Source: Haemophilus parainfluenzae (GTDB taxonomy: Bacteria; Pseudomonadota; Gammaproteobacteria; Enterobacterales; Pasteurellaceae). Taken from it: 64,000 nucleotides of DNA. This document shows, piece by piece, positions 1-64,000 of this stretch. The translations under genes and the position numbers were made by a program. The stretch's first letter is position 1; each line of letters starts with the position of its first letter. The stretch spans positions 1,359,001 to 1,423,000 of the forward strand of contig NZ_UGHY01000002.1 in NCBI RefSeq assembly GCF_900450995.1, read 5' to 3'. The notes under the pieces were generated by a model that saw only the letters and a list, made by a program, of their open reading frames with translations, had not been told where the DNA came from and ran no database searches.

Positions 1-612
1 TCCTAGAACTACTTTCATTTGCTCCTTACTTAATAATGGAATTTCCAAGCCTGTCGCCAGCAATTTCAAATACCAAGATGCCAATACTTCAACTTCTTGT
101 GCTAACCACAAGGATTTGTCCAAGTTTTCGCCACAAGTGATTAAACCGTGATGAGAAAGTAAAATCGCTTTGCTTTCTTTAATGCCTTCGCCCACATAGG
201 ACGCTAATTCGTGAGTACCGAACGTTGCATAAGGCACACAAGGGATATGATCGGTGCCGCCAACCGCGACCATGTAATGAATGGCCGGAATCGGTTTTTC
301 TAAAATAGAAAGCCCCGCACAGTTTATAGAATGGTTATGTACTACCGCATTGGCCTCAGGGCGTGCTTGATAAACGGCTAAATGGAATTGCCATTCGCTA
401 GACGGCAGTTTATTTTCTTCGTGTTTACCTTTGCCGTCCACATACACAATGTTTTCCGGTTTCATTAAATGGTATGGCATTCCTGTCGGAGTGATGAGCA
501 TGCCGTCTTTGTAACGTACACTGACATTTCCCGCTGTACCTTGGTTTAACCCCAATCGGGTCATTTCAAGACAAGTATCAATAATTTTTTGTGCTAGTTC
601 TTTTCTGTTCAT
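1..612 (-). CDS. fucA: L-fuculose-1-phosphate aldolase, 3' end cut by window edge
   Basis: Class II aldolase that splits L-fuculose 1-phosphate into L-lactaldehyde and dihydroxyacetone phosphate, the last committed step of fucose catabolism. The minus-strand frame opens at ATG 612 with [17 protein letters not shown] and stays open to base 1, giving 204 codons; the E. coli protein is about 215 residues, so only roughly the last ten residues are missing. Visible family features are the N-terminal GNVSVR loop, the HNH zinc-ligand motif (VVHNHS) and a third histidine in LLSHHG. It is the most distal gene of the fucose operon in this window, directly after fucU. In H. influenzae a fucose permease (fucP) follows in this position; that would lie outside the window. 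Confidence 0.95.
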
Positions 613-632
613 TTTTTAGTATCTCTAAGCTG

Positions 633-1059
633 TTATAGAACGGGGATAACCCTTTTTTAATAATGTTGCCGTATTTAGCCGCTTTGTCACTGATTACGAC
701 CACATAAGCCTGTTTGGCGCGTTCGTAAAAGGCAAAGCGTTCAATACGTTCTAAATTAGGTATAAAATTGACCCACTTTTAATCGCGCCCAAGTAATTAG
801 CTTCAACGCTAGGATCAAGACTACCCCCGGAACGGCTTGCATCATTATCAATGGTGCATCCACATAAGCATCTAATTCAAAAACTGCGCAATACCTTTAA
901 GTAGCGTAGTAACGGTGATGCCATCCGAAGGCTCACGTTTGAATGTAATAAATGTGTCGGGAAATGAGCATCTGATAGTATGATTTCATCACCATGTCTC
1001 ATTTCAGCAAGGGTTTTGAGTAGTTCTGGGGATATAGCCGGATGAATTCCTTTTAGCAT
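633..1059 (-). pseudogene. fucU: L-fucose mutarotase, interrupted by about five single-base deletions
   Basis: FucU interconverts the anomers of L-fucose. The start ([23 protein letters not shown] at 1059) and later blocks such as [48 protein letters not shown] and [10 protein letters not shown] are clear FucU sequence, but they lie in different frames. Frame breaks fall near 925-936 and in short homopolymers at 879-883 (A5 on the plus strand), 824-828 (C5), 777-780 (T4) and 650-652 (C3). Each is explained by one missing base, and adding five bases gives 144 codons ending at TAA 633-635, the normal FucU length. No premature stop outside the shifted frames and no insertion was seen, so this may be poor consensus sequence rather than true decay. 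It lies between the PTS permease gene and fucA. Confidence 0.85.
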
Positions 1060-1072
1060 GTTCTAACCTCTT

Positions 1073-2374
1073 TCATGAATGATTTGCTTCTTGTTGTTCT
1101 CGGGCAATACAGATTTTTTCGTATGCTTTGAAGAATGGGTAATAGATAAAGACATCTAATATGATTAAAGCGGTACTTAGTATCGGCGCCCAAATGTCAC
1201 CGCCTGAAACCAAATACGCACCAATTGGCGCCGGTGTTGTCCATGGTGCCATGAGGTAGATTCTGTGGATTAAATCGAAATCTAGGATTAAATAAGCAAT
1301 AACGGCATTCGCAATCGGAGCAAAAATCAACGGAATGAAGAATGTCGGATTAACTACCATCGGAACGCCGTAAACGATAGGTTCTCCAATGGAAAATACA
1401 GATGGAAGCAAGCCGATTTTGCCTATAGAGCGTAGATGTACGGATTTGCTACGAACTAACAGAATTGCTAGAGCAATAACGCCACCGGAGGCACCGTGTA
1501 CCACATAGAAATCCCAAAATGAGTTGGTGATGATATAAGGCAACGGTTGCCCTGCCTGTAAAGCTTCAAGGTTTGCTGCCATATTTTGTAACAGAAACGG
1601 TGTCCAGAGTTGCATTAAAACCAGTGAACCATTGATGCCTAAAAACCAAAGCAAATGGGTGGCAAAAACAAACAGAACGATAGCGCCTAAAGAATCACTA
1701 ACTTTAATTAGCGGAGCCATAAAGTCCATGATTAATTGCGGAATAATAGTTCCGGTAGCATGTTCCACATATAAGGCAAATGGGAAGATAGTTAGTAACA
1801 TTGCCAGAATTGGAATAACAATATTAAGTGATTCTGCAACAGCAGTTGGAACCTCTTTAGGCAGGCGGATACAAATATTGAATTTTTCCAGTAAACGGGT
1901 AAGTTCTACGGAATAAATAGCAACGAAAATTGCAGTGAATAATCCAGTTCCGCCAAAGAACTTCACATCTATCATGCCATCTTTAATCGGCATAGAAACC
2001 AGCAAGAACGTCATGACGGACAGAAATGCCGCTGGTAAAGGTTCTCGTTTATAGGCTTTGGCGAGGTTGTAGGCAATACTGGCAGAGGTTAATAACGAAA
2101 TAATGTTGAACGACATTTGGAAGAATCGCCAACCGTAATCGCTTGCCCAATTGGCAAATTTCCACCAAGCCATACCGAAACTGTTTGTTGTATTCTGATC
2201 AAATGGCGGAATTAATAGAATCATAATGAAACTACCGACGACTAAAAACGGTAATACCACAATAAATCCGTCCCGAATGCCGGCAATGTGCGGTTGATTT
2301 TCCAGACGTTTTGCAAACGGAACCAAGTGTGCATTCATGTAGTTGATGACTTTTTGATTGAAAGAATTACTCAT
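1073..2374 (-). CDS. PTS EIIC sugar permease, lactose/cellobiose family
   Basis: Inner-membrane EIIC of the Lac/cellobiose (CelB-like) PTS family, 433 residues, a normal length with about ten hydrophobic segments. Family signatures are the N-terminal domain beginning NSFNQKVINYMNAHLVPFAKRL, the LGINGS segment, HGASGGVIALAILL, and the IGEPIVYGVPMVVNP block that corresponds to the NEP..FG.P..NP substrate region. A good ribosome site (AGGAG) precedes ATG 2374 and overlaps the end of the fucosidase gene, so the two are probably translated together. No EIIA or EIIB gene is adjacent, so it would need unlinked PTS partners, or it moves a sugar without phosphorylation. Its place beside an alpha-fucosidase suggests a fucosylated di- or oligosaccharide as substrate (inference). 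This gene is not in the H. influenzae fuc operon as I recall it. Confidence 0.85.
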   Translation of the reverse strand: MSNSFNQKVINYMNAHLVPFAKRLENQPHIAGIRDGFIVVLPFLVVGSFIMILLIPPFDQNTTNSFGMAWWKFANWASDYGWRFFQMSFNIISLLTSASIAYNLAKAYKREPLPAAFLSVMTFLLVSMPIKDGMIDVKFFGGTGLFTAIFVAIYSVELTRLLEKFNICIRLPKEVPTAVAESLNIVIPILAMLLTIFPFALYVEHATGTIIPQLIMDFMAPLIKVSDSLGAIVLFVFATHLLWFLGINGSLVLMQLWTPFLLQNMAANLEALQAGQPLPYIITNSFWDFYVVHGASGGVIALAILLVRSKSVHLRSIGKIGLLPSVFSIGEPIVYGVPMVVNPTFFIPLIFAPIANAVIAYLILDFDLIHRIYLMAPWTTPAPIGAYLVSGGDIWAPILSTALIILDVFIYYPFFKAYEKICIAREQQEANHS

Positions 2375-2383
2375 ATTTTTCTC

Positions 2384-3707
2384 CTATTCCCCGTTAACCG
2401 CTTTAAAACAAAGCACTTGCCAATCATCCTTGTAATTTTCAAGGTTAATTTTGACGTGATCCTGTTCAATGTATTGTGAGAACTTCACTTCGGGATTTAA
2501 ACAATGCACCTGGACAGAACAAGGAAATTCAAATGTCTGATTACCTGCACTAAGCCCATCAACGAAACAATAACGATCTGGACCCTTGGAGGTGAAATGG
2601 AAAGAGAGATTTTCTAGTTGATAAGATTCACATCGACTGCATCGAGTGTCATAAATTCCTTCGCCGTTAATGGCTAACCATTGCCCTAATCCTTTTAAGC
2701 GACTAATTTGACCTTCCGGTATAGTACCGTCAGCTTTTGGTCCCACATTGAGCAATAAGTTACCGTTATTGGCGACTACTTCAACCAACAATGAAATCAG
2801 TTTTTTTTACAGAAATTAAACTGTCATCGGTTTCATTTTGGTTATAGCCGAAAGAAAGTCCTAAACCCCGGCACATTTCCCATTTTTTGTTACGAGAGGC
2901 TTCACCCTGTTTGTATTCTTTGTGTGCGAAATCTCCCCATAAATCGTTCCAACGGTTATCTAAAACAGCGTCCTCTACTTGGTTGTAGTAGTAAGCAAAT
3001 AAACTCGGTAACATGTGCTCACCTTGCTTCGGCCAGCCAATATCATTCCAAAGTATGGAAGGTTTATATCGATCAATTAATTCTTTGCAATGGTTGTATG
3101 CGTAATCTGCGTAAGCATAGGTTGGGCAGGCATTAGACATATTTTGGCTTTCAGTGAAAATTGGTGCGGAAGAGAAGGTCCAGTCAATAACGCCGGAATA
3201 ATAGGCACCCATTTTTAATCCTTCCGTTCTGACGGCTTCAGTCAATTCACCCATAATGTCCCGTTTAGGTCCATAATTCAGGCAATGATAGTAGGTATAT
3301 TGGCTTGGAAATAAACAGAAACCATCGTGGTGTTTCGTAGTTAAAACCACATATTTTGCCCCTATTTCACGGAATAACTTTGCCCATTCGGTAGGTTGCC
3401 ATTTCTCCGCTTTCCACATTGGTAGAAAATCACGATATGCAAAATCTTTGCCATAGGTTTTGAGATGGTGCTCGTAGGTTGGTCCGCGTTTTACATTAAT
3501 GGAATTAAAGTACCATTCGGCATACGGATTATTGCAGAACCATTGTTCATCAACATCGACTTCACCTAGTTCCCAGGTTAACGGCGCATAAGCCGGAACA
3601 GAGTAAATTCCCCAATGAATAAAAATACCGAATTTATAATCATCATACCAATCAGGTAAACGATGGGTTTTTATGGAATCCCAAGTTGCTGAATAATAGT
3701 GCTTCAT
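2384..3707 (-). pseudogene. GH29 alpha-L-fucosidase, frameshifted in an 8-A run
   Basis: Glycoside hydrolase family 29 removes terminal alpha-L-fucose. The first part (ATG 3707, MKHYYSATWDSIKTHRLPDW) has the GIFIHWGIYSVPAYAP motif and TKHHDGF, and the likely nucleophile Asp222 in ILWNDIGWP. There is no signal peptide, so the enzyme is cytoplasmic. The frame stops after FIVG, while the expected continuation LVEVVANNGNLLLNVGPKADGTIPEG is in the next frame. The break coincides with eight consecutive T on the plus strand (2801-2808); seven would restore one frame of 440 residues. This could be assembly error, slippage-prone phase variation, transcriptional slippage rescue or true loss. It sits between fucK and the PTS EIIC gene. 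Confidence 0.88.
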
Positions 3708-3774
3708 AGATGTCCCTCATTTGTTTATCAAGTGAAAATCTGTATGTGCGACTTACTGTTTTAACAAAATGTAA

Positions 3775-5193
3775 TTATGCTGATGGATAAATCCGCTTTC
3801 TATTTGGTTGCATTGCTTTCTGTGCTTGTTCCGGAGTTAGGTATATCCCAATGCCCGCGAAGGTGAACATTGCCGCGCCGAGCACAGTGCTTTCTGCGAT
3901 ATCCACGACATCAATCGGTAAACCTAAAACATCTGCACGGATTTGGTTCCAGAGTGGGTTTTTCGAGCCACCGCCAACGCAAAGCAAACTTTCCGCTTTG
4001 AAATGACTGACTTGTTGTAATACCTCTAAGCCCTGTTTGAGTTGGTTTGCCATGTAATAAAGCGCAGCAAGGTAGATTTCTCCACGAGAGGAGAACATAG
4101 AAAGTCCGCTGATATTGCCTTGTCCAAGTTGGCTAAAAACACCCTGAAAATTGACCGCACTTTGCATGCCTTTTTCAGCTGCAGCGGAGCCTTCGGCGAT
4201 CATGGTCGGGTAATATTGGTCAGTGCCATGTACATCGGCGAACAACAATTTACCGAGCCATTCCATAATGCCTGAACCGACCCATTGCACGGCGGGGTTA
4301 AAACAATTCTGCTGAGCGTCAAATTCGGTGGTTAAGCCTTGAGGCACAAAATCAAATTGTGGTTCGGCGTGTTCCGTGCGGGCCATTAAGATTTCCCACG
4401 TGCCTGAACTGAGTACTGGTTGATTCAATCCCGCACCGGAACCAAATACGGCAAATTGGGTGTCGTGACCGCAGGAAATCACGGGAATGCGATTTAAGCC
4501 CCAATGGTCGGCAAGTGCACTAGTTAACACTCCCACTTTTTCACCTGCGTTATGTAATGGTGGAAAGTGTTTTTGGCTTAAACCGAGCAGTTTTAAAATG
4601 TCCTCGTCCCAATTTCCTGTAGCGAGACGGGTCATCATGGATGTGCCAGCCATGGTGTGGTCGGTGGTAAATTTGTCAGTTAAACGTTGGGTTAGCATGG
4701 AAGAAATGAACACGAATTTATCCATTTTTTGGAAAATATCCGGTTTGTTTTCTTTCAACCAAAGCAGTTTGAATAAGGTATTGAAGCTGTATTGTCCGAT
4801 ACCGTTACGTTGATAAAGGGCTTTTATGTCTAGCAACTGAGGGAGATTTTCCATCACTGGCACCGTTCGCGGGCATTTCCACGAAATAATCGGATAAAGT
4901 TGTTGCCCGTTTTTATCAAATGGTGCGCCGTCCACGCCGAACGTAGTGACGGAAATGCCTACGATTTCTTTTAAATCAACCTGTTGTTGCTTTAATTGAG
5001 CGATTGTATTATCCGCACACACCGTTAATTTTTGCCAAATTTCTTCAAAATCCCAAATATGATAATCAGGCGATTCGCTGCCTTGTTGGGTATTGTTGGC
5101 AAGGTGATGGGACGCCACGACTTTGCCTTTGTCATTCATGGCGATAGTACGTAAATTGGTCGCGCCGCAATCAAAAATCAGTACGATAGACAT
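3775..5193 (-). CDS. fucK: L-fuculokinase
   Basis: FGGY-family carbohydrate kinase that phosphorylates L-fuculose to L-fuculose 1-phosphate with ATP. The N-terminus SIVLIFDCGATNLRTIAM is the phosphate-binding DCGATN..R motif of this family, and the C-terminal LLCVGGGSKNPLWNQIRADVLG is the adenosine-binding region with AESTVLGAAMFTFAG. I chose ATG 5193, eight codons inside the longest open frame, because it has an AGGAG ribosome site and starts directly at the kinase fold; length is 472 residues. It follows fucI by about 110 bases, with a hairpin-forming pair of uptake signals between them. Another uptake signal (4154-4162) lies inside the gene. Confidence 0.95.
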   Translation of the reverse strand: MSIVLIFDCGATNLRTIAMNDKGKVVASHHLANNTQQGSESPDYHIWDFEEIWQKLTVCADNTIAQLKQQQVDLKEIVGISVTTFGVDGAPFDKNGQQLYPIISWKCPRTVPVMENLPQLLDIKALYQRNGIGQYSFNTLFKLLWLKENKPDIFQKMDKFVFISSMLTQRLTDKFTTDHTMAGTSMMTRLATGNWDEDILKLLGLSQKHFPPLHNAGEKVGVLTSALADHWGLNRIPVISCGHDTQFAVFGSGAGLNQPVLSSGTWEILMARTEHAEPQFDFVPQGLTTEFDAQQNCFNPAVQWVGSGIMEWLGKLLFADVHGTDQYYPTMIAEGSAAAEKGMQSAVNFQGVFSQLGQGNISGLSMFSSRGEIYLAALYYMANQLKQGLEVLQQVSHFKAESLLCVGGGSKNPLWNQIRADVLGLPIDVVDIAESTVLGAAMFTFAGIGIYLTPEQAQKAMQPNRKRIYPSA

Positions 5194-5205
5194 AAAAGTT
5201 CTCCT

Positions 5206-5245
5206 AAGTGCGGTCAAAAATTCATTTGTTTTTTCAACCGCACTT
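5206..5245. repeat. Inverted pair of DNA uptake signal cores between fucI and fucK
   Basis: AAGTGCGGT at 5206-5214 and its complement ACCGCACTT at 5237-5245 can form a 9-base stem. In Haemophilus such pairs often act as terminators. Here the pair lies inside the operon and is not followed by a strong U run in the fucI-to-fucK direction, so it may only attenuate or stabilise the transcript (inference). Confidence 0.7.
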
Positions 5246-5301
5246 TTGTTTGAATTTTTATGGGATGATGGTACGCACCTAGGTGCGCGCCGGCCATAGG
5301 T

Positions 5302-7074
5302 TTATTTATAAAGCGGTCCGAAGTTTTTGCAGGCGCGGTAGTCCTGACCTTCTTTGTCTTGACCGAAACCGTTCCAAGAGCTTGGGCGGAACACGTCGGC
5401 ATCTTCAACGTTGTGCATGCAAACTGGAATGCGTAACATGGAAGCCAACGTGATGAGGTCTGCGCCGATGTGACCGTAAGTTGCAACACAGTGGTTAGCG
5501 CCCCAGTTCGCCATCACAGAATATACGTCGTTAAATGCACCTTTACCTGTCAAGCGAGGCACAAACCAAGTTGTCGGCCAAGTTTCATTTGTACGATGGT
5601 CAAGCGCATCATTGATTTCTTTCGGTAAATCAATGGACCAACCTTCAGCAATTTGTAGCACAGGGCCTAAGCCTTTGATGAGGTTAATGCGGTGCATGGT
5701 GAACGGCATGCCGCCTTTGGTTAAGAATTGAGAGGATAAACCGCCCCCACGGAAGTATTCGTGTACCGCAGGACACCAACGGGTATGTTCCAAACAACGT
5801 TTGCCGTCTTCTTCCGTGACTTCCCATGCCGGTTTGATGGTTGGGTTGCCATTGGCATCTTTATGTTGACCTGTACCGTCAAGGGCAGCGGAACCGGAGT
5901 TAATTAAATGCAGGAAGCCTTGTTCCGGACGGAAACCGGTAACGCGTTCTACGGAATCTGGGCTCCAGTAAGTCCGTACGTCGGCAAAGATTTGTGCCTG
6001 ACCGGTGAGCTGATTACCAAGCAACATACAAACCGCGTTCAAACTGTCGTTTTCGGTCGCAAGAATGTATGGCGGGCGCACGCCGTTCCAGTCGTAAGTG
6101 GAATTTAGCATGGCTTCCATAAAGTCACCGTTCGGTAAATGGTCGGTCCAATGGCGTTGACCTTGGAAACCGGCAGCAATAGCATTGTGACCGAGAGCTT
6201 CTTCGCCAAAGTTTAATTTTGCCAATTTCGGATTACCCACCATTAAATCACGGGCGATAATGGTCATTTTCACCACATTTTCCCAAAGTTCGGCGCGTTC
6301 TTCCGGGGAGCGTTGATTTTCCGGGCTGTTTACGTCAATACCGTCTTTGCAATATTGTTTCACCCAAGAAAGCGCTAAATCCATTTCTTCCTGATCGTAA
6401 ATTTTGCGATCCAAGCGGCGTTTGATTTCGGTCATGTCCACATATTCGTTACGCATACCGAGGTATTCTTGGAAGAATTGTTGGTTGACGATAGAACCGG
6501 CGATACCCATGGAAACGGAACCGATAGATAAGTATGATTTGCCGCGAATAGTCGCAACCGCAAGACCGGCACGAGCAAAGCGTAATAGTTTTTCTTTAAC
6601 GTCAGATGGGATGCTTGTGTCATCAGCTTCTTGTACTTCCGTACCATAAATGGAGAAAGCTGGTAAGCCTAATTGAGAATGACCTGCGAGGGCTGCCGCT
6701 AAATAAACAGCGCCTGGACGTTCAGTGCCGTTAAAGCCCCAAATGGCTTTTGGCATATGCGGATCCATGTCGATAGTTTCGGAACCGTAGCACCAGCAAG
6801 GGGTGACGGTAATGGTTAAGCCTACATTTTCATGTTTAAATTTATCGGCGCAGGCGGCAGCTTCTGCTACACCACCAATACAGGTATCGGCAATAACGCA
6901 TTCAACGAAAGCGCCGTCCGTATGGCGAATGTGGCTTTGTAATAATTCAGCAACGGATTTCGCCATGCTCATGGTTTGATCTTCTAATGATTCGCGTACA
7001 CCCATGCGACGACCATCAATAGTTGGGCGGATACCGATTTTTACTCGATTTGATTGAGTGATAGATGTCATCAT
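5302..7074 (-). CDS. fucI: L-fucose isomerase
   Basis: Manganese-dependent isomerase converting L-fucose to L-fuculose in the cytoplasm, first step of the pathway. The 590-residue product has the family N-terminus [25 protein letters not shown] and the conserved [41 protein letters not shown] and [22 protein letters not shown] blocks, with length typical of FucI (about 590). Two ATG codons are adjacent (7074 and 7071). The AGGAGG ribosome site is spaced better for the second, so the first methionine is uncertain by one residue. It is the first structural gene after the CRP site at 7201-7216 and is followed by fucK. Confidence 0.97.
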
Positions 7075-7200
7075 AAAGTCCTCCTTTTATGTTTAACATT
7101 TATGATGAAATGTGAATAAGTTGATATCGACTTAACCTGGTATTATTTTTGATAAAAAGAATGAGAGAAGATAGGGTAAAATCCAAATTGATTTCATATT

Positions 7201-7216
7201 TGTGAGAAAGATCACA
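7201..7216. promoter_or_regulatory. CRP-cAMP binding site upstream of fucI
   Basis: TGTGAGAAAGATCACA is a perfect TGTGA-N6-TCACA palindrome, the CRP consensus. Its centre is about 134 bases before the fucI start codon, in the 222-base gap between fucR and fucI. This fits catabolite activation of the fucose operon. A -10 box cannot be fixed with certainty. Confidence 0.85.
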
Positions 7217-7246
7217 CAAAAGTGTTGTTTTTTTATAAAATTAATA

Positions 7247-7287
7247 CCCGATTAACCAATATTCAAATGTTTAACGGTTAAATCGGG
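7247..7287. terminator. Inverted repeat after fucR
   Basis: CCCGATTAACC at 7247-7257 pairs with GGTTAAATCGGG at 7276-7287 except for one bulged base. It begins ten bases beyond the fucR stop. On the minus strand it is followed by a mixed T-rich stretch, so it is a plausible but imperfect intrinsic terminator separating fucR from fucI transcription. It could instead be a regulator-binding palindrome. Confidence 0.5.
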
Positions 7288-7296
7288 CATTTTTAT

Positions 7297-8045
7297 CTAT
7301 AGAACGGTCAATACATCTGCTTTATCACAATATTTTTGTAAGGGAGTTGAGAGGGCTGAATCAGTAAAGATAGTGTTTATTTTATTTAATTCGCTTAATT
7401 GGATTAGGCTTTTTTTCTCAAATTTTGATTGATCTACGAGTAGATAACATTTTTCTGATGCATCCATCATCTTTCGTTTTATCGACGCATTTAATTCATT
7501 TGATTCCCAAATATTTCCTTCGTTATCAATACCAGAACAGGAAAAAATAGAAAAGTTGATATGCAAACGCTGTAATAAATATTCAGATAATGGACCGTAA
7601 AAGGCTTCATATTTTCGAGAGTAGACACCACCAGTAACAATTGTTTTGATATTTGGCTTGTTCACTAATGCGTTGATGTTAAAAATTGAGTTTGTTACAA
7701 CTGTGCAGGGAATATCAGGCATTAGGTATGCAAAATACCAACTAGTAGAGCTAGCATCAAGTCCAATTACTGCATTTTCATAGAGCAATTCAAGAGCGTT
7801 TTTAGCAATATGGCGTTTGGCTATGGAGTTGACATGTTGTCGTATTTGAAAAAAAGATCCAATATCATTCGTTTTTCCGCTAACAGCGCCACCATGAGTA
7901 CGATATAGTAAACTTTTTTTTCTAATCGATTGAGATCTCTACGGATAGTTTCTACTGACATTTCACATTGTTGAGCGAGTTCTTGTACGCTTACTTTACC
8001 TTGGTGATTTAGTAGTTGTAAGATTATTTCATCCCGATTGCGCAT
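7297..8045 (-). pseudogene. fucR: DeoR-family fucose operon regulator, frameshifted in an A8 run
   Basis: DeoR-type repressor/activator with an N-terminal winged helix (MRNRDEIILQLLNHQGKVSVQELAQQCEMSVETIRRDLNRLE) and a C-terminal sugar-phosphate sensor domain (LYENAVIGLDASSTSWYFA and SGIDNEGNIWESNELNASIK, with DQSKF and VFTD-like ends). The first frame leaves the family sequence at an eight-base A run (plus-strand T 7914-7921). The family continuation SLLYRTHGGAVSGK follows in the next frame. Nine A would give one frame of 249 residues, the usual DeoR length. Position upstream of fucI and the family match to FucR support its identity as fucose regulator. If the frameshift is real, only a DNA-binding fragment would be made. 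Confidence 0.85.
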
Positions 8046-8171
8046 ATAAACCTCTGTAGATTGAAGAGTCTTTAGTATTATAGAATTTTCTTGAAAAAGA
8101 TAAACAACTTATCATTCAACCCTTTCTACGATAGAATACGCCCAAATTTTTTATAAAGAAGAGAAGAATTT

Positions 8172-9542
8172 ATGACAAATAAAGCATTAAGCGTGGTGAT
8201 TTTAGCCGCCGGTAAAGGCACTCGTATGTATTCTGATTTACCAAAAGTCTTGCACAAAGTGGCAGGAAAACCGATGGTAAAACATGTGATCGATACGGCA
8301 AATCAATTAGGTGCGGAAAACGTGCACTTAATTTATGGTCACGGTGGCGAATTAATGCGTGAACGTTTGGCAAATGAAAGCGTGAACTGGGTATTCCAAG
8401 CGGAACAATTGGGTACAGGACATGCTATGCAACAAGCGATGCCTTTTTTCCGTGATGATGAAAATGTTTTAATGGTGTATGGCGATGGCCCAATGATTAC
8501 ACCGGAAACATTGCAAAAATTAATCGATGCGAAACCTGAAAATGGTATCGCAGTGTTAACGGTCGTATTAGATAACCCAACAGGTTATGGTCGAATTGTA
8601 CGTGAAAATGGCAAAGTTGTAGGGATTGTTGAACAAAAAGATGCAACGCCTGAGCAACTCAAAATTCAAGAGATTAATACAGGTGTGTTAGTTTCAGATG
8701 GTGCAAGTTTCAAAAAATGGCTAGCGCGTTTAGATAATAATAATGCACAAGGCGAGTTTTATATTACTGATGTAATTGGCTTAGCTCATCAAGATGGTTG
8801 TCCGATTGTAGCTGTTCAAGCAACTGATTTTATGGAAGTTGAAGGGGTGAATAACCGCCTACAATTAGCCAAAATGGAACGCTATTATCAACGCAAACAA
8901 GCAGAAAAACTTTTACTTGCAGGCGTGATGTTAATTGACCCAGAGCGTTTTGATTTACGTGGTACATTAGAACACGGTAAAGATGTTGAAATTGATGTAA
9001 ATGTGATTGTGGAAGGTAATGTACGTTTAGGCGACCGCGTGAAAATTGGCGCTGGCTGCGTATTGAAAAATGTGACCATTGGTGATGATGTTGAAATCAA
9101 ACCTTATTCTGTTTTAGAAGATGCGACAATTGGTGAGAAAGCGGCAATTGGTCCATTCTCTCGTTTACGTCCAGGTGCTGAATTAGCCGCTGAAACTCAT
9201 GTGGGCAACTTTGTAGAAATTAAAAAATCCACAGTGGGTAAAGGCTCTAAAGTAAACCACCTCACTTATGTGGGTGATACTGAAATCGGTGAAAACTGTA
9301 ATATTGGTGCAGGTGTCATTACTTGTAACTATGACGGTGCGAATAAATTTAAAACAATCATTGGTAACAATGTATTCGTAGGTTCTGATACACAATTAGT
9401 CGCGCCAGTTACTGTGGCAGATGGCGCAACGATCGGTGCAGGCTCAACGATTACTCAAAATATTGAGAAAGATGAGCTTGTGATTACTCGTGTGCCGCAA
9501 CGTCATATTCAAGGTTGGCAAAGACCGGTGAAGAAAAAGTAA
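8172..9542 (+). CDS. glmU: Bifunctional UDP-GlcNAc pyrophosphorylase / glucosamine-1-phosphate acetyltransferase
   Basis: Makes UDP-N-acetylglucosamine for peptidoglycan and LPS from glucosamine 1-phosphate, acetyl-CoA and UTP. The N-terminal uridyltransferase domain (about 1-230) starts with the nucleotide-binding [18 protein letters not shown] motif. The C-terminal left-handed beta-helix domain (about 250-456) shows the hexapeptide repeats ([36 protein letters not shown]) and the acetyltransferase active-site region around NHLTYVGD and [15 protein letters not shown]. Length 456 is standard. It is transcribed alone, divergently from fucR, with a terminator just after it. Confidence 0.98.
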
Positions 9543-9552
9543 TTAACATTGC

Positions 9553-9580
9553 AAGGCGAACCAATGTGTTCGCCTTTTAT
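9553..9580 (+). terminator. Intrinsic terminator after glmU
   Basis: AAGGCGAAC and GTTCGCCTT form a nine-base stem with a six-base loop, followed by TTAT, ten bases after the glmU stop. Confidence 0.75.
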
Positions 9581-9658
9581 AATTTGATGCCTTTTGCTTT
9601 ATAAAGGCTATTCGAGTTGTTAAAATCATCGTCCATTTATAAAGACAGATAATTTCCT

Positions 9659-10150
9659 ATGACAAAAAATAAAACAGGACTTTCATTCCTTTGGTTAAGT
9701 GCGGTCGCATTTATCCTTGATTTACTGACCAAATATATCGTAGTGCAACGCTTTGATCTCTATGAAAGTGTGAACATATTGCCCGTTTTTAATTTAACCT
9801 ATGTGCGTAACTATGGCGCAGCGTTTAGTTTTCTTGCTGAACATGATGGTTGGCAGAAATATTTCTTTATCGTGCTAGCAATCGGGATTTCTTTGATGCT
9901 GGCTTATTTTATGAAAAAGAATTCTGCAGAACAAAAATTACAAAACTCAGCTTATGCGCTGATTATTGGTGGTGCGTTAGCCAATATGGTGGACCGTGCG
10001 TATAACGGTTTTGTGGTGGATTTCTTAGATTTTTATTGGGATATTTATCATTATCCGGTATTCAATGTGGCAGATATTGCGATTTGTATTGGTGCGGGTT
10101 TATTAGCATTAGATGCCTTTAAAGGTGATAAAAAGAGCGGTCAAAAATGA
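9659..10150 (+). CDS. lspA: Lipoprotein signal peptidase II
   Basis: Aspartyl protease of the inner membrane that removes the signal peptide of diacylated prolipoproteins. The 163-residue product has four hydrophobic segments and the two catalytic-aspartate motifs: [19 protein letters not shown] and FNVADIAI. The conserved NYGAAFSFL block lies between. Its stop overlaps the ispH start by four bases, so the two genes form an operon, as in most gamma-proteobacteria. An uptake signal lies inside the start of the gene. Confidence 0.97.
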
Positions 10151-11091
10151 AGATAATTTTAGCTAACCCTCGTGGATTTTGCGCGGGTGTCGATCGAGCC
10201 ATTAGCATTGTTGAATTAGCGCTTGAAATTCATGGTGCACCAATTTATGTCCGTCATGAAGTGGTGCATAACCGTTTTGTGGTGAATGGTTTGCGTGATC
10301 GTGGGGCGATTTTTGTGGAAGAATTAAGTGAAGTGCCCGATGGTGCTATTGTGATTTTTTCCGCCCACGGCGTGTCACAAGCCGTTCGTCAGGAAGCGAA
10401 AGATCGTCAGTTAAAAGTATTTGATGCAACTTGTCCGTTGGTAACCAAAGTGCATATGCAAGTGGCTCGTGCAAGCCGTAAAGGGACGAAAGCGATTTTG
10501 ATCGGACACAAAGGCCATCCCGAAGTGGAAGGCACAATGGGACAGTACAACAACGAGGAAGGTGGTATTTTCTTAATTGAAAGCGTGGAAGATATTGCTC
10601 GTTTGCCGGTTCAAGAAAGTGATGATTTAACCTTTATGACGCAAACCACACTTTCTCTTGATGATACGGCGGAAACTATCAGTGCATTGAAAGACAAATA
10701 TCCTGCTATTCAAGGCCCACATAAAAACGATATTTGCTATGCTACAACCAATCGCCAAGAAGCAGTGCGTGAATTAGCGAAACAATGTGAGCTAGTCGTG
10801 GTTGTAGGCTCAAAAAACTCATCGAATTCTAACCGTTTAGCTGAGTTGGCATCGCGTATGGGCGTGAAATCAAAATTAATTGATGATCCAAATGATGTGG
10901 CAGCAGATTGGTTTGAAGGCGTTGAAACAATTGGCGTAACAGCAGGCGCTTCAGCACCTGAAGAGTTGGTGCAATCCGTGATTGGTCGATTAAAAGAATT
11001 TGGTGCCGATACTATTGAAGAGCTTCAAGGCTTAGAAGAAAATATGTTCTTTGAAGTGCCAAAAGAGTTAAGAATAAAAGAAGTAAACTAA
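10147..11091 (+). CDS. ispH: 4-hydroxy-3-methylbut-2-enyl diphosphate reductase
   Basis: Iron-sulfur enzyme that performs the last step of the MEP isoprenoid pathway, giving IPP and DMAPP. The 314-residue product begins [19 protein letters not shown], with the first cluster cysteine in GFCAGV, the second in [11 protein letters not shown], and the third in the [10 protein letters not shown] segment. The [14 protein letters not shown] and [11 protein letters not shown] motifs are diagnostic. The start codon overlaps the lspA stop. Confidence 0.98.
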
Positions 11092-11100
11092 TTCTATTAA

Positions 11101-11131
11101 AAAAGTGCGGTTAATTTACCGCACTTTTTTT
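11101..11131. terminator. Bidirectional terminator built from an inverted uptake-signal pair
   Basis: AAAAGTGCGGT and ACCGCACTTTTTT form an eleven-base stem with a six-base loop and T runs on both strands. It separates the convergent ispH and DUF305 genes. Confidence 0.85.
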
Positions 11132-11139
11132 GTGTTATT

Positions 11140-11511
11140 TTATTTTTTATTGTGCACTTTAAGCCATTTTTGCATTTGTTCAATTTCTGCTTGTTGAGCG
11201 TTAATAATATTCTCAGCAAGCTTACGCATCTCAGGATCTTTTCCGTATTTTAATTCAACTTCTGCCATTTTTACTGCACCAATATGGTGTGGCAACATAC
11301 CTGCTGCAAAAGCAACATCAGGATCTTTATATTGCGCAGCTGCCATCATGTCTTGATGCATTTGATTCATACCTTGCATAAATTCTTGTTGCATTGCAGA
11401 ATCTGTCGACATTGGCATATTCATGTGTGCTTGATGCGGTTGTTCATTAGCTTGGGCATAAATTGAAACTGCAGCAGCGCTAAGTGTGATAAAAGTCATA
11501 AGTTTTTTCAT
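11140..11511 (-). CDS. DUF305-family periplasmic protein
   Basis: 123-residue exported protein. The N-terminus MKKLMTFITLSAAAVSIYAQA is a Sec signal peptide. The mature part holds the DUF305 core MLPHHIGAVKMAEVELKYGKDPEMRKLA and is rich in Met and His (HMNMPMST, MQGMNQMHQDMM). Some DUF305 proteins bind copper or other metals, and the Met/His content fits that, but no function can be assigned from this sequence. It is a single gene, transcribed toward ispH, with a ribosome site (GGAG) before the ATG. Confidence 0.85.
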   Translation of the reverse strand: MKKLMTFITLSAAAVSIYAQANEQPHQAHMNMPMSTDSAMQQEFMQGMNQMHQDMMAAAQYKDPDVAFAAGMLPHHIGAVKMAEVELKYGKDPEMRKLAENIINAQQAEIEQMQKWLKVHNKK

Positions 11512-11642
11512 GTTTTTCTCCTATGTGATAACTGAATGAGCACCAATCATAAACGTTAACCTAAGGTTAAGGTCAATATTTATTCCGAAAATTTTTGGTG
11601 AAATGCTAAAATAAGACAATGTTTGATATGAGGGACAGAATC

Positions 11643-12242
11643 ATGAAACAAAAAATTGTGCTTGCCACAGGTAATAAAGGCAAAGTAAAAGAAATGGCGG
11701 ATGTATTAGCTAATTTCGGTTTTGAAGTGATTGCTCAAACGGATTTAGGCATCGAAAGCCCCGAGGAAACTGGCTTAACGTTTGTCGAAAATGCGATCCT
11801 TAAAGCACGCTATGCGGCTGAAAAATCAGGGTTGCCGGCAATAGCGGATGATTCCGGTCTCGTGGTAGATGCGTTAAATGGTGCGCCAGGATTGTATTCT
11901 GCACGTTATGCTGGAGTAGATGGTGATGAAGCCGACGCGAAAAATCGTGAAAAATTACTGACAGAATTATCCGATGTTCCATCTGAACGTCGCCAAGCAA
12001 AATTTGTGAGTACGATTGTGTTATTGCAACACCCAAGTGATCCTTCTCCAATCATTGCTCAAGGTGAATGTGATGGGAAGATTATTTATGAAGAGAAAGG
12101 TGAAAATGGCTTTGGTTATGATTCGCTCTTTTTTAGCCCAGAAAAAGGCTGTACTTTTGCAGAATTAGAAACCGTAGAGAAAAAGAAAATCTCTCATCGT
12201 GCGAAGGCATTAGCTGTTTTAAAATCAAAATTAAGCGTCTAA
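11643..12242 (+). CDS. rdgB: dITP/XTP pyrophosphatase (RdgB/HAM1)
   Basis: Hydrolyses non-canonical purine triphosphates (dITP, XTP) to monophosphates and pyrophosphate, which keeps them out of DNA. The 199-residue product has all family motifs: [12 protein letters not shown] at the N-terminus, the [25 protein letters not shown] active-site block, [10 protein letters not shown] and SHRAKAL. I placed the start at ATG 11643 because it begins with [11 protein letters not shown], and the GAGGG ribosome site lies eight bases upstream. The gene is followed by an uptake signal and then the ybjQ-like gene. Confidence 0.96.
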
Positions 12243-12280
12243 AGTGCGGTTAATTTTTAACGAGAATTTAAGGATACAAA

Positions 12281-12598
12281 ATGATTGTGACAACAACTCC
12301 TAATGTCGAAGGGAAACAAATCGTAGAATATAAACAAGTCGTCTTCGGTGAGGTGATTGCGGGTGCCAATTTCATGCGTGATTTCTTTGCTGGCATTACG
12401 GATGTGATTGGTGGGCGTTCTAGTGTTTATGAGCGTCGTATTAGTCGTGCACGTCAAGATGCGTTGAAAGAACTAGAAGAAAAAGCGTATGCCTTGGGTG
12501 CTAATGCTATTGTTGGCGTGGAAGTTAACTACACAACAGTGGGCACGAAAAGCATGTTTATGGTGATTGCAAGTGGCACGGCAGTGGTGGTGCGCTAA
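12281..12598 (+). CDS. ybjQ: YbjQ/UPF0145 family protein
   Basis: 105-residue protein of the YbjQ (DUF74) family, known as small pentameric beta-rich proteins of unknown function. It contains the diagnostic stretches [51 protein letters not shown] and the GTAVVV C-terminus. It follows rdgB by 38 bases and may share its transcript. I do not assign a biochemical role. Confidence 0.9.
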
Positions 12599-12626
12599 GG
12601 TCGTTTTTTCATTTGCTTAAATGTAA

Positions 12627-12649
12627 TTTTTGCGATCAGGATCGCAAAA
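12627..12649. promoter_or_regulatory. CRP-S (Sxy-dependent competence) site upstream of comE1
   Basis: The sequence is a run of T, then TGCGATC-AG-GATCGCA, then a run of A: a near-perfect palindrome. It has the T4-G-C core that marks CRP-S sites, which need both CRP and Sxy and define the competence regulon of Pasteurellaceae. It lies 94 bases before the comE1 ATG. An uptake signal core (12648-12656) abuts it directly. Confidence 0.88.
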
Positions 12650-12742
12650 GTGCGGTCAATTTCTTGCGTGTTTTTGGAGTTTCTTAAAAATATCGCTGTT
12701 GATATGAGTCAACGGTACTTTTTGTTAATAAAGGGCATTTTT

Positions 12743-13105
12743 ATGAAATTGATGAAACATTTATTTAGTTCATTATTTATTGCAGGCGCGATGTTGAATA
12801 CACAAGCAATTGCAGAAGAAAAGACAGCAGAGCAGGCTCAACCGCAAACGCAAGTGCAGCAACAAACTGCTGTGCAAGCACCATCACAAACTGTACAACA
12901 AACAGTGAGTGATAAATTAAATATCAATACCGCTAGTGCATCAGAAATTCAAAAAGCATTGATTGGTATTGGGGCGAAAAAAGCAGAAGCCATTGTGCAA
13001 TATCGTGAAAAACATGGTAATTTCACCGTGGCAGAACAACTACTTGAAGTACAAGGCATTGGCAAAGCCACGCTAGAGAAAAACCGAGATCGTATCGTGT
13101 TTTAA
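12743..13105 (+). CDS. comE1: ComE1/ComEA competence DNA-binding protein
   Basis: Periplasmic helix-hairpin-helix protein that holds incoming DNA during natural transformation. The ATG at 12743 gives a Sec signal peptide ([18 protein letters not shown]...QAIA), a Gln/Thr-rich linker, and a C-terminal double HhH domain ([52 protein letters not shown]), 120 residues in all. A longer in-frame start exists upstream but would hide the signal peptide. The CRP-S site upstream supports competence regulation. Confidence 0.95.
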
Positions 13106-13123
13106 TGTTGTTATTTTTATATG

Positions 13124-13153
13124 AAAAGCGGAATAGTGATATTCCGCTTTTTT
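13124..13153 (+). terminator. Intrinsic terminator after comE1
   Basis: AAAAGCGGAAT pairs with ATTCCGCTTTT across a six-base loop and is followed by T-rich sequence. Confidence 0.8.
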
Positions 13154-13317
13154 ATTTTTGAACAGAAAATTTACCAAAACTTGCAAAATATCAAATTTTT
13201 TTGGAATAAGTCGGGGAATCCTTGCAATGGTTTTTTAAGAGAGTAGAATACCAAACGGGTATAGGAATACCTATGTTGTAGTATAAGAAATAATAAACCA
13301 ACTATTTGGAGTTAGAT

Positions 13318-14172
13318 ATGGCATCAGAAAATTTAAATCAATCTTCTGTTGCTCTCACACCAGTTGAAGCAACGGATTATGCTGAAAGCGTCGCTGCGTA
13401 TAAAGCGCAAAAACGCCCATTTTTATCATTTCTGTCTGGTATTAGTGCTGGGGCTTGTATTGCTTTAGCCTTTGTATTCTATACGACGACACAAACAGCA
13501 AGCGCAGGAGCGCCTTGGGGATTAACCAAGTTAGTCGGTGGGTTAGTTTTCTCTTTAGGCGTAATTATGGTAGTAATTTTAGGATCTGAATTATTCACCT
13601 CTTCTACTTTAACCTTAGTTGCTCGCGTAGGCGGTAAGATAACCACAACGCAAATGATCCGAAATTGGATTGTGGTATATTTGGGCAACTTTGTGGGCGG
13701 TTTATTTATTGCTGCAGTGATTTGGTTTGGGGGACAAACCATGGCAGCAAATGGTCAATGGGGTTTAACCATTTTGGCTACCGCTCAGCATAAGATTCAC
13801 CATACTTGGTTTGAAGCATTTAACCTTGGTATTTTATGTAACATTATGGTGTGTGTAGCGGTATGGATGTCTTATTCCGGTAAAACTGTTACAGATAAAG
13901 CATTTATTATGATTATGCCGATTGGTTTATTTGTTGCATCAGGTTTTGAACACTGTGTGGCAAATATGTTTATGATTCCACTAGGCATTATTACAGCTCA
14001 TTCTAGTACGCCAGAATTTTGGCAACAAATTGGTATAGATCCAATGAAATATGCAGACTTAGATCTTTATCATTTCATTGTGAAGAATTTAATTCCCGTA
14101 ACGTTGGGCAACATTGTGGGTGGCGCAGTTTGTATCGGCTTATTCCAACGTTATTTAACTAAAGCTCACTAA
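13318..14172 (+). CDS. focA: Formate channel/transporter FocA
   Basis: Pentameric formate-nitrite transporter of the inner membrane that exports or imports formate during mixed-acid fermentation. Six hydrophobic segments and the FNT-family stretches FLSGISAGACIALAF, GSELFTSSTL, WIVVYLGNFVGG and FEHCVANMFMIPLG are present. The start is ATG 13318 (MASENLNQ) with a GGAG ribosome site; four more in-frame codons lie upstream. Length is 284 residues. pflB follows after 55 bases, forming the usual focA-pflB operon. Confidence 0.96.
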   Translation: MASENLNQSSVALTPVEATDYAESVAAYKAQKRPFLSFLSGISAGACIALAFVFYTTTQTASAGAPWGLTKLVGGLVFSLGVIMVVILGSELFTSSTLTLVARVGGKITTTQMIRNWIVVYLGNFVGGLFIAAVIWFGGQTMAANGQWGLTILATAQHKIHHTWFEAFNLGILCNIMVCVAVWMSYSGKTVTDKAFIMIMPIGLFVASGFEHCVANMFMIPLGIITAHSSTPEFWQQIGIDPMKYADLDLYHFIVKNLIPVTLGNIVGGAVCIGLFQRYLTKAH

Positions 14173-14227
14173 TGTACTAACGAACTAAACAAGACTTATT
14201 TTTTATCAATTAAAAAAGGAAATGACT

Positions 14228-16540
14228 ATGTCAGAACTTAATGAAGCACAAAAAGTTGCGTGGGCAGGGTTCGTTGCCGGTGATTGGCAAGAAAACGTCA
14301 ACGTGCGTGATTTTATTCAAAAGAACTACACCCCGTATGAAGGTGATGATTCTTTCTTAGCAGGTCCAACCGAAGCGACAACAAAACTTTGGGAAACCGT
14401 AATGGAAGGAATTAAAGTTGAAAACCGCACACATGCGCCATTAGACTTTGACGAACATACGCCTTCAACGATTACTTCTCACGCACCAGGTTATATCAAT
14501 AAAGACTTAGAGAAAATCGTAGGTCTTCAAACTGATGCTCCATTAAAACGTGCCATTATGCCATTTGGTGGTATTAAAATGGTGGAAGGTTCATGTAAAG
14601 TTTACGGTCGTGAATTAAATCCTGAAGTGAAAAAAATCTTCACTGAATACCGTAAAACACATAACCAAGGTGTATTCGATGTTTATACGCCAGATATTTT
14701 ACGTTGCCGTAAATCAGGTGTATTAACCGGTCTTCCAGATGCTTACGGTCGTGGCCGTATTATCGGTGACTACCGTCGTGTAGCACTTTACGGTGTAGAC
14801 TTCTTAATGAAAGATAAATACGCACAATTCTCTTCTTTACAAAAAGACTTAGAAGATGGCGTAAATCTTGAAGCAACTATCCGTTTACGTGAAGAAATCG
14901 CAGAACAACACCGTGCATTAGGCCAAATGAAACAAATGGCAGCAAGCTACGGTTACGATATTTCTAACCCTGCAACTAATGCTAAAGAAGCAATTCAATG
15001 GATGTACTTTGCTTACTTAGCAGCAATCAAATCACAAAACGGTGCAGCGATGTCATTTGGTCGTACTGCAACCTTTATCGATATCTATATCGAACGTGAT
15101 TTAAAAGCGGGTAAAATTACTGAAACTGAAGCGCAAGAATTAGTTGACCACTTAGTCATGAAACTTCGTATGGTTCGTTTCTTACGTACACCTGAATACG
15201 ATCAATTATTCTCTGGTGACCCAATGTGGGCAACTGAAACCATCGCAGGTATGGGTTTAGATGGCCGTACATTAGTAACCAAAAATACATTCCGTATTTT
15301 ACACACTCTTTACAACATGGGTACTTCTCCAGAACCAAACTTAACGATTCTTTGGTCTGAACAATTACCTGAAAACTTCAAACGTTTCTGTGCGAAAGTA
15401 TCGATTGATACCTCATCTGTTCAATACGAAAACGATGATTTAATGCGTCCAGACTTCAACAATGATGACTATGCAATCGCATGTTGTGTATCACCAATGG
15501 TTGTTGGTAAACAAATGCAATTCTTCGGTGCTCGTGCAAACTTAGCGAAAACATTGTTATACGCAATCAACGGCGGTATCGATGAAAAATTAGGTATGCA
15601 AGTAGGTCCGAAAACTGCACCAATCACTGATGAAGTGTTAGATTTCGACACCGTAATGACTCGTATGGACAGCTTTATGGATTGGTTGGCAAAACAATAT
15701 GTGACAGCCTTAAACATCATCCACTACATGCACGATAAATATTCATACGAAGCAGCATTAATGGCATTACATGATCGTGATGTATACCGTACTATGGCTT
15801 GTGGTATCGCAGGTCTTTCTGTTGCGGCAGACTCACTTTCTGCAATTAAATATGCGAAAGTTAAACCTGTTCGTGGCGACATCAAAGATAAAGATGGCAA
15901 TGTTGTAGCAAGCAACGTAGCGATCGACTTCGAAATCGAAGGTGAATATCCACAATATGGTAATAATGACAACCGTGTAGATGATATCGCTTGTGATTTA
16001 GTTGAACGTTTCATGAAGAAAATTCAAAAACTTAAAACTTACCGCAATGCTGTGCCTACACAGTCTGTATTAACCATTACTTCTAACGTGGTTTATGGTA
16101 AGAAAACAGGTAACACTCCAGATGGTCGTCGTGCAGGCGCGCCATTCGGACCTGGTGCAAACCCAATGCATGGTCGTGACCAAAAAGGTGCGGTAGCATC
16201 ATTAACTTCTGTAGCTAAACTTCCATTTGCTTACGCGAAAGATGGTATTTCTTATACCTTCTCAATCGTACCAAATGCGTTAGGTAAAGATCCAGAAGCA
16301 CAACGTCGCAACCTTGCGGGCTTAATGGATGGTTACTTCCACCACGAAGCGGAAGTAGAAGGTGGTCAACACTTAAATGTGAACGTGTTAAACCGTGAAA
16401 TGTTATTAGATGCAATGGAAAATCCGGATAAATATCCGCAATTAACCATTCGTGTATCTGGTTACGCAGTACGTTTCAACTCTTTAACTAAAGAGCAACA
16501 ACAAGACGTCGTCACTCGTACATTCACAGAATCGTTCTAA
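14228..16540 (+). CDS. pflB: Pyruvate formate-lyase
   Basis: Glycyl-radical enzyme that splits pyruvate with CoA into acetyl-CoA and formate under anaerobic conditions. The 770-residue sequence is very close to the E. coli enzyme along its whole length. The active-site cysteine pair is in AIACCVSPM and the radical glycine is in the C-terminal [12 protein letters not shown]. The start is taken at ATG 14228 (MSELNEAQK), matching the family, rather than ATG 14222. Codon use is strongly biased, as expected for a highly expressed gene. A strong terminator follows, and its activase gene pflA lies next. Confidence 0.98.
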
Positions 16541-16584
16541 AACACGATAAAATTTAACCGCACTTTAGCGGGAACATAAAAATT

Positions 16585-16616
16585 ATGAGCCTGATTTAAG
16601 TCAGGCTCATTTTTTA
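16585..16616 (+). terminator. Intrinsic terminator after pflB
   Basis: ATGAGCCTGA and TCAGGCTCAT form a perfect ten-base stem with a six-base loop followed by TTTTTAT. Confidence 0.92.
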
Positions 16617-16669
16617 TAGACGATATTTTTGGTAAAATTTAGCTATATTCATTTTTTGGAAATTTATGT

Positions 16670-17410
16670 ATGTCTGTTTTAGGAAGAATTCATTCTTTTG
16701 AATCCTGTGGCACCGTGGATGGCCCGGGGATTCGCTTTATTTTATTTATGCAAGGCTGTTTAATGCGTTGCAAATATTGTCACAACCGTGATACTTGGGA
16801 TCTTGAAGGTGGTCGCGAAATCAGTGTTGAAGAGCTCATGAAAGAAGTGGTGAGTTATCGCCATTTTATGAATGCGACCGGTGGTGGTGTAACAGCATCA
16901 GGTGGTGAGGCCATTCTTCAAGCTGAGTTTGTACGAGATTGGTTCCGAGCTTGTAAAGCAGAAGGCATTAATACTTGTTTAGATACTAATGGGTTTGTAC
17001 GTCATTATGATCACATTATTGATGAACTAATCGATGTAACCGATCTTGTGTTGCTTGATTTAAAAGAACTGAACGATCAAGTGCACCAAAACCTGATTGG
17101 TGTACCAAATAAACGGACGCTTGAGTTTGCGAAATATCTGCAAAAACGTAATCAGCGAACCTGGATTCGTTATGTCGTGGTACCCGGTTATACAGATAGC
17201 GACCATGATATTCATTTATTAGGGCAATTTATTGAAGGTATGACCAATATTGAAAAAGTCGAACTTCTTCCTTATCATCGATTAGGCGCCCACAAATGGA
17301 AAACCCTTGGGTTTGACTATGAACTCGAAGATGTATTGCCTCCGACAAAAGAGTCGCTTGAGCATATCAAAAATATCTTAGAGGGATACGGACATACCGT
17401 AAAATACTAG
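16670..17410 (+). CDS. pflA: Pyruvate formate-lyase activating enzyme
   Basis: Radical-SAM enzyme that puts the glycyl radical on PflB. The 246-residue product has the CxxxCxxC cluster motif in [15 protein letters not shown], preceded by [21 protein letters not shown], and the [17 protein letters not shown]-binding block. Length and order after pflB match other Pasteurellaceae. It has its own short promoter region after the pflB terminator. Confidence 0.97.
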
Positions 17411-17464
17411 GCGATAGTGTCAAACGGTAAACAGCAAGCTTCAGTAAGCTTTAAGGAGAGAAAA

Positions 17465-17968
17465 ATGAAAAAATTGGCATTAACGTTTTTAGGTGTAGCC
17501 CTTTTAGCAGGCTGTTCAGCTGTTCAACCGCCACTTCCTCAAGAAGAGGTGAAACTAAGCCCACCTTCTAAAGATAGAGTGGGTTATGTTCGATTGGTAA
17601 AAGATAAAAATTACTACATTGATGCTGATTCTATTTGGGTCGATAACCAAGATTTAAACCAAGTGCATTTTGATGCGGTAGTGAATTTGGATAAAGGCTT
17701 ATATGTGTATCCAAACGAAACTAGACGTTATGCACGTTCTGTTCGCCAATATAAAATCTTAAACTGTAAGAACTACCATTTAACCCAAGTTCGTACCGAT
17801 TTTTATGATGATTTCTGGGGTGAAGGTTTGCGTGCTGCACCGAAAAAACAAGAGAAATACACAATCAGCTTGAAGCCTAATACAACGCTTTATGCGGCGG
17901 CACAAATCATTTGTGTGAACTCAGATAGAAAACCTTCTTTAGAATTAGAAGGCTCAAAAGCGAAATAA
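17465..17968 (+). CDS. Surface lipoprotein, protein E adhesin homologue
   Basis: A 167-residue lipoprotein; the lipobox LLAGC places the lipidated cysteine at residue 17. The mature part (GYVRLVKDKNYYIDADSIWVDN, VHFDAVVNLDKGLYVYPNE, RRYARSVRQYKILNCKNYHLTQ, FWGEGLRAAPKK) is a clear match to H. influenzae protein E (surface-adhesin E family), which is reported to bind vitronectin, laminin and plasminogen. I chose ATG 17465 because it starts the signal peptide and has an AAGGAG ribosome site. It lies downstream of pflA, the same neighbour as I recall in H. influenzae. Whether this homologue is an adhesin in this species is inference. Confidence 0.9.
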   Translation: MKKLALTFLGVALLAGCSAVQPPLPQEEVKLSPPSKDRVGYVRLVKDKNYYIDADSIWVDNQDLNQVHFDAVVNLDKGLYVYPNETRRYARSVRQYKILNCKNYHLTQVRTDFYDDFWGEGLRAAPKKQEKYTISLKPNTTLYAAAQIICVNSDRKPSLELEGSKAK

Positions 17969-17978
17969 TCAATCAAAG

Positions 17979-18005
17979 TGCGGTTAGAAATAACCGCATT
18001 TTTTA
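17979..18005 (+). terminator. Intrinsic terminator after the protein E gene
   Basis: TGCGGTTA-GAAA-TAACCGCA is a perfect eight-base stem with a GAAA tetraloop, followed by a T run. The left arm overlaps an uptake signal. Confidence 0.85.
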
Positions 18006-18035
18006 TCTCTATGAAACTAATGAGCAGGCAATAAA

Positions 18036-18065
18036 AAACGGCCAATATTTATCAAATATTGACCG
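18036..18065 (-). terminator. Intrinsic terminator after efp
   Basis: On the minus strand CGGTCAATATTT pairs with AATATTGGCCG over a four-base loop and is followed by TTTTTTAT. Confidence 0.82.
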
Positions 18066-18089
18066 ATCTTTTTATCTCTCAATGAAAGA

Positions 18090-18656
18090 TTATTTCACAC
18101 GAGAAACGTATTCGCCTGAACGAGTATCAACTTTGATTACTTCGCCGATTTGAACGAAAAGAGGTACTTTCACCACTGCACCAGTGCTTAATGTTGCAGG
18201 TTTACCACCTGTACCCGCAGTATCACCTTTAAGACCTGGGTCGGTATCGATGATTTCTAATTCTACGAAGTTTGGTGGGGTAACAGTAATTGGCGCACCG
18301 TTCCATAAAGTCACGATACAATCTGCTTGGTCTAATAACCATTTTTCAGCATCACCTACTGCTTTTGCATCAGCAGAGTATTGTTCAAATGTTTCTGGGT
18401 GCATGAAGTACCAGAATGCATCATCTTTGTATGAATAAGTCAGGTTAAGATCCATAACATCAGCAGCTTCAACCGAAGTACCAGATTTGAAGTTTACATC
18501 TAATACTTTGCCTGAAATTAATTTACGAATACGAGTACGAGTAAAAGCTTGGCCTTTACCTGGTTTAACGAATTCGTTTTCAACGATCACACAAGGCTCA
18601 CCGTCTTGCATAAATTTTAGACCTGGTTTGAAATCACTGGTAGTATATGTAGCCAT
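18090..18656 (-). CDS. efp: Translation elongation factor P
   Basis: EF-P rescues ribosomes stalled on polyproline stretches. The 188-residue product shows the three KOW/OB-like domains and the modification loop KPGKGQA with the acceptor lysine at position 34, the type that is beta-lysylated by EpmA/EpmB. It is divergent from epmB, whose start codon lies about 35 bases away, so the two share a promoter region. Length is standard. Confidence 0.98.
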
Positions 18657-18692
18657 ATTAAAAATATCCTAAAAAATAGAGATTGTTTGAAA

Positions 18693-19708
18693 GTGCGTAT
18701 TTTAACCCGAAATATTGCGATTAGAGAAGAACAAAATTGGTTAGAAACCCTAAAAAATGCGATTTCTGATCCGAAAATCTTATTAAAAACCTTAAATTTG
18801 CCCGTTGAAGATTTTGCCGAGGACATCGCTGCTCGTAAACTTTTTGCTATGAGAGTGCCTTTGCCTTTTGTTGAAAAAATGGAAAAAGGGAACCCTAAAG
18901 ACCCACTTTTTTTGCAAGTGATGACGGCTCAACAAGAATTTATTGAAGCGGAGGGTTTTGGCCAAGATCCTTTAGATGAGCAGCAAAAAAATGCCGTGCC
19001 TAATATTCTGCATAAATACCAAAATCGCTTGCTATTCATGGCAAAAGGGGGCTGTGCAGTCAATTGTCGTTATTGCTTCCGTCGTCATTTTCCTTATGAT
19101 CAAAACCCAGGCAATAAAACCAGTTGGCAACAAGCAATAGACTATATTGCCGTACATTCTGAAATCGAAGAAGTGATTTTTTCAGGCGGCGATCCGATGA
19201 TGACGAAGGATAGTGAATGGGTGTGGCTATTAGAACGCCTTGAAAAAATACCGCACTTACAACGTTTACGTATTCACTCTCGTTTACCTGTCGTGATTCC
19301 AGAGCGCATTACGGATGAATTTTGTGATTTATTGCTAAAAAGCCCATTACAAGCAGTGTTTGTGACACATATCAATCATCCAAATGAAATTGATGAAGAA
19401 CTTGCTTTCGCTATGCAAAAACTGGCAGGCGCTAAGGTCACGTTACTCAATCAATCAGTCCTTTTAAAGGATGTGAATGATAACCCACATACATTAAAAG
19501 CATTGAGCGATAAGCTGTTTCAATCGGGAATCCTGCCTTATTACTTGCATTTGTTGGATAAAGTGCAGGGGCAAGTCATTTCTATATTTCAGATGAGAAA
19601 GCGTTACAAATTTATAAAGAATTGCAGGCGATCACTTCTGGCTATTTAGTGCCCAAATTAGCACGAGAAATCGGTGGCGAGCCAAATAAGACTTTATACA
19701 CAGCTTAA
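18693..19708 (+). pseudogene. epmB: EF-P lysine 2,3-aminomutase EpmB, frameshifted near the 3' end
   Basis: Radical-SAM, PLP-dependent enzyme that makes (R)-beta-lysine for EF-P modification. The cluster motif is in GGCAVNCRYCFRRHFPYD, followed by VIFSGGDPMMTKD and HLLDKVQG. The frame then goes out of register at a G run (19568-19571, four G where five are expected), so the annotated frame would end with an unrelated tail. In the next frame the family ending continues (FYISDEKALQIYKELQ, SGYLVPKLAREIGGEPNKTLYTA) to TAA 19706-19708. With one added G the protein is 338 residues, the normal length. The start is GTG 18693 (MRILTRN) or TTG 18687. Next to efp, its substrate gene. Confidence 0.9.
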
Positions 19709-19782
19709 GATCCGATAAAATACGATTCAATTTTTCACCGCACTTTTGTGCGATCTTTAGTTTAGCAAATCGAGGTAATACC

Positions 19783-21171
19783 GTGGATAATAAAAATCAA
19801 CCTAACGACAATTCATCTCAAAATGAATTAGATTTAGGATTTAATCACTCTGACTCTGTGATACCAAGAAAACCAGTTCAACAAAGTGGCTCAATTTTTG
19901 ATAAAGCCAAAGGTTTATTTGGTAAAAAAGAACAGGCAGATACACAATTCCATGTTCGTCGCGAACCAACTTTTGGTGCGGCAGCAAGCCAACCTTTTTC
20001 ACCTTCTCAAGCATTCCAAAGTGAAACTACTGAACAGTCAGTGCAATCAAATGCTTTCGGCTCTCAAGAGTCTGTTGAAAATGTTCAAGTAGAAAACGTA
20101 GCGGAAGAAAAAGTGATGTTTGAAAATTCACCTGCAGAAGAGATTGTGGAAGAAGTGACGACTCAAGCAGAAACAGTTGCACCAACAGCCGCCACAGCAG
20201 CAAGTTTGAAATCACCTGAAAAATGGAAGGTTCTACAAATGTTACCAGAAAAACATCGCCGTTTATTTATTGCTATTTTGGGGTTAGTGGTATTACTGAT
20301 CATTTTCTTCACCCTAAAACCAAATTCAGATACGGTAGAGTCTTTTGAACAACAAAACAGTAATGAAATTCCAGTTCAATTCCAATCATTGGATCAGTCT
20401 CAACCAGTTGAAACTACAGTATTAGATAATAATACTACGGCTCCAGCAACAACAGAACAAACAGCAAATGACGCTAAATCAGATACACCTCCAGCAATGG
20501 AATATGTAGGTGATAAAGCAGATGCTGCTAAATCACAACCTGCAGAGCCTGCACAACAAACTGTTACTCAACAGCCGGCCACTCAACCTGCGCCAGTTCA
20601 ACCAGTTGTTGCTCCTGCACCAGTTAAAGAACCAGTGAAAACAGTACAACCCACTGTAGAAAAACATACCGCAACAGTTGAGCATAAAGCAGAACCTCGT
20701 CGTGAACAGACACCTGTGGTTCAAGAGAAAAAACAACCTAAACCTGTAGCTGAAAAAGTGACAGCTCAACCGACTCAAACCGTGAAAAAAGAGTCAAGCA
20801 AAATTCAAGAAGCGAAACCAGTTGATACTAAAGACAGTAAGGTTCAAATTGTGGAAGCGAAATCCGCAACCAACAAGACTGTGAAAGCTGCAGAACCAGT
20901 AGCTCAAACAGCTTCAACCGGTGCAACAAAAACATTAACTGTGCCTCAAGGTGTTTCACTGATGCAAGTATTCCGTGATAATAAATTGAATATTTCAGAT
21001 GTGAATGCGATGACAAAAGCAAGCGGTGCTGGTAGTGCATTAAGCAGCTTTAAGCCTGGTGACAAAGTACAGGTTTCAGTGAATAGTCAAGGTCGAGTGA
21101 GTGAGCTTCGTTTATCAAATGGTGGCAAGTTCATTCGTCAAGCTGATGGTTCATACCAATATATAAAATAA
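19783..21171 (+). CDS. oapA: Opacity-associated protein A
   Basis: Cell-envelope protein linked in H. influenzae to colony opacity and nasopharyngeal colonisation. The 462-residue sequence has an acidic N-terminal cytoplasmic part, one transmembrane segment at about 161-177 (LFIAILGLVVLLIIFF), a long low-complexity Pro/Gln/Thr/Lys-rich periplasmic spacer (about 190-370), and a C-terminal OapA/LysM-like domain (about 375-462; LTVPQGVSLMQVFRDNKLNI, FKPGDKVQVSV) that probably binds peptidoglycan. It starts an operon-like series with oapB, recO and rlmD. Confidence 0.92.
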   Translation: MDNKNQPNDNSSQNELDLGFNHSDSVIPRKPVQQSGSIFDKAKGLFGKKEQADTQFHVRREPTFGAAASQPFSPSQAFQSETTEQSVQSNAFGSQESVENVQVENVAEEKVMFENSPAEEIVEEVTTQAETVAPTAATAASLKSPEKWKVLQMLPEKHRRLFIAILGLVVLLIIFFTLKPNSDTVESFEQQNSNEIPVQFQSLDQSQPVETTVLDNNTTAPATTEQTANDAKSDTPPAMEYVGDKADAAKSQPAEPAQQTVTQQPATQPAPVQPVVAPAPVKEPVKTVQPTVEKHTATVEHKAEPRREQTPVVQEKKQPKPVAEKVTAQPTQTVKKESSKIQEAKPVDTKDSKVQIVEAKSATNKTVKAAEPVAQTASTGATKTLTVPQGVSLMQVFRDNKLNISDVNAMTKASGAGSALSSFKPGDKVQVSVNSQGRVSELRLSNGGKFIRQADGSYQYIK

Positions 21172-21276
21172 TCTTTAGTGGGCGAGCAATCGCCCATTTT
21201 TCTAGCTGAGATTGTTTATCCTTGCTCATTTTATAAAGTGAGCAATCATAAACAAACCTTGATGGAAATAGGATTC

Positions 21277-21684
21277 ATGTTAAAAAAAATAAGCGTAATT
21301 TTGACCGCACTTTGGCTTTCCGCATGCTCGCAGAGTGTTGAGTTCAATAAAGCCACACCACAGAAAATGAAAGTGCAAACCGTTGATAAAAAATCCCAAA
21401 AGGGTTTAACAACCGTTTATTTGTGCAAAGACAATAAAGAAGTGAGTGTGGTTCATACCAAGCAAAAACAGAAAAGTAAAAAAACACTTAGTCAGGTCAC
21501 GGTAACCTATAATGATGTGACAGAAAAACTGACGCGTGTGATTTCTGAACGTGGTAGAAATTATGCGAATATTCGTTGGTATTGGCAGGAGCGCGATGAC
21601 TTCAGTCGATTACAAACTAGCGTAGGTGAGGTGCTCGCAGAACACTGTGTGAAACAACCAAGTGAATTAAAATCAGGCAAATAA
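21277..21684 (+). CDS. oapB: Opacity-associated lipoprotein OapB
   Basis: A 135-residue lipoprotein; the signal ends in LSAC with Cys17 as the lipidated residue. The mature part has the C-x-n C pattern and [18 protein letters not shown] block of the OapB/MliC-like fold. In H. influenzae it is needed for the opaque phenotype together with OapA. ATG 21277 is chosen because it begins the signal peptide; the open frame extends further upstream without family sequence. recO follows after seven bases. Confidence 0.88.
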
Positions 21685-21691
21685 TTCTTGT

Positions 21692-22396
21692 ATGGATCTC
21701 CAACGCGGCTTTGTATTGCATCGTCGTCCTTATAGTGAAACTAGCCTTTTAGTGGATTTATTCACTGAAGAAACAGGCCGTTTAACTGTTATTGCAAAAG
21801 GCGCACGCGCGAAGCGTTCTGCGTGGAAATCTGTCTTACAGCCTTTTACCCCATTACTTCTGCGTTGGTCAGGGAAAGGCGCATTAAAAACACTCACCAA
21901 AGCTGAACCGGCCGCGATTACATTACCTTTGCAGCAAACGGCTTTATACAGCGGGTTTTATGTTAATGAATTGATTACGCGTGTCATCGAGCCAGAAACG
22001 GCCAATCCACAGCTTTTTCAGCATTATCTACAATGCTTGACAGGCTTAGCAACTCAGCCACAGGTTGAACCTACATTACGCTTATTTGAATTTCATCTAC
22101 TTAAAATTTTAGGTTATGGCATTGATTTTCTGCATTGTGCTGGATCAGGTTTGCCAGTGGATGAGTCAATGACTTACCAATATCGTTCGGAAAAGGGTTT
22201 TATCACCTCGTTAGTAAAAGATAACTTGACCTTTTATGGTCGAGACTTACTCGCCTTTGAGCGTTTGGAATTTACCAATGAGGCAGTCTTGCAAGCGGCA
22301 AAACGTTTTACTCGCATTGCGCTTAAACCTTATTTAGGTGATAAGCCGCTGAAAAGCCGAGAATTATTTACGCAAAATGTACTTTATTTAAAATAA
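21692..22396 (+). CDS. recO: DNA repair protein RecO
   Basis: Helps load RecA at SSB-coated gaps in the RecFOR pathway. The 234-residue product starts [30 protein letters not shown], the typical OB-fold N-terminus, followed by the helical zinc-less domain with [17 protein letters not shown] and ends [14 protein letters not shown]. Length and position after oapB agree with H. influenzae. Confidence 0.95.
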
Positions 22397-22432
22397 TCCC
22401 TTTCTTTGATACAAATAGATTAAAACATCATC

Positions 22433-23743
22433 ATGGCTTTACTTTACGCTCCACAAAAAAAACAGAAAACCACGCAAAGAATCGTCGCAGAAATTCAGGA
22501 TTTAGATTATCAAGGATTAGGTGTCGCCAAAATTCAAGGTAAAACTTGGTTCATTGAAAATGCTTTGCCAACGGAAAAAGTAGAAGCGGTAGTGACCGAT
22601 GAAAAACGTCAATATGGATTAGCCACTGCTCAAAAATGGCTACGAGAGAATAATCAGCGTGTTGAGCCTCAATGTACTTATTATGGCCGTTGTGGTGGAT
22701 GCCAAGGCCAGCATATTCCTGTAGAAATGCAGCGTAAAGCGAAAGAAAAGGCTCTTTTTTCTCGTTTAAGTAAACTACAAGCAGAGTCTATTCAATTAAT
22801 GTCCATGATTTGTGGTGACCAATGGGCTTATCGTCGTCGTGTACGATTAAGCTTGCTGTGGAATGCCAAAAACAAAACCGTTGAAATGGGATTTCGTCAG
22901 AAAAACTCCAATCAGTTAGTGAGCATTCAGAAATGCTTAGTCGTAGAGCCTGTGATTAATCATCTTATCCCCAAATTGACCGCACTTTGGGCGCAATATT
23001 CAGCCCCGAAACAATTAGGGCATATTGAATTGGTTTCTGCTGAGAATGGCGTCGCTATGTTGTTACGCTATAAAGGAAATCTAGCCGAAACTGACCGCAC
23101 TTTGTTGCTTGAGTTTGCTCGTGTAAATGCCGTCAATTTGTTCCTGCAAGATGATCAAGGTATCCAACTTGTGCATGGTGAAATGCCTTATTATACGTTA
23201 GACGATATTCATTTATCTTTTGATATCCGCGATTTTATTCAAGTGAATACCCACTTAAATCAACAAATGGTTGAGACTGCTTTAGATTGGTTTAATTTGA
23301 ATCAGGATGATCATGTCTTAGATTTATTTTGTGGTATGGGCAATTTCACGTTGCCTTTAGCCAAACGCGTGAAAAGTGCGGTTGGAATTGAAGGTGTTTT
23401 TGACATGGTTCAAAAAGCCCAATTGAATGCACAGTTTAACCACATTGAGAATGTTGAATTTTATCAAGCCGATTTAGACCAAGCTTTTTCAGAACAACCT
23501 TGGGCAAAACAACATTTCAATAAAATTCTTCTCGATCCGCCTCGCAGTGGCGCTGCTTTTGCACTGAATGCGTTATGTGAGCTCGGTGCAGAAAGCATTC
23601 TTTACGTATCTTGCAACCCTGCAACCTTAGTACGAGATGCTGAGATTCTCCGCTCTTTCGGTTATTGTATCATCAAAACTGCCATGATTGATATGTTCCC
23701 GCATACCAGCCATTTGGAGTCGGTGACATTATTTATCAAATAA
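22433..23743 (+). CDS. rlmD: 23S rRNA (uracil-1939-C5)-methyltransferase
   Basis: SAM- and iron-sulfur-dependent enzyme that methylates U1939 of 23S rRNA. The N-terminal TRAM domain (about 15-75) is followed by the cluster motif CTYYGRCGGCQGQH, a methyltransferase core (HVLDLFCGMGNFTLPLAK), the DPPRSGA motif and the catalytic nucleophile cysteine in YVSCNPATLVRDAEIL. 436 residues, normal length. Two uptake signals lie inside the gene. Confidence 0.96.
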   Translation: MALLYAPQKKQKTTQRIVAEIQDLDYQGLGVAKIQGKTWFIENALPTEKVEAVVTDEKRQYGLATAQKWLRENNQRVEPQCTYYGRCGGCQGQHIPVEMQRKAKEKALFSRLSKLQAESIQLMSMICGDQWAYRRRVRLSLLWNAKNKTVEMGFRQKNSNQLVSIQKCLVVEPVINHLIPKLTALWAQYSAPKQLGHIELVSAENGVAMLLRYKGNLAETDRTLLLEFARVNAVNLFLQDDQGIQLVHGEMPYYTLDDIHLSFDIRDFIQVNTHLNQQMVETALDWFNLNQDDHVLDLFCGMGNFTLPLAKRVKSAVGIEGVFDMVQKAQLNAQFNHIENVEFYQADLDQAFSEQPWAKQHFNKILLDPPRSGAAFALNALCELGAESILYVSCNPATLVRDAEILRSFGYCIIKTAMIDMFPHTSHLESVTLFIK

Positions 23744-23844
23744 GGTGTAAATTCTGATAGAATAATCGGACTTTTTTGTTGTCTTAAAAAGACAACTCGG
23801 CAGACAGGATGTTGCCGAGCCATATTCATCAACAAGGGGGTATT

Positions 23845-26093
23845 ATGGTTGCAGTTCGTGGTTCTCACTTATCAAATCCACATGATTTTGTGATCGAACA
23901 GTGGTGTTCGAGCCTTAAACTTGCTGCCCCTGCAGAAAAGTCTTTGATTGATGCATGGTATTATGCTCAAGCCAAAATAGCTGAACATGCCGATCAAATG
24001 GAGAATGCAATCCTCACATTGCAATCTGGTGTGGAAATGGTGGAAATTCTGCATGAAATGAATATGGACAGCGAAAGCTTACTCACCGCGATGCTATTCC
24101 CCTTAGTAGCAAATAAAATTGTCGATTGGGAGCAAATTCAGGAACATTTTGGCCCTAAAATCACCAAACTGCTTAAAGGTGTAGAGGAGATGGATAATAT
24201 CCGTCAGCTCAACGCCAGTCATTCAGCCAATGCATCTCAAGTGGATAATGTGCGTCGTATGCTCCTCGCGATGGTGGACGATTTCCGCTGTGTGATCATC
24301 AAACTTGCCGAACGTATTACCTTTCTTCGCGATGCGGAAAATCATTTTTGCGAAGAGGAAAAAGTGTTAGCAGCCAAAGAATGTTCCAATATTTATGCCC
24401 CGTTGGCAAACCGTTTAGGTATCGGTCAATTGAAATGGGAGCTTGAAGATTACTGTTTCCGCTATTTGCACCCAGAACAATATCGAAATATTGCCAAATT
24501 ATTACATGAGCGCCGCTTAGATCGTGAGCGGTATATTGCGGATTTCGTCACAGAATTAATTGGTTATTTAAAAGAAAATATTGATCAGGTTGAGGTTTAT
24601 GGTCGCCCAAAACACATCTATAGTATTTGGCGAAAAATGCAAAAGAAACACTTGGAATTCAGTGGTTTATATGATGTAAGAGCTGTCAGGATTATTGTGC
24701 AAAAATTGCAAGATTGTTATACCGCGCTTGGTATCGTACATACACATTTCAAACATTTACCAAAAGAATTTGATGACTATGTCGCCAATCCGAAACCGAA
24801 TGGCTATCAATCCATTCATACTGTGGTGTTGGGCAAAGGTGGTAAGCCGATTGAAGTGCAAATTCGTACCCAGCAAATGCATGATGATGCCGAACTTGGT
24901 GTAGCCGCACACTGGAAATACAAAGAAGGGACGACCGGTAGCCTTTCTGCTTACGAAGAAAAAATCACCTGGTTGCGTAAATTACTTGCATGGCAAGATG
25001 ATATTGCGGATTCTGGCGAAGTGATGGCCGAATTGCGTAGCCAAGTCTTTGATGACCGAGTATATGTGTTTACGCCGAAAGGTGAGGTAGTAGACTTACC
25101 AGCTGGTTCTACACCGCTTGATTTTGCTTATGCGATCCACAGTGAAATTGGTCACCGTTGTATTGGGGCGAAAGTTGGTGGACGTATCGTACCATTCACT
25201 TATCACCTACAAATGGGTGAGCAAGTGGATATTATCACGCAGAAAAATCCAAACCCAAGCCGAGATTGGGTCAACCCTAACTTAGGCTTTACTCATACCT
25301 CAAAAGCGCGCGCCAAAATCCAAGCGTGGTTTAAGAAACAAGATCGTGATAAAAATGTTCCAGCGGGTAAAGAGCAGTTAGATAATGAACTTGCTCGTTT
25401 GAATATCAGTTTGAAACAGGTTGAGCAGCTAGCCTTGCCGCGTTATAACTTAAGAAACCTCGAAGATTTATACGCCGGTATTGGTAGTGGGGATATCCGT
25501 TTAAATCAGTTGATGAATTTCTTACAAAGCCGATTAATTAAAGTGACGGCTGAAGAAGCGGATCAAGAAATTCTCCGTCATGTGGCGAGTAAAAGTGCAA
25601 ATACTGCACAGCAAAAGGCGCAGCAGAAAGCCGAACAACAACAGAATAACGGTTATGTCATTGTTGAAGGGGTCGGTAATTTAATGCACCATATGGCGCG
25701 TTGTTGTCAGCCGATTCCTGGTGATGCCATTGCAGGCTACATTACGATGGGACGAGGTATCTCAATTCATCGTTGCGATTGTGAACAGTTCATTGAATTG
25801 CAAGCTGCCCATCCTGAACGCGTGGTGGAAGCCCTTTGGGGGATAATTACGCGGCTGGTTTCCATATTAATATTCGAATCGTAGCGAGTGATCGTAATGG
25901 TTTATTACGAGATATTACGACTGTGCTGGCTAATGAAAAAGTCAGTGTTCTAGGTGTTTCAAGCCGTGCGGATACCAAAAAACAAGTGGCAACGATGGAT
26001 ATGGAAATTGAACTGAAAAATGTCGAAAGTTTAAGTAAAATACTGGCCAGATTAGCGAAGTTAGACGACGTTATCGAAGCAAAACGTTTATAG
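23845..26093 (+). pseudogene. relA: GTP pyrophosphokinase RelA, frameshifted before the ACT domain
   Basis: Ribosome-associated (p)ppGpp synthetase of the stringent response. It starts at ATG 23845 (MVAVRGSHL). The pseudo-hydrolase domain, the synthetase motifs RPKHIYSIWRKMQKK, YDVRAVRIIV, NGYQSIHT, EVQIRTQQMHDDAELGVAAHWKYK and the TGS domain are intact. At a G run (25838-25842, five G where six are expected) the frame changes; the family ending NYAAGFHINIRIVASDRNGLLRDITT, the ACT domain, continues in the next frame to 26093. Restoring one G gives 749 residues. As read, the protein would lose the C-terminal ribosome-sensing ACT/RRM region, which in other species deregulates synthesis. Assembly error is more likely. 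Confidence 0.92.
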
Positions 26094-26113
26094 ATTACAA
26101 CATAGGAACTTTT

Positions 26114-26470
26114 ATGTATAAAACCACGGGATTAACCCATTTAATTAACTCCACAAAATATTCTTTACAAGGTTTAAAGAGTGCATTCAAAAATGAAACT
26201 GCATTTCGCCACGAATGTTTTCTTGCGTGCATTTTGATTCCGCTCGCATTTTTGTTAGGTGACACTAAAATTGAAATTGCCTTGATGATTTCATCGGTTT
26301 TACTCGTGATGGCAGTGGAGCTGTTAAATAGTGCAGTTGAAGCGGTGGTAGATCGTATCGGTACAGAACGCCACGAGCTTTCAGGAAGAGCTAAAGACCA
26401 AGGCTCAGCAGCGGTATTCATCGCCCTTTGCATTGTTGTCGTGGTTTGGGGAAGTATTTTATTTTTCTAA
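26114..26470 (+). CDS. dgkA: Diacylglycerol kinase
   Basis: Small integral-membrane kinase that recycles diacylglycerol to phosphatidic acid. The 118-residue product has three membrane segments and the family motifs KSAFKNETAFRHE, MAVELLNSAVEAVVDRIG and LSGRAKDQGSAAV. It follows relA by 20 bases and is probably cotranscribed. Confidence 0.97.
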   Translation: MYKTTGLTHLINSTKYSLQGLKSAFKNETAFRHECFLACILIPLAFLLGDTKIEIALMISSVLLVMAVELLNSAVEAVVDRIGTERHELSGRAKDQGSAAVFIALCIVVVVWGSILFF

Positions 26471-26497
26471 AGTGCGGTCAATTTTCAGTAACAATTT

Positions 26498-26527
26498 CGG
26501 CTTATGTGTTTTACATAAGCCGTTTTT
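26498..26527 (+). terminator. Intrinsic terminator after dgkA
   Basis: CGGCTTATGT and ACATAAGCCG form a perfect ten-base stem with a five-base loop followed by TTTTT. Confidence 0.92.
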
Positions 26528-26614
26528 GTAGGTGAGAGCGGGCAAAATTTTATTCCTCTGTTTTTGTGTATCTGATATAAATAAGAAAGATCATTTAAAC
26601 AGGAGGACTCTATC

Positions 26615-27869
26615 ATGACAACAGTCTCAGCTTTAGGTGCGTTAATGGCGCTACTTGTTGCTATTTTCCTTATTTTGAAAAAAGTTTCACCAGCCTATGG
26701 GATGTTACTCGGGCTTTGGTGGGGGATTAGTCGGTGGTGCGGATTTATCTCAAACTGTGAGTCTCATGATCGGTGGGGCTCAAGGTATCACTACCGCAGT
26801 CATGCGGATTCTCGCGGCAGGTGTATTAGCCGGAGTACTGATTGAATCCGGTGCGGCGAATACCATTGCTGAAACTATTACAAACAAGTTAGGTGAAACC
26901 AGAGCATTATTGGCTTTAGCGTTGGCTACATTAATTTTAACCGCTGTTGGTGTATTTATTGATGTTGCCGTGATTACGGTCTCTCCAATTGCCTTAGCAC
27001 TTGCTCGTCGTACTGACTTATCAAAACCCGCTATTCTCTTAGCAATGATTGGTGGAGGAAAAGCCGGAAACTTAATGTCACCCAATCCTAATGCAATCGC
27101 GGCAGCAGATACGTTCCATCTTCCTTTAACGTCAGTGATGATGGCAGGAATTGTTCCTGCTATTTGGGGCTTAATATTGACGTATTTCTTAGCAAAACGT
27201 TTAAGAAATAAAGGTTCGCGTGTTTCAGCCCAAGAAGTTGTCGTAGTCGAAACACAGAATTTACCCTCATTTTTGACCGCACTTATGGCACCTTTGGTTG
27301 CCATTTTCTTATTGGCACTTCGTCCGTTAGCTGATATTAAGGTAGACCCTTTAATCGCTTTACCACTTGGTGGTCTCATTGGCGCACTCTGTATGGGGAA
27401 GCTTCGTCAAGCCAATAACTATGCAATTAGTGGTTTAGGCAAAATGGCCCCAGTGGCGATTATGCTACTTGGTACGGGGGCTTTAGCCGGTATTATTGCT
27501 AATTCCGGTATGAAAGATGTGCTCATTGAAGGCTTAAAACATTCGGGCTTACCTTCTTATATCCTAGCACCAATTTCAGGTGCGTTAATGTCTCTTGCAA
27601 CGGCATCAACAACAGCAGGTACAGCGGTTGCTTCGAATGTGTTTAGTTCAACGCTATTAGAGTTGGGGGTGAGTAGTCTAGCCGGTGCCGCAATGATTCA
27701 TGCGGGGGCGACAGTTTTCGACCATATGCCACATGGTTCTTTCTTCCATGCAACTGGCGGTAGCGTGAATATGGATATGAAAGAACGCTTAAAATTGATT
27801 CCTTATGAAAGTGCCGTGGGTTTGATTATGACCATTGTGTCCACTTTAATTTTTGGTGTATTTAATTAG
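26615..27869 (+). pseudogene. GntP-family permease, two single-base deletions near the start
   Basis: Gluconate/glycerate:H+ symporter family with about 12 membrane segments. Correct sequence runs MTTVSALGALMALLVAIFLILKKVSPAYGMLLG, then leaves the frame. The family continuation GGLVGGADLSQTVSLMIGGAQGI is in another frame. The two breaks fit one missing G at 26711-26713 (three G, four expected) and one at 26721-26725 (five, six expected); with both restored the product is 418 residues. Later blocks (MIGGGKAGNLMSPNPNAIAAADTFHLPL, HAGATVFDHMPHGSFFHATGG) are typical. It precedes a glycerate kinase, so the substrate is likely glycerate or a related acid (inference). Confidence 0.85.
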
Positions 27870-27883
27870 CTTAAGGAGAGAAT

Positions 27884-29013
27884 ATGAAAATTGTGATTGC
27901 ACCAGATTCATTCAAAGAAAGTTTAACGGCACTTGAAGTGGCTAATGCGATTGAAACAGGTTTTAAACGAATTTTCCCGAATGCCGAATATGTGAAATTA
28001 CCGATGGCAGATGGTGGTGAGGGAACTGTGCAATCCTTAGTGGATGCCACTCAAGGGCGCCTGATTGAAACGGAAGTTACTGCACCGTTAGGCAATCAAG
28101 TAAAAAGCTTTTTCGGCTTATCGGGTGATGGTAAAACGGCGATTATCGAAATGGCGGCAGCGTCAGGGCTACATCTTGTACCAATGGATAAACGCAATCC
28201 TTGTCAAACCACCAGTTTTGGTACGGGTGAGCTAATTAAGCAAGCCATTGACCTTGGTGTTCAACACATCATTTTAGGGATCGGCGGAAGTGCCACAAAT
28301 GACGGTGGCGTAGGTATGCTGCAAGCATTAGGCTTGCGCTTATTGGATAAAAATGGTCAATCTATTGGCTTTGGCGGCACAGAATTATCTAAAATTGCTG
28401 AAATCCAAATGGCTGATTTAGATCCTCGATTGCAGCACGTACAAATTGAAGTGGCTTGTGATGTGAATAATCCACTTTGTGGTGAACGAGGTGCCTCTGC
28501 AATTTTTGGCCCACAAAAGGGCGCGACGCCTGAGATGGTGAAAGAACTCGATGCTGCATTAGCTCATTTTGCTAAAATTGCCGAGCGGGATTGTGGTAAG
28601 CAAATTAAAGAGCAGCCAGGTGCTGGGCGGCAGGTGGTATGGGCGGTGGTTTATTGCTCTTACCCAATGTGCAACTCAAGGCGGGTGTGCAGATTGTGTT
28701 AGATAATTTGAAACTTGCTGAGCAAGTTAAAGAGGCTGATTTAGTGATTACTGGCGAAGGCCGTATGGATGCACAAAGTATCTTAGGTAAGACCCCAATC
28801 GGTGTGGCGCGCACGGCGAAACAATTTAATAAGCCAGTCATCGCGATTGTAGGTTGTTTACGTGAGGATTATGAAGTGGTGTATGAACATGGCATTGATG
28901 CAGTGTTCCCAATTATCCGTAATCTGGGTGATTTACCGACAATTCTCAAGCAAGGCGAGCAGAATTTAATCTCAACAGCTCAAAATGTGGCGAGATTGTT
29001 GTCATTGAAATAA
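27884..29013 (+). pseudogene. Glycerate kinase (GarK/GlxK type), one frameshift
   Basis: Phosphorylates D-glycerate to 2-phosphoglycerate. Family I glycerate kinase motifs are visible: MKIVIAPDSFKESLTALEVANAIE, PMADGGEGTVQ, IGGSATNDGGVGMLQALG, DLVITGEGRMDAQSILGKTP. The frame is broken at 28625-28627, where three G stand for four; the expected GAGAAGGMGGGLLLLPN is split between two frames. One added G gives 376 residues. It lies 14 bases after the permease gene with an AAGGAGAG ribosome site, so the two form a glycerate uptake-and-use pair. Confidence 0.88.
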
Positions 29014-29025
29014 GCTTTTCATACT

Positions 29026-29068
29026 AAAGTGCGGTCAAAAATAACGATAAATTTGGCCGCACTTTTTT
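29026..29068. terminator. Bidirectional terminator from an inverted uptake-signal pair
   Basis: AAAGTGCGGTC and GGCCGCACTTTTTT pair between the convergent glycerate kinase and xerD genes. Confidence 0.8.
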
Positions 29069-29071
29069 ATT

Positions 29072-29965
29072 TTATCCCCTCGGATGAAATCTTTCGTGAA
29101 GGTGTTTCAAGCGTTCTTTAGCTACGTGAGTATAGATTTGCGTGGTGGAGAGATCGCTATGTCCGAGGAGCATTTGCACAACACGGAGATCCGCACCGTG
29201 GTTCACTAAATGCGTCGCAAAGGCATGACGGAGAACATGTGGTGAAAGGGCATCCGTATCGATTCCCGCTAACACAGCATAATGCTTTATACGATGCCAA
29301 AAGGTTTGGCGAGTCATTTGCTGAGCTCGTTGACTCGGAAAAACTACATCTGAACTTTGTCCATTAAGCAAAATAGGACGACCATAACGTACGAATTGTC
29401 GCACCCAAAAAGCAGCTTCTTCTCCCATTGGCACAATGCGTTCTTTGTTACCTTTACCAATCACACGCACGACACTTTGTTGTAAATTCATATTCTCAAT
29501 GGTGAGCGTGACCAATTCCGTGACACGTAATCCTGTGGCGTACAACAATTCCAACATGGCTTTATCGCGTAACTCGATCGGAATTTCTACATCTGGCGTA
29601 TTTAATAAATTTGTGACTTGTTGCTCGGTTAAATACTTAGGCAAACGGCTTGGTAGTTTAGGCGAACTCAGTACGGCACTTGGATCATCTGTACGATATT
29701 TCTCACGATATAAATATTGAAACAATTTTCGCATCGCACTCAGCATTCTAGCCGTGCTTGTCGCTTTATAGCCTTGTTCTAAACGGCTACCTAGAAATTG
29801 CTGTAGATCTAATGGCTCTAGCGTTTCGAGAGATAAATTTTGTTTATCTAACCAATCACACAGTGCGGTCAAATCGAGACGATAAGACTGCACGGTGTTT
29901 TCAGACAATCCTTTTTCTATCCAATATTCATTCAAGAACAAATCGACTAGTGTGAGGTTATTCAT
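29072..29965 (-). CDS. xerD: Site-specific tyrosine recombinase XerD
   Basis: Resolves chromosome dimers at dif together with XerC. The 297-residue protein has the N-terminal SAM-like core-binding domain (about 1-90) and the catalytic domain with the family tetrad: Arg in LLYATGLRVTELVTL, Lys in GKGNKER, HVLRHAFATHL, LLGHSDLSTTQIYTHV. The Tyr nucleophile lies in IYTHV. Standard XerD length. It overlaps no other gene and reads in the same direction as the MFS gene upstream. Confidence 0.97.
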   Translation of the reverse strand: MNNLTLVDLFLNEYWIEKGLSENTVQSYRLDLTALCDWLDKQNLSLETLEPLDLQQFLGSRLEQGYKATSTARMLSAMRKLFQYLYREKYRTDDPSAVLSSPKLPSRLPKYLTEQQVTNLLNTPDVEIPIELRDKAMLELLYATGLRVTELVTLTIENMNLQQSVVRVIGKGNKERIVPMGEEAAFWVRQFVRYGRPILLNGQSSDVVFPSQRAQQMTRQTFWHRIKHYAVLAGIDTDALSPHVLRHAFATHLVNHGADLRVVQMLLGHSDLSTTQIYTHVAKERLKHLHERFHPRG

Positions 29966-29967
29966 GT

Positions 29968-31128
29968 TTACACTCTATGGGGTAAAAAGGCTTTTACACC
30001 ACGTGGGGTGATAAATAAACCAATGAATGCAAAGGCGGCCATTAAGCTGAAAGCATAAACTGGTGAAATTGGATAAAGCACGCCAGAAAGTGCGGTGAAA
30101 ATGGCAATGGCGGCACATCCGGCTAAGGCATTGTATAAACCTTGTAATTTCGCAATATGGTTTTGTGGTTGAGTCGTGATATAACGCACGGTCGCGTAAT
30201 GCCCTGCCACATAAGTGAGGCTGTGAAAACATTGCAATAGAACGATTTCAACAAAGGTATCGGCATAACCAAAAGCAAGCCAACGTACGATAGCCGCGAT
30301 GCCTGTGAGATAGAAAAGGACTGTAATACTCCAATTTTTGAATAATCGGGTGGAGAAGAAAAAAACGACAATTTCTACTAATACACTGATTCCCCAAAAT
30401 AAGCCTGCATCGGAAACAGAATGACCGTGGCTTGTCCAGAAGATAGTGCTGTATGAGTAATAAGCCGCGTGCGATCCTTGAATCAGTGCAATAGCAATAA
30501 ATAAACGAAGTGTCGTTTTATTTTTGAGTAAGCCTAAAAATCCAATAGAATTTTCGACCGCACTTTGTGGCTCATCTTGTGGCATTGGATTGGGATGAAG
30601 TAATTGCACAATACTATAGAAAATAAGGATGCCCGTAATCATCCATGTGATGTATTGTTCACCAATTATCCCCGCTAAATACCCAAACACCATTACGCCG
30701 ACAACAAATGCAAAGGAGCCAATCAAGCGTACTTTGCCGTAATCTAAATGAATTTGTTGTTGCCAGGTACTGGCTAGGCTATCACCAATCGGCATCCCCG
30801 CCGCATTCACCATGGAATACAAGGCAAGTCCAATAAATAATAACCAGAAGTTATGCGATATGAGCCCGATTAACGCCATGGTGACAGCGCTGGCAACAGC
30901 TAAGTAACGTAAGCCATTCACTAAAAGGGAAACGCGTTTTATTAAGCCTGAAAATAAAATACTGCCGCTAAAACGGAAAATATAACCACAGGCCAGTAAT
31001 AAACCGATGCTTTCTTCACTATAAGATTGCGTTTTCAACCACGCAGGGAAAAGGGGAAGAAATACACCGTAGGCACAATAGTAACCAAAAAAGCTCAGGG
31101 TGAGCCAGGTCAAAGGACGAACTTGCAT
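29968..31128 (-). CDS. MFS transporter, HcaT-like
   Basis: A 386-residue inner-membrane carrier with about 12 hydrophobic segments. The N-terminus [31 protein letters not shown] and motifs [21 protein letters not shown] and [22 protein letters not shown] place it in the MFS subfamily of HcaT (3-phenylpropionate) and related permeases. The substrate cannot be read from sequence. The start ATG 31128 overlaps the proC stop (TAATG), so translation is coupled with proC; longer starts lie within proC. Confidence 0.8.
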
Positions 31129-31946
31129 TAGAATAATTTTTCCATTTCTTGTGAGCGTGCCAGACAAGCCCGCATCGCTTGTTTAATGATGTCGTTAAAT
31201 TGATGTTGATTAAACACATTTAATGCGGCTGCGGTGGTACCGCCTTTTGAGGTGACATTTTCTCGTAAAGTGGAAAGCGCCGTCTGTGGATTTTCAATCA
31301 CCAACTTCGCTGAGCCTAACATGGCTTGTTGTACCAACTCACGAGATTGTTTTTCATCTAAGCTCATTTCCATTAGGCCTTGTTGCATGGCTTCTAAAAA
31401 TTGGAAGAAGTAAGCGGGGCTACTGCCAGATGCAGCGGTGATTGCATGCATTTGATCTTCATCCGTCACCCAAGTGGTTTTTCCTACAGCTGAAAGTAAA
31501 TCTTCCGCAAAAGTGCGGTCAGTTTCAGGAGTGTTTTTGTCTGCAAATAAGCCCGCCATGCCTTCACCGACTAAGGCAGGCGTGTTTGGCATCACGCGAA
31601 CAATGGATTTTGCTGTTGGGATGAGTTCGGCTAATCGGGCGGTCGAAATACCTGCAGCAATGGAAATGATTAATTTATCAGAAAAATCAACCGCACTTAA
31701 TGGCTTGCAAACATCAGCGAGGACTTGCGGTTTAACCGCAAATAAGACTACTTGAGATTGTGTGATGGATTGATCGTTATCCGTAGAAACCGCGACGCCA
31801 TATTGAGCAAAAAAAGCACGTTTCTCTTCATTAGGATCATTAACGATAATTTTATCGGCTGGATAACCTTGTTTTAATAGGCCTAACACAATCGCTTGTG
31901 CCATATTGCCACCACCGATGAAGGCAATTAATTTCTGTTGCATCAT
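31128..31946 (-). CDS. proC: Pyrroline-5-carboxylate reductase
   Basis: NAD(P)H-dependent last enzyme of proline synthesis. The 272-residue sequence has the Rossmann motif [18 protein letters not shown], the VKPQVL block, [18 protein letters not shown] and the C-terminal signature [14 protein letters not shown]. Its start region faces the former rdgC promoter, now separated from rdgC by the integrated element. Confidence 0.97.
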
Positions 31947-32013
31947 TTTTTCCCGTGAGTTTATGGGCTACAATGTCGCGTATTTTACCCTATTATGAAG
32001 GAAGTGTACGATG

Positions 32014-32026
32014 TGGTTTAAAAATT
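32014..32026. other. Left attachment site (attL) within the orphaned rdgC 5' end
   Basis: TGGTTTAAAAATT follows ATG 32011-32013 and encodes WFKN of the original RdgC N-terminus. The frame then stops at TAA. It is identical to 37810-37822. Confidence 0.85.
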
Positions 32027-32083
32027 AAATAGATTGTCTTGAACCATTGCAAATATAATCAATCTTCTTTCATGTTTTGATAA

Positions 32084-32103
32084 TTGGTTACCAAATTGGT
32101 TAC
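32084..32103. repeat. Paired direct repeats, candidate integrase arm sites (left)
   Basis: TTGGTTAC occurs at 32084-32091 and again at 32096-32103, a 12-base period. The same core is found near the right end of the element at 37641-37690. Such paired repeats inside both ends are typical of tyrosine-integrase arm sites (inference). Confidence 0.6.
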
Positions 32104-32471
32104 TATTTTTAGGCGTGTACACTGTAGCTGTTTATTACTTGTTCACTAATTATATGTAATATTACCTCTAGTATATACAATACATCAAAAAGTATCCGAT
32201 GTATCCAAAAAATCTCTAATTTTTATCTATTCAATTTGTAATATGTCTTAAACAATGTTTTTACCATCAAGTTGTTGCGATCTGATTTAATTAGATATTA
32301 TTTCATTTTATATTACTTCTAAATTATTAATATCTGATATGGGATGATATTTTGTTACGAATCTATATTTTTTGCTTAAGATTTAGGCATTCGATTCTTT
32401 TTTATGTTTCAAGTGTCTAAAAAACAATCAGATCAAGTTAAAAAATGCTTTTTTTGTATTAATCTCAGTTA

Positions 32472-32494
32472 AGACATATTAGCTAGATATGTCT
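32472..32494. promoter_or_regulatory. Palindrome in the leader of the rep gene
   Basis: AGACATAT and ATATGTCT form a perfect eight-base inverted repeat with a seven-base spacer, ending 35 bases before ATG 32530. It may be an operator for copy control or an RNA hairpin. No other feature in this stretch is clear. Confidence 0.55.
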
Positions 32495-32529
32495 ACCACA
32501 TAATTTCAATCATATATCACGAGGTAAAT

Positions 32530-33597
32530 ATGGAATCAGCATATACATTAGATGATTTTAATCAAAGCTTAGCTGAACGGATAAAATAGACAGATAATTT
32601 TGATAATGGGGTGCAGTTATACCCTAAAGATGTTGCATTAACTCATAAGTATATTCAGTTTAATGATCTGTTTATTAAATTTATGGTGTTAGATCTAGAT
32701 CGGGAAAATTCTGCAATGGATTGGGAATTGTTAGGACTTCCAAGTCCAAATATAGTCGTACAAAATAGATTAAACGGTCGATGTCATTATATCTATGCGT
32801 TAGAAGTACCTATTTGTAACACAAAGAATGCTCGATTTAAGCCAATAAGTTATTTTAAAAAGATACAACGGGCTTATATTGATAAGTTAGGAGCAGATCA
32901 ACACTATGTTGGTGTATTCACTAAAAATCCAAACTCAAATTTTTGGAGAACATTTGTATTTAATGTACCTAAATATACTCTGGATTATTTAGCTGATTTT
33001 GTTGATTTATCAAATAAACCTGTATTTTATCTAAATGATAATGAAGATATTGAAGGTCGGAATTGTTCTTTATTTAATCAGATCAAAAAAATTGGTTATC
33101 GTGAGATTCTGAAGTTTAAATGTTCAGGTAAACAATTAGAACAATTTAATCAGTATTTATTATCTTCATTAGAGTTATTAAATCAGAATCATAATCCACC
33201 ATTACCATACAGGGAGTTAAAAGGAATTGCTAGAAGTTCATCTCGTTGGATCTGGGAAAGATTTTCTGAATCATCGTTTCAACAAATTCAGTCGAATCGT
33301 TCTCGAAAACGATGGGAAAAGCAACAAATTATCAAGAAAGAGTTGTTTAATCAATTTGGAGCTAATAAACCTAATATGTCGTTAAAGCAAATAGCAGAAC
33401 AATTTAGTATTAGTATAAGTTCATTGAATCGTTGGGCAGAAGAATTCGGATGGGTGAAATCAAAAAATGACTTAAAAAGTAAATATGAGAAAATAGTATA
33501 GTTAAGAACACAAGGTCTGAAATGGCGAGAAATAGCAACCTGTTTATCAATATCAGAAGGCAGTGCTAAGATGTGTTTTAAACGATATAAAAGATAA
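32530..33597 (+). pseudogene. ColE2-type replication initiator (replicase/PriCT), two in-frame TAG codons
   Basis: The middle part resembles Rep proteins of ColE2-like replicons (FMVLDLDRENSAMDWELLGLP, VVQNRLNGRCHYIYALE, WRTFVFN, then a PriCT-like segment YRELKGIARSSSRWIWERFS and a helix-turn-helix SLKQIAEQFSISISSLNRWAEEFGW). One frame runs from ATG 32530, with a GAGG ribosome site, to TAA 33595-33597. TAG codons interrupt it at 32587-32589 (after MESAYTLDDFNQSLAERIK) and 33499-33501 (before LRTQGLKWREIATCLSISEG, another helix-turn-helix). Both could be CAG-to-TAG changes. If the first TAG is a stop, translation could restart at GTG 32611, giving 296 residues. Whether a working protein is made is unknown. 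Confidence 0.72.
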
Positions 33598-33604
33598 TAA
33601 ATAA

Positions 33605-33637
33605 AAGCCACCATGTTTTTGGTGGCTTATTTTTTTA
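33605..33637. terminator. Terminator between rep and the excisionase gene
   Basis: AAGCCACC and GGTGGCTT form a stem with T- and A-rich flanks on both sides, so it can serve both convergent genes. Confidence 0.8.
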
Positions 33638-33667
33638 TACTTTACAAGTTTCAAGGTAACTTAGAAT

Positions 33668-33820
33668 CTAAGATTCAGGAATACGAACTTGTCGTCCAAA
33701 TTTGATAGATGTTAATTTTTTCGATTCAATTAATCGTAGAATAGTTGAACGACTTACACGTAAACGATCTTGAAGATCTTGAATTGTGAAGTAATAGCCG
33801 ACGTTATCTTGTATTTTCAT
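33668..33820 (-). CDS. Excisionase-like small helix-turn-helix protein
   Basis: A 50-residue protein missed by length filters. Read from ATG 33820 it has the AlpA/Xis-type winged-helix pattern (YYFTIQDLQDRLRVSRSTILRLIE, then KKLTSIKFGRQVRIPES). Such proteins bend DNA for excision or activate the integrase/rep genes of satellites. A ribosome site (AGGAG) lies eight bases upstream. Its place between the rep and cargo genes in an integrase element supports the call. Confidence 0.8.
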   Translation of the reverse strand: MKIQDNVGYYFTIQDLQDRLRVSRSTILRLIESKKLTSIKFGRQVRIPES

Positions 33821-33868
33821 AATTATCTCCTATTTCGTACATACTTTTTAGGAGCTTAACACAGGAAT

Positions 33869-34060
33869 TTATGAATCTAACTTTAAATTGATATTTTTTT
33901 TAATTATTTTTGTGAGTGTATATTTTGCACGGATATCACGTTGTAAAACACGTAGCAGAAAGATTAGTTCATCAATGTCGAGTTTTCTAAATAGTAAGCT
34001 AATTAATTCTTCAGTTTCCGTGTCAGAATGCGGTTTAAAATTTGGAAATTTTTTCATCAT
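33869..34060 (-). CDS. Small hypothetical protein of the element
   Basis: A 63-residue open frame, mostly helical and charged (DTETEELISLLFRKLDIDELIFLLRVLQRDIRAKY). No known family is recognised. Two adjacent ATG codons open it, without a strong ribosome site. It reads in the same direction as the flanking element genes, so it may be real, but confidence is modest. Confidence 0.45.
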   Translation of the reverse strand: MMKKFPNFKPHSDTETEELISLLFRKLDIDELIFLLRVLQRDIRAKYTLTKIIKKNINLKLDS

Positions 34061-34185
34061 TTTAAGTTCACTGTACTTGATAAATGTATATAGGTATTTA
34101 ATGTAAGCCAGAATAATTCTAAATGATGTCTAGATGCATTTAGTTGATTAGAATGATAAAACCTATAGGTAATACATAAAATGAA

Positions 34186-34211
34186 AAAAGAGCTCATTTT
34201 TGAGCTCTTTA
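34186..34211 (-). terminator. Terminator after the small secreted-protein gene
   Basis: AAAGAGCTCA and TGAGCTCTTT form a perfect ten-base stem with a short loop, and a T run follows on the minus strand. Confidence 0.82.
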
Positions 34212-34219
34212 TGACGATT

Positions 34220-34570
34220 TTAGTTTTCACTACTCATTGGTACAAAACCATCAGTTTCTGGTGAGTATTCAACATAGTAAGATGAATCTCTCATTTTGTA
34301 GGCTTGTGGAACATTGTCGGGTTTAGTGCTACATGCTTTGTTTAAAAGTTTGTATTCATCATGAGTAATACATTGACCTTTTTCATATGTTTTTAACAAG
34401 CCTGTTATCATGCAGACATCGTAAGATGAACGTTTTTCACCAAAATAAATATAGTCTCCACATTTCATAGCTATTGAACCGGATTGTTCTGGCGGAAATT
34501 CAATAGTACGGATTCCTGCATATGTAATATTTGTTATTAGAAATATAGATGTAATTAAAAATTTATTCAT
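34220..34570 (-). CDS. Small exported protein of unknown function
   Basis: A 116-residue protein with an N-terminal signal peptide (MNKFLITSIFLITNITYAG). The mature part has four cysteines (MKCGDYIYFG, YDVCMITG, GQCITHDEY, KACSTKP) that could form two disulphides. No family is recognised. It is in the same direction as the GIY-YIG gene just upstream (24 bases), so they may form one transcript. A role such as surface exclusion or inhibition of other elements is possible but unsupported. Confidence 0.6.
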   Translation of the reverse strand: MNKFLITSIFLITNITYAGIRTIEFPPEQSGSIAMKCGDYIYFGEKRSSYDVCMITGLLKTYEKGQCITHDEYKLLNKACSTKPDNVPQAYKMRDSSYYVEYSPETDGFVPMSSEN

Positions 34571-34594
34571 TTTAAGATTCCATTAAAGTAAATA

Positions 34595-35368
34595 TTAACA
34601 ATTACGATAAGTTATTGGATTTTGTGGCGCCTTGTAATCATTATTTGATGAATAGGTTAATTTATTAACAAGTTCTTGATAAATTGGAGAATCTTTCGGC
34701 ACAAGTTTACCGACAAAACCCCAACGACCTTGACGCTCAATAGGTGCTTCAATCCAGTATGAAATTTCGTAGGCTGCTAATGTCCAGCCACGATAAACTG
34801 CAATAGCATATTTGGCTTTTTCACGGCGTAAACCCGTTTTCCAATAGCCGCGAGTGCGTTCGTAAATTTCTTTTTCAATTTGCGATTTATCAATTTCGCC
34901 TGATTTTATTTGTTGTTTTAATTTTTTATAGTTTTTATTAATTGTGATTAAAACAACAGGTAAATCTGTTTTTAATTCTTGTGGGTCATATATACGTTTT
35001 AGTTCTGATAATGACATTAAACCTTTTTCAGAAGAATATGTGCCACCTTGAATATTGGTTAATGGTTGTTGATTAGGTTTTACAATGGATAATAAATCGA
35101 TCGCTAAAGCCTCATATTCAAGTGCTTGTTTTTCCTCCTTGATATTATGTCTTAAAATATAGTATAAGGGTTCAAGCCCATCTTTATGTATATCATTGAT
35201 TAGTGATATTTTATCATTTTCATTAGTTTTGCAAGTTAATGCACCTTGTGCATGTTGAAAAACTCTATTGCCAATACCTTTACCGATATAGAAGATATTT
35301 TGATTTCTAGGGTCAACAAGACAATAGATGTAATAATTAATTTTTTCAATTATAGCGGTTGAAAACAT
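34595..35368 (-). CDS. GIY-YIG domain protein, LEM-3-like
   Basis: A 257-residue protein whose first 100 residues form a GIY-YIG nuclease-like domain of the LEM-3 type: YYIYCLVDPRNQNIFYIGKG (residues 12-31; the YIY and YIG halves are visible), the following Arg in GNRVFQHA, and a Glu in EYEALAIDLL that may be catalytic. The C-terminal half (about 130-257) has a basic stretch and an aromatic-rich WIEAPIERQGRWGFVGKL segment without a known family. GIY-YIG proteins are DNA endonucleases; target and role here are unknown. It may be an anti-phage or competition gene (inference). The gene just upstream (35377) ends eight bases before it. Confidence 0.78.
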   Translation of the reverse strand: MFSTAIIEKINYYIYCLVDPRNQNIFYIGKGIGNRVFQHAQGALTCKTNENDKISLINDIHKDGLEPLYYILRHNIKEEKQALEYEALAIDLLSIVKPNQQPLTNIQGGTYSSEKGLMSLSELKRIYDPQELKTDLPVVLITINKNYKKLKQQIKSGEIDKSQIEKEIYERTRGYWKTGLRREKAKYAIAVYRGWTLAAYEISYWIEAPIERQGRWGFVGKLVPKDSPIYQELVNKLTYSSNNDYKAPQNPITYRNC

Positions 35369-35376
35369 AGTTACAC

Positions 35377-35799
35377 CTATAATTCTTCTTCCCGTATTTT
35401 AGTATACGTATGCTTGCAATTAGGATTTTGGCAACAATATGTATATCGTTTTTTTACTTTCGTGCATTGAAGATATCGTTCTCGTGTTTTTCCAGATGCC
35501 ATTCTTTCGCGTACTTTAGTTTTTCCCAGCCAGCGATCAATTTCTTTAATTGAATCCAATTCAATTTTGCCTGATTTACAGACTGGACAGACTTCAGGCT
35601 TATTTGCCCAAGAATTAAATGTGTAGCAAATGTAACAAATACCTAGAATCCCAAAAACAATAAATTCGGTCGGAATTTTTTTGTTATCAACGAATCCGAT
35701 AATTAGCATTAGTATGAATAATAATGAAAGTAAGAATAAAGCAGTTTTTATTAGAAGTTTTAGTATATGTCCTATTGGTTTAAGTATAGATTTAAGCAT
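35377..35799 (-). CDS. Membrane protein with a C-terminal zinc-ribbon-like domain
   Basis: A 140-residue protein with two hydrophobic segments (about 14-37 and 44-60) followed by a cysteine-rich domain: CPVC at 71-74, then QCTK at 111-114, YCCQNPNC at 121-128. The spacing suggests a zinc ribbon facing the cytoplasm. No known family is recognised. The gene ends eight bases before the GIY-YIG gene and shares its direction, so both probably come from one transcript starting in the gap before the divergent XRE gene. Confidence 0.65.
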   Translation of the reverse strand: MLKSILKPIGHILKLLIKTALFLLSLLFILMLIIGFVDNKKIPTEFIVFGILGICYICYTFNSWANKPEVCPVCKSGKIELDSIKEIDRWLGKTKVRERMASGKTRERYLQCTKVKKRYTYCCQNPNCKHTYTKIREEEL

Positions 35800-35923
35800 A
35801 AATATCCCCAGTATAGTTGTATCTGTAAATTTTATCTAAGAGAGATTTTGCGTTCTACCAACAATCGATGTATAGTTAGCACACAGTTTGTTGTAAAAAA
35901 TTAACCTATTTATGGGTATAAGA

Positions 35924-36346
35924 ATGAACGTACATGAAAAGATCAGAAAACTACGTGAAACAAAGCATTGGTCACAAGAAGAAATGGCTGAAAAAATGAG
36001 TATGTCGTTGAATGGCTATGCAAAAATTGAACGTGGTGAAACGAAATTACATCTGGATAAGCTAGAGCAAATTGCACAAATTTTAGATATAGATATTGTT
36101 GAATTGATTAATTCTGGTGAGCGAAATGTCTTCGTTCAATTCAATGAGAATTCTCATTTTGGTTCGTCATTTCAGGGAGACAATGAGAAATCTCTATTGA
36201 TTGAGATTGAAAAGCTAAAATTATCGTTATCACATTGTCAGCAATTATTGGAAGAAAAAGAAGGTTTGTTGAACAAGCTAGTAGAGCAAAAAGATAATGA
36301 AATAAAGCTACTGAGAGAAATGGTAGAGTTATTGAAGAAAGGTTAG
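35924..36346 (+). CDS. XRE-family transcription regulator with coiled coil
   Basis: A 140-residue protein with an N-terminal Cro/CI-type helix-turn-helix (residues 1-60: MNVHEKIRKLRETKHWSQEE, MSLNGYAKIERGETKLHLDKLEQIAQIL) and a C-terminal leucine-rich coiled coil (about 85-138). It is the only gene of the element's centre read to the right, divergent from the membrane/GIY-YIG genes, as expected for an element repressor. ATG 35924 is preferred to ATG 35912 since the domain begins there, but neither has a strong ribosome site. Confidence 0.85.
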   Translation: MNVHEKIRKLRETKHWSQEEMAEKMSMSLNGYAKIERGETKLHLDKLEQIAQILDIDIVELINSGERNVFVQFNENSHFGSSFQGDNEKSLLIEIEKLKLSLSHCQQLLEEKEGLLNKLVEQKDNEIKLLREMVELLKKG

Positions 36347-36349
36347 GTA

Positions 36350-36384
36350 AATAAAGGGAATCAGTATTGATTCCCTTTATTTTT
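36350..36384. terminator. Bidirectional terminator between the XRE and integrase genes
   Basis: ATAAAGGGAATCA and TGATTCCCTTTAT form a perfect 13-base stem with a four-base loop and T runs on both strands. Confidence 0.92.
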
Positions 36385-37594
36385 AGATACTTTTTTTCAT
36401 ACATTCTTCAACAAAATCTCCCCAAGCATTCATTAATGGTTTTCGTTGTTCAAGATAGGTTGAGCGATTGTAGGCATTACGAACTTGATTTTTGCTTTGA
36501 TGAGAAAGGCAAGCTTCAAGAATTTCCAGATTCATTTCGGTAAATGTCTCGCTAAGATAGGTGCTTGCGATAGAACGTAGCCCATGTGATGTTAATTGAT
36601 CTTTATAACCAACGCGTTTAATTGCTGCATTAGCAGAGCTTGAATGTAATGGTCTTTCAGGATAACGTTGGCTTTGAAAAATAAAACGACTACGGCCTGA
36701 AATGTTTTTTAGCTTATTAAGTATTTTAAGCACTTGTGGTGATAATGGAATGGTGAAAGCTTTTTTCATTTTCATGCGTTCAGCAGGGATATTCCATAGC
36801 GACTTCTCAAAATCAATTTCATTCCATTGTGCATTTGCAGCTTCACTTGGACGGGTGATAGTCAAAAGGGAGAATTCAATAAGATATTTCACCATAAGGT
36901 CAATATGTGAATGACGTAACGCAGACATGAATTCAGGTAGTTTTTCAGGTCTAATAGTTGGATGATGTGTTGTTCTGTTTACATTAAAAGCCTTTGATAC
37001 ATTGATGCATTTATTAAACTCAATAATACCTTTGTTAACAGCAAAATTCATGATTTCATTAACTAATGCAATAACAAGCTTCCCAGTGTGAGAAACTCCT
37101 CGTTCAAATAATGGTATAGCTGTATCATGTAACTGTTGTGGTGTAATTTCAGCAATAGGGTTATCGCCTAAATATGGAAATGCATATTTTTCTAGCGTTC
37201 TCCATCGGCTTTTAAGTGTTACAGACTTGATTTCAGAAACTTTTTTTTGTTTCCATTGAGTTGATATGGCAAAAAATGTATTGTTTTGTCGTTGTAATTG
37301 CAGTAATTCATGCTGTTTTATGTATTCTTGCGGATCAATCTTATTAGCTAGTAATTGACGATATTGTTCTCTCAATTCCCTTGCTTTTGATAGTGTAATT
37401 GCTGGATATAGTCCTAAAGAAATTTTTGCTCGTTTCTTTGTTAGAGGTCGATAGTAATTAAACCTCCAAGATTTTGAACCTGTTGGTGAAATGATTAGAA
37501 ATAGTCCATAACCATCAGTCAATGTATATGGTTTGTTTGATACTTTTGCTTTCTTGATTTCAGTGTCAACAAGTGGTTTTACTTTTTTAGCCAT
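36383..37594 (-). CDS. int: Tyrosine integrase (P4/DUF4102 type)
   Basis: A 403-residue integrase with an N-terminal DUF4102 domain (LTDGYGLFLIISPTGSKSWRFNYYRP, KISLGLYPAITLSKARELREQYRQLLA), a SAM-like core-binding domain and a C-terminal catalytic domain. Catalytic residues are seen as Arg in LTITRPSEAANAQW, the TSHGLRSIASTYL box (H, R), a His in ACLSHQ and a Tyr in AYNRSTY. It lies at the right end of the element, reading away from rdgC, with start 37594 about 215 bases from attR. Its target is the rdgC 5' end. P4-type integrases often use tRNA genes, so this site is unusual. Confidence 0.95.
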   Translation of the reverse strand: MAKKVKPLVDTEIKKAKVSNKPYTLTDGYGLFLIISPTGSKSWRFNYYRPLTKKRAKISLGLYPAITLSKARELREQYRQLLANKIDPQEYIKQHELLQLQRQNNTFFAISTQWKQKKVSEIKSVTLKSRWRTLEKYAFPYLGDNPIAEITPQQLHDTAIPLFERGVSHTGKLVIALVNEIMNFAVNKGIIEFNKCINVSKAFNVNRTTHHPTIRPEKLPEFMSALRHSHIDLMVKYLIEFSLLTITRPSEAANAQWNEIDFEKSLWNIPAERMKMKKAFTIPLSPQVLKILNKLKNISGRSRFIFQSQRYPERPLHSSSANAAIKRVGYKDQLTSHGLRSIASTYLSETFTEMNLEILEACLSHQSKNQVRNAYNRSTYLEQRKPLMNAWGDFVEECMKKSI

Positions 37595-37640
37595 AAGACA
37601 TCTGTTTATGTATATAAAAATAGGTATTAATATGTTTTTT

Positions 37641-37690
37641 AGTAACCAAGAAATCTAGCTTGATTATGATAAGTTACCATTATGGTTACT
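37641..37690. repeat. Candidate integrase arm sites (right)
   Basis: AGTAACCAAG (37641-37650) is the complement of the left-end CTTGGTTACT-type repeat, and GTTACC (37673) and GGTTACT (37684) follow in direct order. They lie between the integrase start and attR. Confidence 0.55.
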
Positions 37691-37788
37691 AAAAAATTGA
37701 AATATGATGATATACTATGAATTATAAATGGTGTTTTGAAATAAGTAAATTATTGATTTGATAATAAAATTGTACATGGTGAAATGTT

Positions 37789-38718
37789 ATGAGTTATAAA
37801 GTTAATTTTTGGTTTAAAAATTTAATGTCATATAGGCTGACTAAGCCCCTAGATTGGGATCTTAATGAATTGCAACGCCAGTTGTCAGGTTGTGAATTTC
37901 ATCCTTGTGGCTCACAAGATCAAAGTAAATTCGGTTGGACGAATCCGTTGAAAGACAGCGAGTTATTGCATTTTTCAGTCGGTAAACACATTTTGTTGGT
38001 CGCGAAAAAAGAAGAGAAAATGTTGCCAGCAAATGTGGTGAAACGTGAATTGGATGAACGCATTGAAAGCCTTGAGCAAAAAGAAAACCGTAAATTGAAA
38101 AAAACGGAAAAACAAACGTTAAAAGATGATGTGGTGATGAATTTATTGCCGCGTGCGTTCAGTAAAAATCAGCAAACTGCCGTGTGGATTGATACCGAAA
38201 ATAATCTTGTTCATGTTGATGCGGCATCCAGTAAACGCGCAGAAGATGCCTTAGCATTATTGCGTAAATCACTTGGTTCGTTACCCGTTGTGCCGTTAGT
38301 TTTTGCGAATGAGCCTTCTACGATTTTAACGGATTGGATTGTGCAGGAAAAAATCCCGCATTGGTTGGTGGCGTTAGAAGAGGCTGAATTGTGTGGAAGC
38401 CAAGAAGACAGTGTGATCCGTTGTAAGAAACAGCCTTTAGAAAATGAGGAGATTCTCGCGCTTTTACAAGATGGCAAAAAAGTGGTGAGCAAGCTCGCAT
38501 TGGAGTGGGAAGATACGCTGACTTTTGTGTTTAATGAAGATTGCACTCTCAAACGTTTAAAATTTGCCGATGCAGTGCGTGAGAAAAATGCGGATATTTT
38601 AAAAGAAGATTATGCGCAACGCTTTGATGCTGATTTTGTATTAATGACGGGGATTTTATCTAAACTGACTGAAAACTTACTCGATGAATTCGGTGGCGAG
38701 AAAGTTCGATTAGGTTAG
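37789..38718 (+). CDS. rdgC: Recombination-associated protein RdgC with element-supplied N-terminus
   Basis: Ring-shaped DNA-binding protein that modulates RecA. From residue 8 on the sequence is a normal RdgC (WFKNLMSYRLTKPLDWDL, FHPCGSQDQSKFGW, KKEEKMLPANVVKRELDERI, LKKTEKQTLKDDVV, QRFDADFVLMTG). The first seven residues (MSYKVNF) do not belong to the family: the native start MWFKN is left behind at 32011 beyond the element. So the insertion gave rdgC a new start codon, a new promoter and an N-terminal extension. Family length is about 302; here 309 residues. Confidence 0.92.
   Translation: MSYKVNFWFKNLMSYRLTKPLDWDLNELQRQLSGCEFHPCGSQDQSKFGWTNPLKDSELLHFSVGKHILLVAKKEEKMLPANVVKRELDERIESLEQKENRKLKKTEKQTLKDDVVMNLLPRAFSKNQQTAVWIDTENNLVHVDAASSKRAEDALALLRKSLGSLPVVPLVFANEPSTILTDWIVQEKIPHWLVALEEAELCGSQEDSVIRCKKQPLENEEILALLQDGKKVVSKLALEWEDTLTFVFNEDCTLKRLKFADAVREKNADILKEDYAQRFDADFVLMTGILSKLTENLLDEFGGEKVRLG
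37810..37822. other. Right attachment site (attR) inside rdgC
   Basis: TGGTTTAAAAATT, identical to 32014-32026, covers codons for F-W-F-K-N-L of the current rdgC frame. Confidence 0.85.
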
Positions 38719-38735
38719 TTTGAACGAAGAAATAA

Positions 38736-38764
38736 AAAAGGCGAACATCATGTTCGCCTTTTGT
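38736..38764 (+). terminator. Intrinsic terminator after rdgC
   Basis: AAAGGCGAACA and TGTTCGCCTTT form a perfect stem with a three-base loop followed by T-rich sequence. Confidence 0.85.
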
Positions 38765-38771
38765 TGATCTA

Positions 38772-38796
38772 AAAGTGCGGTCAAATTTCCGCACGT
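38772..38796 (-). terminator. Inverted uptake-signal-like hairpin after typA
   Basis: AAGTGCGG (38772) and CCGCACG form a short stem at the end of typA; a T run follows it on the plus side and A/T sequence on the minus side. It is a weaker terminator than the others. Confidence 0.55.
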
Positions 38797-38802
38797 TTTT
38801 AA

Positions 38803-40653
38803 TTAGTGAGTACTCGTACTGGTTGTCGTACGGTTTGCACGTTTACGATCGTTTTCCGTTAAGAGTTTTTTACGGATACGGATCGACTCTGGTGTCACTT
38901 CCACTAACTCGTCATCATCGATAAACTCGATGGCTTGTTCAAGTGTAAATTTCACCGGTGTAGTTAATACGATGGCATCATCTTTACCTGATGCACGCAT
39001 ATTGGTGAGTTTTTTACCTTGTAAACAGTTTACGGTTAAGTCGTTTGTGCGGCTGTGAATACCGATGATTTGACCTTCGTAAACTTCTACGTTGGCTTCA
39101 ATCATTAATTTACCACGCTCTTGTAAACCGAACAGTGCATAAGCCAATGCTTTACCCGTTGCGTTAGAAATTAATACACCGTTTTTACGTTGACCGATTT
39201 CACCTGGCTTGATGTCATCGTAGTGATCGAAACTGGAGTAAAGTAAACCTGTACCAGACGTCATCGTCATGAATTCACCACGGAAACCGATTAAGCCACG
39301 GCTTGGGATGATGTATTCTAAACGTACACGACCTTTGCCATCTGGCATCATGTCACGAACTTCACCTTTACGGATACCCAATGCTTCCATGACAGAACCT
39401 TGGTGTTGTTCTTCTACGTCAATAGTCACTTGCTCATAAGGCTCTTGTTTTTTACCGTTGATTTCACGGTAGATTACTTTAGGGCGAGAAACCGCAAGTT
39501 CATAACCTTCACGACGCATATTTTCAATTAATACAGAAAGGTGTAATTCGCCACGACCAGAAACACGGAATTCATCTGGGTTTGGTGTTTCTTCAACGCG
39601 TAATGCCACGTTGTGAACTAACTCTTTGTTTAAACGTTCAAGAATTTGACGAGAAGTCACATATTTGCCTTCTTGGCCCGCAAAAGGAGAGGTGTTTACA
39701 CAGAAGAACATGGTTACGGTTGGCTCATCAACGGTTAATGAAGGCAAGGCTTCAACGGCGTTGATATCGCAAATAGTATCCGAGATATTTAATTCACCTA
39801 AACCGGTAATCGCGATAATATCGCCTGCGTAAGCAATATCTTCTTCATAACGTTGTAAACCAAGATGACCTAATACTTGACCGACACGACCTTGGCGAGT
39901 TTTACCTTCGCCATCAATAATCGTTACAGGTTGATTTGGTTTGATTGCACCACGTTTGATACGACCGATACCGATAACACCCACATAGCTGTTATAGTCT
40001 AATTGTGAGATTTGCATTTGGAATGGTGCATCAAGTTCCACTTTTGGCGGTTCAACGTGTTGAACGATCGCTTCAAATAATGGGGTCATATCTTCCGCTA
40101 AATCTTCGTGTTCAAGCCCTGCGACACCATTTAATGCTGAAGCATAGATAATAGGGAAGTCTAATTGCTCATCGGTTGCGCCAAGGTTAACGAATAAATC
40201 GAATACTTGATCCACCACCCAATCAGGACGTGCGCCTAGACGGTCAACTTTGTTAATTACTACAATTGGTTTTAAACCATGAGCGAAGGCTTTTTGTGTC
40301 ACGAAACGCGTTTGTGGCATTGGGCCATCAAAGGCATCTACGACTAAAAGTACAGAATCCACCATAGAAAGTACACGTTCTACTTCACCACCGAAGTCGG
40401 CGTGTCCTGGGGTATCTACGATGTTAATACGATAACCATTCCAGTTAATTGCGGTATTTTTTGCAAGAATGGTAATGCCCCGTTCTTTTTCAAGATCGTT
40501 TGAGTCCATTACGCGTTCATCAACATCGCCGCGAGTTGATTCAAATGTACCGGATTGTTGAAGGAGTTTGTCAACGAGGGTAGTTTTACCATGGTCAACG
40601 TGAGCGATAATTGCGATATTGCGCAATTTATTAATATCAATGTCGTTTTTCAT
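38803..40653 (-). CDS. typA: Ribosome-associated GTPase BipA/TypA
   Basis: Translational GTPase of the EF-G/LepA class, linked to ribosome assembly and stress adaptation. The 616-residue product has the G-domain motifs [15 protein letters not shown] (G1), RGITI (G2), [14 protein letters not shown] (G3), [10 protein letters not shown] (G4) and SALNG (G5), then EF-G-like domains and the BipA-specific C-terminal domain. Standard length. It is divergent from glnA, as I recall in H. influenzae. Confidence 0.97.
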
Positions 40654-40727
40654 TTATTACGTTCTTAATGTTTAAGTTTTGTAGAGTGGAATTTTTATGC
40701 CACCAAATAGTCCAAGTAGTTTAAATT

Positions 40728-40744
40728 GGTGAGTCAAACTCACC
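40728..40744. repeat. Small palindrome upstream of typA
   Basis: GGTGAGT-CAA-ACTCACC is a perfect seven-base hairpin in the typA leader, followed by CTACGA. Similar GTAGGGTG-type intergenic palindromes are scattered in Haemophilus genomes; role unknown. Confidence 0.5.
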
Positions 40745-40902
40745 CTACGAGAATCTCGAAAGGGCAAAAATTATACACGATATTTCGTTGCTCTGCTATG
40801 CCATTGGATAAAATAAATCTTATGAAAAAGGCAGGCGGTTGCGTTATAATGCTCTTTTAATTTTTATAAAGATTATACACATAGCAAAATAGAGGACTCC
40901 CT

Positions 40903-42321
40903 ATGCCAAATGTAAATGCAATTGCCAATGTATTCAAATTGATCGAAGAGAACGATATTAAGTTCGTGCTACTTCGTTTCACCGACATTAAAGGTAAAGA
41001 ACATGGCGTTTCTATTCCGGTTAGCCTTGTTGATGAAGATATGTTTGAAGATGGCAAAATGTTCGATGGCTCTTCTGTTGAAGGTTGGAAAACCATTAAT
41101 AAAGCCGATATGCTTTTAATGCCAATCGCTGAGACTACAGTAGTCGATCCATTTGCGCAGATCCCAACACTTTCAATTCGTTGTAGCGTTTATGAGCCAA
41201 CAACCATGCAAAGCTATGATCGTGACCCGCGTTCAATTGCCATTCGTGCTGAAAACTATATGCGTTCAACCGGTATTGCTGATCAAGCATTCTTTGGTCC
41301 TGAGCCAGAGTTCTTCTTATTTGATGATGTGCGTTTTGATGTATCAATGAACCGTGCTTCTTTCGCCATTGATGATATTGAAGCTGCTTGGAACACCAAC
41401 AAAAAATACGAAGGTGGTAACAACGCTTATCGTCCATTGAAAAAAGCTGGTTACTGTGCGGTTGCTCCAATTGATACGGCTCATGATATTCGCTCTGAAA
41501 TGTGTTTAATTTTAGAAGAAATGGGCTTAGCCATCGAAGCTCATCACCATGAAGTGGCAACCGCAGGTCAAAACGAAATTGCAACGAAATTCAACAGCTT
41601 AACCTTGAAAGCGGATGAAACACAAATCTATAAATATGTGGTACAAAACGTTGCATTAGAACACGGTAAAACCGCTTGTTTTATGCCTAAACCAATCACG
41701 GGTGACAATGGTTCAGGCATGCACTGCAATATGTCACTAAGCAAAGACGGTAAAAATATTTTTCAAGGTGATAAATATGCAGGCCTTTCTGAAACCGCAC
41801 TTTATTACATCGGCGGTATCATTAAGCATGCTAAAGCATTAAATGCTTTCACCAACCCAAGTACTAACTCATACAAACGTTTAGTGCCTGGCTTTGAAGC
41901 GCCTGTATTATTGGCTTACTCTGCAAGCAACCGTTCTGCCTCAATTCGTATTCCGGCAGTCACTAGTCCGAAAGCGATTCGTATTGAAGCACGTTTCCCA
42001 GATCCAATGGCAAACCCATATCTTGCATTCGCAGCATTATTAATGGCAGGTCTTGATGGTGTAGTAAACAAAATCCACCCGGGTGATGCAATGGATAAAA
42101 ATCTTTACGATCTTCCACCAGAAGAATTAAAAGATATTCCAGCAGTTGCAAGCTCGTTAGAAGAAGCCTTGAGTTCATTAGAAAAAGACTATGAATTCTT
42201 AACGCAAGGTGGTGTGTTCGCGAAAGACTTTATCGAAGCATTTATTAATATTAAACGTAAAGAAGTAGAACGTTTAAATATGACACCACATCCTGTTGAG
42301 TTTGAGATGTATTATGCATAA
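40903..42321 (+). CDS. glnA: Glutamine synthetase, type I
   Basis: Makes glutamine from glutamate, ammonia and ATP as a dodecamer. The 472-residue sequence has the ATP/Mg blocks [40 protein letters not shown], the glutamate-binding NRSASIRIP region and the adenylylation site [12 protein letters not shown] (Tyr about 400), so activity is probably controlled by GlnE. Start ATG 40903 has a GAGGA ribosome site. An uptake-signal terminator follows. Confidence 0.98.
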
Positions 42322-42351
42322 GAAACGATAGATTTCTAGTTGCTAAATGAG

Positions 42352-42383
42352 AAAGTGCGGTCATTTTTGGCCGCACTTTTTGT
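42352..42383 (+). terminator. Terminator after glnA from an uptake-signal pair
   Basis: AAAGTGCGGTC and GGCCGCACTTT pair over a short loop and are followed by T-rich sequence. Confidence 0.82.
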
Positions 42384-42385
42384 AT

Positions 42386-42413
42386 GTGATATCACGTTGA
42401 ATTCGTGTATAAT
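42386..42413 (+). promoter_or_regulatory. Candidate promoter of the polysaccharide locus
   Basis: A consensus TATAAT box lies at 42408-42413, 30 bases before the wzm ATG. The -35 region is weak, but a perfect palindrome GTGATATCAC (42386-42395) sits there and could bind an activator. Assignment is based on sequence only. Confidence 0.5.
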
Positions 42414-42442
42414 AGAAATCCGATTATAGATAGGACTAGATT

Positions 42443-43234
42443 ATGCTAAATAAATTTGTAGGCAAATTTCGCCGATTTTATGCATTCGATGAACTTTTAA
42501 AACAACTTATCATAAGAGATGTAAAACTCAAGTACCGCCGCAGTTATTTGGGGTATTTATGGAGTATATTGAACCCCTTAATGTTAATGATGGTTCTTGT
42601 TGTTGTTTTCTCTAATCTCTTCCGATTTGATATTCCTAATTTCCCACTTTATATGATCTCGGGTCAATTTCTTTTTAATTTTATGACTGAAGCAACCAAT
42701 ATGTCTGTTGGTTCAATTACTGGAAATTCTGCCTTAATAAAGAAGACATATGTGCCAAAATATGTTTTTACAGTTTCTAAGGTAGGAAGTTCTCTAGTTA
42801 ACTTACTCTTTTCTCTTGGAGCCTTGCTGTTAGTAATGATTTTTACAGATGCAGAGTTTTCTTGGAATCTCTTATTTTTTCCTGTCATTATTTTAGAAGT
42901 ATTTATTTTTAGTTTAGGACTTGGTTTGTGGCTTTCTGCGATTACAGTCTTTTTTCGTGATATTCAGTATTTATGGGGCGTATTTATTTCAATGTGGATG
43001 TACCTTACTCCATTATTCTATCCCGTATCAATCATTCCGGAGGAATACCAAGAGTTATACAAAAATGCAAATCCAATGTATGGCTATATTGAGCAATTCA
43101 GAGATATCGTCTTACATGCAAAATTTCCACAGACTGATTCGATTCTAATCGGTTTTGGTACGGCTATTTTGGTTCTTGTCCTTGGGGCTTGGTATTTTAA
43201 TAAAAAACAAGACGAGTTTATTTTATATATCTAA
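42443..43234 (+). CDS. wzm: Polysaccharide ABC transporter permease
   Basis: ABC-2 type membrane protein, 263 residues, six hydrophobic segments, with the family N-terminus LLKQLIIRDVKLKYRRSYLGYLWSILNPL and the YLTPLFYPVSIIPEEYQ segment. It forms the channel that flips a finished O-chain on its undecaprenyl carrier across the inner membrane with Wzt. It is the first gene after glnA. Its stop overlaps the wzt start. Confidence 0.93.
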   Translation: MLNKFVGKFRRFYAFDELLKQLIIRDVKLKYRRSYLGYLWSILNPLMLMMVLVVVFSNLFRFDIPNFPLYMISGQFLFNFMTEATNMSVGSITGNSALIKKTYVPKYVFTVSKVGSSLVNLLFSLGALLLVMIFTDAEFSWNLLFFPVIILEVFIFSLGLGLWLSAITVFFRDIQYLWGVFISMWMYLTPLFYPVSIIPEEYQELYKNANPMYGYIEQFRDIVLHAKFPQTDSILIGFGTAILVLVLGAWYFNKKQDEFILYI

Positions 43235-43965
43235 TGAATAAAGAAACAGTAATTAAAGTCACTAATGCTACGGTGCGTTTTAATAAAGCAACCGAACAAT
43301 ATAATGGCTTAAAAGAATATGTGATTAAGATGCTAAAAGGGGAACTGATGTTCCAAGAGTTTTTAGCATTAAAAGATGTTAATCTTGAAGTGAAGAAAGG
43401 TGAGTCTTGGGGGTTAGTTGGTACCAATGGTTCTGGTAAGTCGACTCTTTTAAAGTTAATTTGTGGTATTTTAAAACCCTATAAAGGCATTGTCGAAGTA
43501 CATGGTAATATCGCACCTCTCATTGAGCTTGGTGCAGGTTTTGATGGGGAACTTACTGCAAGAGAGAATATCTATCTCAATGGTGCTCTGCTTGGACATA
43601 AGAAAGCTTTTATGGAGCAGCATTTTGATGAAATTATTGAGTTTGCGGAGCTTCAAGATTTTGTGGATGTGCCACTTAAAAACTTTTCATCTGGTATGGC
43701 AGCACGCCTTGGTTTTGCGATAGCGACGATTGTTAAGCCAGAAATTCTCATTGTGGATGAAGTGCTTGCTGTAGGCGATGCAGCCTTCCAAGAAAAATGT
43801 AAAAAACGTATGGAAGAAATGCTTGCTGGTGGCACAACATTATTGTTTGTTTCCCACTCAATTGAGCAAGTAAAAGAGCTTTGCCAGAATGTGATTTGGA
43901 TTGATAAAGGTATCGCAAAAGCTTCTGGTAAAACAGAAGATATAATCCCATTATACGATGTATGA
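43234..43965 (+). CDS. wzt: Polysaccharide ABC transporter ATPase
   Basis: A 243-residue ATPase with Walker A GTNGSGKSTLLK, Q-loop region, signature LKNFSSGMAARLGFAIA, Walker B ILIVDEVLAVGD and the switch His in LLFVSHS. It has only the nucleotide-binding domain; the C-terminal carbohydrate-binding domain that reads chain-terminator caps in some Wzt proteins is absent, so chain length is likely set in another way (inference). It overlaps wzm by one base and the gtrA gene by eight. Confidence 0.94.
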   Translation: MNKETVIKVTNATVRFNKATEQYNGLKEYVIKMLKGELMFQEFLALKDVNLEVKKGESWGLVGTNGSGKSTLLKLICGILKPYKGIVEVHGNIAPLIELGAGFDGELTARENIYLNGALLGHKKAFMEQHFDEIIEFAELQDFVDVPLKNFSSGMAARLGFAIATIVKPEILIVDEVLAVGDAAFQEKCKKRMEEMLAGGTTLLFVSHSIEQVKELCQNVIWIDKGIAKASGKTEDIIPLYDV

Positions 43966-44326
43966 TTTTTATATGTTTTCTAAATATATTCTAGTCGGTA
44001 TCATCAATACCGCCATTACAGCACTACTTATTCTTTTATTAATGTATTTGGGATTAGGCGTATATACTTCTAATGCGTTCGGTTATATTGCTGGCATTAT
44101 CGTTAGCTTTATATTAAATACATTATTTACTTTCTCAACTAAACTCACATGGAAAAGATTTATAAAATTTATAATAAACTGTGGGATTTGTTATGTGGTT
44201 AATTTAGTTGTAATTTATCTAGTTTTATTCATTAATAATGAATGGATCTATTTTGCACAATTATTCGGTATGGGAGCTTATACCGTTTCAGGTTTTATTT
44301 TAAATAAATTATGGGTGATGAAATAA
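43958..44326 (+). CDS. gtrA: GtrA-like flippase for undecaprenyl-linked sugar
   Basis: A 122-residue GtrA/DPMS-type membrane protein with four hydrophobic segments (FSKYILVGIINTAITALLILLLMYLG, GYIAGIIVSFILNTLFTF, GICYVVNLVVIYLVLF, TVSGFILNKLWV). In phage Gtr systems it moves undecaprenyl-phosphate-glucose to the periplasmic face. It precedes gtrB with overlapping stop and start (TAATG). Confidence 0.88.
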   Translation: MYDFYMFSKYILVGIINTAITALLILLLMYLGLGVYTSNAFGYIAGIIVSFILNTLFTFSTKLTWKRFIKFIINCGICYVVNLVVIYLVLFINNEWIYFAQLFGMGAYTVSGFILNKLWVMK

Positions 44327-45312
44327 TGCCAACAGAACAGAACAGAACAGAACGGCCATCTTTGGCGATCGTTGTTCCTTGTTATAACGAAAGTGAAGTT
44401 TTTAGCTATTGCTTGAATGCACTAACAGATATTTTAAAAGATCTTATTAATAAGAATAAGATTAAAGCAAATAGTTATGTACTTTTTGTTGATGATGGTA
44501 GCAAAGATGACACTTGGCAACAAATCGAGCAAGCAAGTAACGTATCCAATCTCATTCGTGGAGTAAAACTCTCTCGTAATAAAGGACACCAAATTGCACT
44601 CTTAGCAGGTTTGTATTCTGTAGATACTGATGTGAGTATCAGTATTGATGCCGATTTGCAAGATGATACCAATTGCATTTATGAAATGCTTGATAAATAT
44701 ATGCAAGGTAATGAAATTGTTTATGGCGTTCGCAATGATCGTACAACAGATACGGCATTTAAACGCGGCACAGCTGGACTGTTTTATACCTTAATGACTA
44801 AATTAGGTGTTGAGCAAACTGAAAATCACGCAGATTATCGTTTACTGAGCTCTAAAGCATTAGATGCATTAAAACAATATAAAGAGCAAAATGTATATCT
44901 ACGTGGAATGATCCCATTAATAGGCTTTAAAAACGACAAAGTCTATTACACAAGAAGTGAACGTATTGCGGGTGATTCTAAATATCCATTAAAGAAAATG
45001 TTAGCTCTTGCATTAGAAGGTATTACTTCGTTAAGTATTGCCCCATTGCGTTTAATCTCAGTGATTGGTTTTCTAACTTGCTTATTTTCCGCTTTAGCAG
45101 GAATTTATGTTTTAGTGGATAAACTATTAGGAAACACAGTAGAAGGTTGGACATCACTTATGATTGCAATTTTCTTCTTAGGTGGAGTTCAAATGCTATC
45201 ACTTGGTGTAATTGGTGAGTACGTTGGTAAGATCTATATTGAAAGTAAGAATAGACCAAAGTTTTTTGTTGAAAGATGCAGTATATCTAAGAATTTTTAT
45301 CCTGACAATTAA
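44326..45312 (+). CDS. gtrB: GtrB-like undecaprenyl-phosphate glucosyltransferase with AACAG repeats
   Basis: GT2 enzyme that makes undecaprenyl-phosphate-glucose from UDP-glucose. The 328-residue product has VVPCYNESEVFSYC, VDDGSKDDTW, the DADLQDD metal motif, NHADYRLLSSKALDALKQYKE and two C-terminal transmembrane segments (LISVIGFLTCLFSALAGIYVLV, MIAIFFLGGVQMLSLGVIGEYVGKIY). The start ATG 44326 overlaps the gtrA stop; a longer in-frame start is at 44311. Two codons in, four copies of AACAG (44331-44350) form a repeat whose gain or loss would shift the frame. Confidence 0.93.
   Translation: MPTEQNRTERPSLAIVVPCYNESEVFSYCLNALTDILKDLINKNKIKANSYVLFVDDGSKDDTWQQIEQASNVSNLIRGVKLSRNKGHQIALLAGLYSVDTDVSISIDADLQDDTNCIYEMLDKYMQGNEIVYGVRNDRTTDTAFKRGTAGLFYTLMTKLGVEQTENHADYRLLSSKALDALKQYKEQNVYLRGMIPLIGFKNDKVYYTRSERIAGDSKYPLKKMLALALEGITSLSIAPLRLISVIGFLTCLFSALAGIYVLVDKLLGNTVEGWTSLMIAIFFLGGVQMLSLGVIGEYVGKIYIESKNRPKFFVERCSISKNFYPDN
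44331..44353 (+). repeat. Pentanucleotide repeat (AACAG)4 at the start of gtrB
   Basis: Four perfect AACAG units plus AAC follow the start codon of gtrB within the reading frame. Five is not a multiple of three, so loss or gain of a unit closes the frame. Confidence 0.9.
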
Positions 45313-45321
45313 AGAGGACTT

Positions 45322-46389
45322 ATGAGTAAGAAAATTCTCGTCACTGGTGGTGCAGGCTTTATCGGTTCTGCAGTTGTTCGCCATATTATTGAAAACACGC
45401 AAGATAGCGTAGTAAACGTTGATAAATTGACCTATGCAGGTAATTTAGAATCCCTTGAAGCGGTAGAAAATCATCTACGCTATGCGTTTGAGCAAGTAGA
45501 TATTTGTGATGCGAAAGCACTCTCTCGCGTGTTTGAGCAACACCAACCAGATGCGGTGATGCACTTAGCGGCAGAAAGCCACGTTGACCGTTCTATTGAT
45601 GGTCCTGCTGCCTTTATCGAAACTAACATTGTGGGAACTTACACCCTATTAGAAGCCGCTCGTGCTTATTGGAATACCTTAAGCGATGAGAAAAAAGCAG
45701 CATTCCGTTTCCACCATATTTCTACCGATGAAGTATATGGTGATTTAGAAGGGACAGATGAGCTCTTTACTGAAACCACACCTTATGCACCAAGCAGCCC
45801 TTACTCTGCTTCAAAAGCCTCAAGTGATCACTTAGTTCGTTCGTGGTTGCGTACTTATGGCTTACCAACGATTGTGACTAACTGTTCAAATAACTATGGT
45901 CCATTCCACTTCCCTGAAAAACTAATTCCATTAATGATCTTAAATGCGTTAGATGGTAAACCATTACCTGTGTATGGCAACGGTCAACAAATCCGTGACT
46001 GGTTATTTGTGGAAGATCACGCACGCGCTTTATATAAAGTGGTAACAGAAGGCGAAATCGGTGAAACCTACAACATTGGTGGACATAACGAAAAAGCTAA
46101 CATTGATGTCGTTCGCACTATCTGCGCCTTATTAGAAGAATTAGTACCAAACAAACCTGAAGGAGTAGTAAAATACGAAGATTTAATCACCTATGTGAAA
46201 GACCGCCCAGGCCATGATGTACGTTATGCGATTGATGCAGCAAAAATTGGTCATGAATTAGGCTGGAAACCACAAGAAACCTTTGAATCTGGTATTCGCA
46301 AAACCGTGGAATGGTATCTAAACAACAAAAAATGGTGGAGTCGCGTGTTAGATGGTTCTTATAACCGTGAGCGTTTGGGTAGTCAATAA
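45322..46389 (+). CDS. rmlB: dTDP-glucose 4,6-dehydratase
   Basis: NAD-dependent SDR enzyme, second step to dTDP-L-rhamnose. The 355-residue sequence has [14 protein letters not shown], the DERIVED catalytic pair [24 protein letters not shown] and [13 protein letters not shown]. Codons here are richer in G/C than in the downstream glycosyltransferase genes. First gene of the rhamnose cassette, followed by rmlA. Confidence 0.97.
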
Positions 46390-46464
46390 TTTTACAAGCG
46401 GTTAGGTTTTGGTACTTTTTGGCAAAACAGAGCAAAAACTAACCACACTTTAAAAAGGATCTCT

Positions 46465-47337
46465 ATGAAAGGCATTATTCTCGCAGGCGGTTCTGGCACT
46501 CGCCTCTACCCAATTACTCGTGGTGTGTCGAAACAGCTTTTGCCTGTTTACGACAAACCGATGATTTACTATCCGCTTTCAGTGCTTATGCTGGCGGGTA
46601 TTCGTGATATTTTGATTATCACCACACCTGAAGATAACGAGAGCTTCAAACGCTTATTAGGCGATGGTTCAGATTTCGGCATGAATTTACAATACGCTAT
46701 TCAACCTAGCCCAGATGGTCTTGCGCAAGCCTTCTTAATTGGTGAAGAATTTCTCAACGGCGATAGCTGCTGTTTAGTGCTAGGCGATAACATTTTCTAC
46801 GGCCAGCACTTCACACAAATGTTGCAAGAGGCGGTTGCACAGCCTTATGGCGCAACGGTATTTGGTTATTTAGTGAAAGATCCTGAACGTTTTGGCGTAG
46901 TGGAATTTGACGAAAACTTCAAAGCTATTTCCATTGAAGAAAAACCCACTCAGCCGAAATCAAACTATGCCGTAACAGGTTTATATTTCTATGATAACCG
47001 CGTAGTGGATTTTGCAAAACAAGTCAAACCATCGGCGCGTGGTGAATTAGAAATTACCACATTAAATGAAATGTATCTAAAAGACGGTTCGTTAAACGTG
47101 CAATTACTTGGACGTGGTTTTGCGTGGTTAGATACGGGCACACACGAGAGTTTACACGAAGCCGCTTCTTTTGTTCGCACCATCGAAAATGTACAAGGTT
47201 TACAAGTCGCTTGCTTAGAAGAGATTGCGTGGCGTCATGGCTGGCTCACATCTGAACAAGTGGAGCAACTGGCTAAACCAATGGCAAAAAATGAGTATGG
47301 GCAATATCTGCTTAGAATAATTAAGGAAAAAAAATAG
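46465..47337 (+). CDS. rmlA: Glucose-1-phosphate thymidylyltransferase
   Basis: Makes dTDP-glucose from dTTP and glucose 1-phosphate, first step of the dTDP-rhamnose route. The 290-residue sequence has the [20 protein letters not shown] nucleotidyl motif and [42 protein letters not shown]. rmlD begins two bases after the stop. Confidence 0.97.
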
Positions 47338-47338
47338 C

Positions 47339-48223
47339 ATGGCTAAACTCCTAATTACGGGAGCAAATGGGCAGGTAGGTTTCATTCTTTCTCAAAAATT
47401 AAGAAATGAATCAAAACACGAAGTATTGGCACTATCCCATGCTGAGCTTGACATAACGAATAAAGAAGCAGTTTCCTCCATTGTAGATTCTTTTGCTCCC
47501 GATGTAATCATTAATTGTGCCGCATATACAGATGTAGATAAAGCTGAGTCAAAAATAAAACTAGCTTATGATGTTAATATGAATGGCGTAAAATATTTAG
47601 CAGAAGCTGCAAATAAATGTAATGCAACTATTTTACATATATCAACTGATTATGTATTTGATGGGGGTAAGACGGATAAATATACAGAAAAAGATATTAT
47701 CCATCCTATCAGTGTCTACGGTAGTTCTAAGGCGAAAGGAGATACTATCCTTTTATCTTTATCTCCAAAAGCTATAATTCTAAGAACCTCATGGGTATTT
47801 GGCGAGCACGGTAATAACTTTGTTAAAACCATCCTGGGTTTAGCAAAAAGTAAAGATACCTTAGCTGTGGTTAGCGATCAAATTGGCGGCCCGACTTATG
47901 CTAAGGATGTTGCGACAGCATTAATTTATATTGCTGAACAAATTATTGAAGATGGAAATATTAGATATGGTATTTATAATTTTGCTGGTAAACCTTGCGT
48001 AAGTTGGTATGATTTTTCGAAAACTATTTTTGAGGAAGCTGTTTCGCAAAACGTATTAGAAAAATCACCGCTTGTGAATGCGATTACCACAGCAGATTAC
48101 CCAACACCAGCCAAACGCCCACTAAATTCTTGCTTAGATTTGACAAAAATACAACAAGTGTTCGGCATTCAACCAAGCGATTGGCAAGCAGCATTGAAAA
48201 ACATTAAGGCATATATAGAATAA
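47339..48223 (+). CDS. rmlD: dTDP-4-dehydrorhamnose reductase
   Basis: NAD(P)H-dependent last step to dTDP-L-rhamnose. The 294-residue product has LLITGANGQVGFILSQKLR, the active-site TDYVFDGGKTDKYTE and YGSSKAKGD, and RTSWVFGEHGNNFVKTI. Its codon usage is AT-richer than rmlB and rmlA. A small RelA/SpoT-like gene follows before rmlC. Confidence 0.95.
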   Translation: MAKLLITGANGQVGFILSQKLRNESKHEVLALSHAELDITNKEAVSSIVDSFAPDVIINCAAYTDVDKAESKIKLAYDVNMNGVKYLAEAANKCNATILHISTDYVFDGGKTDKYTEKDIIHPISVYGSSKAKGDTILLSLSPKAIILRTSWVFGEHGNNFVKTILGLAKSKDTLAVVSDQIGGPTYAKDVATALIYIAEQIIEDGNIRYGIYNFAGKPCVSWYDFSKTIFEEAVSQNVLEKSPLVNAITTADYPTPAKRPLNSCLDLTKIQQVFGIQPSDWQAALKNIKAYIE

Positions 48224-48235
48224 AAAAGGGAAAAT

Positions 48236-48808
48236 ATGCTTGAGAAAATAGAGCGTTTAATTGATGAAATTAATAAAGTTCATCTTGCTTTTTCAAAAGA
48301 TTATTTTGAAACAGATAAAATTGAGAAAGTTAATTTAAAACATACGCTAGCAAAAGCGCCTGTGGAGCATATTTTATCTTATCGCTTAAACTTACACGAA
48401 TCAATCAATGATTATTTATATCGAGCGGATTTATATGATGTCCCTTATTTTTATCGGGTAAAAACATCAGAATCTATTTTAGATAAAATTGAACGATTTA
48501 AACAACGTAGTGAAGGTTATCCTGTAAATAGCATTTTAAATGATATTTTTGGTGCACGAATTGTTGTTTCTTCTGAAGATATTGCTCAAGTGATGGAGCA
48601 ATTAGATAATTGGAAAGAAAAATATGGCTTGAAAAATTGGTATTTACGCGATAAAGATGAATATGTAGGCATTCATATTTATTTCAAAAATGCCAGCAAC
48701 TTTTATTACCCTTGGGAATTACAAATTTGGGATAAAAAAGATGCCGAAAAAAACATTCAAAGCCACCAAAAATATAAACGTAATTTTGTAAAAAATAAGG
48801 ATTCTTAA
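48236..48808 (+). CDS. Small RelA/SpoT-domain protein inside the rhamnose cassette
   Basis: A 190-residue protein with the motif order of a RelA/SpoT synthetase domain: R74-x-K76 and K84 (YRVKTSESILDKIERF, compare RPKHIYS..RK), D103 and R108-I109 (NDIFGARIVV, compare YDVRAVRI), Y143 and IH at 146-147 (EYVGIHIYF, compare NGYQSIH), E161 and Q163 (WELQIWD, compare EVQIRT) and H177-x2-YK (HQKYK, compare HWKYK). No hydrolase, TGS or ACT domain exists, as in small alarmone synthetases. It lies 12 bases after rmlD and its stop overlaps the rmlC start (TAATG), so it is part of the operon. Whether it makes (p)ppGpp, acts on another nucleotide or is a toxin is unknown. Confidence 0.75.
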   Translation: MLEKIERLIDEINKVHLAFSKDYFETDKIEKVNLKHTLAKAPVEHILSYRLNLHESINDYLYRADLYDVPYFYRVKTSESILDKIERFKQRSEGYPVNSILNDIFGARIVVSSEDIAQVMEQLDNWKEKYGLKNWYLRDKDEYVGIHIYFKNASNFYYPWELQIWDKKDAEKNIQSHQKYKRNFVKNKDS

Positions 48809-49350
48809 TGAAAGTTATTGATACCAAAATCCCCAATGTAAAATTATTAGAACCGCAAGTATTCGGCGATGAGCGCGGATTCTTTATGGAAACTTTCCGT
48901 GATGAATGGTTTAAACAAAATGTTGCAGACAGCACTTTTGTGCAAGAAAACCACTCAAAATCAGTGAAAGGCGTATTGCGCGGGTTACATTACCAAACCG
49001 AGAATACACAAGGCAAATTAGTGCGCGTGGTATCTGGTGCGGTGTTTGATGTGGCTGTAGATATGCGTGAAAACTCCCCTACATTTGGACAATGGGTGGG
49101 AGAGATTCTATCTGCCGAAAACAAACGCCAACTTTGGGTGCCAGAAGGTTTTGCACACGGTTTTTATGTGCTAAGTGATGAAGCTGAATTTACCTATAAA
49201 TGCACAGACTACTACAATCCAAAAGCTGAACATTCTTTAATTTGGAATGATAAAACTGTAGGAATTGAATGGCCTTTGGATGGAAACCCAAACTTATCTC
49301 AAAAGGATTTATTAGGAAAATCGTTACAAGATGCAATTACTTTTAAGTGA
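48808..49350 (+). CDS. rmlC: dTDP-4-dehydrorhamnose 3,5-epimerase
   Basis: Cupin-fold epimerase, third step to dTDP-L-rhamnose. 180 residues with DERGFFMETFRDEWF, VLRGLHYQ, GKLVRVVSGAVFDVAVDMR, WVPEGFAHGFYVL and EFTYKCTDYYNPKAEHSL. The start overlaps the stop of the RelA/SpoT-like gene. The RgpF-like gene follows after 30 bases. Confidence 0.97.
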   Translation: MKVIDTKIPNVKLLEPQVFGDERGFFMETFRDEWFKQNVADSTFVQENHSKSVKGVLRGLHYQTENTQGKLVRVVSGAVFDVAVDMRENSPTFGQWVGEILSAENKRQLWVPEGFAHGFYVLSDEAEFTYKCTDYYNPKAEHSLIWNDKTVGIEWPLDGNPNLSQKDLLGKSLQDAITFK

Positions 49351-49379
49351 CTGATAATGTTAGGAAATAATATTAAGAG

Positions 49380-51293
49380 ATGAAAAATATGAAACGTTTA
49401 GCAATTTATTTATTCTATGATCATGATGGAATTGTAGATGATTATATCCCGTATAAACTAGAGAAACTAAAAGAGTTTGTCCAAGACATTTGGTTTGTTT
49501 CAAATTCAGATTTAACAGCTGAGTCACGTAAAAAAATTCAACATTGCACAGATTACGTTATGTGCCGAGAAAATATTGGATTTGATGTTTGGGGATATAA
49601 AGAGGCAATTGAGAAAATTGGCTTTGATAAACTAGCTGAATATGATGAACTTATTCTATTAAATTATACTTTCTTTGCACCTATCTTCCCATTCTCAGAA
49701 TTATTTGAGTGGTCAGAAAAGCAAGATGTTGATTTCTGGGGAATATCGGATCATGGAAAGGTCCAACCTAATCCGTTTACCGGTACAGGTGTTTTACATA
49801 AGCATATTCAATCGCATTTTATTGCAGTCAGAAAGAATATGTTAAATTCGCATGAATTTGAGCATTATTGGAAAAATATGCCAATGATCCATTCATATAC
49901 AGACTCAGTGTTAATGCATGAGTCTAGATTTACACATCATTTCTACTCTAAAGGGTATAGTTATGCTGTTTATGTAGATTCTGATGTTTTTGGTAGTAAA
50001 TATCCAACATTCTATGAAATTGATGATACATTTAGTAAATCTCGTTCTCCTATCTTAAAGAGAAGACCTTTTTTTCATGATCCATTACATCATGATAGAG
50101 AATGCTTATTTTTAAGAAGAGCCATAGAATACATTCAAGAACAATCAGAATACCCGATAGAGCTGATAATTAAAAATATCTTAAGAACATCAAAACCTAA
50201 AGATATTGCAACTAATATGACTTTATTAAAAGTCTTTGATTCTTTAAATACTGTAAAACTTAGAGAGAATTTGAAAATTCTTGTGGTTGCACATATATTC
50301 TATGCAGATATGCTTGAAGAGATATTATTTTATACCGAAAATATACCTTGCAAATATGATTTGCTTATTACGACGTCAAGTAAAGAGCAAAGAGAAGAGA
50401 TCTTATCTTCTCCTATATTGGAAACAATAAATACAAATAATATTAAGGTGATTGTAACTGAGCAAAATAGAGGACGAGATATGTCTTCACTATTTATTAG
50501 TTGTAAAGATGATATTATGAATAGTGATTATGATTGGGTCTGTCGTTTACATTCAAAAAAATCTCCTCAAAATGGTTATAACATGGCGAAACATTTTAAG
50601 GAAATGATGTATTTAAATTTATTGAAGGATAAAGCATATGTATCTAAGTTACTTAATTATCTAGATAATAATAAAAACATAGGTTTTGCAATGCCTTCAA
50701 TGGTTCATATTGGATATCCAACTCTTGGGCATGCTTGGTATAGTAATAAACCTCTTTGCTTAGAGATAGCCAAAAAACTAAATATTAATGTGCCTTTTGA
50801 CGATATATCTCCATTTGCTGCATACGGTACCATGTTCTGGTTTAGACCAAAAGCATTGCGTAAGCTTTTTAAATATAACTGGAAGTTTGAAGATTTTAAT
50901 AAAGAACCAATGCATTACGATGGTTCGTTGGCTCATGTTTTAGAACGATTATTAGCTTATGTTGCTCATGATGCAGGTTACTTAGCATGTAACATTATGT
51001 CGTCAGAAATGATGGAGCTAAATTACACTAAGTTAGAATATAAGATGCAAAGATTGGTAAGTAATCTATCTAATGGAGATATACCTTATCAAATTCACTT
51101 AGCTCACAACGCTAAGCATATGTTAGGAAATAATGCCTCATCAGGAACTTCGAATGTTAGCCGCTATTTCTTAATTAACGTAGTGCGATTATTAAAAAAT
51201 CACGTATTAGGTAACTATCCTAGATTATCTAAATTAACACGAATGCCATATAGAAAATTAAGACATTATTATCATAAATTAAGAGGACATTAA
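49380..51293 (+). CDS. RgpF-like rhamnan-synthesis glycosyltransferase
   Basis: A 637-residue protein of the rhamnan synthesis protein F family, two tandem parts. Residues 1-260 show RLAIYLFYDHDGIVDDYI, RENIGFDVWGYKEAIEKIG, ELILLNYTFFAP; residues about 280-560 show ILVVAHIFYADMLEEILFY, EQNRGRDMSSLFIS, DWVCRLHSKKSP, FAAYGTMFWFRPKALRKLF. Family members add rhamnose to growing cell-surface chains, which fits the adjacent rmlBADC cassette. The start is ATG 49380 or 49389. No signal or membrane segment is evident except a weakly hydrophobic region near the C-terminus. Confidence 0.88.
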   Translation: MKNMKRLAIYLFYDHDGIVDDYIPYKLEKLKEFVQDIWFVSNSDLTAESRKKIQHCTDYVMCRENIGFDVWGYKEAIEKIGFDKLAEYDELILLNYTFFAPIFPFSELFEWSEKQDVDFWGISDHGKVQPNPFTGTGVLHKHIQSHFIAVRKNMLNSHEFEHYWKNMPMIHSYTDSVLMHESRFTHHFYSKGYSYAVYVDSDVFGSKYPTFYEIDDTFSKSRSPILKRRPFFHDPLHHDRECLFLRRAIEYIQEQSEYPIELIIKNILRTSKPKDIATNMTLLKVFDSLNTVKLRENLKILVVAHIFYADMLEEILFYTENIPCKYDLLITTSSKEQREEILSSPILETINTNNIKVIVTEQNRGRDMSSLFISCKDDIMNSDYDWVCRLHSKKSPQNGYNMAKHFKEMMYLNLLKDKAYVSKLLNYLDNNKNIGFAMPSMVHIGYPTLGHAWYSNKPLCLEIAKKLNINVPFDDISPFAAYGTMFWFRPKALRKLFKYNWKFEDFNKEPMHYDGSLAHVLERLLAYVAHDAGYLACNIMSSEMMELNYTKLEYKMQRLVSNLSNGDIPYQIHLAHNAKHMLGNNASSGTSNVSRYFLINVVRLLKNHVLGNYPRLSKLTRMPYRKLRHYYHKLRGH

Positions 51294-51297
51294 TTCA

Positions 51298-52110
51298 ATG
51301 AATATTATTGTAACTGGAGCTAATGGTTATATTGGAAGAAATATTGTAAAAACACTGTTAAATAAAGGCCATCAAGTCACTGCTATGCTCTTTGATGGGG
51401 AAACACCCCATCCTTTTTTAGAAGGCGCAAACTTATTTTATGGAAATATATTTGCACTATCTCAAGATGAAAAATGTGATTTAGTTAAAAATGCAGAATA
51501 TTTATTGCATTTAGCTTGGCAGGCAGGGTTTAATCATCGTGACTCTTCTCATTTAGCTAATGTCATGAAACATTATGAGTTTCTTACATCTATAGCTGAA
51601 TTAGGTATAAAAAATATCTCTGTTGCTGGAACGATGCACGAGGTGGGATATTTTGTTGGTGCTATAGATGAAAATACGCCTTGCAATCCAAGAAATCCTT
51701 ACGGCATAGCGAAAAATTTTTTACGTCAAGCTATGTTTGATTTTGCAAGTGTAACACCAGAATTAAATTTACAGTGGCTGCGCTTTTACTATATTACTGG
51801 AGATGATCGTTTTAGTAATTCCATTTTTACAAAAATCTTAAAGGCTGAAGATGAAGGTCAAGAATTTTTCCCATTGAATAGCGGAGAAATGCTTTATGAT
51901 TTCGTTGATATTACGGAACTCTCAGCACAAATAGAAGAAAGAATTTTAAGCAAAGAAAGAGGTATATTTAATTGTTGCTCAGGCAAACCGAAGAGTTTAA
52001 GAACCGCTGTAGAAGAGTTTATTACTGAGCATAACTTAAAAATTAAGCCTAAGTATAATGTTTTTCCGGCAAGAACTTATGATTCTATGGCTACTTGGGG
52101 AAAAAGATAA
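51298..52110 (+). CDS. NAD-dependent sugar epimerase/reductase
   Basis: A 270-residue SDR protein: the cofactor motif is IIVTGANGYIGRNIVKTLL, with YGIAKNFLRQ (Y-x3-K) as the catalytic pair and LLHLAWQAG. It is close to dTDP-4-dehydro-6-deoxyhexose reductases that make sugars such as dTDP-6-deoxytalose or fucose, so it may branch from the rml intermediates. That substrate is inferred from place only. It directly precedes the acyltransferase gene (one base apart). Confidence 0.75.
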   Translation: MNIIVTGANGYIGRNIVKTLLNKGHQVTAMLFDGETPHPFLEGANLFYGNIFALSQDEKCDLVKNAEYLLHLAWQAGFNHRDSSHLANVMKHYEFLTSIAELGIKNISVAGTMHEVGYFVGAIDENTPCNPRNPYGIAKNFLRQAMFDFASVTPELNLQWLRFYYITGDDRFSNSIFTKILKAEDEGQEFFPLNSGEMLYDFVDITELSAQIEERILSKERGIFNCCSGKPKSLRTAVEEFITEHNLKIKPKYNVFPARTYDSMATWGKR

Positions 52111-53151
52111 ATGCAAGAGAAACAACATCTATTTTATGTTGATGCGATTAAGATTATAGCTTGTATATCAATCATACTATTTCATCTTAATGTTCATGCA
52201 TTTTATTCAAATAATAGCGCTTCTTTGATTGGTTCTCTTACTTATTTTAATGTTAGTTTTGGTGATCTTTGGATATCAATGTTTATTATTATTTCTGGAT
52301 TAACATTAGCATTAACAAACAGAGAAAATTTTAGTATAAGGGGTTTCTTTAAAAAAAGGTTTTTAGCAATCTATCCTTCATTTTGGATTACCTATATATT
52401 GGTTGCTTTAGTCTTTCTAATCATTCTACATAAACCTTTTGGTGATGGAGAATATTGGAAAATTATATTAACATTTATTGGTTTAGATGGTTTCTTTTTA
52501 TATAAATTTCCTAGCTATTACCTGGTTGGTGAATGGTATACAGGGTATATGCTGATAACCTATCTGTTCTTTCCAGTATTGTATATATTTTTTTCTAAGA
52601 AACCAATTATCTCATTTATTATAATAATTGCTATTGTTGCATGTGTATTTAATATTTATTCAGAAATATTTCAGATTCCTCAGACGATTAATCCAATAAT
52701 GAGACTACCTGATTTTTTCTTTGGAATAATTTTTACTACATTTTTGTCTAAAAATGACACGTGCAAAATGATATTACCTGTATTATCTTTAATTTACTTA
52801 AGATTTTCAGATTTCGCTCATGCGCATATTCCATATCATTTTCATATGATTTTAACAGGGATTTCATTATTTTTGATTCTCGAATGTATTTTTAGGGTGA
52901 TTGGTCAATATCTACCCCCAAAAATATTAGATAAAACAGCATACTGGGCCCAATATACTTTTTTAGCATTCCTTATACATCATCAGGTTTTATTGTATTT
53001 CTTTCAGGAGATACCTAATCTACCTAATGAAAACTCTACTTTCAAATTAAGTATTTGGGTTTCTGTTTGTGTGATAAGCTTTTCTTATGCCATTATTATA
53101 TATCCAGTTGTGAGTAGTTTTTCTAAGTTTCTTTTTAAAAGAATAATGTGA
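52111..53151 (+). CDS. Acyltransferase-3 family membrane O-acyltransferase
   Basis: A 346-residue membrane protein with about ten hydrophobic segments and the family N-terminus YVDAIKIIACISIILFHLN with the conserved His, then FFKKRFLAIYPSFWITYI (conserved Arg). Family members O-acetylate LPS or other surface sugars. It is highly AT-rich. It lies between the epimerase and the GtrII-type gene, so it most likely modifies the O-chain. Confidence 0.88.
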   Translation: MQEKQHLFYVDAIKIIACISIILFHLNVHAFYSNNSASLIGSLTYFNVSFGDLWISMFIIISGLTLALTNRENFSIRGFFKKRFLAIYPSFWITYILVALVFLIILHKPFGDGEYWKIILTFIGLDGFFLYKFPSYYLVGEWYTGYMLITYLFFPVLYIFFSKKPIISFIIIIAIVACVFNIYSEIFQIPQTINPIMRLPDFFFGIIFTTFLSKNDTCKMILPVLSLIYLRFSDFAHAHIPYHFHMILTGISLFLILECIFRVIGQYLPPKILDKTAYWAQYTFLAFLIHHQVLLYFFQEIPNLPNENSTFKLSIWVSVCVISFSYAIIIYPVVSSFSKFLFKRIM

Positions 53152-53169
53152 TTTTTATAGGAACCTTGT

Positions 53170-54699
53170 ATGTATTTCTTATCTAATTGCAAATATAGTT
53201 TTGATGAATTTATCGATTTTCTAAGAAATAACTTATTTCTTATTAATATTACCGTTTTCTTTCTGCTATTGGGGTATGGAATAAAACTATTTTCACTAAG
53301 CTTCTCAATCGATACTGAGGCCATTATTTCTATTACTGATTCTCAATATAGTGCTTGGCATGAATTAGGGCGTACTGGGCTTGTGCTATTTAAACATTTG
53401 ATGGGTATTGGTTGGTATAATAATGCATTAGCATCTTTTTTAATGGTTCTATTTATTGGCTTATCTGCATTAGTATGGGCTTATTTACTAAACGGAGGAG
53501 TAAAAAAGAATCATTCTCTTCTTTTTTTTACAATACCAGTTGTTTCATCGCCTATTATTGCTGAAATGCTAGGATTCTTATTAATGGGGATGGAAGTTGC
53601 TCTAGCCCTTATATTTATTGCTATAAGTTTGATGTGCACTCAGAACTGGATTTTTAGTAAATCAAGAATAGCACTTTTATTTGCAATAATTTTTAGCTTT
53701 ATTGCATTTTCTATTTATCTAGCTATGGTGACGATATTTATCACTGCAACTTTCTTTGTGGTTTTTACGAAAATAGAAAATAATAATAGATTAAATAAGG
53801 AAACTGTATTTGTTACAATTAGATATGTTCTCGTATTTTTATTATCTTATTTAGCTTATACTATTTTTAATAAAGGAGCCCAATGGTATTTTGACATATC
53901 CACTCATCCATATATATCAGAGCAACTAAGATGGGGTAAGGATGATATTCACATTATCCTTAGCAATCTCTTAAATCATCTTATTGAAATATATTATTCG
54001 AATAGTATATTCTTCACTAAGTGGTTTCTAATTGTTTCCATAGTATTTTTCTTATTGCTGTTAATTAAAACATTTTATGAAAAAAAATCTACATATAACT
54101 TATTGATTGCGATCTGTATAGTTGCCTCTCCATTTATGATGGGCATTATTCTAGGTAATAGAACTACAGAACGAACAATAATGACTCATCCATTTGCCTT
54201 GGGTTTTATGCTATTTTATATTTATCAACATATTCAAAAACAGCATAAATACCTTAAGGGTATTTTAGTATTAACTCTGTCAGTTATTGGATTGTCTCAA
54301 AGCTACGTAGTGAATAGAATATTTTATACTGAGGCTATTACGTATCAGCAAGACGTTAATTTGGTTTATAGCGTCCAAAATAAAATAGGTGAGCTTGGAT
54401 TCGGCGAGTTTCCTCCCTATCCCGTTGCATTCATTGGTTCACATAGCGTTAAATGTAATAATAGTTGTTATTCTAACCAAAAATTAGCTCTTACGGGTCG
54501 TTCTTTATTTGAAATAACTTTTGGCAATGAGCATGGAACTTTTGTAAAGAACCATTTTTTTGCAGCTCAAGGTGCAAGCTATAATCTCCCATCTAGTGAA
54601 CAAATACAAATTGCGACAAAAGTCTCCGAGAATATGCCTCATTGGCCATCAAAAGGAAGTATTGCATTAGTAAATGATGTTATTATTGTTAACTTTTGA
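53170..54699 (+). CDS. GtrII-type (GtrC) glucosyltransferase
   Basis: A 509-residue multi-spanning protein (about ten to eleven hydrophobic segments) with the Glucos_trans_II pattern: SFSIDTEAIISITDSQYSAWHELGRTGLVLFKHL, ISEQLRWGKDD, IILGNRTTERTIMTHPFALGFML and a soluble C-terminal periplasmic part (GFGEFPPYPVAFIG). Such proteins use undecaprenyl-P-glucose made by GtrB and flipped by GtrA to glucosylate the chain. It sits about 8 kb from gtrA/gtrB in the same locus. It is AT-rich, suggesting recent transfer. Confidence 0.85.
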   Translation: MYFLSNCKYSFDEFIDFLRNNLFLINITVFFLLLGYGIKLFSLSFSIDTEAIISITDSQYSAWHELGRTGLVLFKHLMGIGWYNNALASFLMVLFIGLSALVWAYLLNGGVKKNHSLLFFTIPVVSSPIIAEMLGFLLMGMEVALALIFIAISLMCTQNWIFSKSRIALLFAIIFSFIAFSIYLAMVTIFITATFFVVFTKIENNNRLNKETVFVTIRYVLVFLLSYLAYTIFNKGAQWYFDISTHPYISEQLRWGKDDIHIILSNLLNHLIEIYYSNSIFFTKWFLIVSIVFFLLLLIKTFYEKKSTYNLLIAICIVASPFMMGIILGNRTTERTIMTHPFALGFMLFYIYQHIQKQHKYLKGILVLTLSVIGLSQSYVVNRIFYTEAITYQQDVNLVYSVQNKIGELGFGEFPPYPVAFIGSHSVKCNNSCYSNQKLALTGRSLFEITFGNEHGTFVKNHFFAAQGASYNLPSSEQIQIATKVSENMPHWPSKGSIALVNDVIIVNF

Positions 54700-54711
54700 A
54701 TCGATAATAAA

Positions 54712-55590
54712 ATGAGTTTAAACTATTCCGTGATTGTATGCACCTTCAACGGTGCATCTTTTATATCAGAACAACTAAAGAGCATTTTATCTCAGCCTAT
54801 TCTGCCACAAAAAATTATTGTATCGGATGATAGTTCTTGCGATGAAACCCTTGCTATTGTCCAGCAAATTTTTGCTCAGGCTAACTTTGCGGCTTATCAA
54901 ATTGTACAAGGTCCTAAAAAAGGCGTGATCGCTAATTTTCTGTCTGCCTTAACGCATTGTGAAGCAGATTTTACTTTTTTAGCGGATCAAGATGATATTT
55001 GGCACTTGGATAAGATCACAGAATTTGCTCAAATGGCTGAAAAGCAAAATAGTAATGTTCCAACTCTGACTTTCAGTGATGCTCGTTTGATTGATGAACA
55101 AAATCAAGAAATCGCCCCAAGTTTTTTTGCTTACCAGGCTTTAAGTGCAGAATGTTTGAACGATGATTCAATTTTGTATAAAAATTGCGTGCAGGGAGCA
55201 GCTTGTATGATCAATCGAGCCTTACGTAATCTAGCATTAGAGTCTTTATCTTATACTCAACTTTCTGAACTTTATATGCACGATTGGTGGTTGGCACTGT
55301 TAGCGCGCTATTATGGTGAAACACAATTTATAGATAAGCCTTTGCTAGATTATCGTCAACATTGCCAAAATCAGATTGGCGTGTTTAATCATAAATTTCG
55401 TGCACTTTATTATGTAAGCCGTTTTCGTTCTTACTGGAAAAATTTTCGCCAATCCATTCGACAGGCCAAAATGTTTGAGTATTTTGTTACGCAATATGGA
55501 AAGCCGCATGGTTTGCCTGTAAAGTCAAAGCGGATTTATCATAGTGTGCCAACATTAAAGAAATGGATATTGCCACTTTTTGCAAAATAA
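54712..55590 (+). CDS. GT2 family glycosyltransferase (rhamnosyltransferase-like)
   Basis: A 292-residue GT-A enzyme with VIVCTFNGASFISEQLKSIL, IIVSDDSSCDETLAIV, FLADQDDIWHLDKI (metal-binding DQDD) and HDWWLALLARYYG. This composition is typical of rhamnosyl- or galactosyl-transferases of O-antigen loci. Donor and linkage are unknown. It overlaps no gene; the next GT2 gene starts eight bases after it. Confidence 0.88.
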   Translation: MSLNYSVIVCTFNGASFISEQLKSILSQPILPQKIIVSDDSSCDETLAIVQQIFAQANFAAYQIVQGPKKGVIANFLSALTHCEADFTFLADQDDIWHLDKITEFAQMAEKQNSNVPTLTFSDARLIDEQNQEIAPSFFAYQALSAECLNDDSILYKNCVQGAACMINRALRNLALESLSYTQLSELYMHDWWLALLARYYGETQFIDKPLLDYRQHCQNQIGVFNHKFRALYYVSRFRSYWKNFRQSIRQAKMFEYFVTQYGKPHGLPVKSKRIYHSVPTLKKWILPLFAK

Positions 55591-55598
55591 GGAAAAAA

Positions 55599-56528
55599 AT
55601 GACCGCTCTTCGGTTTGTATTATGCATACCAACCCACAACGCCGACAATCTCTGGAAAGACTGGATTGCCGCTTATCAATCTCAGTCCTTAAAAGCAGAT
55701 AAAGTCATTGTGATTGATTCTTCTTCTTCTGATAATACGGTAAAACTAGCGGAAGAAGCGGGATTTTCAATTCATACGATTCTGAAATCTATATTTAACC
55801 ATGGTAGAACTCGTAACCAAGCGGTTGAATTTGCCAAAAGTTTTGCTGATGTAGTGGTATTTATGACTCAAGATGCAATTTTGGCTTCACCAGATTCGTT
55901 AGCGAATTTACTCGTTCCCTTTCTAGATCCTGAAGTAGCCGCTGTTTGTGGACGACAGTTGCCACATCATGAAGCAACAGCGCTAGCAGTTCATGCTCGT
56001 TATTTTAATTATCCGTCTGAGTCCAGAGTAAGAACTATGGCTGATATTTCAGAATTAGGTATCAAGACAGCATTTATGTCTAATTCTTTTGCTGCATACC
56101 GCTTATCTGTATTTGATAAATTAGGAGGATTTCCGGATAACACAATTCTAGCTGAAGATATGTATTTAACAGCAAAAATGATTTTGTCTGGGTATAAAAT
56201 TGCTTACTGTGCTGAGGCAACCGTATTTCACAGTCATAACTATACACTAAAACAAGAATTCCAACGTTATTTTGATACCGGTGTATTTCAGCAAGAACAT
56301 AAATGGATTCAACAGAAATTTGGTAGGGCTGCTTCTGAGGGAAAAAGGTTTGTACTATCAGAATTAAAGTTTTTATCCATAAAGTCACCGCATTTAATTC
56401 CTAAAGCTATATTATCTACATGTGCTAAGTGGCTCGGCTTTAAATTAGGTTATTATTACTATAGATTACCTTATAAGTGGTGTAGGGCTTTTAGTATGCA
56501 TAAAGGATATTGGAATAAAGTAACATGA
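55599..56528 (+). CDS. GT2 family glycosyltransferase (rhamnosyltransferase-like)
   Basis: A 309-residue GT2 enzyme with VLCIPTHNADNLWKDWIAAY, VIVIDSSSSDNTVKLAEEAG, FNHGRTRNQAVEFA (typical of rhamnosyltransferases) and MTQDAILASPDSL. The start ATG 55599 follows a GGAAAA ribosome site; the open frame extends upstream into the preceding gene. The stop overlaps wbaP by four bases. Confidence 0.88.
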   Translation: MTALRFVLCIPTHNADNLWKDWIAAYQSQSLKADKVIVIDSSSSDNTVKLAEEAGFSIHTILKSIFNHGRTRNQAVEFAKSFADVVVFMTQDAILASPDSLANLLVPFLDPEVAAVCGRQLPHHEATALAVHARYFNYPSESRVRTMADISELGIKTAFMSNSFAAYRLSVFDKLGGFPDNTILAEDMYLTAKMILSGYKIAYCAEATVFHSHNYTLKQEFQRYFDTGVFQQEHKWIQQKFGRAASEGKRFVLSELKFLSIKSPHLIPKAILSTCAKWLGFKLGYYYYRLPYKWCRAFSMHKGYWNKVT

Positions 56529-57943
56529 ATAGAGCCAATTTTATTAAGTTTTTTCAAATTTCTGTAGATTTTGTTTCTTTCTGGATTTCTATTTTTTTAG
56601 CATCCTTTGTTTTACTTAAATTTAGTAGGGAGGATGGTCAATATTTTCCCATAGAGCAACTTTCATCTTTTATTTTTATTCATAGCCTTATGGGAGGCTG
56701 TTGTGTTATTTGGTTTTGGATTCGTTTTCGTCATTATACCTACCGCAAGCCATTTTGGTTTGAGTTAAAAGAGATATTTAGAACATTATTAATTATTTTT
56801 GTTATTGAGCTAGCTATAGTTGCTTTTTCCCGTCTTTATGTTTCTCGTTATTTTTGGTCTATAACTTGGCTTTTTGTTTTTACTTTAGTGCCCTTGGGGC
56901 GAGTTTTAATCAAAAATTTACTTATCAAATTAGGATGGTATTTGAAAGAAACCATTATTATTGGCAATGGTAAGAATGCGAAAGAAGTATTTGATGCATT
57001 AAATAATGAACCATATTTAGGATTTGATATTAAGTTGTTTATAACTACTGAAGAATATAAGTCAGAGTATATTGAAGGTGTGCCAGTAATGCGCCATAAT
57101 CCCGAGTTGCTGATCAAACTGGTATCTCCAGAATTTACACAGTTTATTCTTGCTATAGATGAGGAAAATAAAGTAAAGCAGGATTTCTGGTTGCGTTATT
57201 TAATTCGAAAAGGTTGCCGTTCTATCTCAGTTATTCCTGATTTTCGAGGTATTCCGCTTTATGGTACGGATATGTCTTTTCTGTTTAGCCATGAAATGGT
57301 ACTGTTTCGAGTAAATAATAACTTAGCAAAGCGGTCTTCTCGATTGATTAAAAGAGTCTTTGATATATTGGGTGCCTCTTTTCTTATTCTTTTCTTATTC
57401 CCATTATGTATCCCATTATATTTTCTTATTAAGAAAGATGGGGGGAAACTAATTTATGAGCATTCAAGAATTGGTCAGAATAAAAAAGAATTCAAATGTT
57501 TGAAGTTTAGAACGATGGTAAATAATTCCGATGAAGTGTTAGAAAAACTTTTAGCAACGGATGAAAGTGCTAGACTAGAATGGGAAAAAGACTTCAAACT
57601 TAAAGATGATCCACGCATTACACCAATAGGAAGATGGTTAAGAGCGAGAAGTCTAGATGAATTGCCACAGCTTTGGAATGTTCTCAAAGGTGAAATGAGT
57701 TTAGTGGGACCTCGCCCAATAGTAAAAGAGGAGTTACCTTATTATCAGGACGACGTTGATTATTATCTTATGGCAAAGCCTGGAATGACAGGTTTATGGC
57801 AAGTTAGTGGACGAAATAATGTAAGTTATGATACTCGTGTCTATTTTGATACTTGGTACGCAAAGAACTGGTCATTATGGAATGATATCGTGATTCTATT
57901 TAAAACATTTAAAGTTGTATGGAAGAAGACCGGAGCTTATTAG
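56525..57943 (+). CDS. wbaP: Undecaprenyl-phosphate galactose phosphotransferase
   Basis: Starts the O-chain by moving galactose 1-phosphate (or another hexose 1-phosphate) to undecaprenyl phosphate. The 472-residue protein has four to five N-terminal membrane segments, a central nucleotide-binding-like domain (about 140-260), a further membrane segment (about 280-300), and the C-terminal catalytic domain with EHSRIGQNKKEFKCLKFRTMV, DPRITPIGRWLRARSLDELPQLWNVLKGEMSLVGPRPI. It is the last gene of the locus; pepB follows. In H. influenzae the homologue lies at the same place. Confidence 0.93.
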   Translation: MNRANFIKFFQISVDFVSFWISIFLASFVLLKFSREDGQYFPIEQLSSFIFIHSLMGGCCVIWFWIRFRHYTYRKPFWFELKEIFRTLLIIFVIELAIVAFSRLYVSRYFWSITWLFVFTLVPLGRVLIKNLLIKLGWYLKETIIIGNGKNAKEVFDALNNEPYLGFDIKLFITTEEYKSEYIEGVPVMRHNPELLIKLVSPEFTQFILAIDEENKVKQDFWLRYLIRKGCRSISVIPDFRGIPLYGTDMSFLFSHEMVLFRVNNNLAKRSSRLIKRVFDILGASFLILFLFPLCIPLYFLIKKDGGKLIYEHSRIGQNKKEFKCLKFRTMVNNSDEVLEKLLATDESARLEWEKDFKLKDDPRITPIGRWLRARSLDELPQLWNVLKGEMSLVGPRPIVKEELPYYQDDVDYYLMAKPGMTGLWQVSGRNNVSYDTRVYFDTWYAKNWSLWNDIVILFKTFKVVWKKTGAY

Positions 57944-57981
57944 CAAAGTAACTTATACAATAAATAAAGGAGAAGAACTAC

Positions 57982-59283
57982 ATGCAAATTACATTATCAA
58001 CGGCTCCCACTTCGGAGAGTTGGGGCAAAAATGCCATTTTAAGTTTTAATCAAGATCAAGCCGTTATTCATCTTAAAGATGATGAAAAATCGAACCTTGT
58101 TTTAATTCAAAAAGCCGCACGTAAGTTACGTGGACAAGGTATTAAAGATGTTGAGCTTGTGGGGGATGTATGGGAATTAGAAAATTGCTGGGCATTTTAT
58201 CAAGGTTTTTACTCGGCGAAGCAAGATTATGCAATTGAATTTCCTCATTTAGATGATGAGCCACAAGATGAATTATTGGCCCGTATTGAATGTGGCGATT
58301 TTGTGCGTGAAATTATTAATGAACCGGCACAAACCCTTACTCCGGTTAAATTAGCAGAACGCGCAGTTGAGTTTATTTCTAAACAAGCCGAAAATTATGC
58401 CGATAAAAGTGCGGTCAGTTTTCAAATCATTTCTGGTGAAGCGTTAAAAGAGCAAGGTTACCATGGGATCTTTACTGTGGGTCGTGGTTCTATTAATCCA
58501 CCCGCTATGTTGCAATTAGATTTTAATCCGACTAATGATCCAAATGCGCCAGTATTAGCCTGTTTAGTCGGTAAAGGTATTACTTTTGACAGTGGCGGTT
58601 ATAGTATCAAACCAAGTGATGGTATGAGTACCATGCGTACCGATATGGGCGGAGCGGCGTTATTAACGGGCACATTAGGATTTGCCATTGCGCACGGTTT
58701 AAATCAACGTGTAAAACTCTATTTATGCTGTGCAGAAAACTTGGTGAGTGGTAATGCGTTTAAATTGGGTGATATCATCACGTATAAAAATGGTGTAACC
58801 GCTGAAATTTTAAATACTGATGCGGAAGGCCGTTTAGTATTGGCGGATGGCTTAATTGAAGCCGATAGTCAAAATCCACAATTTATTGTTGATTGTGCAA
58901 CCTTAACCGGTGCAGCGAAAGTAGCAGTCGGTAATGATTACCACAGTGTACTTTCTATGGATGATGCGTTGGTAAATAGCCTATTCCAAGCTGCGAAAGA
59001 AGAAAATGAACCGTTCTGGCGCTTACCTTTCGAAGCGTTTCATCGTAGCCAAATCACTTCTTCTTTTGCTGATATTGCAAATACAGGTACAGCGCCGGTT
59101 GTCGCGGGCGCAAGTACTGCAACGGCATTTTTATCGTATTTTGTGAAAAACTATCAACAACGTTGGTTGCATATTGATTGTTCGGCCACTTATCGTAAAT
59201 CAGGTAGTGATTTATGGGCGGTTGGCGCAACTGGAATCGGTGTGAAAACATTAGCAAATTTATTAGTAACGAAAGCAAGTTAA
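57982..59283 (+). CDS. pepB: Peptidase B (M17 leucyl aminopeptidase family)
   Basis: Broad aminopeptidase of the cytoplasm with two metal ions. 433 residues; the M17 signature [17 protein letters not shown] and [28 protein letters not shown] blocks are intact. ATG 57982 has a GGAG ribosome site. It marks the right border of the polysaccharide locus, as in related species. Confidence 0.96.
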
Positions 59284-59293
59284 GTAGGATTTT

Positions 59294-59713
59294 ATGACAG
59301 AACGTACTTTTTCAATTATCAAACCCGATGCAGTAAAGCGTCATTTAATTGGTGCTATTTTAGGGCGTTTTGAAGCACAGGGATTCCGTGTCGTTGCGCT
59401 TAAAATGGTGCAATTAACCAAAGACCAAGCGGAAGGTTTCTATGCGGAACACCAAGGTAAACCATTTTTTGAGCCGTTGGTGGAGTATATGATGTCTGGA
59501 CCGATGGTGGTTTCTGTGTTGGAAAAAGAAAATGCCGTGAAAGATTACCGCACTTTGATTGGTGCAACGAATCCGGCTGAGGCGGCAGAAGGCACTATCC
59601 GTAAAGACTTCGCATTAAGTCAGCGTGAAAACTCTGTCCATGGTTCTGATAGCGTTGAAAGCGCAAAACGAGAAATTGCTTATTTCTTTGTAGATTCAGA
59701 AATCCAACCGTAA
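59294..59713 (+). CDS. ndk: Nucleoside diphosphate kinase
   Basis: Equalises NTP and dNTP pools. 139 residues; [20 protein letters not shown] at the N-terminus and the phosphohistidine motif [20 protein letters not shown] at the C-terminus are clear. It begins ten bases after pepB and ends at a strong terminator. Confidence 0.98.
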
Positions 59714-59726
59714 TTCATTTCTATAA

Positions 59727-59758
59727 AAAAGCACTTAGTGAATCGCTAAGTGCTTTTA
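59727..59758. terminator. Bidirectional terminator between ndk and the btuD-like gene
   Basis: AAAAGCACTTAG pairs with CTAAGTGCTTTT across a seven-base loop, and both strands end in T runs. Confidence 0.9.
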
Positions 59759-59760
59759 TT

Positions 59761-60491
59761 TTATTGCTTTTCAATTTTTGAGATAGTCTTTTTCATTGGA
59801 TCAATTTCAGCCTGAATATGAAAGGCTTTTGCCAAATTCTCCGCATTTAACACCGCTTGCGTTTCACCTACAGCTAACAATTTTCCTTTATCTAATAGAA
59901 CAATTTCATCACAAAATTGATAAGCCAACGAAAGGTGATGAATGGCAACAACACATGTATGTTGCGGTGTGAGTGATTGAAGCTGTTCCATCATATCAAT
60001 TTGATAATAAGGGTCGAGTGGCGCAATCGGCTCATCTACCAATAAAACAGGTGATTCCTTAATACAGCAACGAGCGAGTTGTACACGCGCTTTTTCGCCA
60101 CCTGAAAGTTGTTGGAAAGGTTTTTCGAGCAAATGCGTTACCGCAAATTTTTCTGAAAACGCTTGAATTTTTGACCGCTCTTTTTCTTTTGGTAATGGGG
60201 TTGCTAAACCTAACGCAATCACATCATAAACGGATAAATCCCAATGAATTTGCGTATTTTGTGCAAGGTAAGCAATGTGTTGGCTTTTTTCAGTTGCATT
60301 CATTTTGCTTAATGGTTGAGCATCAAACCAAATTTCCCCTTGTTTGAGGGCAAGATACCCGCAATGGTTTTCAATAAGGTAGATTTTCCCGCACCATTGG
60401 CGCCCATAATGCCAATCAATTTACCTGAAGGAAGCGTACAGTTGATGCCATTTAAGCAATAGGATTGGGTGAGTTTTTCAATTCTAATCAT
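59761..60491 (-). pseudogene. btuD: BtuD/FhuC-type ABC transporter ATPase, one frameshift
   Basis: ATPase for B12 or iron-siderophore uptake. It starts at 60491 ([20 protein letters not shown]), with Walker [13 protein letters not shown], then leaves the frame. The rest (MNATEKSQHIAYLAQN, the signature LSGGEKARVQLARC, Walker B VLLVDEPIAPLD, HHLSLAYQFCDE) is in the next frame. The break is explained by a missing base at 60348-60350 (three G on the plus strand where four are expected). Repaired length is 243 residues. The start overlaps the btuC stop by eight bases. Confidence 0.87.
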
Positions 60492-61461
60492 AGATTTTTC
60501 TCTGCTGCGTTAATAACATCCAAATCAAGCAAGGTGCGCCGATAAGTGCCGTCAATGTGCCGATGTAAATATGTGAGAACAGCGGGATATATAAAATGGC
60601 TAAATCGGCTAGTAACAGTAATAACGCCCCAATTAATGTGCTGGTAAGGTAAAGCTGTGATGGGCGAGCTTTTAGTAAAATACGGGCAAAGTGTGGCGCG
60701 ATTAGGCCGATAAAGCCAATGGTACCGGTTTGTGGAATGGTCGCCCCGACTAATAAGGCCACACCAAAGGTGCTGATGAAAAAGCTACGTTTCGGATCTA
60801 CGCCCATGGTGCTCGCAGTTTCTTCACCAAAGGTGAGTAAATCTAGGTATCGGCGAGTGTGGAATAAACAGAAGATCCCCGCCAGAACAATGGGGAGTGA
60901 AATAAGTAAAGTATCTAATTTTGCCCACATCAACGAGCCTTGTAACCAGCGGTAAAGTTCGGCTAATGCCCACGGACTTTCCGCGTTGGAAAGCAGTAAT
61001 GCAATTGCTGAGCCAAGTAGCATATTCACGGCTAAGCCACTTAGAATCATCATCGTGGTGCCGTAGTTTTTGGCGATCAAATACACGATTAAAAAACTTA
61101 AAAGTGCACCAATTACGCCACCCGCTAAGAGAAGTGAAAATGGTACAGCAAAATAATAAAGGGTAAATACACTAGCCGCTGTTGCACCAGCACTACTGCC
61201 GAGTAAACCTGGACTCGCTAATGGATTTTGGAAAATACCTTGCATCGCATTGCCGGCAATCGCGAGACTAGCTCCCGTCAATAAAGCTAAGCCAATACGC
61301 GGAAAACGAATATCCCACAGCACCATCGAACGCATATCGGTGAGCGCACCATCCGCATTTTTGAGATGGGCAAAGTCACCGAGCTGATGATAAATCGCAA
61401 AGCCGCTAATCAATAGCAACGCGAAGAAAAGTGCGGTATTTAATTTGAGTGTTTTGGTCAA
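60484..61461 (-). CDS. btuC: FecCD/BtuC-family ABC transporter permease
   Basis: A 325-residue membrane protein with about ten segments and the family blocks [45 protein letters not shown] and [17 protein letters not shown]. It imports B12 or Fe-siderophore/haem through the inner membrane with BtuD and a periplasmic binding protein. Lies between btuD and the repeat element. The gene on its upstream side is the btuF-like gene. Confidence 0.9.
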
Positions 61462-61510
61462 TGATCAATTTCCTATGTAATCCAAATATCATTTGTTAAT
61501 TTGAGTTTGT

Positions 61511-61679
61511 CAAATCTCCCCTAACCCCTCTTTGCTAAAGAGGGGGATTTCATTATTAAATTAATCTAGAGTGATGTAGTTACAATTTTTATATATGATA
61601 ATTTAAATAAATATCAAAATTATAAATTATCACCATAATAATTCCCCTCTTTAGCAAAGAGGGGTTAGGGGAGATTTGC
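61511..61679. repeat. 35-bp terminal inverted repeat pair, MITE-like
   Basis: A 35-base sequence starting CAAATCTCCCCTAACCCC at 61511 is present in perfect inverted form ending at 61679 (arms about 61511-61545 and 61645-61679). Each arm has an inner hairpin (CCCCTCTTT-GCT-AAAGAGGGG). About 99 AT-rich bases lie between. No coding sequence is seen. This may be a non-autonomous transposable element or a strong RNA hairpin. It fills the gap between the btuC- and btuF-like genes. Confidence 0.72.
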
Positions 61680-61686
61680 AACTACA

Positions 61687-62472
61687 TTATTTTAACTGTT
61701 GATAAATCTTCTCCGCCCCTTGCCACACACCGTGATCGAAGCAATAGGTATATTTCATTGGGATGCTGACAAGCGGTTGGTTTTTGAAAAAATCTTGCAA
61801 CATAGGGTGTTGTAGCAGTTCTGCTTGCGCATTGTAACCTTGTTTGTCAGTCAGTGAAATGAGCACATTCGGTTGGCTCAAAATCACTTTTTCTAGCGAG
61901 AAGTTTTGTGCGGTTAGTGGCGTTTTTAACGGTGTTAATCCGAGTAAATTTAACAGCACGGGATATTGCGGATAATAACTTTCCACTACGCCTGTTTCCG
62001 ACAAAATTAGTGTGTCAGTAAGCGGTCGATTTAAGTGAAAGTTTTGCGATTTGAGTTTTGTTACTAAATCAGCCGCCTTTTGCTCATTACCCAGTAGCTT
62101 GCCTAAGTCTAGAATCAGCGCAAATAATTCATCTGGTGTCTGCGGACTGTCGTTAATCGGAATAATCTTCGCGTTGAGTTTTTTCAGCTCTGCGACTAAT
62201 TGTGGATAAAAGGTTTCGTTAATCAGAATAGTTTTATCTAAATAGGGCAATAATTCCGTTAATTGCGGTTCCAGCACAGGTTTGTCGGTATTGATTTTGT
62301 CTAACATCATCAACGGATTTTTCGAATAAGGTGACTGTGCAGCAATTTGCGAAGGCTCAGCCAGTTCGATAAGCAGTCTGTCACTGCAAAGCGTAAGCGA
62401 GACAAATTGTTCCGAAGCCTGAGCGGTAAACGGAAGGAAAAGTGCGGTTAAAATTAAGCGAGTTTTTTGCAT
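61687..62472 (-). CDS. btuF: BtuF-like periplasmic substrate-binding protein
   Basis: A 261-residue exported protein (signal MQKTRLILTALFLPFTAQA) of the FecB/BtuF fold with VSLTLCSDRLLIELAEPSQIAAQ, DKPVLEPQLTELLPYLDKTILI and ILSETGVVESYYPQ stretches. It would hand the ligand to BtuCD. The ligand is probably cobalamin or another chelated cofactor (inference from neighbours). It lies between the repeat element and the receptor gene. Confidence 0.8.
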   Translation of the reverse strand: MQKTRLILTALFLPFTAQASEQFVSLTLCSDRLLIELAEPSQIAAQSPYSKNPLMMLDKINTDKPVLEPQLTELLPYLDKTILINETFYPQLVAELKKLNAKIIPINDSPQTPDELFALILDLGKLLGNEQKAADLVTKLKSQNFHLNRPLTDTLILSETGVVESYYPQYPVLLNLLGLTPLKTPLTAQNFSLEKVILSQPNVLISLTDKQGYNAQAELLQHPMLQDFFKNQPLVSIPMKYTYCFDHGVWQGAEKIYQQLK

Positions 62473-62545
62473 ATAGATAATGATACGCTACGCCATCAAG
62501 AATGTAAAAAGGCGTGCTAAGCACGCCCTTATTAGAGGGAAATAA

Positions 62546-64000
62546 TTAGAACGATCCTTTCAACCCAACATAAACGTTGCGACCGTCTTGGCCGTAGCGT
62601 ACTGTACTTTCATATTTTCGGTCAAAAACATTGTTTAAATTCGCATAAATGTTTAGATTTTTGCTTAATTGATAATTCACGCCTAAATTAACCAAAGTAT
62701 AAGAAGGCATTTGATAGCGATGTTTATTGTCATCCACTCTTTTACCAACATAAGAAATGTTTACATCACTGCCCCAGTGTTCAGTAATTTTATAAGCAAG
62801 TCCACCATTAGCCACGTGTTTCGGTCGACGAATTAATTGTAAACCAGAACTATCTTTAGCTGCAGTATAAGTGTAATTTGCATAAGCATTGAGTTTATCA
62901 TTCAGCTGTCCGCTATATGCTATTTCTACGCCACGAATATGGCTTGTGCCAGACATATTTTGTGCTTGATAAGTACACCAAGTAATACAAGAAACAATTT
63001 GATCGGAAATTAAATCTTTTACATTACGCGCAAAATACGTAACGTCCAAATTATGACGTTTATCGGATGTTTGTGTTAATAATCCGAATTCACCACCACG
63101 GCTTTTTTCTGATTTAAGCTCAAAGTTAGCAATTGAATAACCGCTGTAACCAAAGTATTCCGCAACATTTGGTGCTTGAGATGCAGAGCCTAACGCAGCA
63201 TGTAAACGGAAATTAGGAGAAAGACGGTATGCTCCAGCTAAACGTGCATTAAAAGCATGCCCATATTGAGAATTATCAATTGTTCGTCCGCTGATAGAAA
63301 GGCTATGATCATCTTCGCTTAACAATCGGTATTCTAACGCAACACTCTTTTCATTAAGTTTTAATTTATGGTTGTATTCTGAGCCTAAATAACGGCTTTT
63401 ATTATAGTCTGCTAACAAACTAAGAGATTGTTTAATGTCTCCTTCGCGATCAAAGTTGAAATCTAATTGATAGCTTGCGTCATCACGACGAGCAGTATAG
63501 TGTCCATAATAATCTTTGTTGTCAGTTTTAAAACGATTCAAATTAATTTTATGTTTGAATAAATCTTGATCGCTACCTAAATAGCCACTGAATTTATATA
63601 GCGTGTCACGAATGCGGGTTTTATAATCATTCATACCATCTTTTGCATCAAAATAGCTGTCATAACGCACCGTCTGACTAGAGTGCGACGTTAAAAATTC
63701 TACACCTTTTTTGCCATCATCAAATCCAACACGAGCAGACGCGTTATCGCGGTGGAATTTATCACGCTCAGTCCCTAGGAAAGATGGGCGATATTGTGCG
63801 CCATTTCTACCTTTATAAAGGAATTCTCGATCACTTAAGGCTGAAATACCACGTGTGTGATGGCTATCACCATGTAATGAATAATAAAAACCTTGATTAT
63901 AGCCTGAAACAGACGCAGAACCATCCACTGTACCATGCGAACCCGTACCAATATCAAAATCTAAGTTCACAGGCTTGTCTTTGTAAAGACCACTTTTTGT
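62546..64000 (-). CDS. btuB: TonB-dependent outer-membrane receptor (BtuB-like), 5' end outside window
   Basis: The frame is open from the window edge and ends at 62546, giving 485 residues of the beta-barrel part. It ends in a typical barrel C-terminus (NLNNVFDRKYESTVRYGQDGRNVYVGLKGSF) with terminal Phe. Repeated barrel strands such as FRLHAALGSASQAPNVAEYFGYSG, RHNLDVTYFARNVKDLISDQ and IRGVEIAYSGQL are visible. The signal peptide, TonB box and plug lie outside. Context with btuF, btuC and btuD suggests B12; a haem or siderophore receptor cannot be excluded. Confidence 0.85.
   Translation of the reverse strand, partial: TKSGLYKDKPVNLDFDIGTGSHGTVDGSASVSGYNQGFYYSLHGDSHHTRGISALSDREFLYKGRNGAQYRPSFLGTERDKFHRDNASARVGFDDGKKGVEFLTSHSSQTVRYDSYFDAKDGMNDYKTRIRDTLYKFSGYLGSDQDLFKHKINLNRFKTDNKDYYGHYTARRDDASYQLDFNFDREGDIKQSLSLLADYNKSRYLGSEYNHKLKLNEKSVALEYRLLSEDDHSLSISGRTIDNSQYGHAFNARLAGAYRLSPNFRLHAALGSASQAPNVAEYFGYSGYSIANFELKSEKSRGGEFGLLTQTSDKRHNLDVTYFARNVKDLISDQIVSCITWCTYQAQNMSGTSHIRGVEIAYSGQLNDKLNAYANYTYTAAKDSSGLQLIRRPKHVANGGLAYKITEHWGSDVNISYVGKRVDDNKHRYQMPSYTLVNLGVNYQLSKNLNIYANLNNVFDRKYESTVRYGQDGRNVYVGLKGSF

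What the first reader, a model, noticed from the sequence alone, without database searches (positions are those of the whole stretch)
48236..48808. RelA/SpoT-like small protein coupled to rmlC in the rhamnose operon
All five synthetase motifs can be traced (R-x-K, D-x4-RI, Y..IH, E-x-Q, H-x2-YK) in a 190-residue protein with no regulatory domain. Its stop overlaps the rmlC start and it follows rmlD by 12 bases, so it is co-expressed with dTDP-rhamnose synthesis. I know of no described link between an alarmone-synthetase-like enzyme and O-antigen assembly. It might use a nucleotide or sugar nucleotide as substrate, tune chain synthesis, or act as a toxSAS-like effector.
Basis: partly seen in the sequence, partly recalled or inferred. 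Interest (0 to 1): 0.7.

Follow-up and report, generated by a model that had tools for sequence, protein, structure and literature searches.

The report
Antitoxin-less toxSAS-like gene inserted in rml operon
A small enzyme gene related to bacterial toxins that block transfer RNAs, seemingly travelling without the usual antidote gene, sits between two sugar-synthesis genes; it is probably an anti-virus passenger rather than part of sugar synthesis.

Summary
The ORF at 48236-48808 is real and encodes a RelA/SpoT-fold protein with every synthetase motif conserved, D103 and E161 included. By sequence profile and fold its nearest solved relative is FaRel2, a toxSAS that pyrophosphorylates tRNA CCA ends. 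Relatives at 31-34% identity include PhRel2 toxSASs of phages; three such genes were read and each has a Panacea antitoxin gene directly downstream. No such gene was found in 138 loci of the close family.

The link to rhamnose synthesis is positional. Of 140 Pasteurellaceae genomes, 27 have a full-length match, 14 of these have no rmlC, and 10 have it between rmlD and rmlC. Of 30 rmlC loci read, 19 have a closed junction (gap -4 to 19 bases). Relatives lie between parE and parC, between deoB and a nucleoside phosphorylase gene, after tsaD, and between repressor and integrase of streptococcal prophages.

Best reading: a solitary, horizontally mobile toxSAS-like gene that inserts as little more than a ribosome-binding site plus ORF and probably acts as a phage-triggered translation blocker. 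Fold, kinship and mobility are shown; solitariness holds for the loci examined; tRNA chemistry and antiphage role are inferred. How cells tolerate it without an antitoxin is open.

The parts
48236..48808 (+). RelA/SpoT-fold synthetase, 190 aa, nearest to tRNA-targeting toxSAS FaRel2/PhRel2, no antitoxin gene found beside it
48224..48235 (+). 12-base leader with a Shine-Dalgarno-like AAGGGA; about the whole 5' part of the insert
   Evidence: Comparison of occupied and empty rmlD-rmlC junctions; function inferred
48797..48801 (+). AAGGA inside the last codons of the gene, 6 bases before the rmlC ATG: likely Shine-Dalgarno of rmlC (translational coupling)
   Evidence: Sequence read; function inferred
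47339..48223 (+). rmlD, upstream neighbour; 5' part much less like the Rodentibacter rarus copy than its 3' part
   Evidence: Pfam PF04321; identity profile
48808..49350 (+). rmlC, downstream neighbour, start overlaps the stop by one base
   Evidence: Pfam PF00908
45322..46389 (+). rmlB-like gene of the same cassette
   Evidence: ORF; 87-93% identical to the copies in L001, L002, L003, L006, L008, L010; name recalled
46465..47337 (+). rmlA-like gene of the same cassette
   Evidence: ORF; relatives; name recalled
42362..58406 (.). 16-kb stretch, mostly polysaccharide genes, without any uptake-signal 9-mer; the gene lies inside it
   Evidence: 30 exact AAGTGCGGT in the window, none here; chance of any gap this long with 30 uniformly placed sites 0.005

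Best explanation
It is a solitary member of the tRNA-targeting toxSAS side of the RelA/SpoT superfamily that moves horizontally as a single gene and settles in junctions between neighbouring genes of operons. Shown here: fold, conserved active site, nearest relatives, no antitoxin gene found in the loci examined, patchy distribution, several insertion sites, purifying selection. Inferred: it is transcribed at a low steady level by the host operon; its enzyme is idle in healthy cells by some means other than a neighbouring antitoxin; phage infection or a similar stress releases it; [quoted passage not shown] The rml position gives expression and a ride on a frequently exchanged polysaccharide locus, not a role in rhamnose synthesis.
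Against: No antitoxin was found, and a free toxSAS should kill: either activity is gated in a way I cannot see, or the enzyme is not toxic. The acceptor-stem residues K28/R29 of FaRel2 are only partly kept (K35 in 82 of 135, S in 39; position 36 H in 105, R or K in 22). The glycine of Y-x-G-x-H is not in all PhRel2 types: GBSV1 has alanine. pI is 7.0, no excess of basic residues. PADLOC has only a weak hit for the protein (PDC-S33, 3.7e-5). 13 of 20 parE-parC loci show no defence family among the cargo clusters scanned, and the commonest partner there is a streptomycin-adenylyltransferase-like gene without a PADLOC hit (15 of 20). Many viral loci are near-copies of streptococcal prophages, so not independent. 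The low dS holds for three rml-site pairs (G123, G130, G022) but not for G050 (1.53 against 1.23 for rmlC). Enrichment beside polysaccharide genes (19 of 27) is not explained beyond the supposed high exchange rate of such loci.
Confidence: 0.5

Rival explanations
1. It is a nucleotide alarmone synthetase making (p)ppGpp or (pp)pApp from free GTP/GDP/ATP, used in stress signalling. Being small and on at low level it would be tolerated because SpoT or similar hydrolases clear the product.
For: All synthetase motifs are intact; it stands alone as housekeeping RelQ/RelP do (recalled); several public records call it GTP pyrophosphokinase; the own genome has two long RSHs, open frames 698 and 716 aa, which could hydrolyse the product.
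Against: Sequence and fold are nearer FaRel2/PhRel2 than RelQ/RelP; Y-x-G-x-H instead of Y-x-S-x-H; patchy distribution, with copies in prophages, satellites and plasmids.
Confidence: 0.27
2. It belongs functionally to rhamnose or O-antigen synthesis, using a nucleotide or sugar nucleotide as substrate or tuning chain synthesis.
For: Same junction in 10 of 39 rml genomes; sequence suited to translational coupling to rmlC; co-occurrence over all 140 genomes p 0.015; 19 of 27 Pasteurellaceae copies lie next to a polysaccharide gene.
Against: 14 of 27 carriers have no rmlC; no association once the 10 insertions are left out, p 0.76; Streptococcus, phage and plasmid copies lie in unrelated contexts; occupied and empty rmlC lineages are mixed, at least 3 changes forced by starred branches (30 of 39 rmlC loci).
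Confidence: 0.07
3. It is a harmless selfish or decaying passenger with a dead or unused enzyme.
For: Patchy presence; fragments or interrupted copies in G001, G002, G005, G131 and G102, and a very weak fragment in G009.
Against: dN/dS 0.04-0.12 and catalytic residues in 133-135 of 135 mean the activity is selected.
Confidence: 0.08

Closest known systems
FaRel2 toxSAS of Coprobacillus sp. D7 (PDB 8pu1, 8pu3, 8pu4)
   Same: Best profile and fold match over almost the whole chain, N-terminal helix included; same active-site residues and Y-x-G-x-H loop
   Different: 26% identity; FaRel2 is neutralised by the separate ATfaRel2 protein (PMC11782079 passages), here no antitoxin gene found; acceptor-stem residues only partly kept
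PhRel2 toxSAS of Paenibacillus phage Lily and relatives (GBSV1, Ligilactobacillus plasmid)
   Same: 34% identity over the whole length with Lily; same Y-x-(G/A)-x-H..PWELQIW core; phage and plasmid borne
   Different: In the three read, the gene is followed by a Panacea-type antitoxin gene; in the close family none was found; the near-invariant YRLNLHE..DY stretch (residues 49-60) is missing from those three save the last tyrosine
CapRel (fused toxin-antitoxin, antiphage)
   Same: Single gene, synthetase domain, prophage-borne, likely equivalent adenine-site arginines and G-loop tyrosine (passages)
RelQ/RelP housekeeping small alarmone synthetases
   Same: Solitary (recalled), similar size, RelA_SpoT domain
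   Different: Lower fold similarity, from about residue 39-43 on; Y-x-S-x-H motif in YwaC, Y-x-S-x-H also in 2be3

Membership tests
RelA/SpoT synthetase domain (PF04607) | Profile score over curated cut-off and synthetase fold | tested here: met
   34 bits against 27; FaRel2, RelQ, RelP and Rel are the best fold matches
tRNA-targeting toxSAS (FaRel2/PhRel2) | Nearer in sequence and fold to toxSAS than to housekeeping SAS | tested here: met
   Family-only profile 4.7e-8 against 0.0045. No full RSH tree was built
tRNA-targeting toxSAS (FaRel2/PhRel2) | Catalytic residues and G-loop tyrosine | tested here: met
   133-135 of 135 listed proteins
tRNA-targeting toxSAS (FaRel2/PhRel2) | Basic acceptor-stem residues as K28/R29 of FaRel2 | tested here: inconclusive
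   K35 in 82 of 135, position 36 H in 105, R or K in 22; this region is described as divergent among toxSASs (PMC11559606 passage)
tRNA-targeting toxSAS (FaRel2/PhRel2) | tRNA CCA pyrophosphorylation, growth arrest on expression | not testable with these tools
   Needs enzyme and toxicity assays
Type II/IV toxin-antitoxin system | Cognate antitoxin gene next to the toxin or fused to it | tested here: not met
   No neighbour shared by all contexts, no Panacea-like ORF in 138 loci, no room for a gene in 9 of 10 intact rml insertions, no Panacea in the own genome. Antitoxins unlike Panacea that differ from site to site, or lie elsewhere in the genome, are not excluded
Housekeeping RelQ/RelP | Y-x-S-x-H acceptor motif | tested here: not met
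   G145 in 135 of 135; serine in YwaC and 2be3
Housekeeping RelQ/RelP | Tetrameric assembly and (p)ppGpp synthesis (recalled) | not testable with these tools
   Single-chain model only
Long RSH (RelA/SpoT/Rel) | HD hydrolase and C-terminal regulatory domains | tested here: not met
   190 aa, RelA_SpoT the only Pfam hit over its cut-off
Component of dTDP-rhamnose pathway | Consistent co-occurrence with rml genes | tested here: not met
   14 of 27 carriers without rmlC; overall p 0.015, p 0.76 outside the insertion
Antiphage defence system | Protection against phage | not testable with these tools
   Only context: prophages, satellites, parE-parC slot

The most novel reading that the evidence does not exclude
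A widespread family of antitoxin-free toxSAS-like enzymes that spreads as bare ORFs into operon junctions of bacteria, many of them naturally transformable (recalled), and of their prophages and satellites, kept silent by an intrinsic or host-borne check (perhaps involving the near-invariant YRLNLHE..DY helix) and released by phage: a one-gene, one-domain, self-gated tRNA-blocking immune system.
Probability: 0.3. Interest if true: 0.72.

Novelty: new variant of a known kind. Interest (0 to 1): 0.5.

Why it matters
toxSAS enzymes are described as toxins that need an antitoxin next door or fused to them. A large family (885 proteins with one query) that keeps the same active site but, in the loci examined, has no recognisable antitoxin asks directly how such an enzyme is held in check, and offers a minimal protein in which to look. 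It also shows a striking way of moving: little more than a ribosome-binding site and an ORF slipped between two genes of an operon. For annotation it warns that 'GTP pyrophosphokinase' in capsule, rml or topoisomerase operons is probably neither a stringent-response gene nor part of that pathway.

Tried and rejected
Functional coupling to rhamnose: rejected on co-occurrence and contexts. Panacea antitoxin in trans: 19 of 140 genomes have one, 3 of the 27 carriers among them, none in the own genome, Fisher p 1.0. One inherited insertion at rml: protein tree and DNA tree leave it open; tsaD and rpmE sites each form one side of a starred branch, rml copies do not, but starred branches do not exclude a single origin; row L142 was mis-framed and is ignored. 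NCBIfam and the PDB search with the single sequence gave nothing useful. A YxxY self-inhibition motif as in CapRel/ATfaRel2: tyrosines 67, 71 and 73 do not form YxxY, and position 67 varies. Antisense coding over the gene: the reverse strand is full of stops in the one frame read. A circularity in the first profile search was checked: A1 held three PhRel2-type rows, so the search was repeated with the family-only A3, same order, weaker E-values. The scan of L180, the second long RSH, showed no G-loop motif in the stretch held, so only one long RSH is quoted. Literature on an antitoxin-free toxSAS family or on an alarmone-type enzyme in rml operons: none recognised in the listings; only open-licence papers are held, and the 2020 PNAS survey of RSH subfamilies (recalled) is not held, so a subfamily name may already exist.

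Full report
OBSERVATION. The window encodes, between rmlD (47339-48223) and rmlC (48808-49350), a 190-aa protein at 48236-48808 on the + strand. Pfam gives RelA_SpoT, 34 bits against a cut-off of 27, over residues 74-183; PHROGs gives phrog_4012 at 8e-80, a phage family of unknown function. It is the only match of its kind in the 2.24-Mb genome, which also has two long RSH proteins (open frames 698 and 716 aa).

FAMILY. One query found 885 homologues (120 listed) and a profile 1268 (120 listed). A scan of genome contigs gave 76 loci in Pasteurellaceae, Streptococcus, Lactococcus, Neisseria, Acinetobacter, Lysinibacillus, Fibrobacterota, Clostridia and others; viral contigs gave 32 loci; 26 of 50,697 phage records and 16 of 72,556 plasmid records match (two of the 'plasmid' records are Neisseria sequences of 2.2 Mb). 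Catalytic residues are conserved in 133 to 135 of the 135 listed proteins of 180 aa or more.

NO ANTITOXIN FOUND. The 31-34% identical proteins of GBSV1, Lily and a Ligilactobacillus plasmid are each followed by a Panacea-type gene (Pfam for GBSV1 and the plasmid; that of Lily, annotated GepA-like, opens with much the same residues). The other distant phage records were not read. In the close family no neighbour gene recurs across all contexts. A profile of those three Panacea genes finds only the three themselves among 27,540 ORFs of 138 loci plus the three control loci (the 138 overlap in part, as some genomes appear in two collections). At the rml site the gene fits so tightly that no other gene lies between rmlD and rmlC in 9 of 10 intact cases; the tenth (G057) has a Uma2 gene beside it.

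INSERTION. Among 140 Pasteurellaceae genomes 32 have some match, 27 full length (one, G102, with a stop near its start); none of the 10 congeners listed has one. rmlC and rmlD are each found in 39. In 10 of these 39 the gene lies between rmlD and rmlC (G000, G022, G034, G039, G045, G050, G057, G086, G123, G130), in one (G131) a remnant does. Of the 30 rmlC loci read, 9 hold the gene or its remnant, 19 are closed with a gap of -4 to 19 bases, and 2 (G055, G068) have a gap of about 625 bases; the gene in G068 is Uma2, that of G055 was not scanned. Of the 9 rml genomes not read there, G045 and G086 are occupied; the other seven are known from match coordinates only, and of these G084 and G041 (and, by about a hundred bases, G133) also show a wider gap. 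Occupied sites add a leader of about a dozen bases with a Shine-Dalgarno-like sequence and the ORF, whose end supplies a likely Shine-Dalgarno sequence and in several cases the ATGA overlap of rmlC. Sister rmlC lineages differ in occupancy (G049/G050 and G056/G057, starred branches). Synonymous divergence from the window is lower in this gene than in rmlC for G123 (0.48 against 1.99), G130 (0.76, 1.90) and G022 (0.59, 1.07), but not for G050 (1.53, 1.23). Identity to R. rarus falls sharply in the 5' part of rmlD. So at least the close copies have moved apart from much of their surroundings.

OTHER SITES. In Pasteurellaceae: UDP-galactopyranose mutase / glycosyltransferase (3), rpmE / glycosyltransferase (3), tsaD (4), and seven single sites (some neighbours were named by likeness to the one scanned, and tsaD and rpmE are recalled names). 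In Streptococcus: parE / parC (20 loci with both genes within five, one of them a clostridial MAG, L049), deoB / nucleoside phosphorylase (6), and prophages and a satellite with repressor upstream and integrase downstream. Ten cargo proteins from the parE-parC slot were scanned against PADLOC: hits are type IIG and type II restriction-modification, a specificity subunit, Fic (PDC-S04) and a weak AbiD; four had none. By cluster membership 7 of 20 loci hold one of these. Such places suit defence genes; this is context, not proof.

MECHANISM. Most likely the enzyme, expressed at low level by the host operon, waits in an inactive state and is triggered in infection, blocking translation by tRNA pyrophosphorylation. 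A precedent for phage triggering is CapRel (PMC9712102 passages; PMC13423816 abstract), which however carries its own antitoxin domain. What gates a one-domain enzyme is unknown; the YRLNLHE..DY stretch (132-135 of 135 at the positions counted) is a candidate. The chief alternative is a plain alarmone synthetase.

VERDICT. Observation confirmed, synthetase identity confirmed, rhamnose coupling not supported, novelty a new variant (apparently antitoxin-less, operon-hitchhiking) of the toxSAS kind.

Noticed in passing
window 42362-58406: This stretch, mostly polysaccharide genes, lacks the uptake signal AAGTGCGGT, which occurs 30 times elsewhere in the window (0.41 expected by shuffling), so the locus looks recently imported.
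   Followed up: partly
L127:901-1497, L168:890-1486, L049:7293-8039: Uma2 putative endonuclease genes occupy the same rmlD-rmlC junction (G068 alone, G057 beside the synthetase); in a clostridial MAG one lies just upstream of parE and two more of the same cluster lie between the synthetase and parC: two unrelated single-gene passengers share the same kinds of junction.
   Followed up: partly
Streptococcus loci L013-L040: The parE-parC junction is a variable slot with restriction-modification, Fic, AbiD-like and streptomycin-adenylyltransferase-like genes.
   Followed up: partly
window 47361-47780: This part of rmlD is only 38-73% identical per 60-base bin to the R. rarus copy while most bins of flanking rmlA and rmlC are 75-91%: mosaic gene.
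   Followed up: no
window 49380-51293: RgpF-type rhamnan synthesis protein (521 bits), usual in streptococcal rhamnan loci (recalled), in a Pasteurellaceae polysaccharide locus.
   Followed up: no
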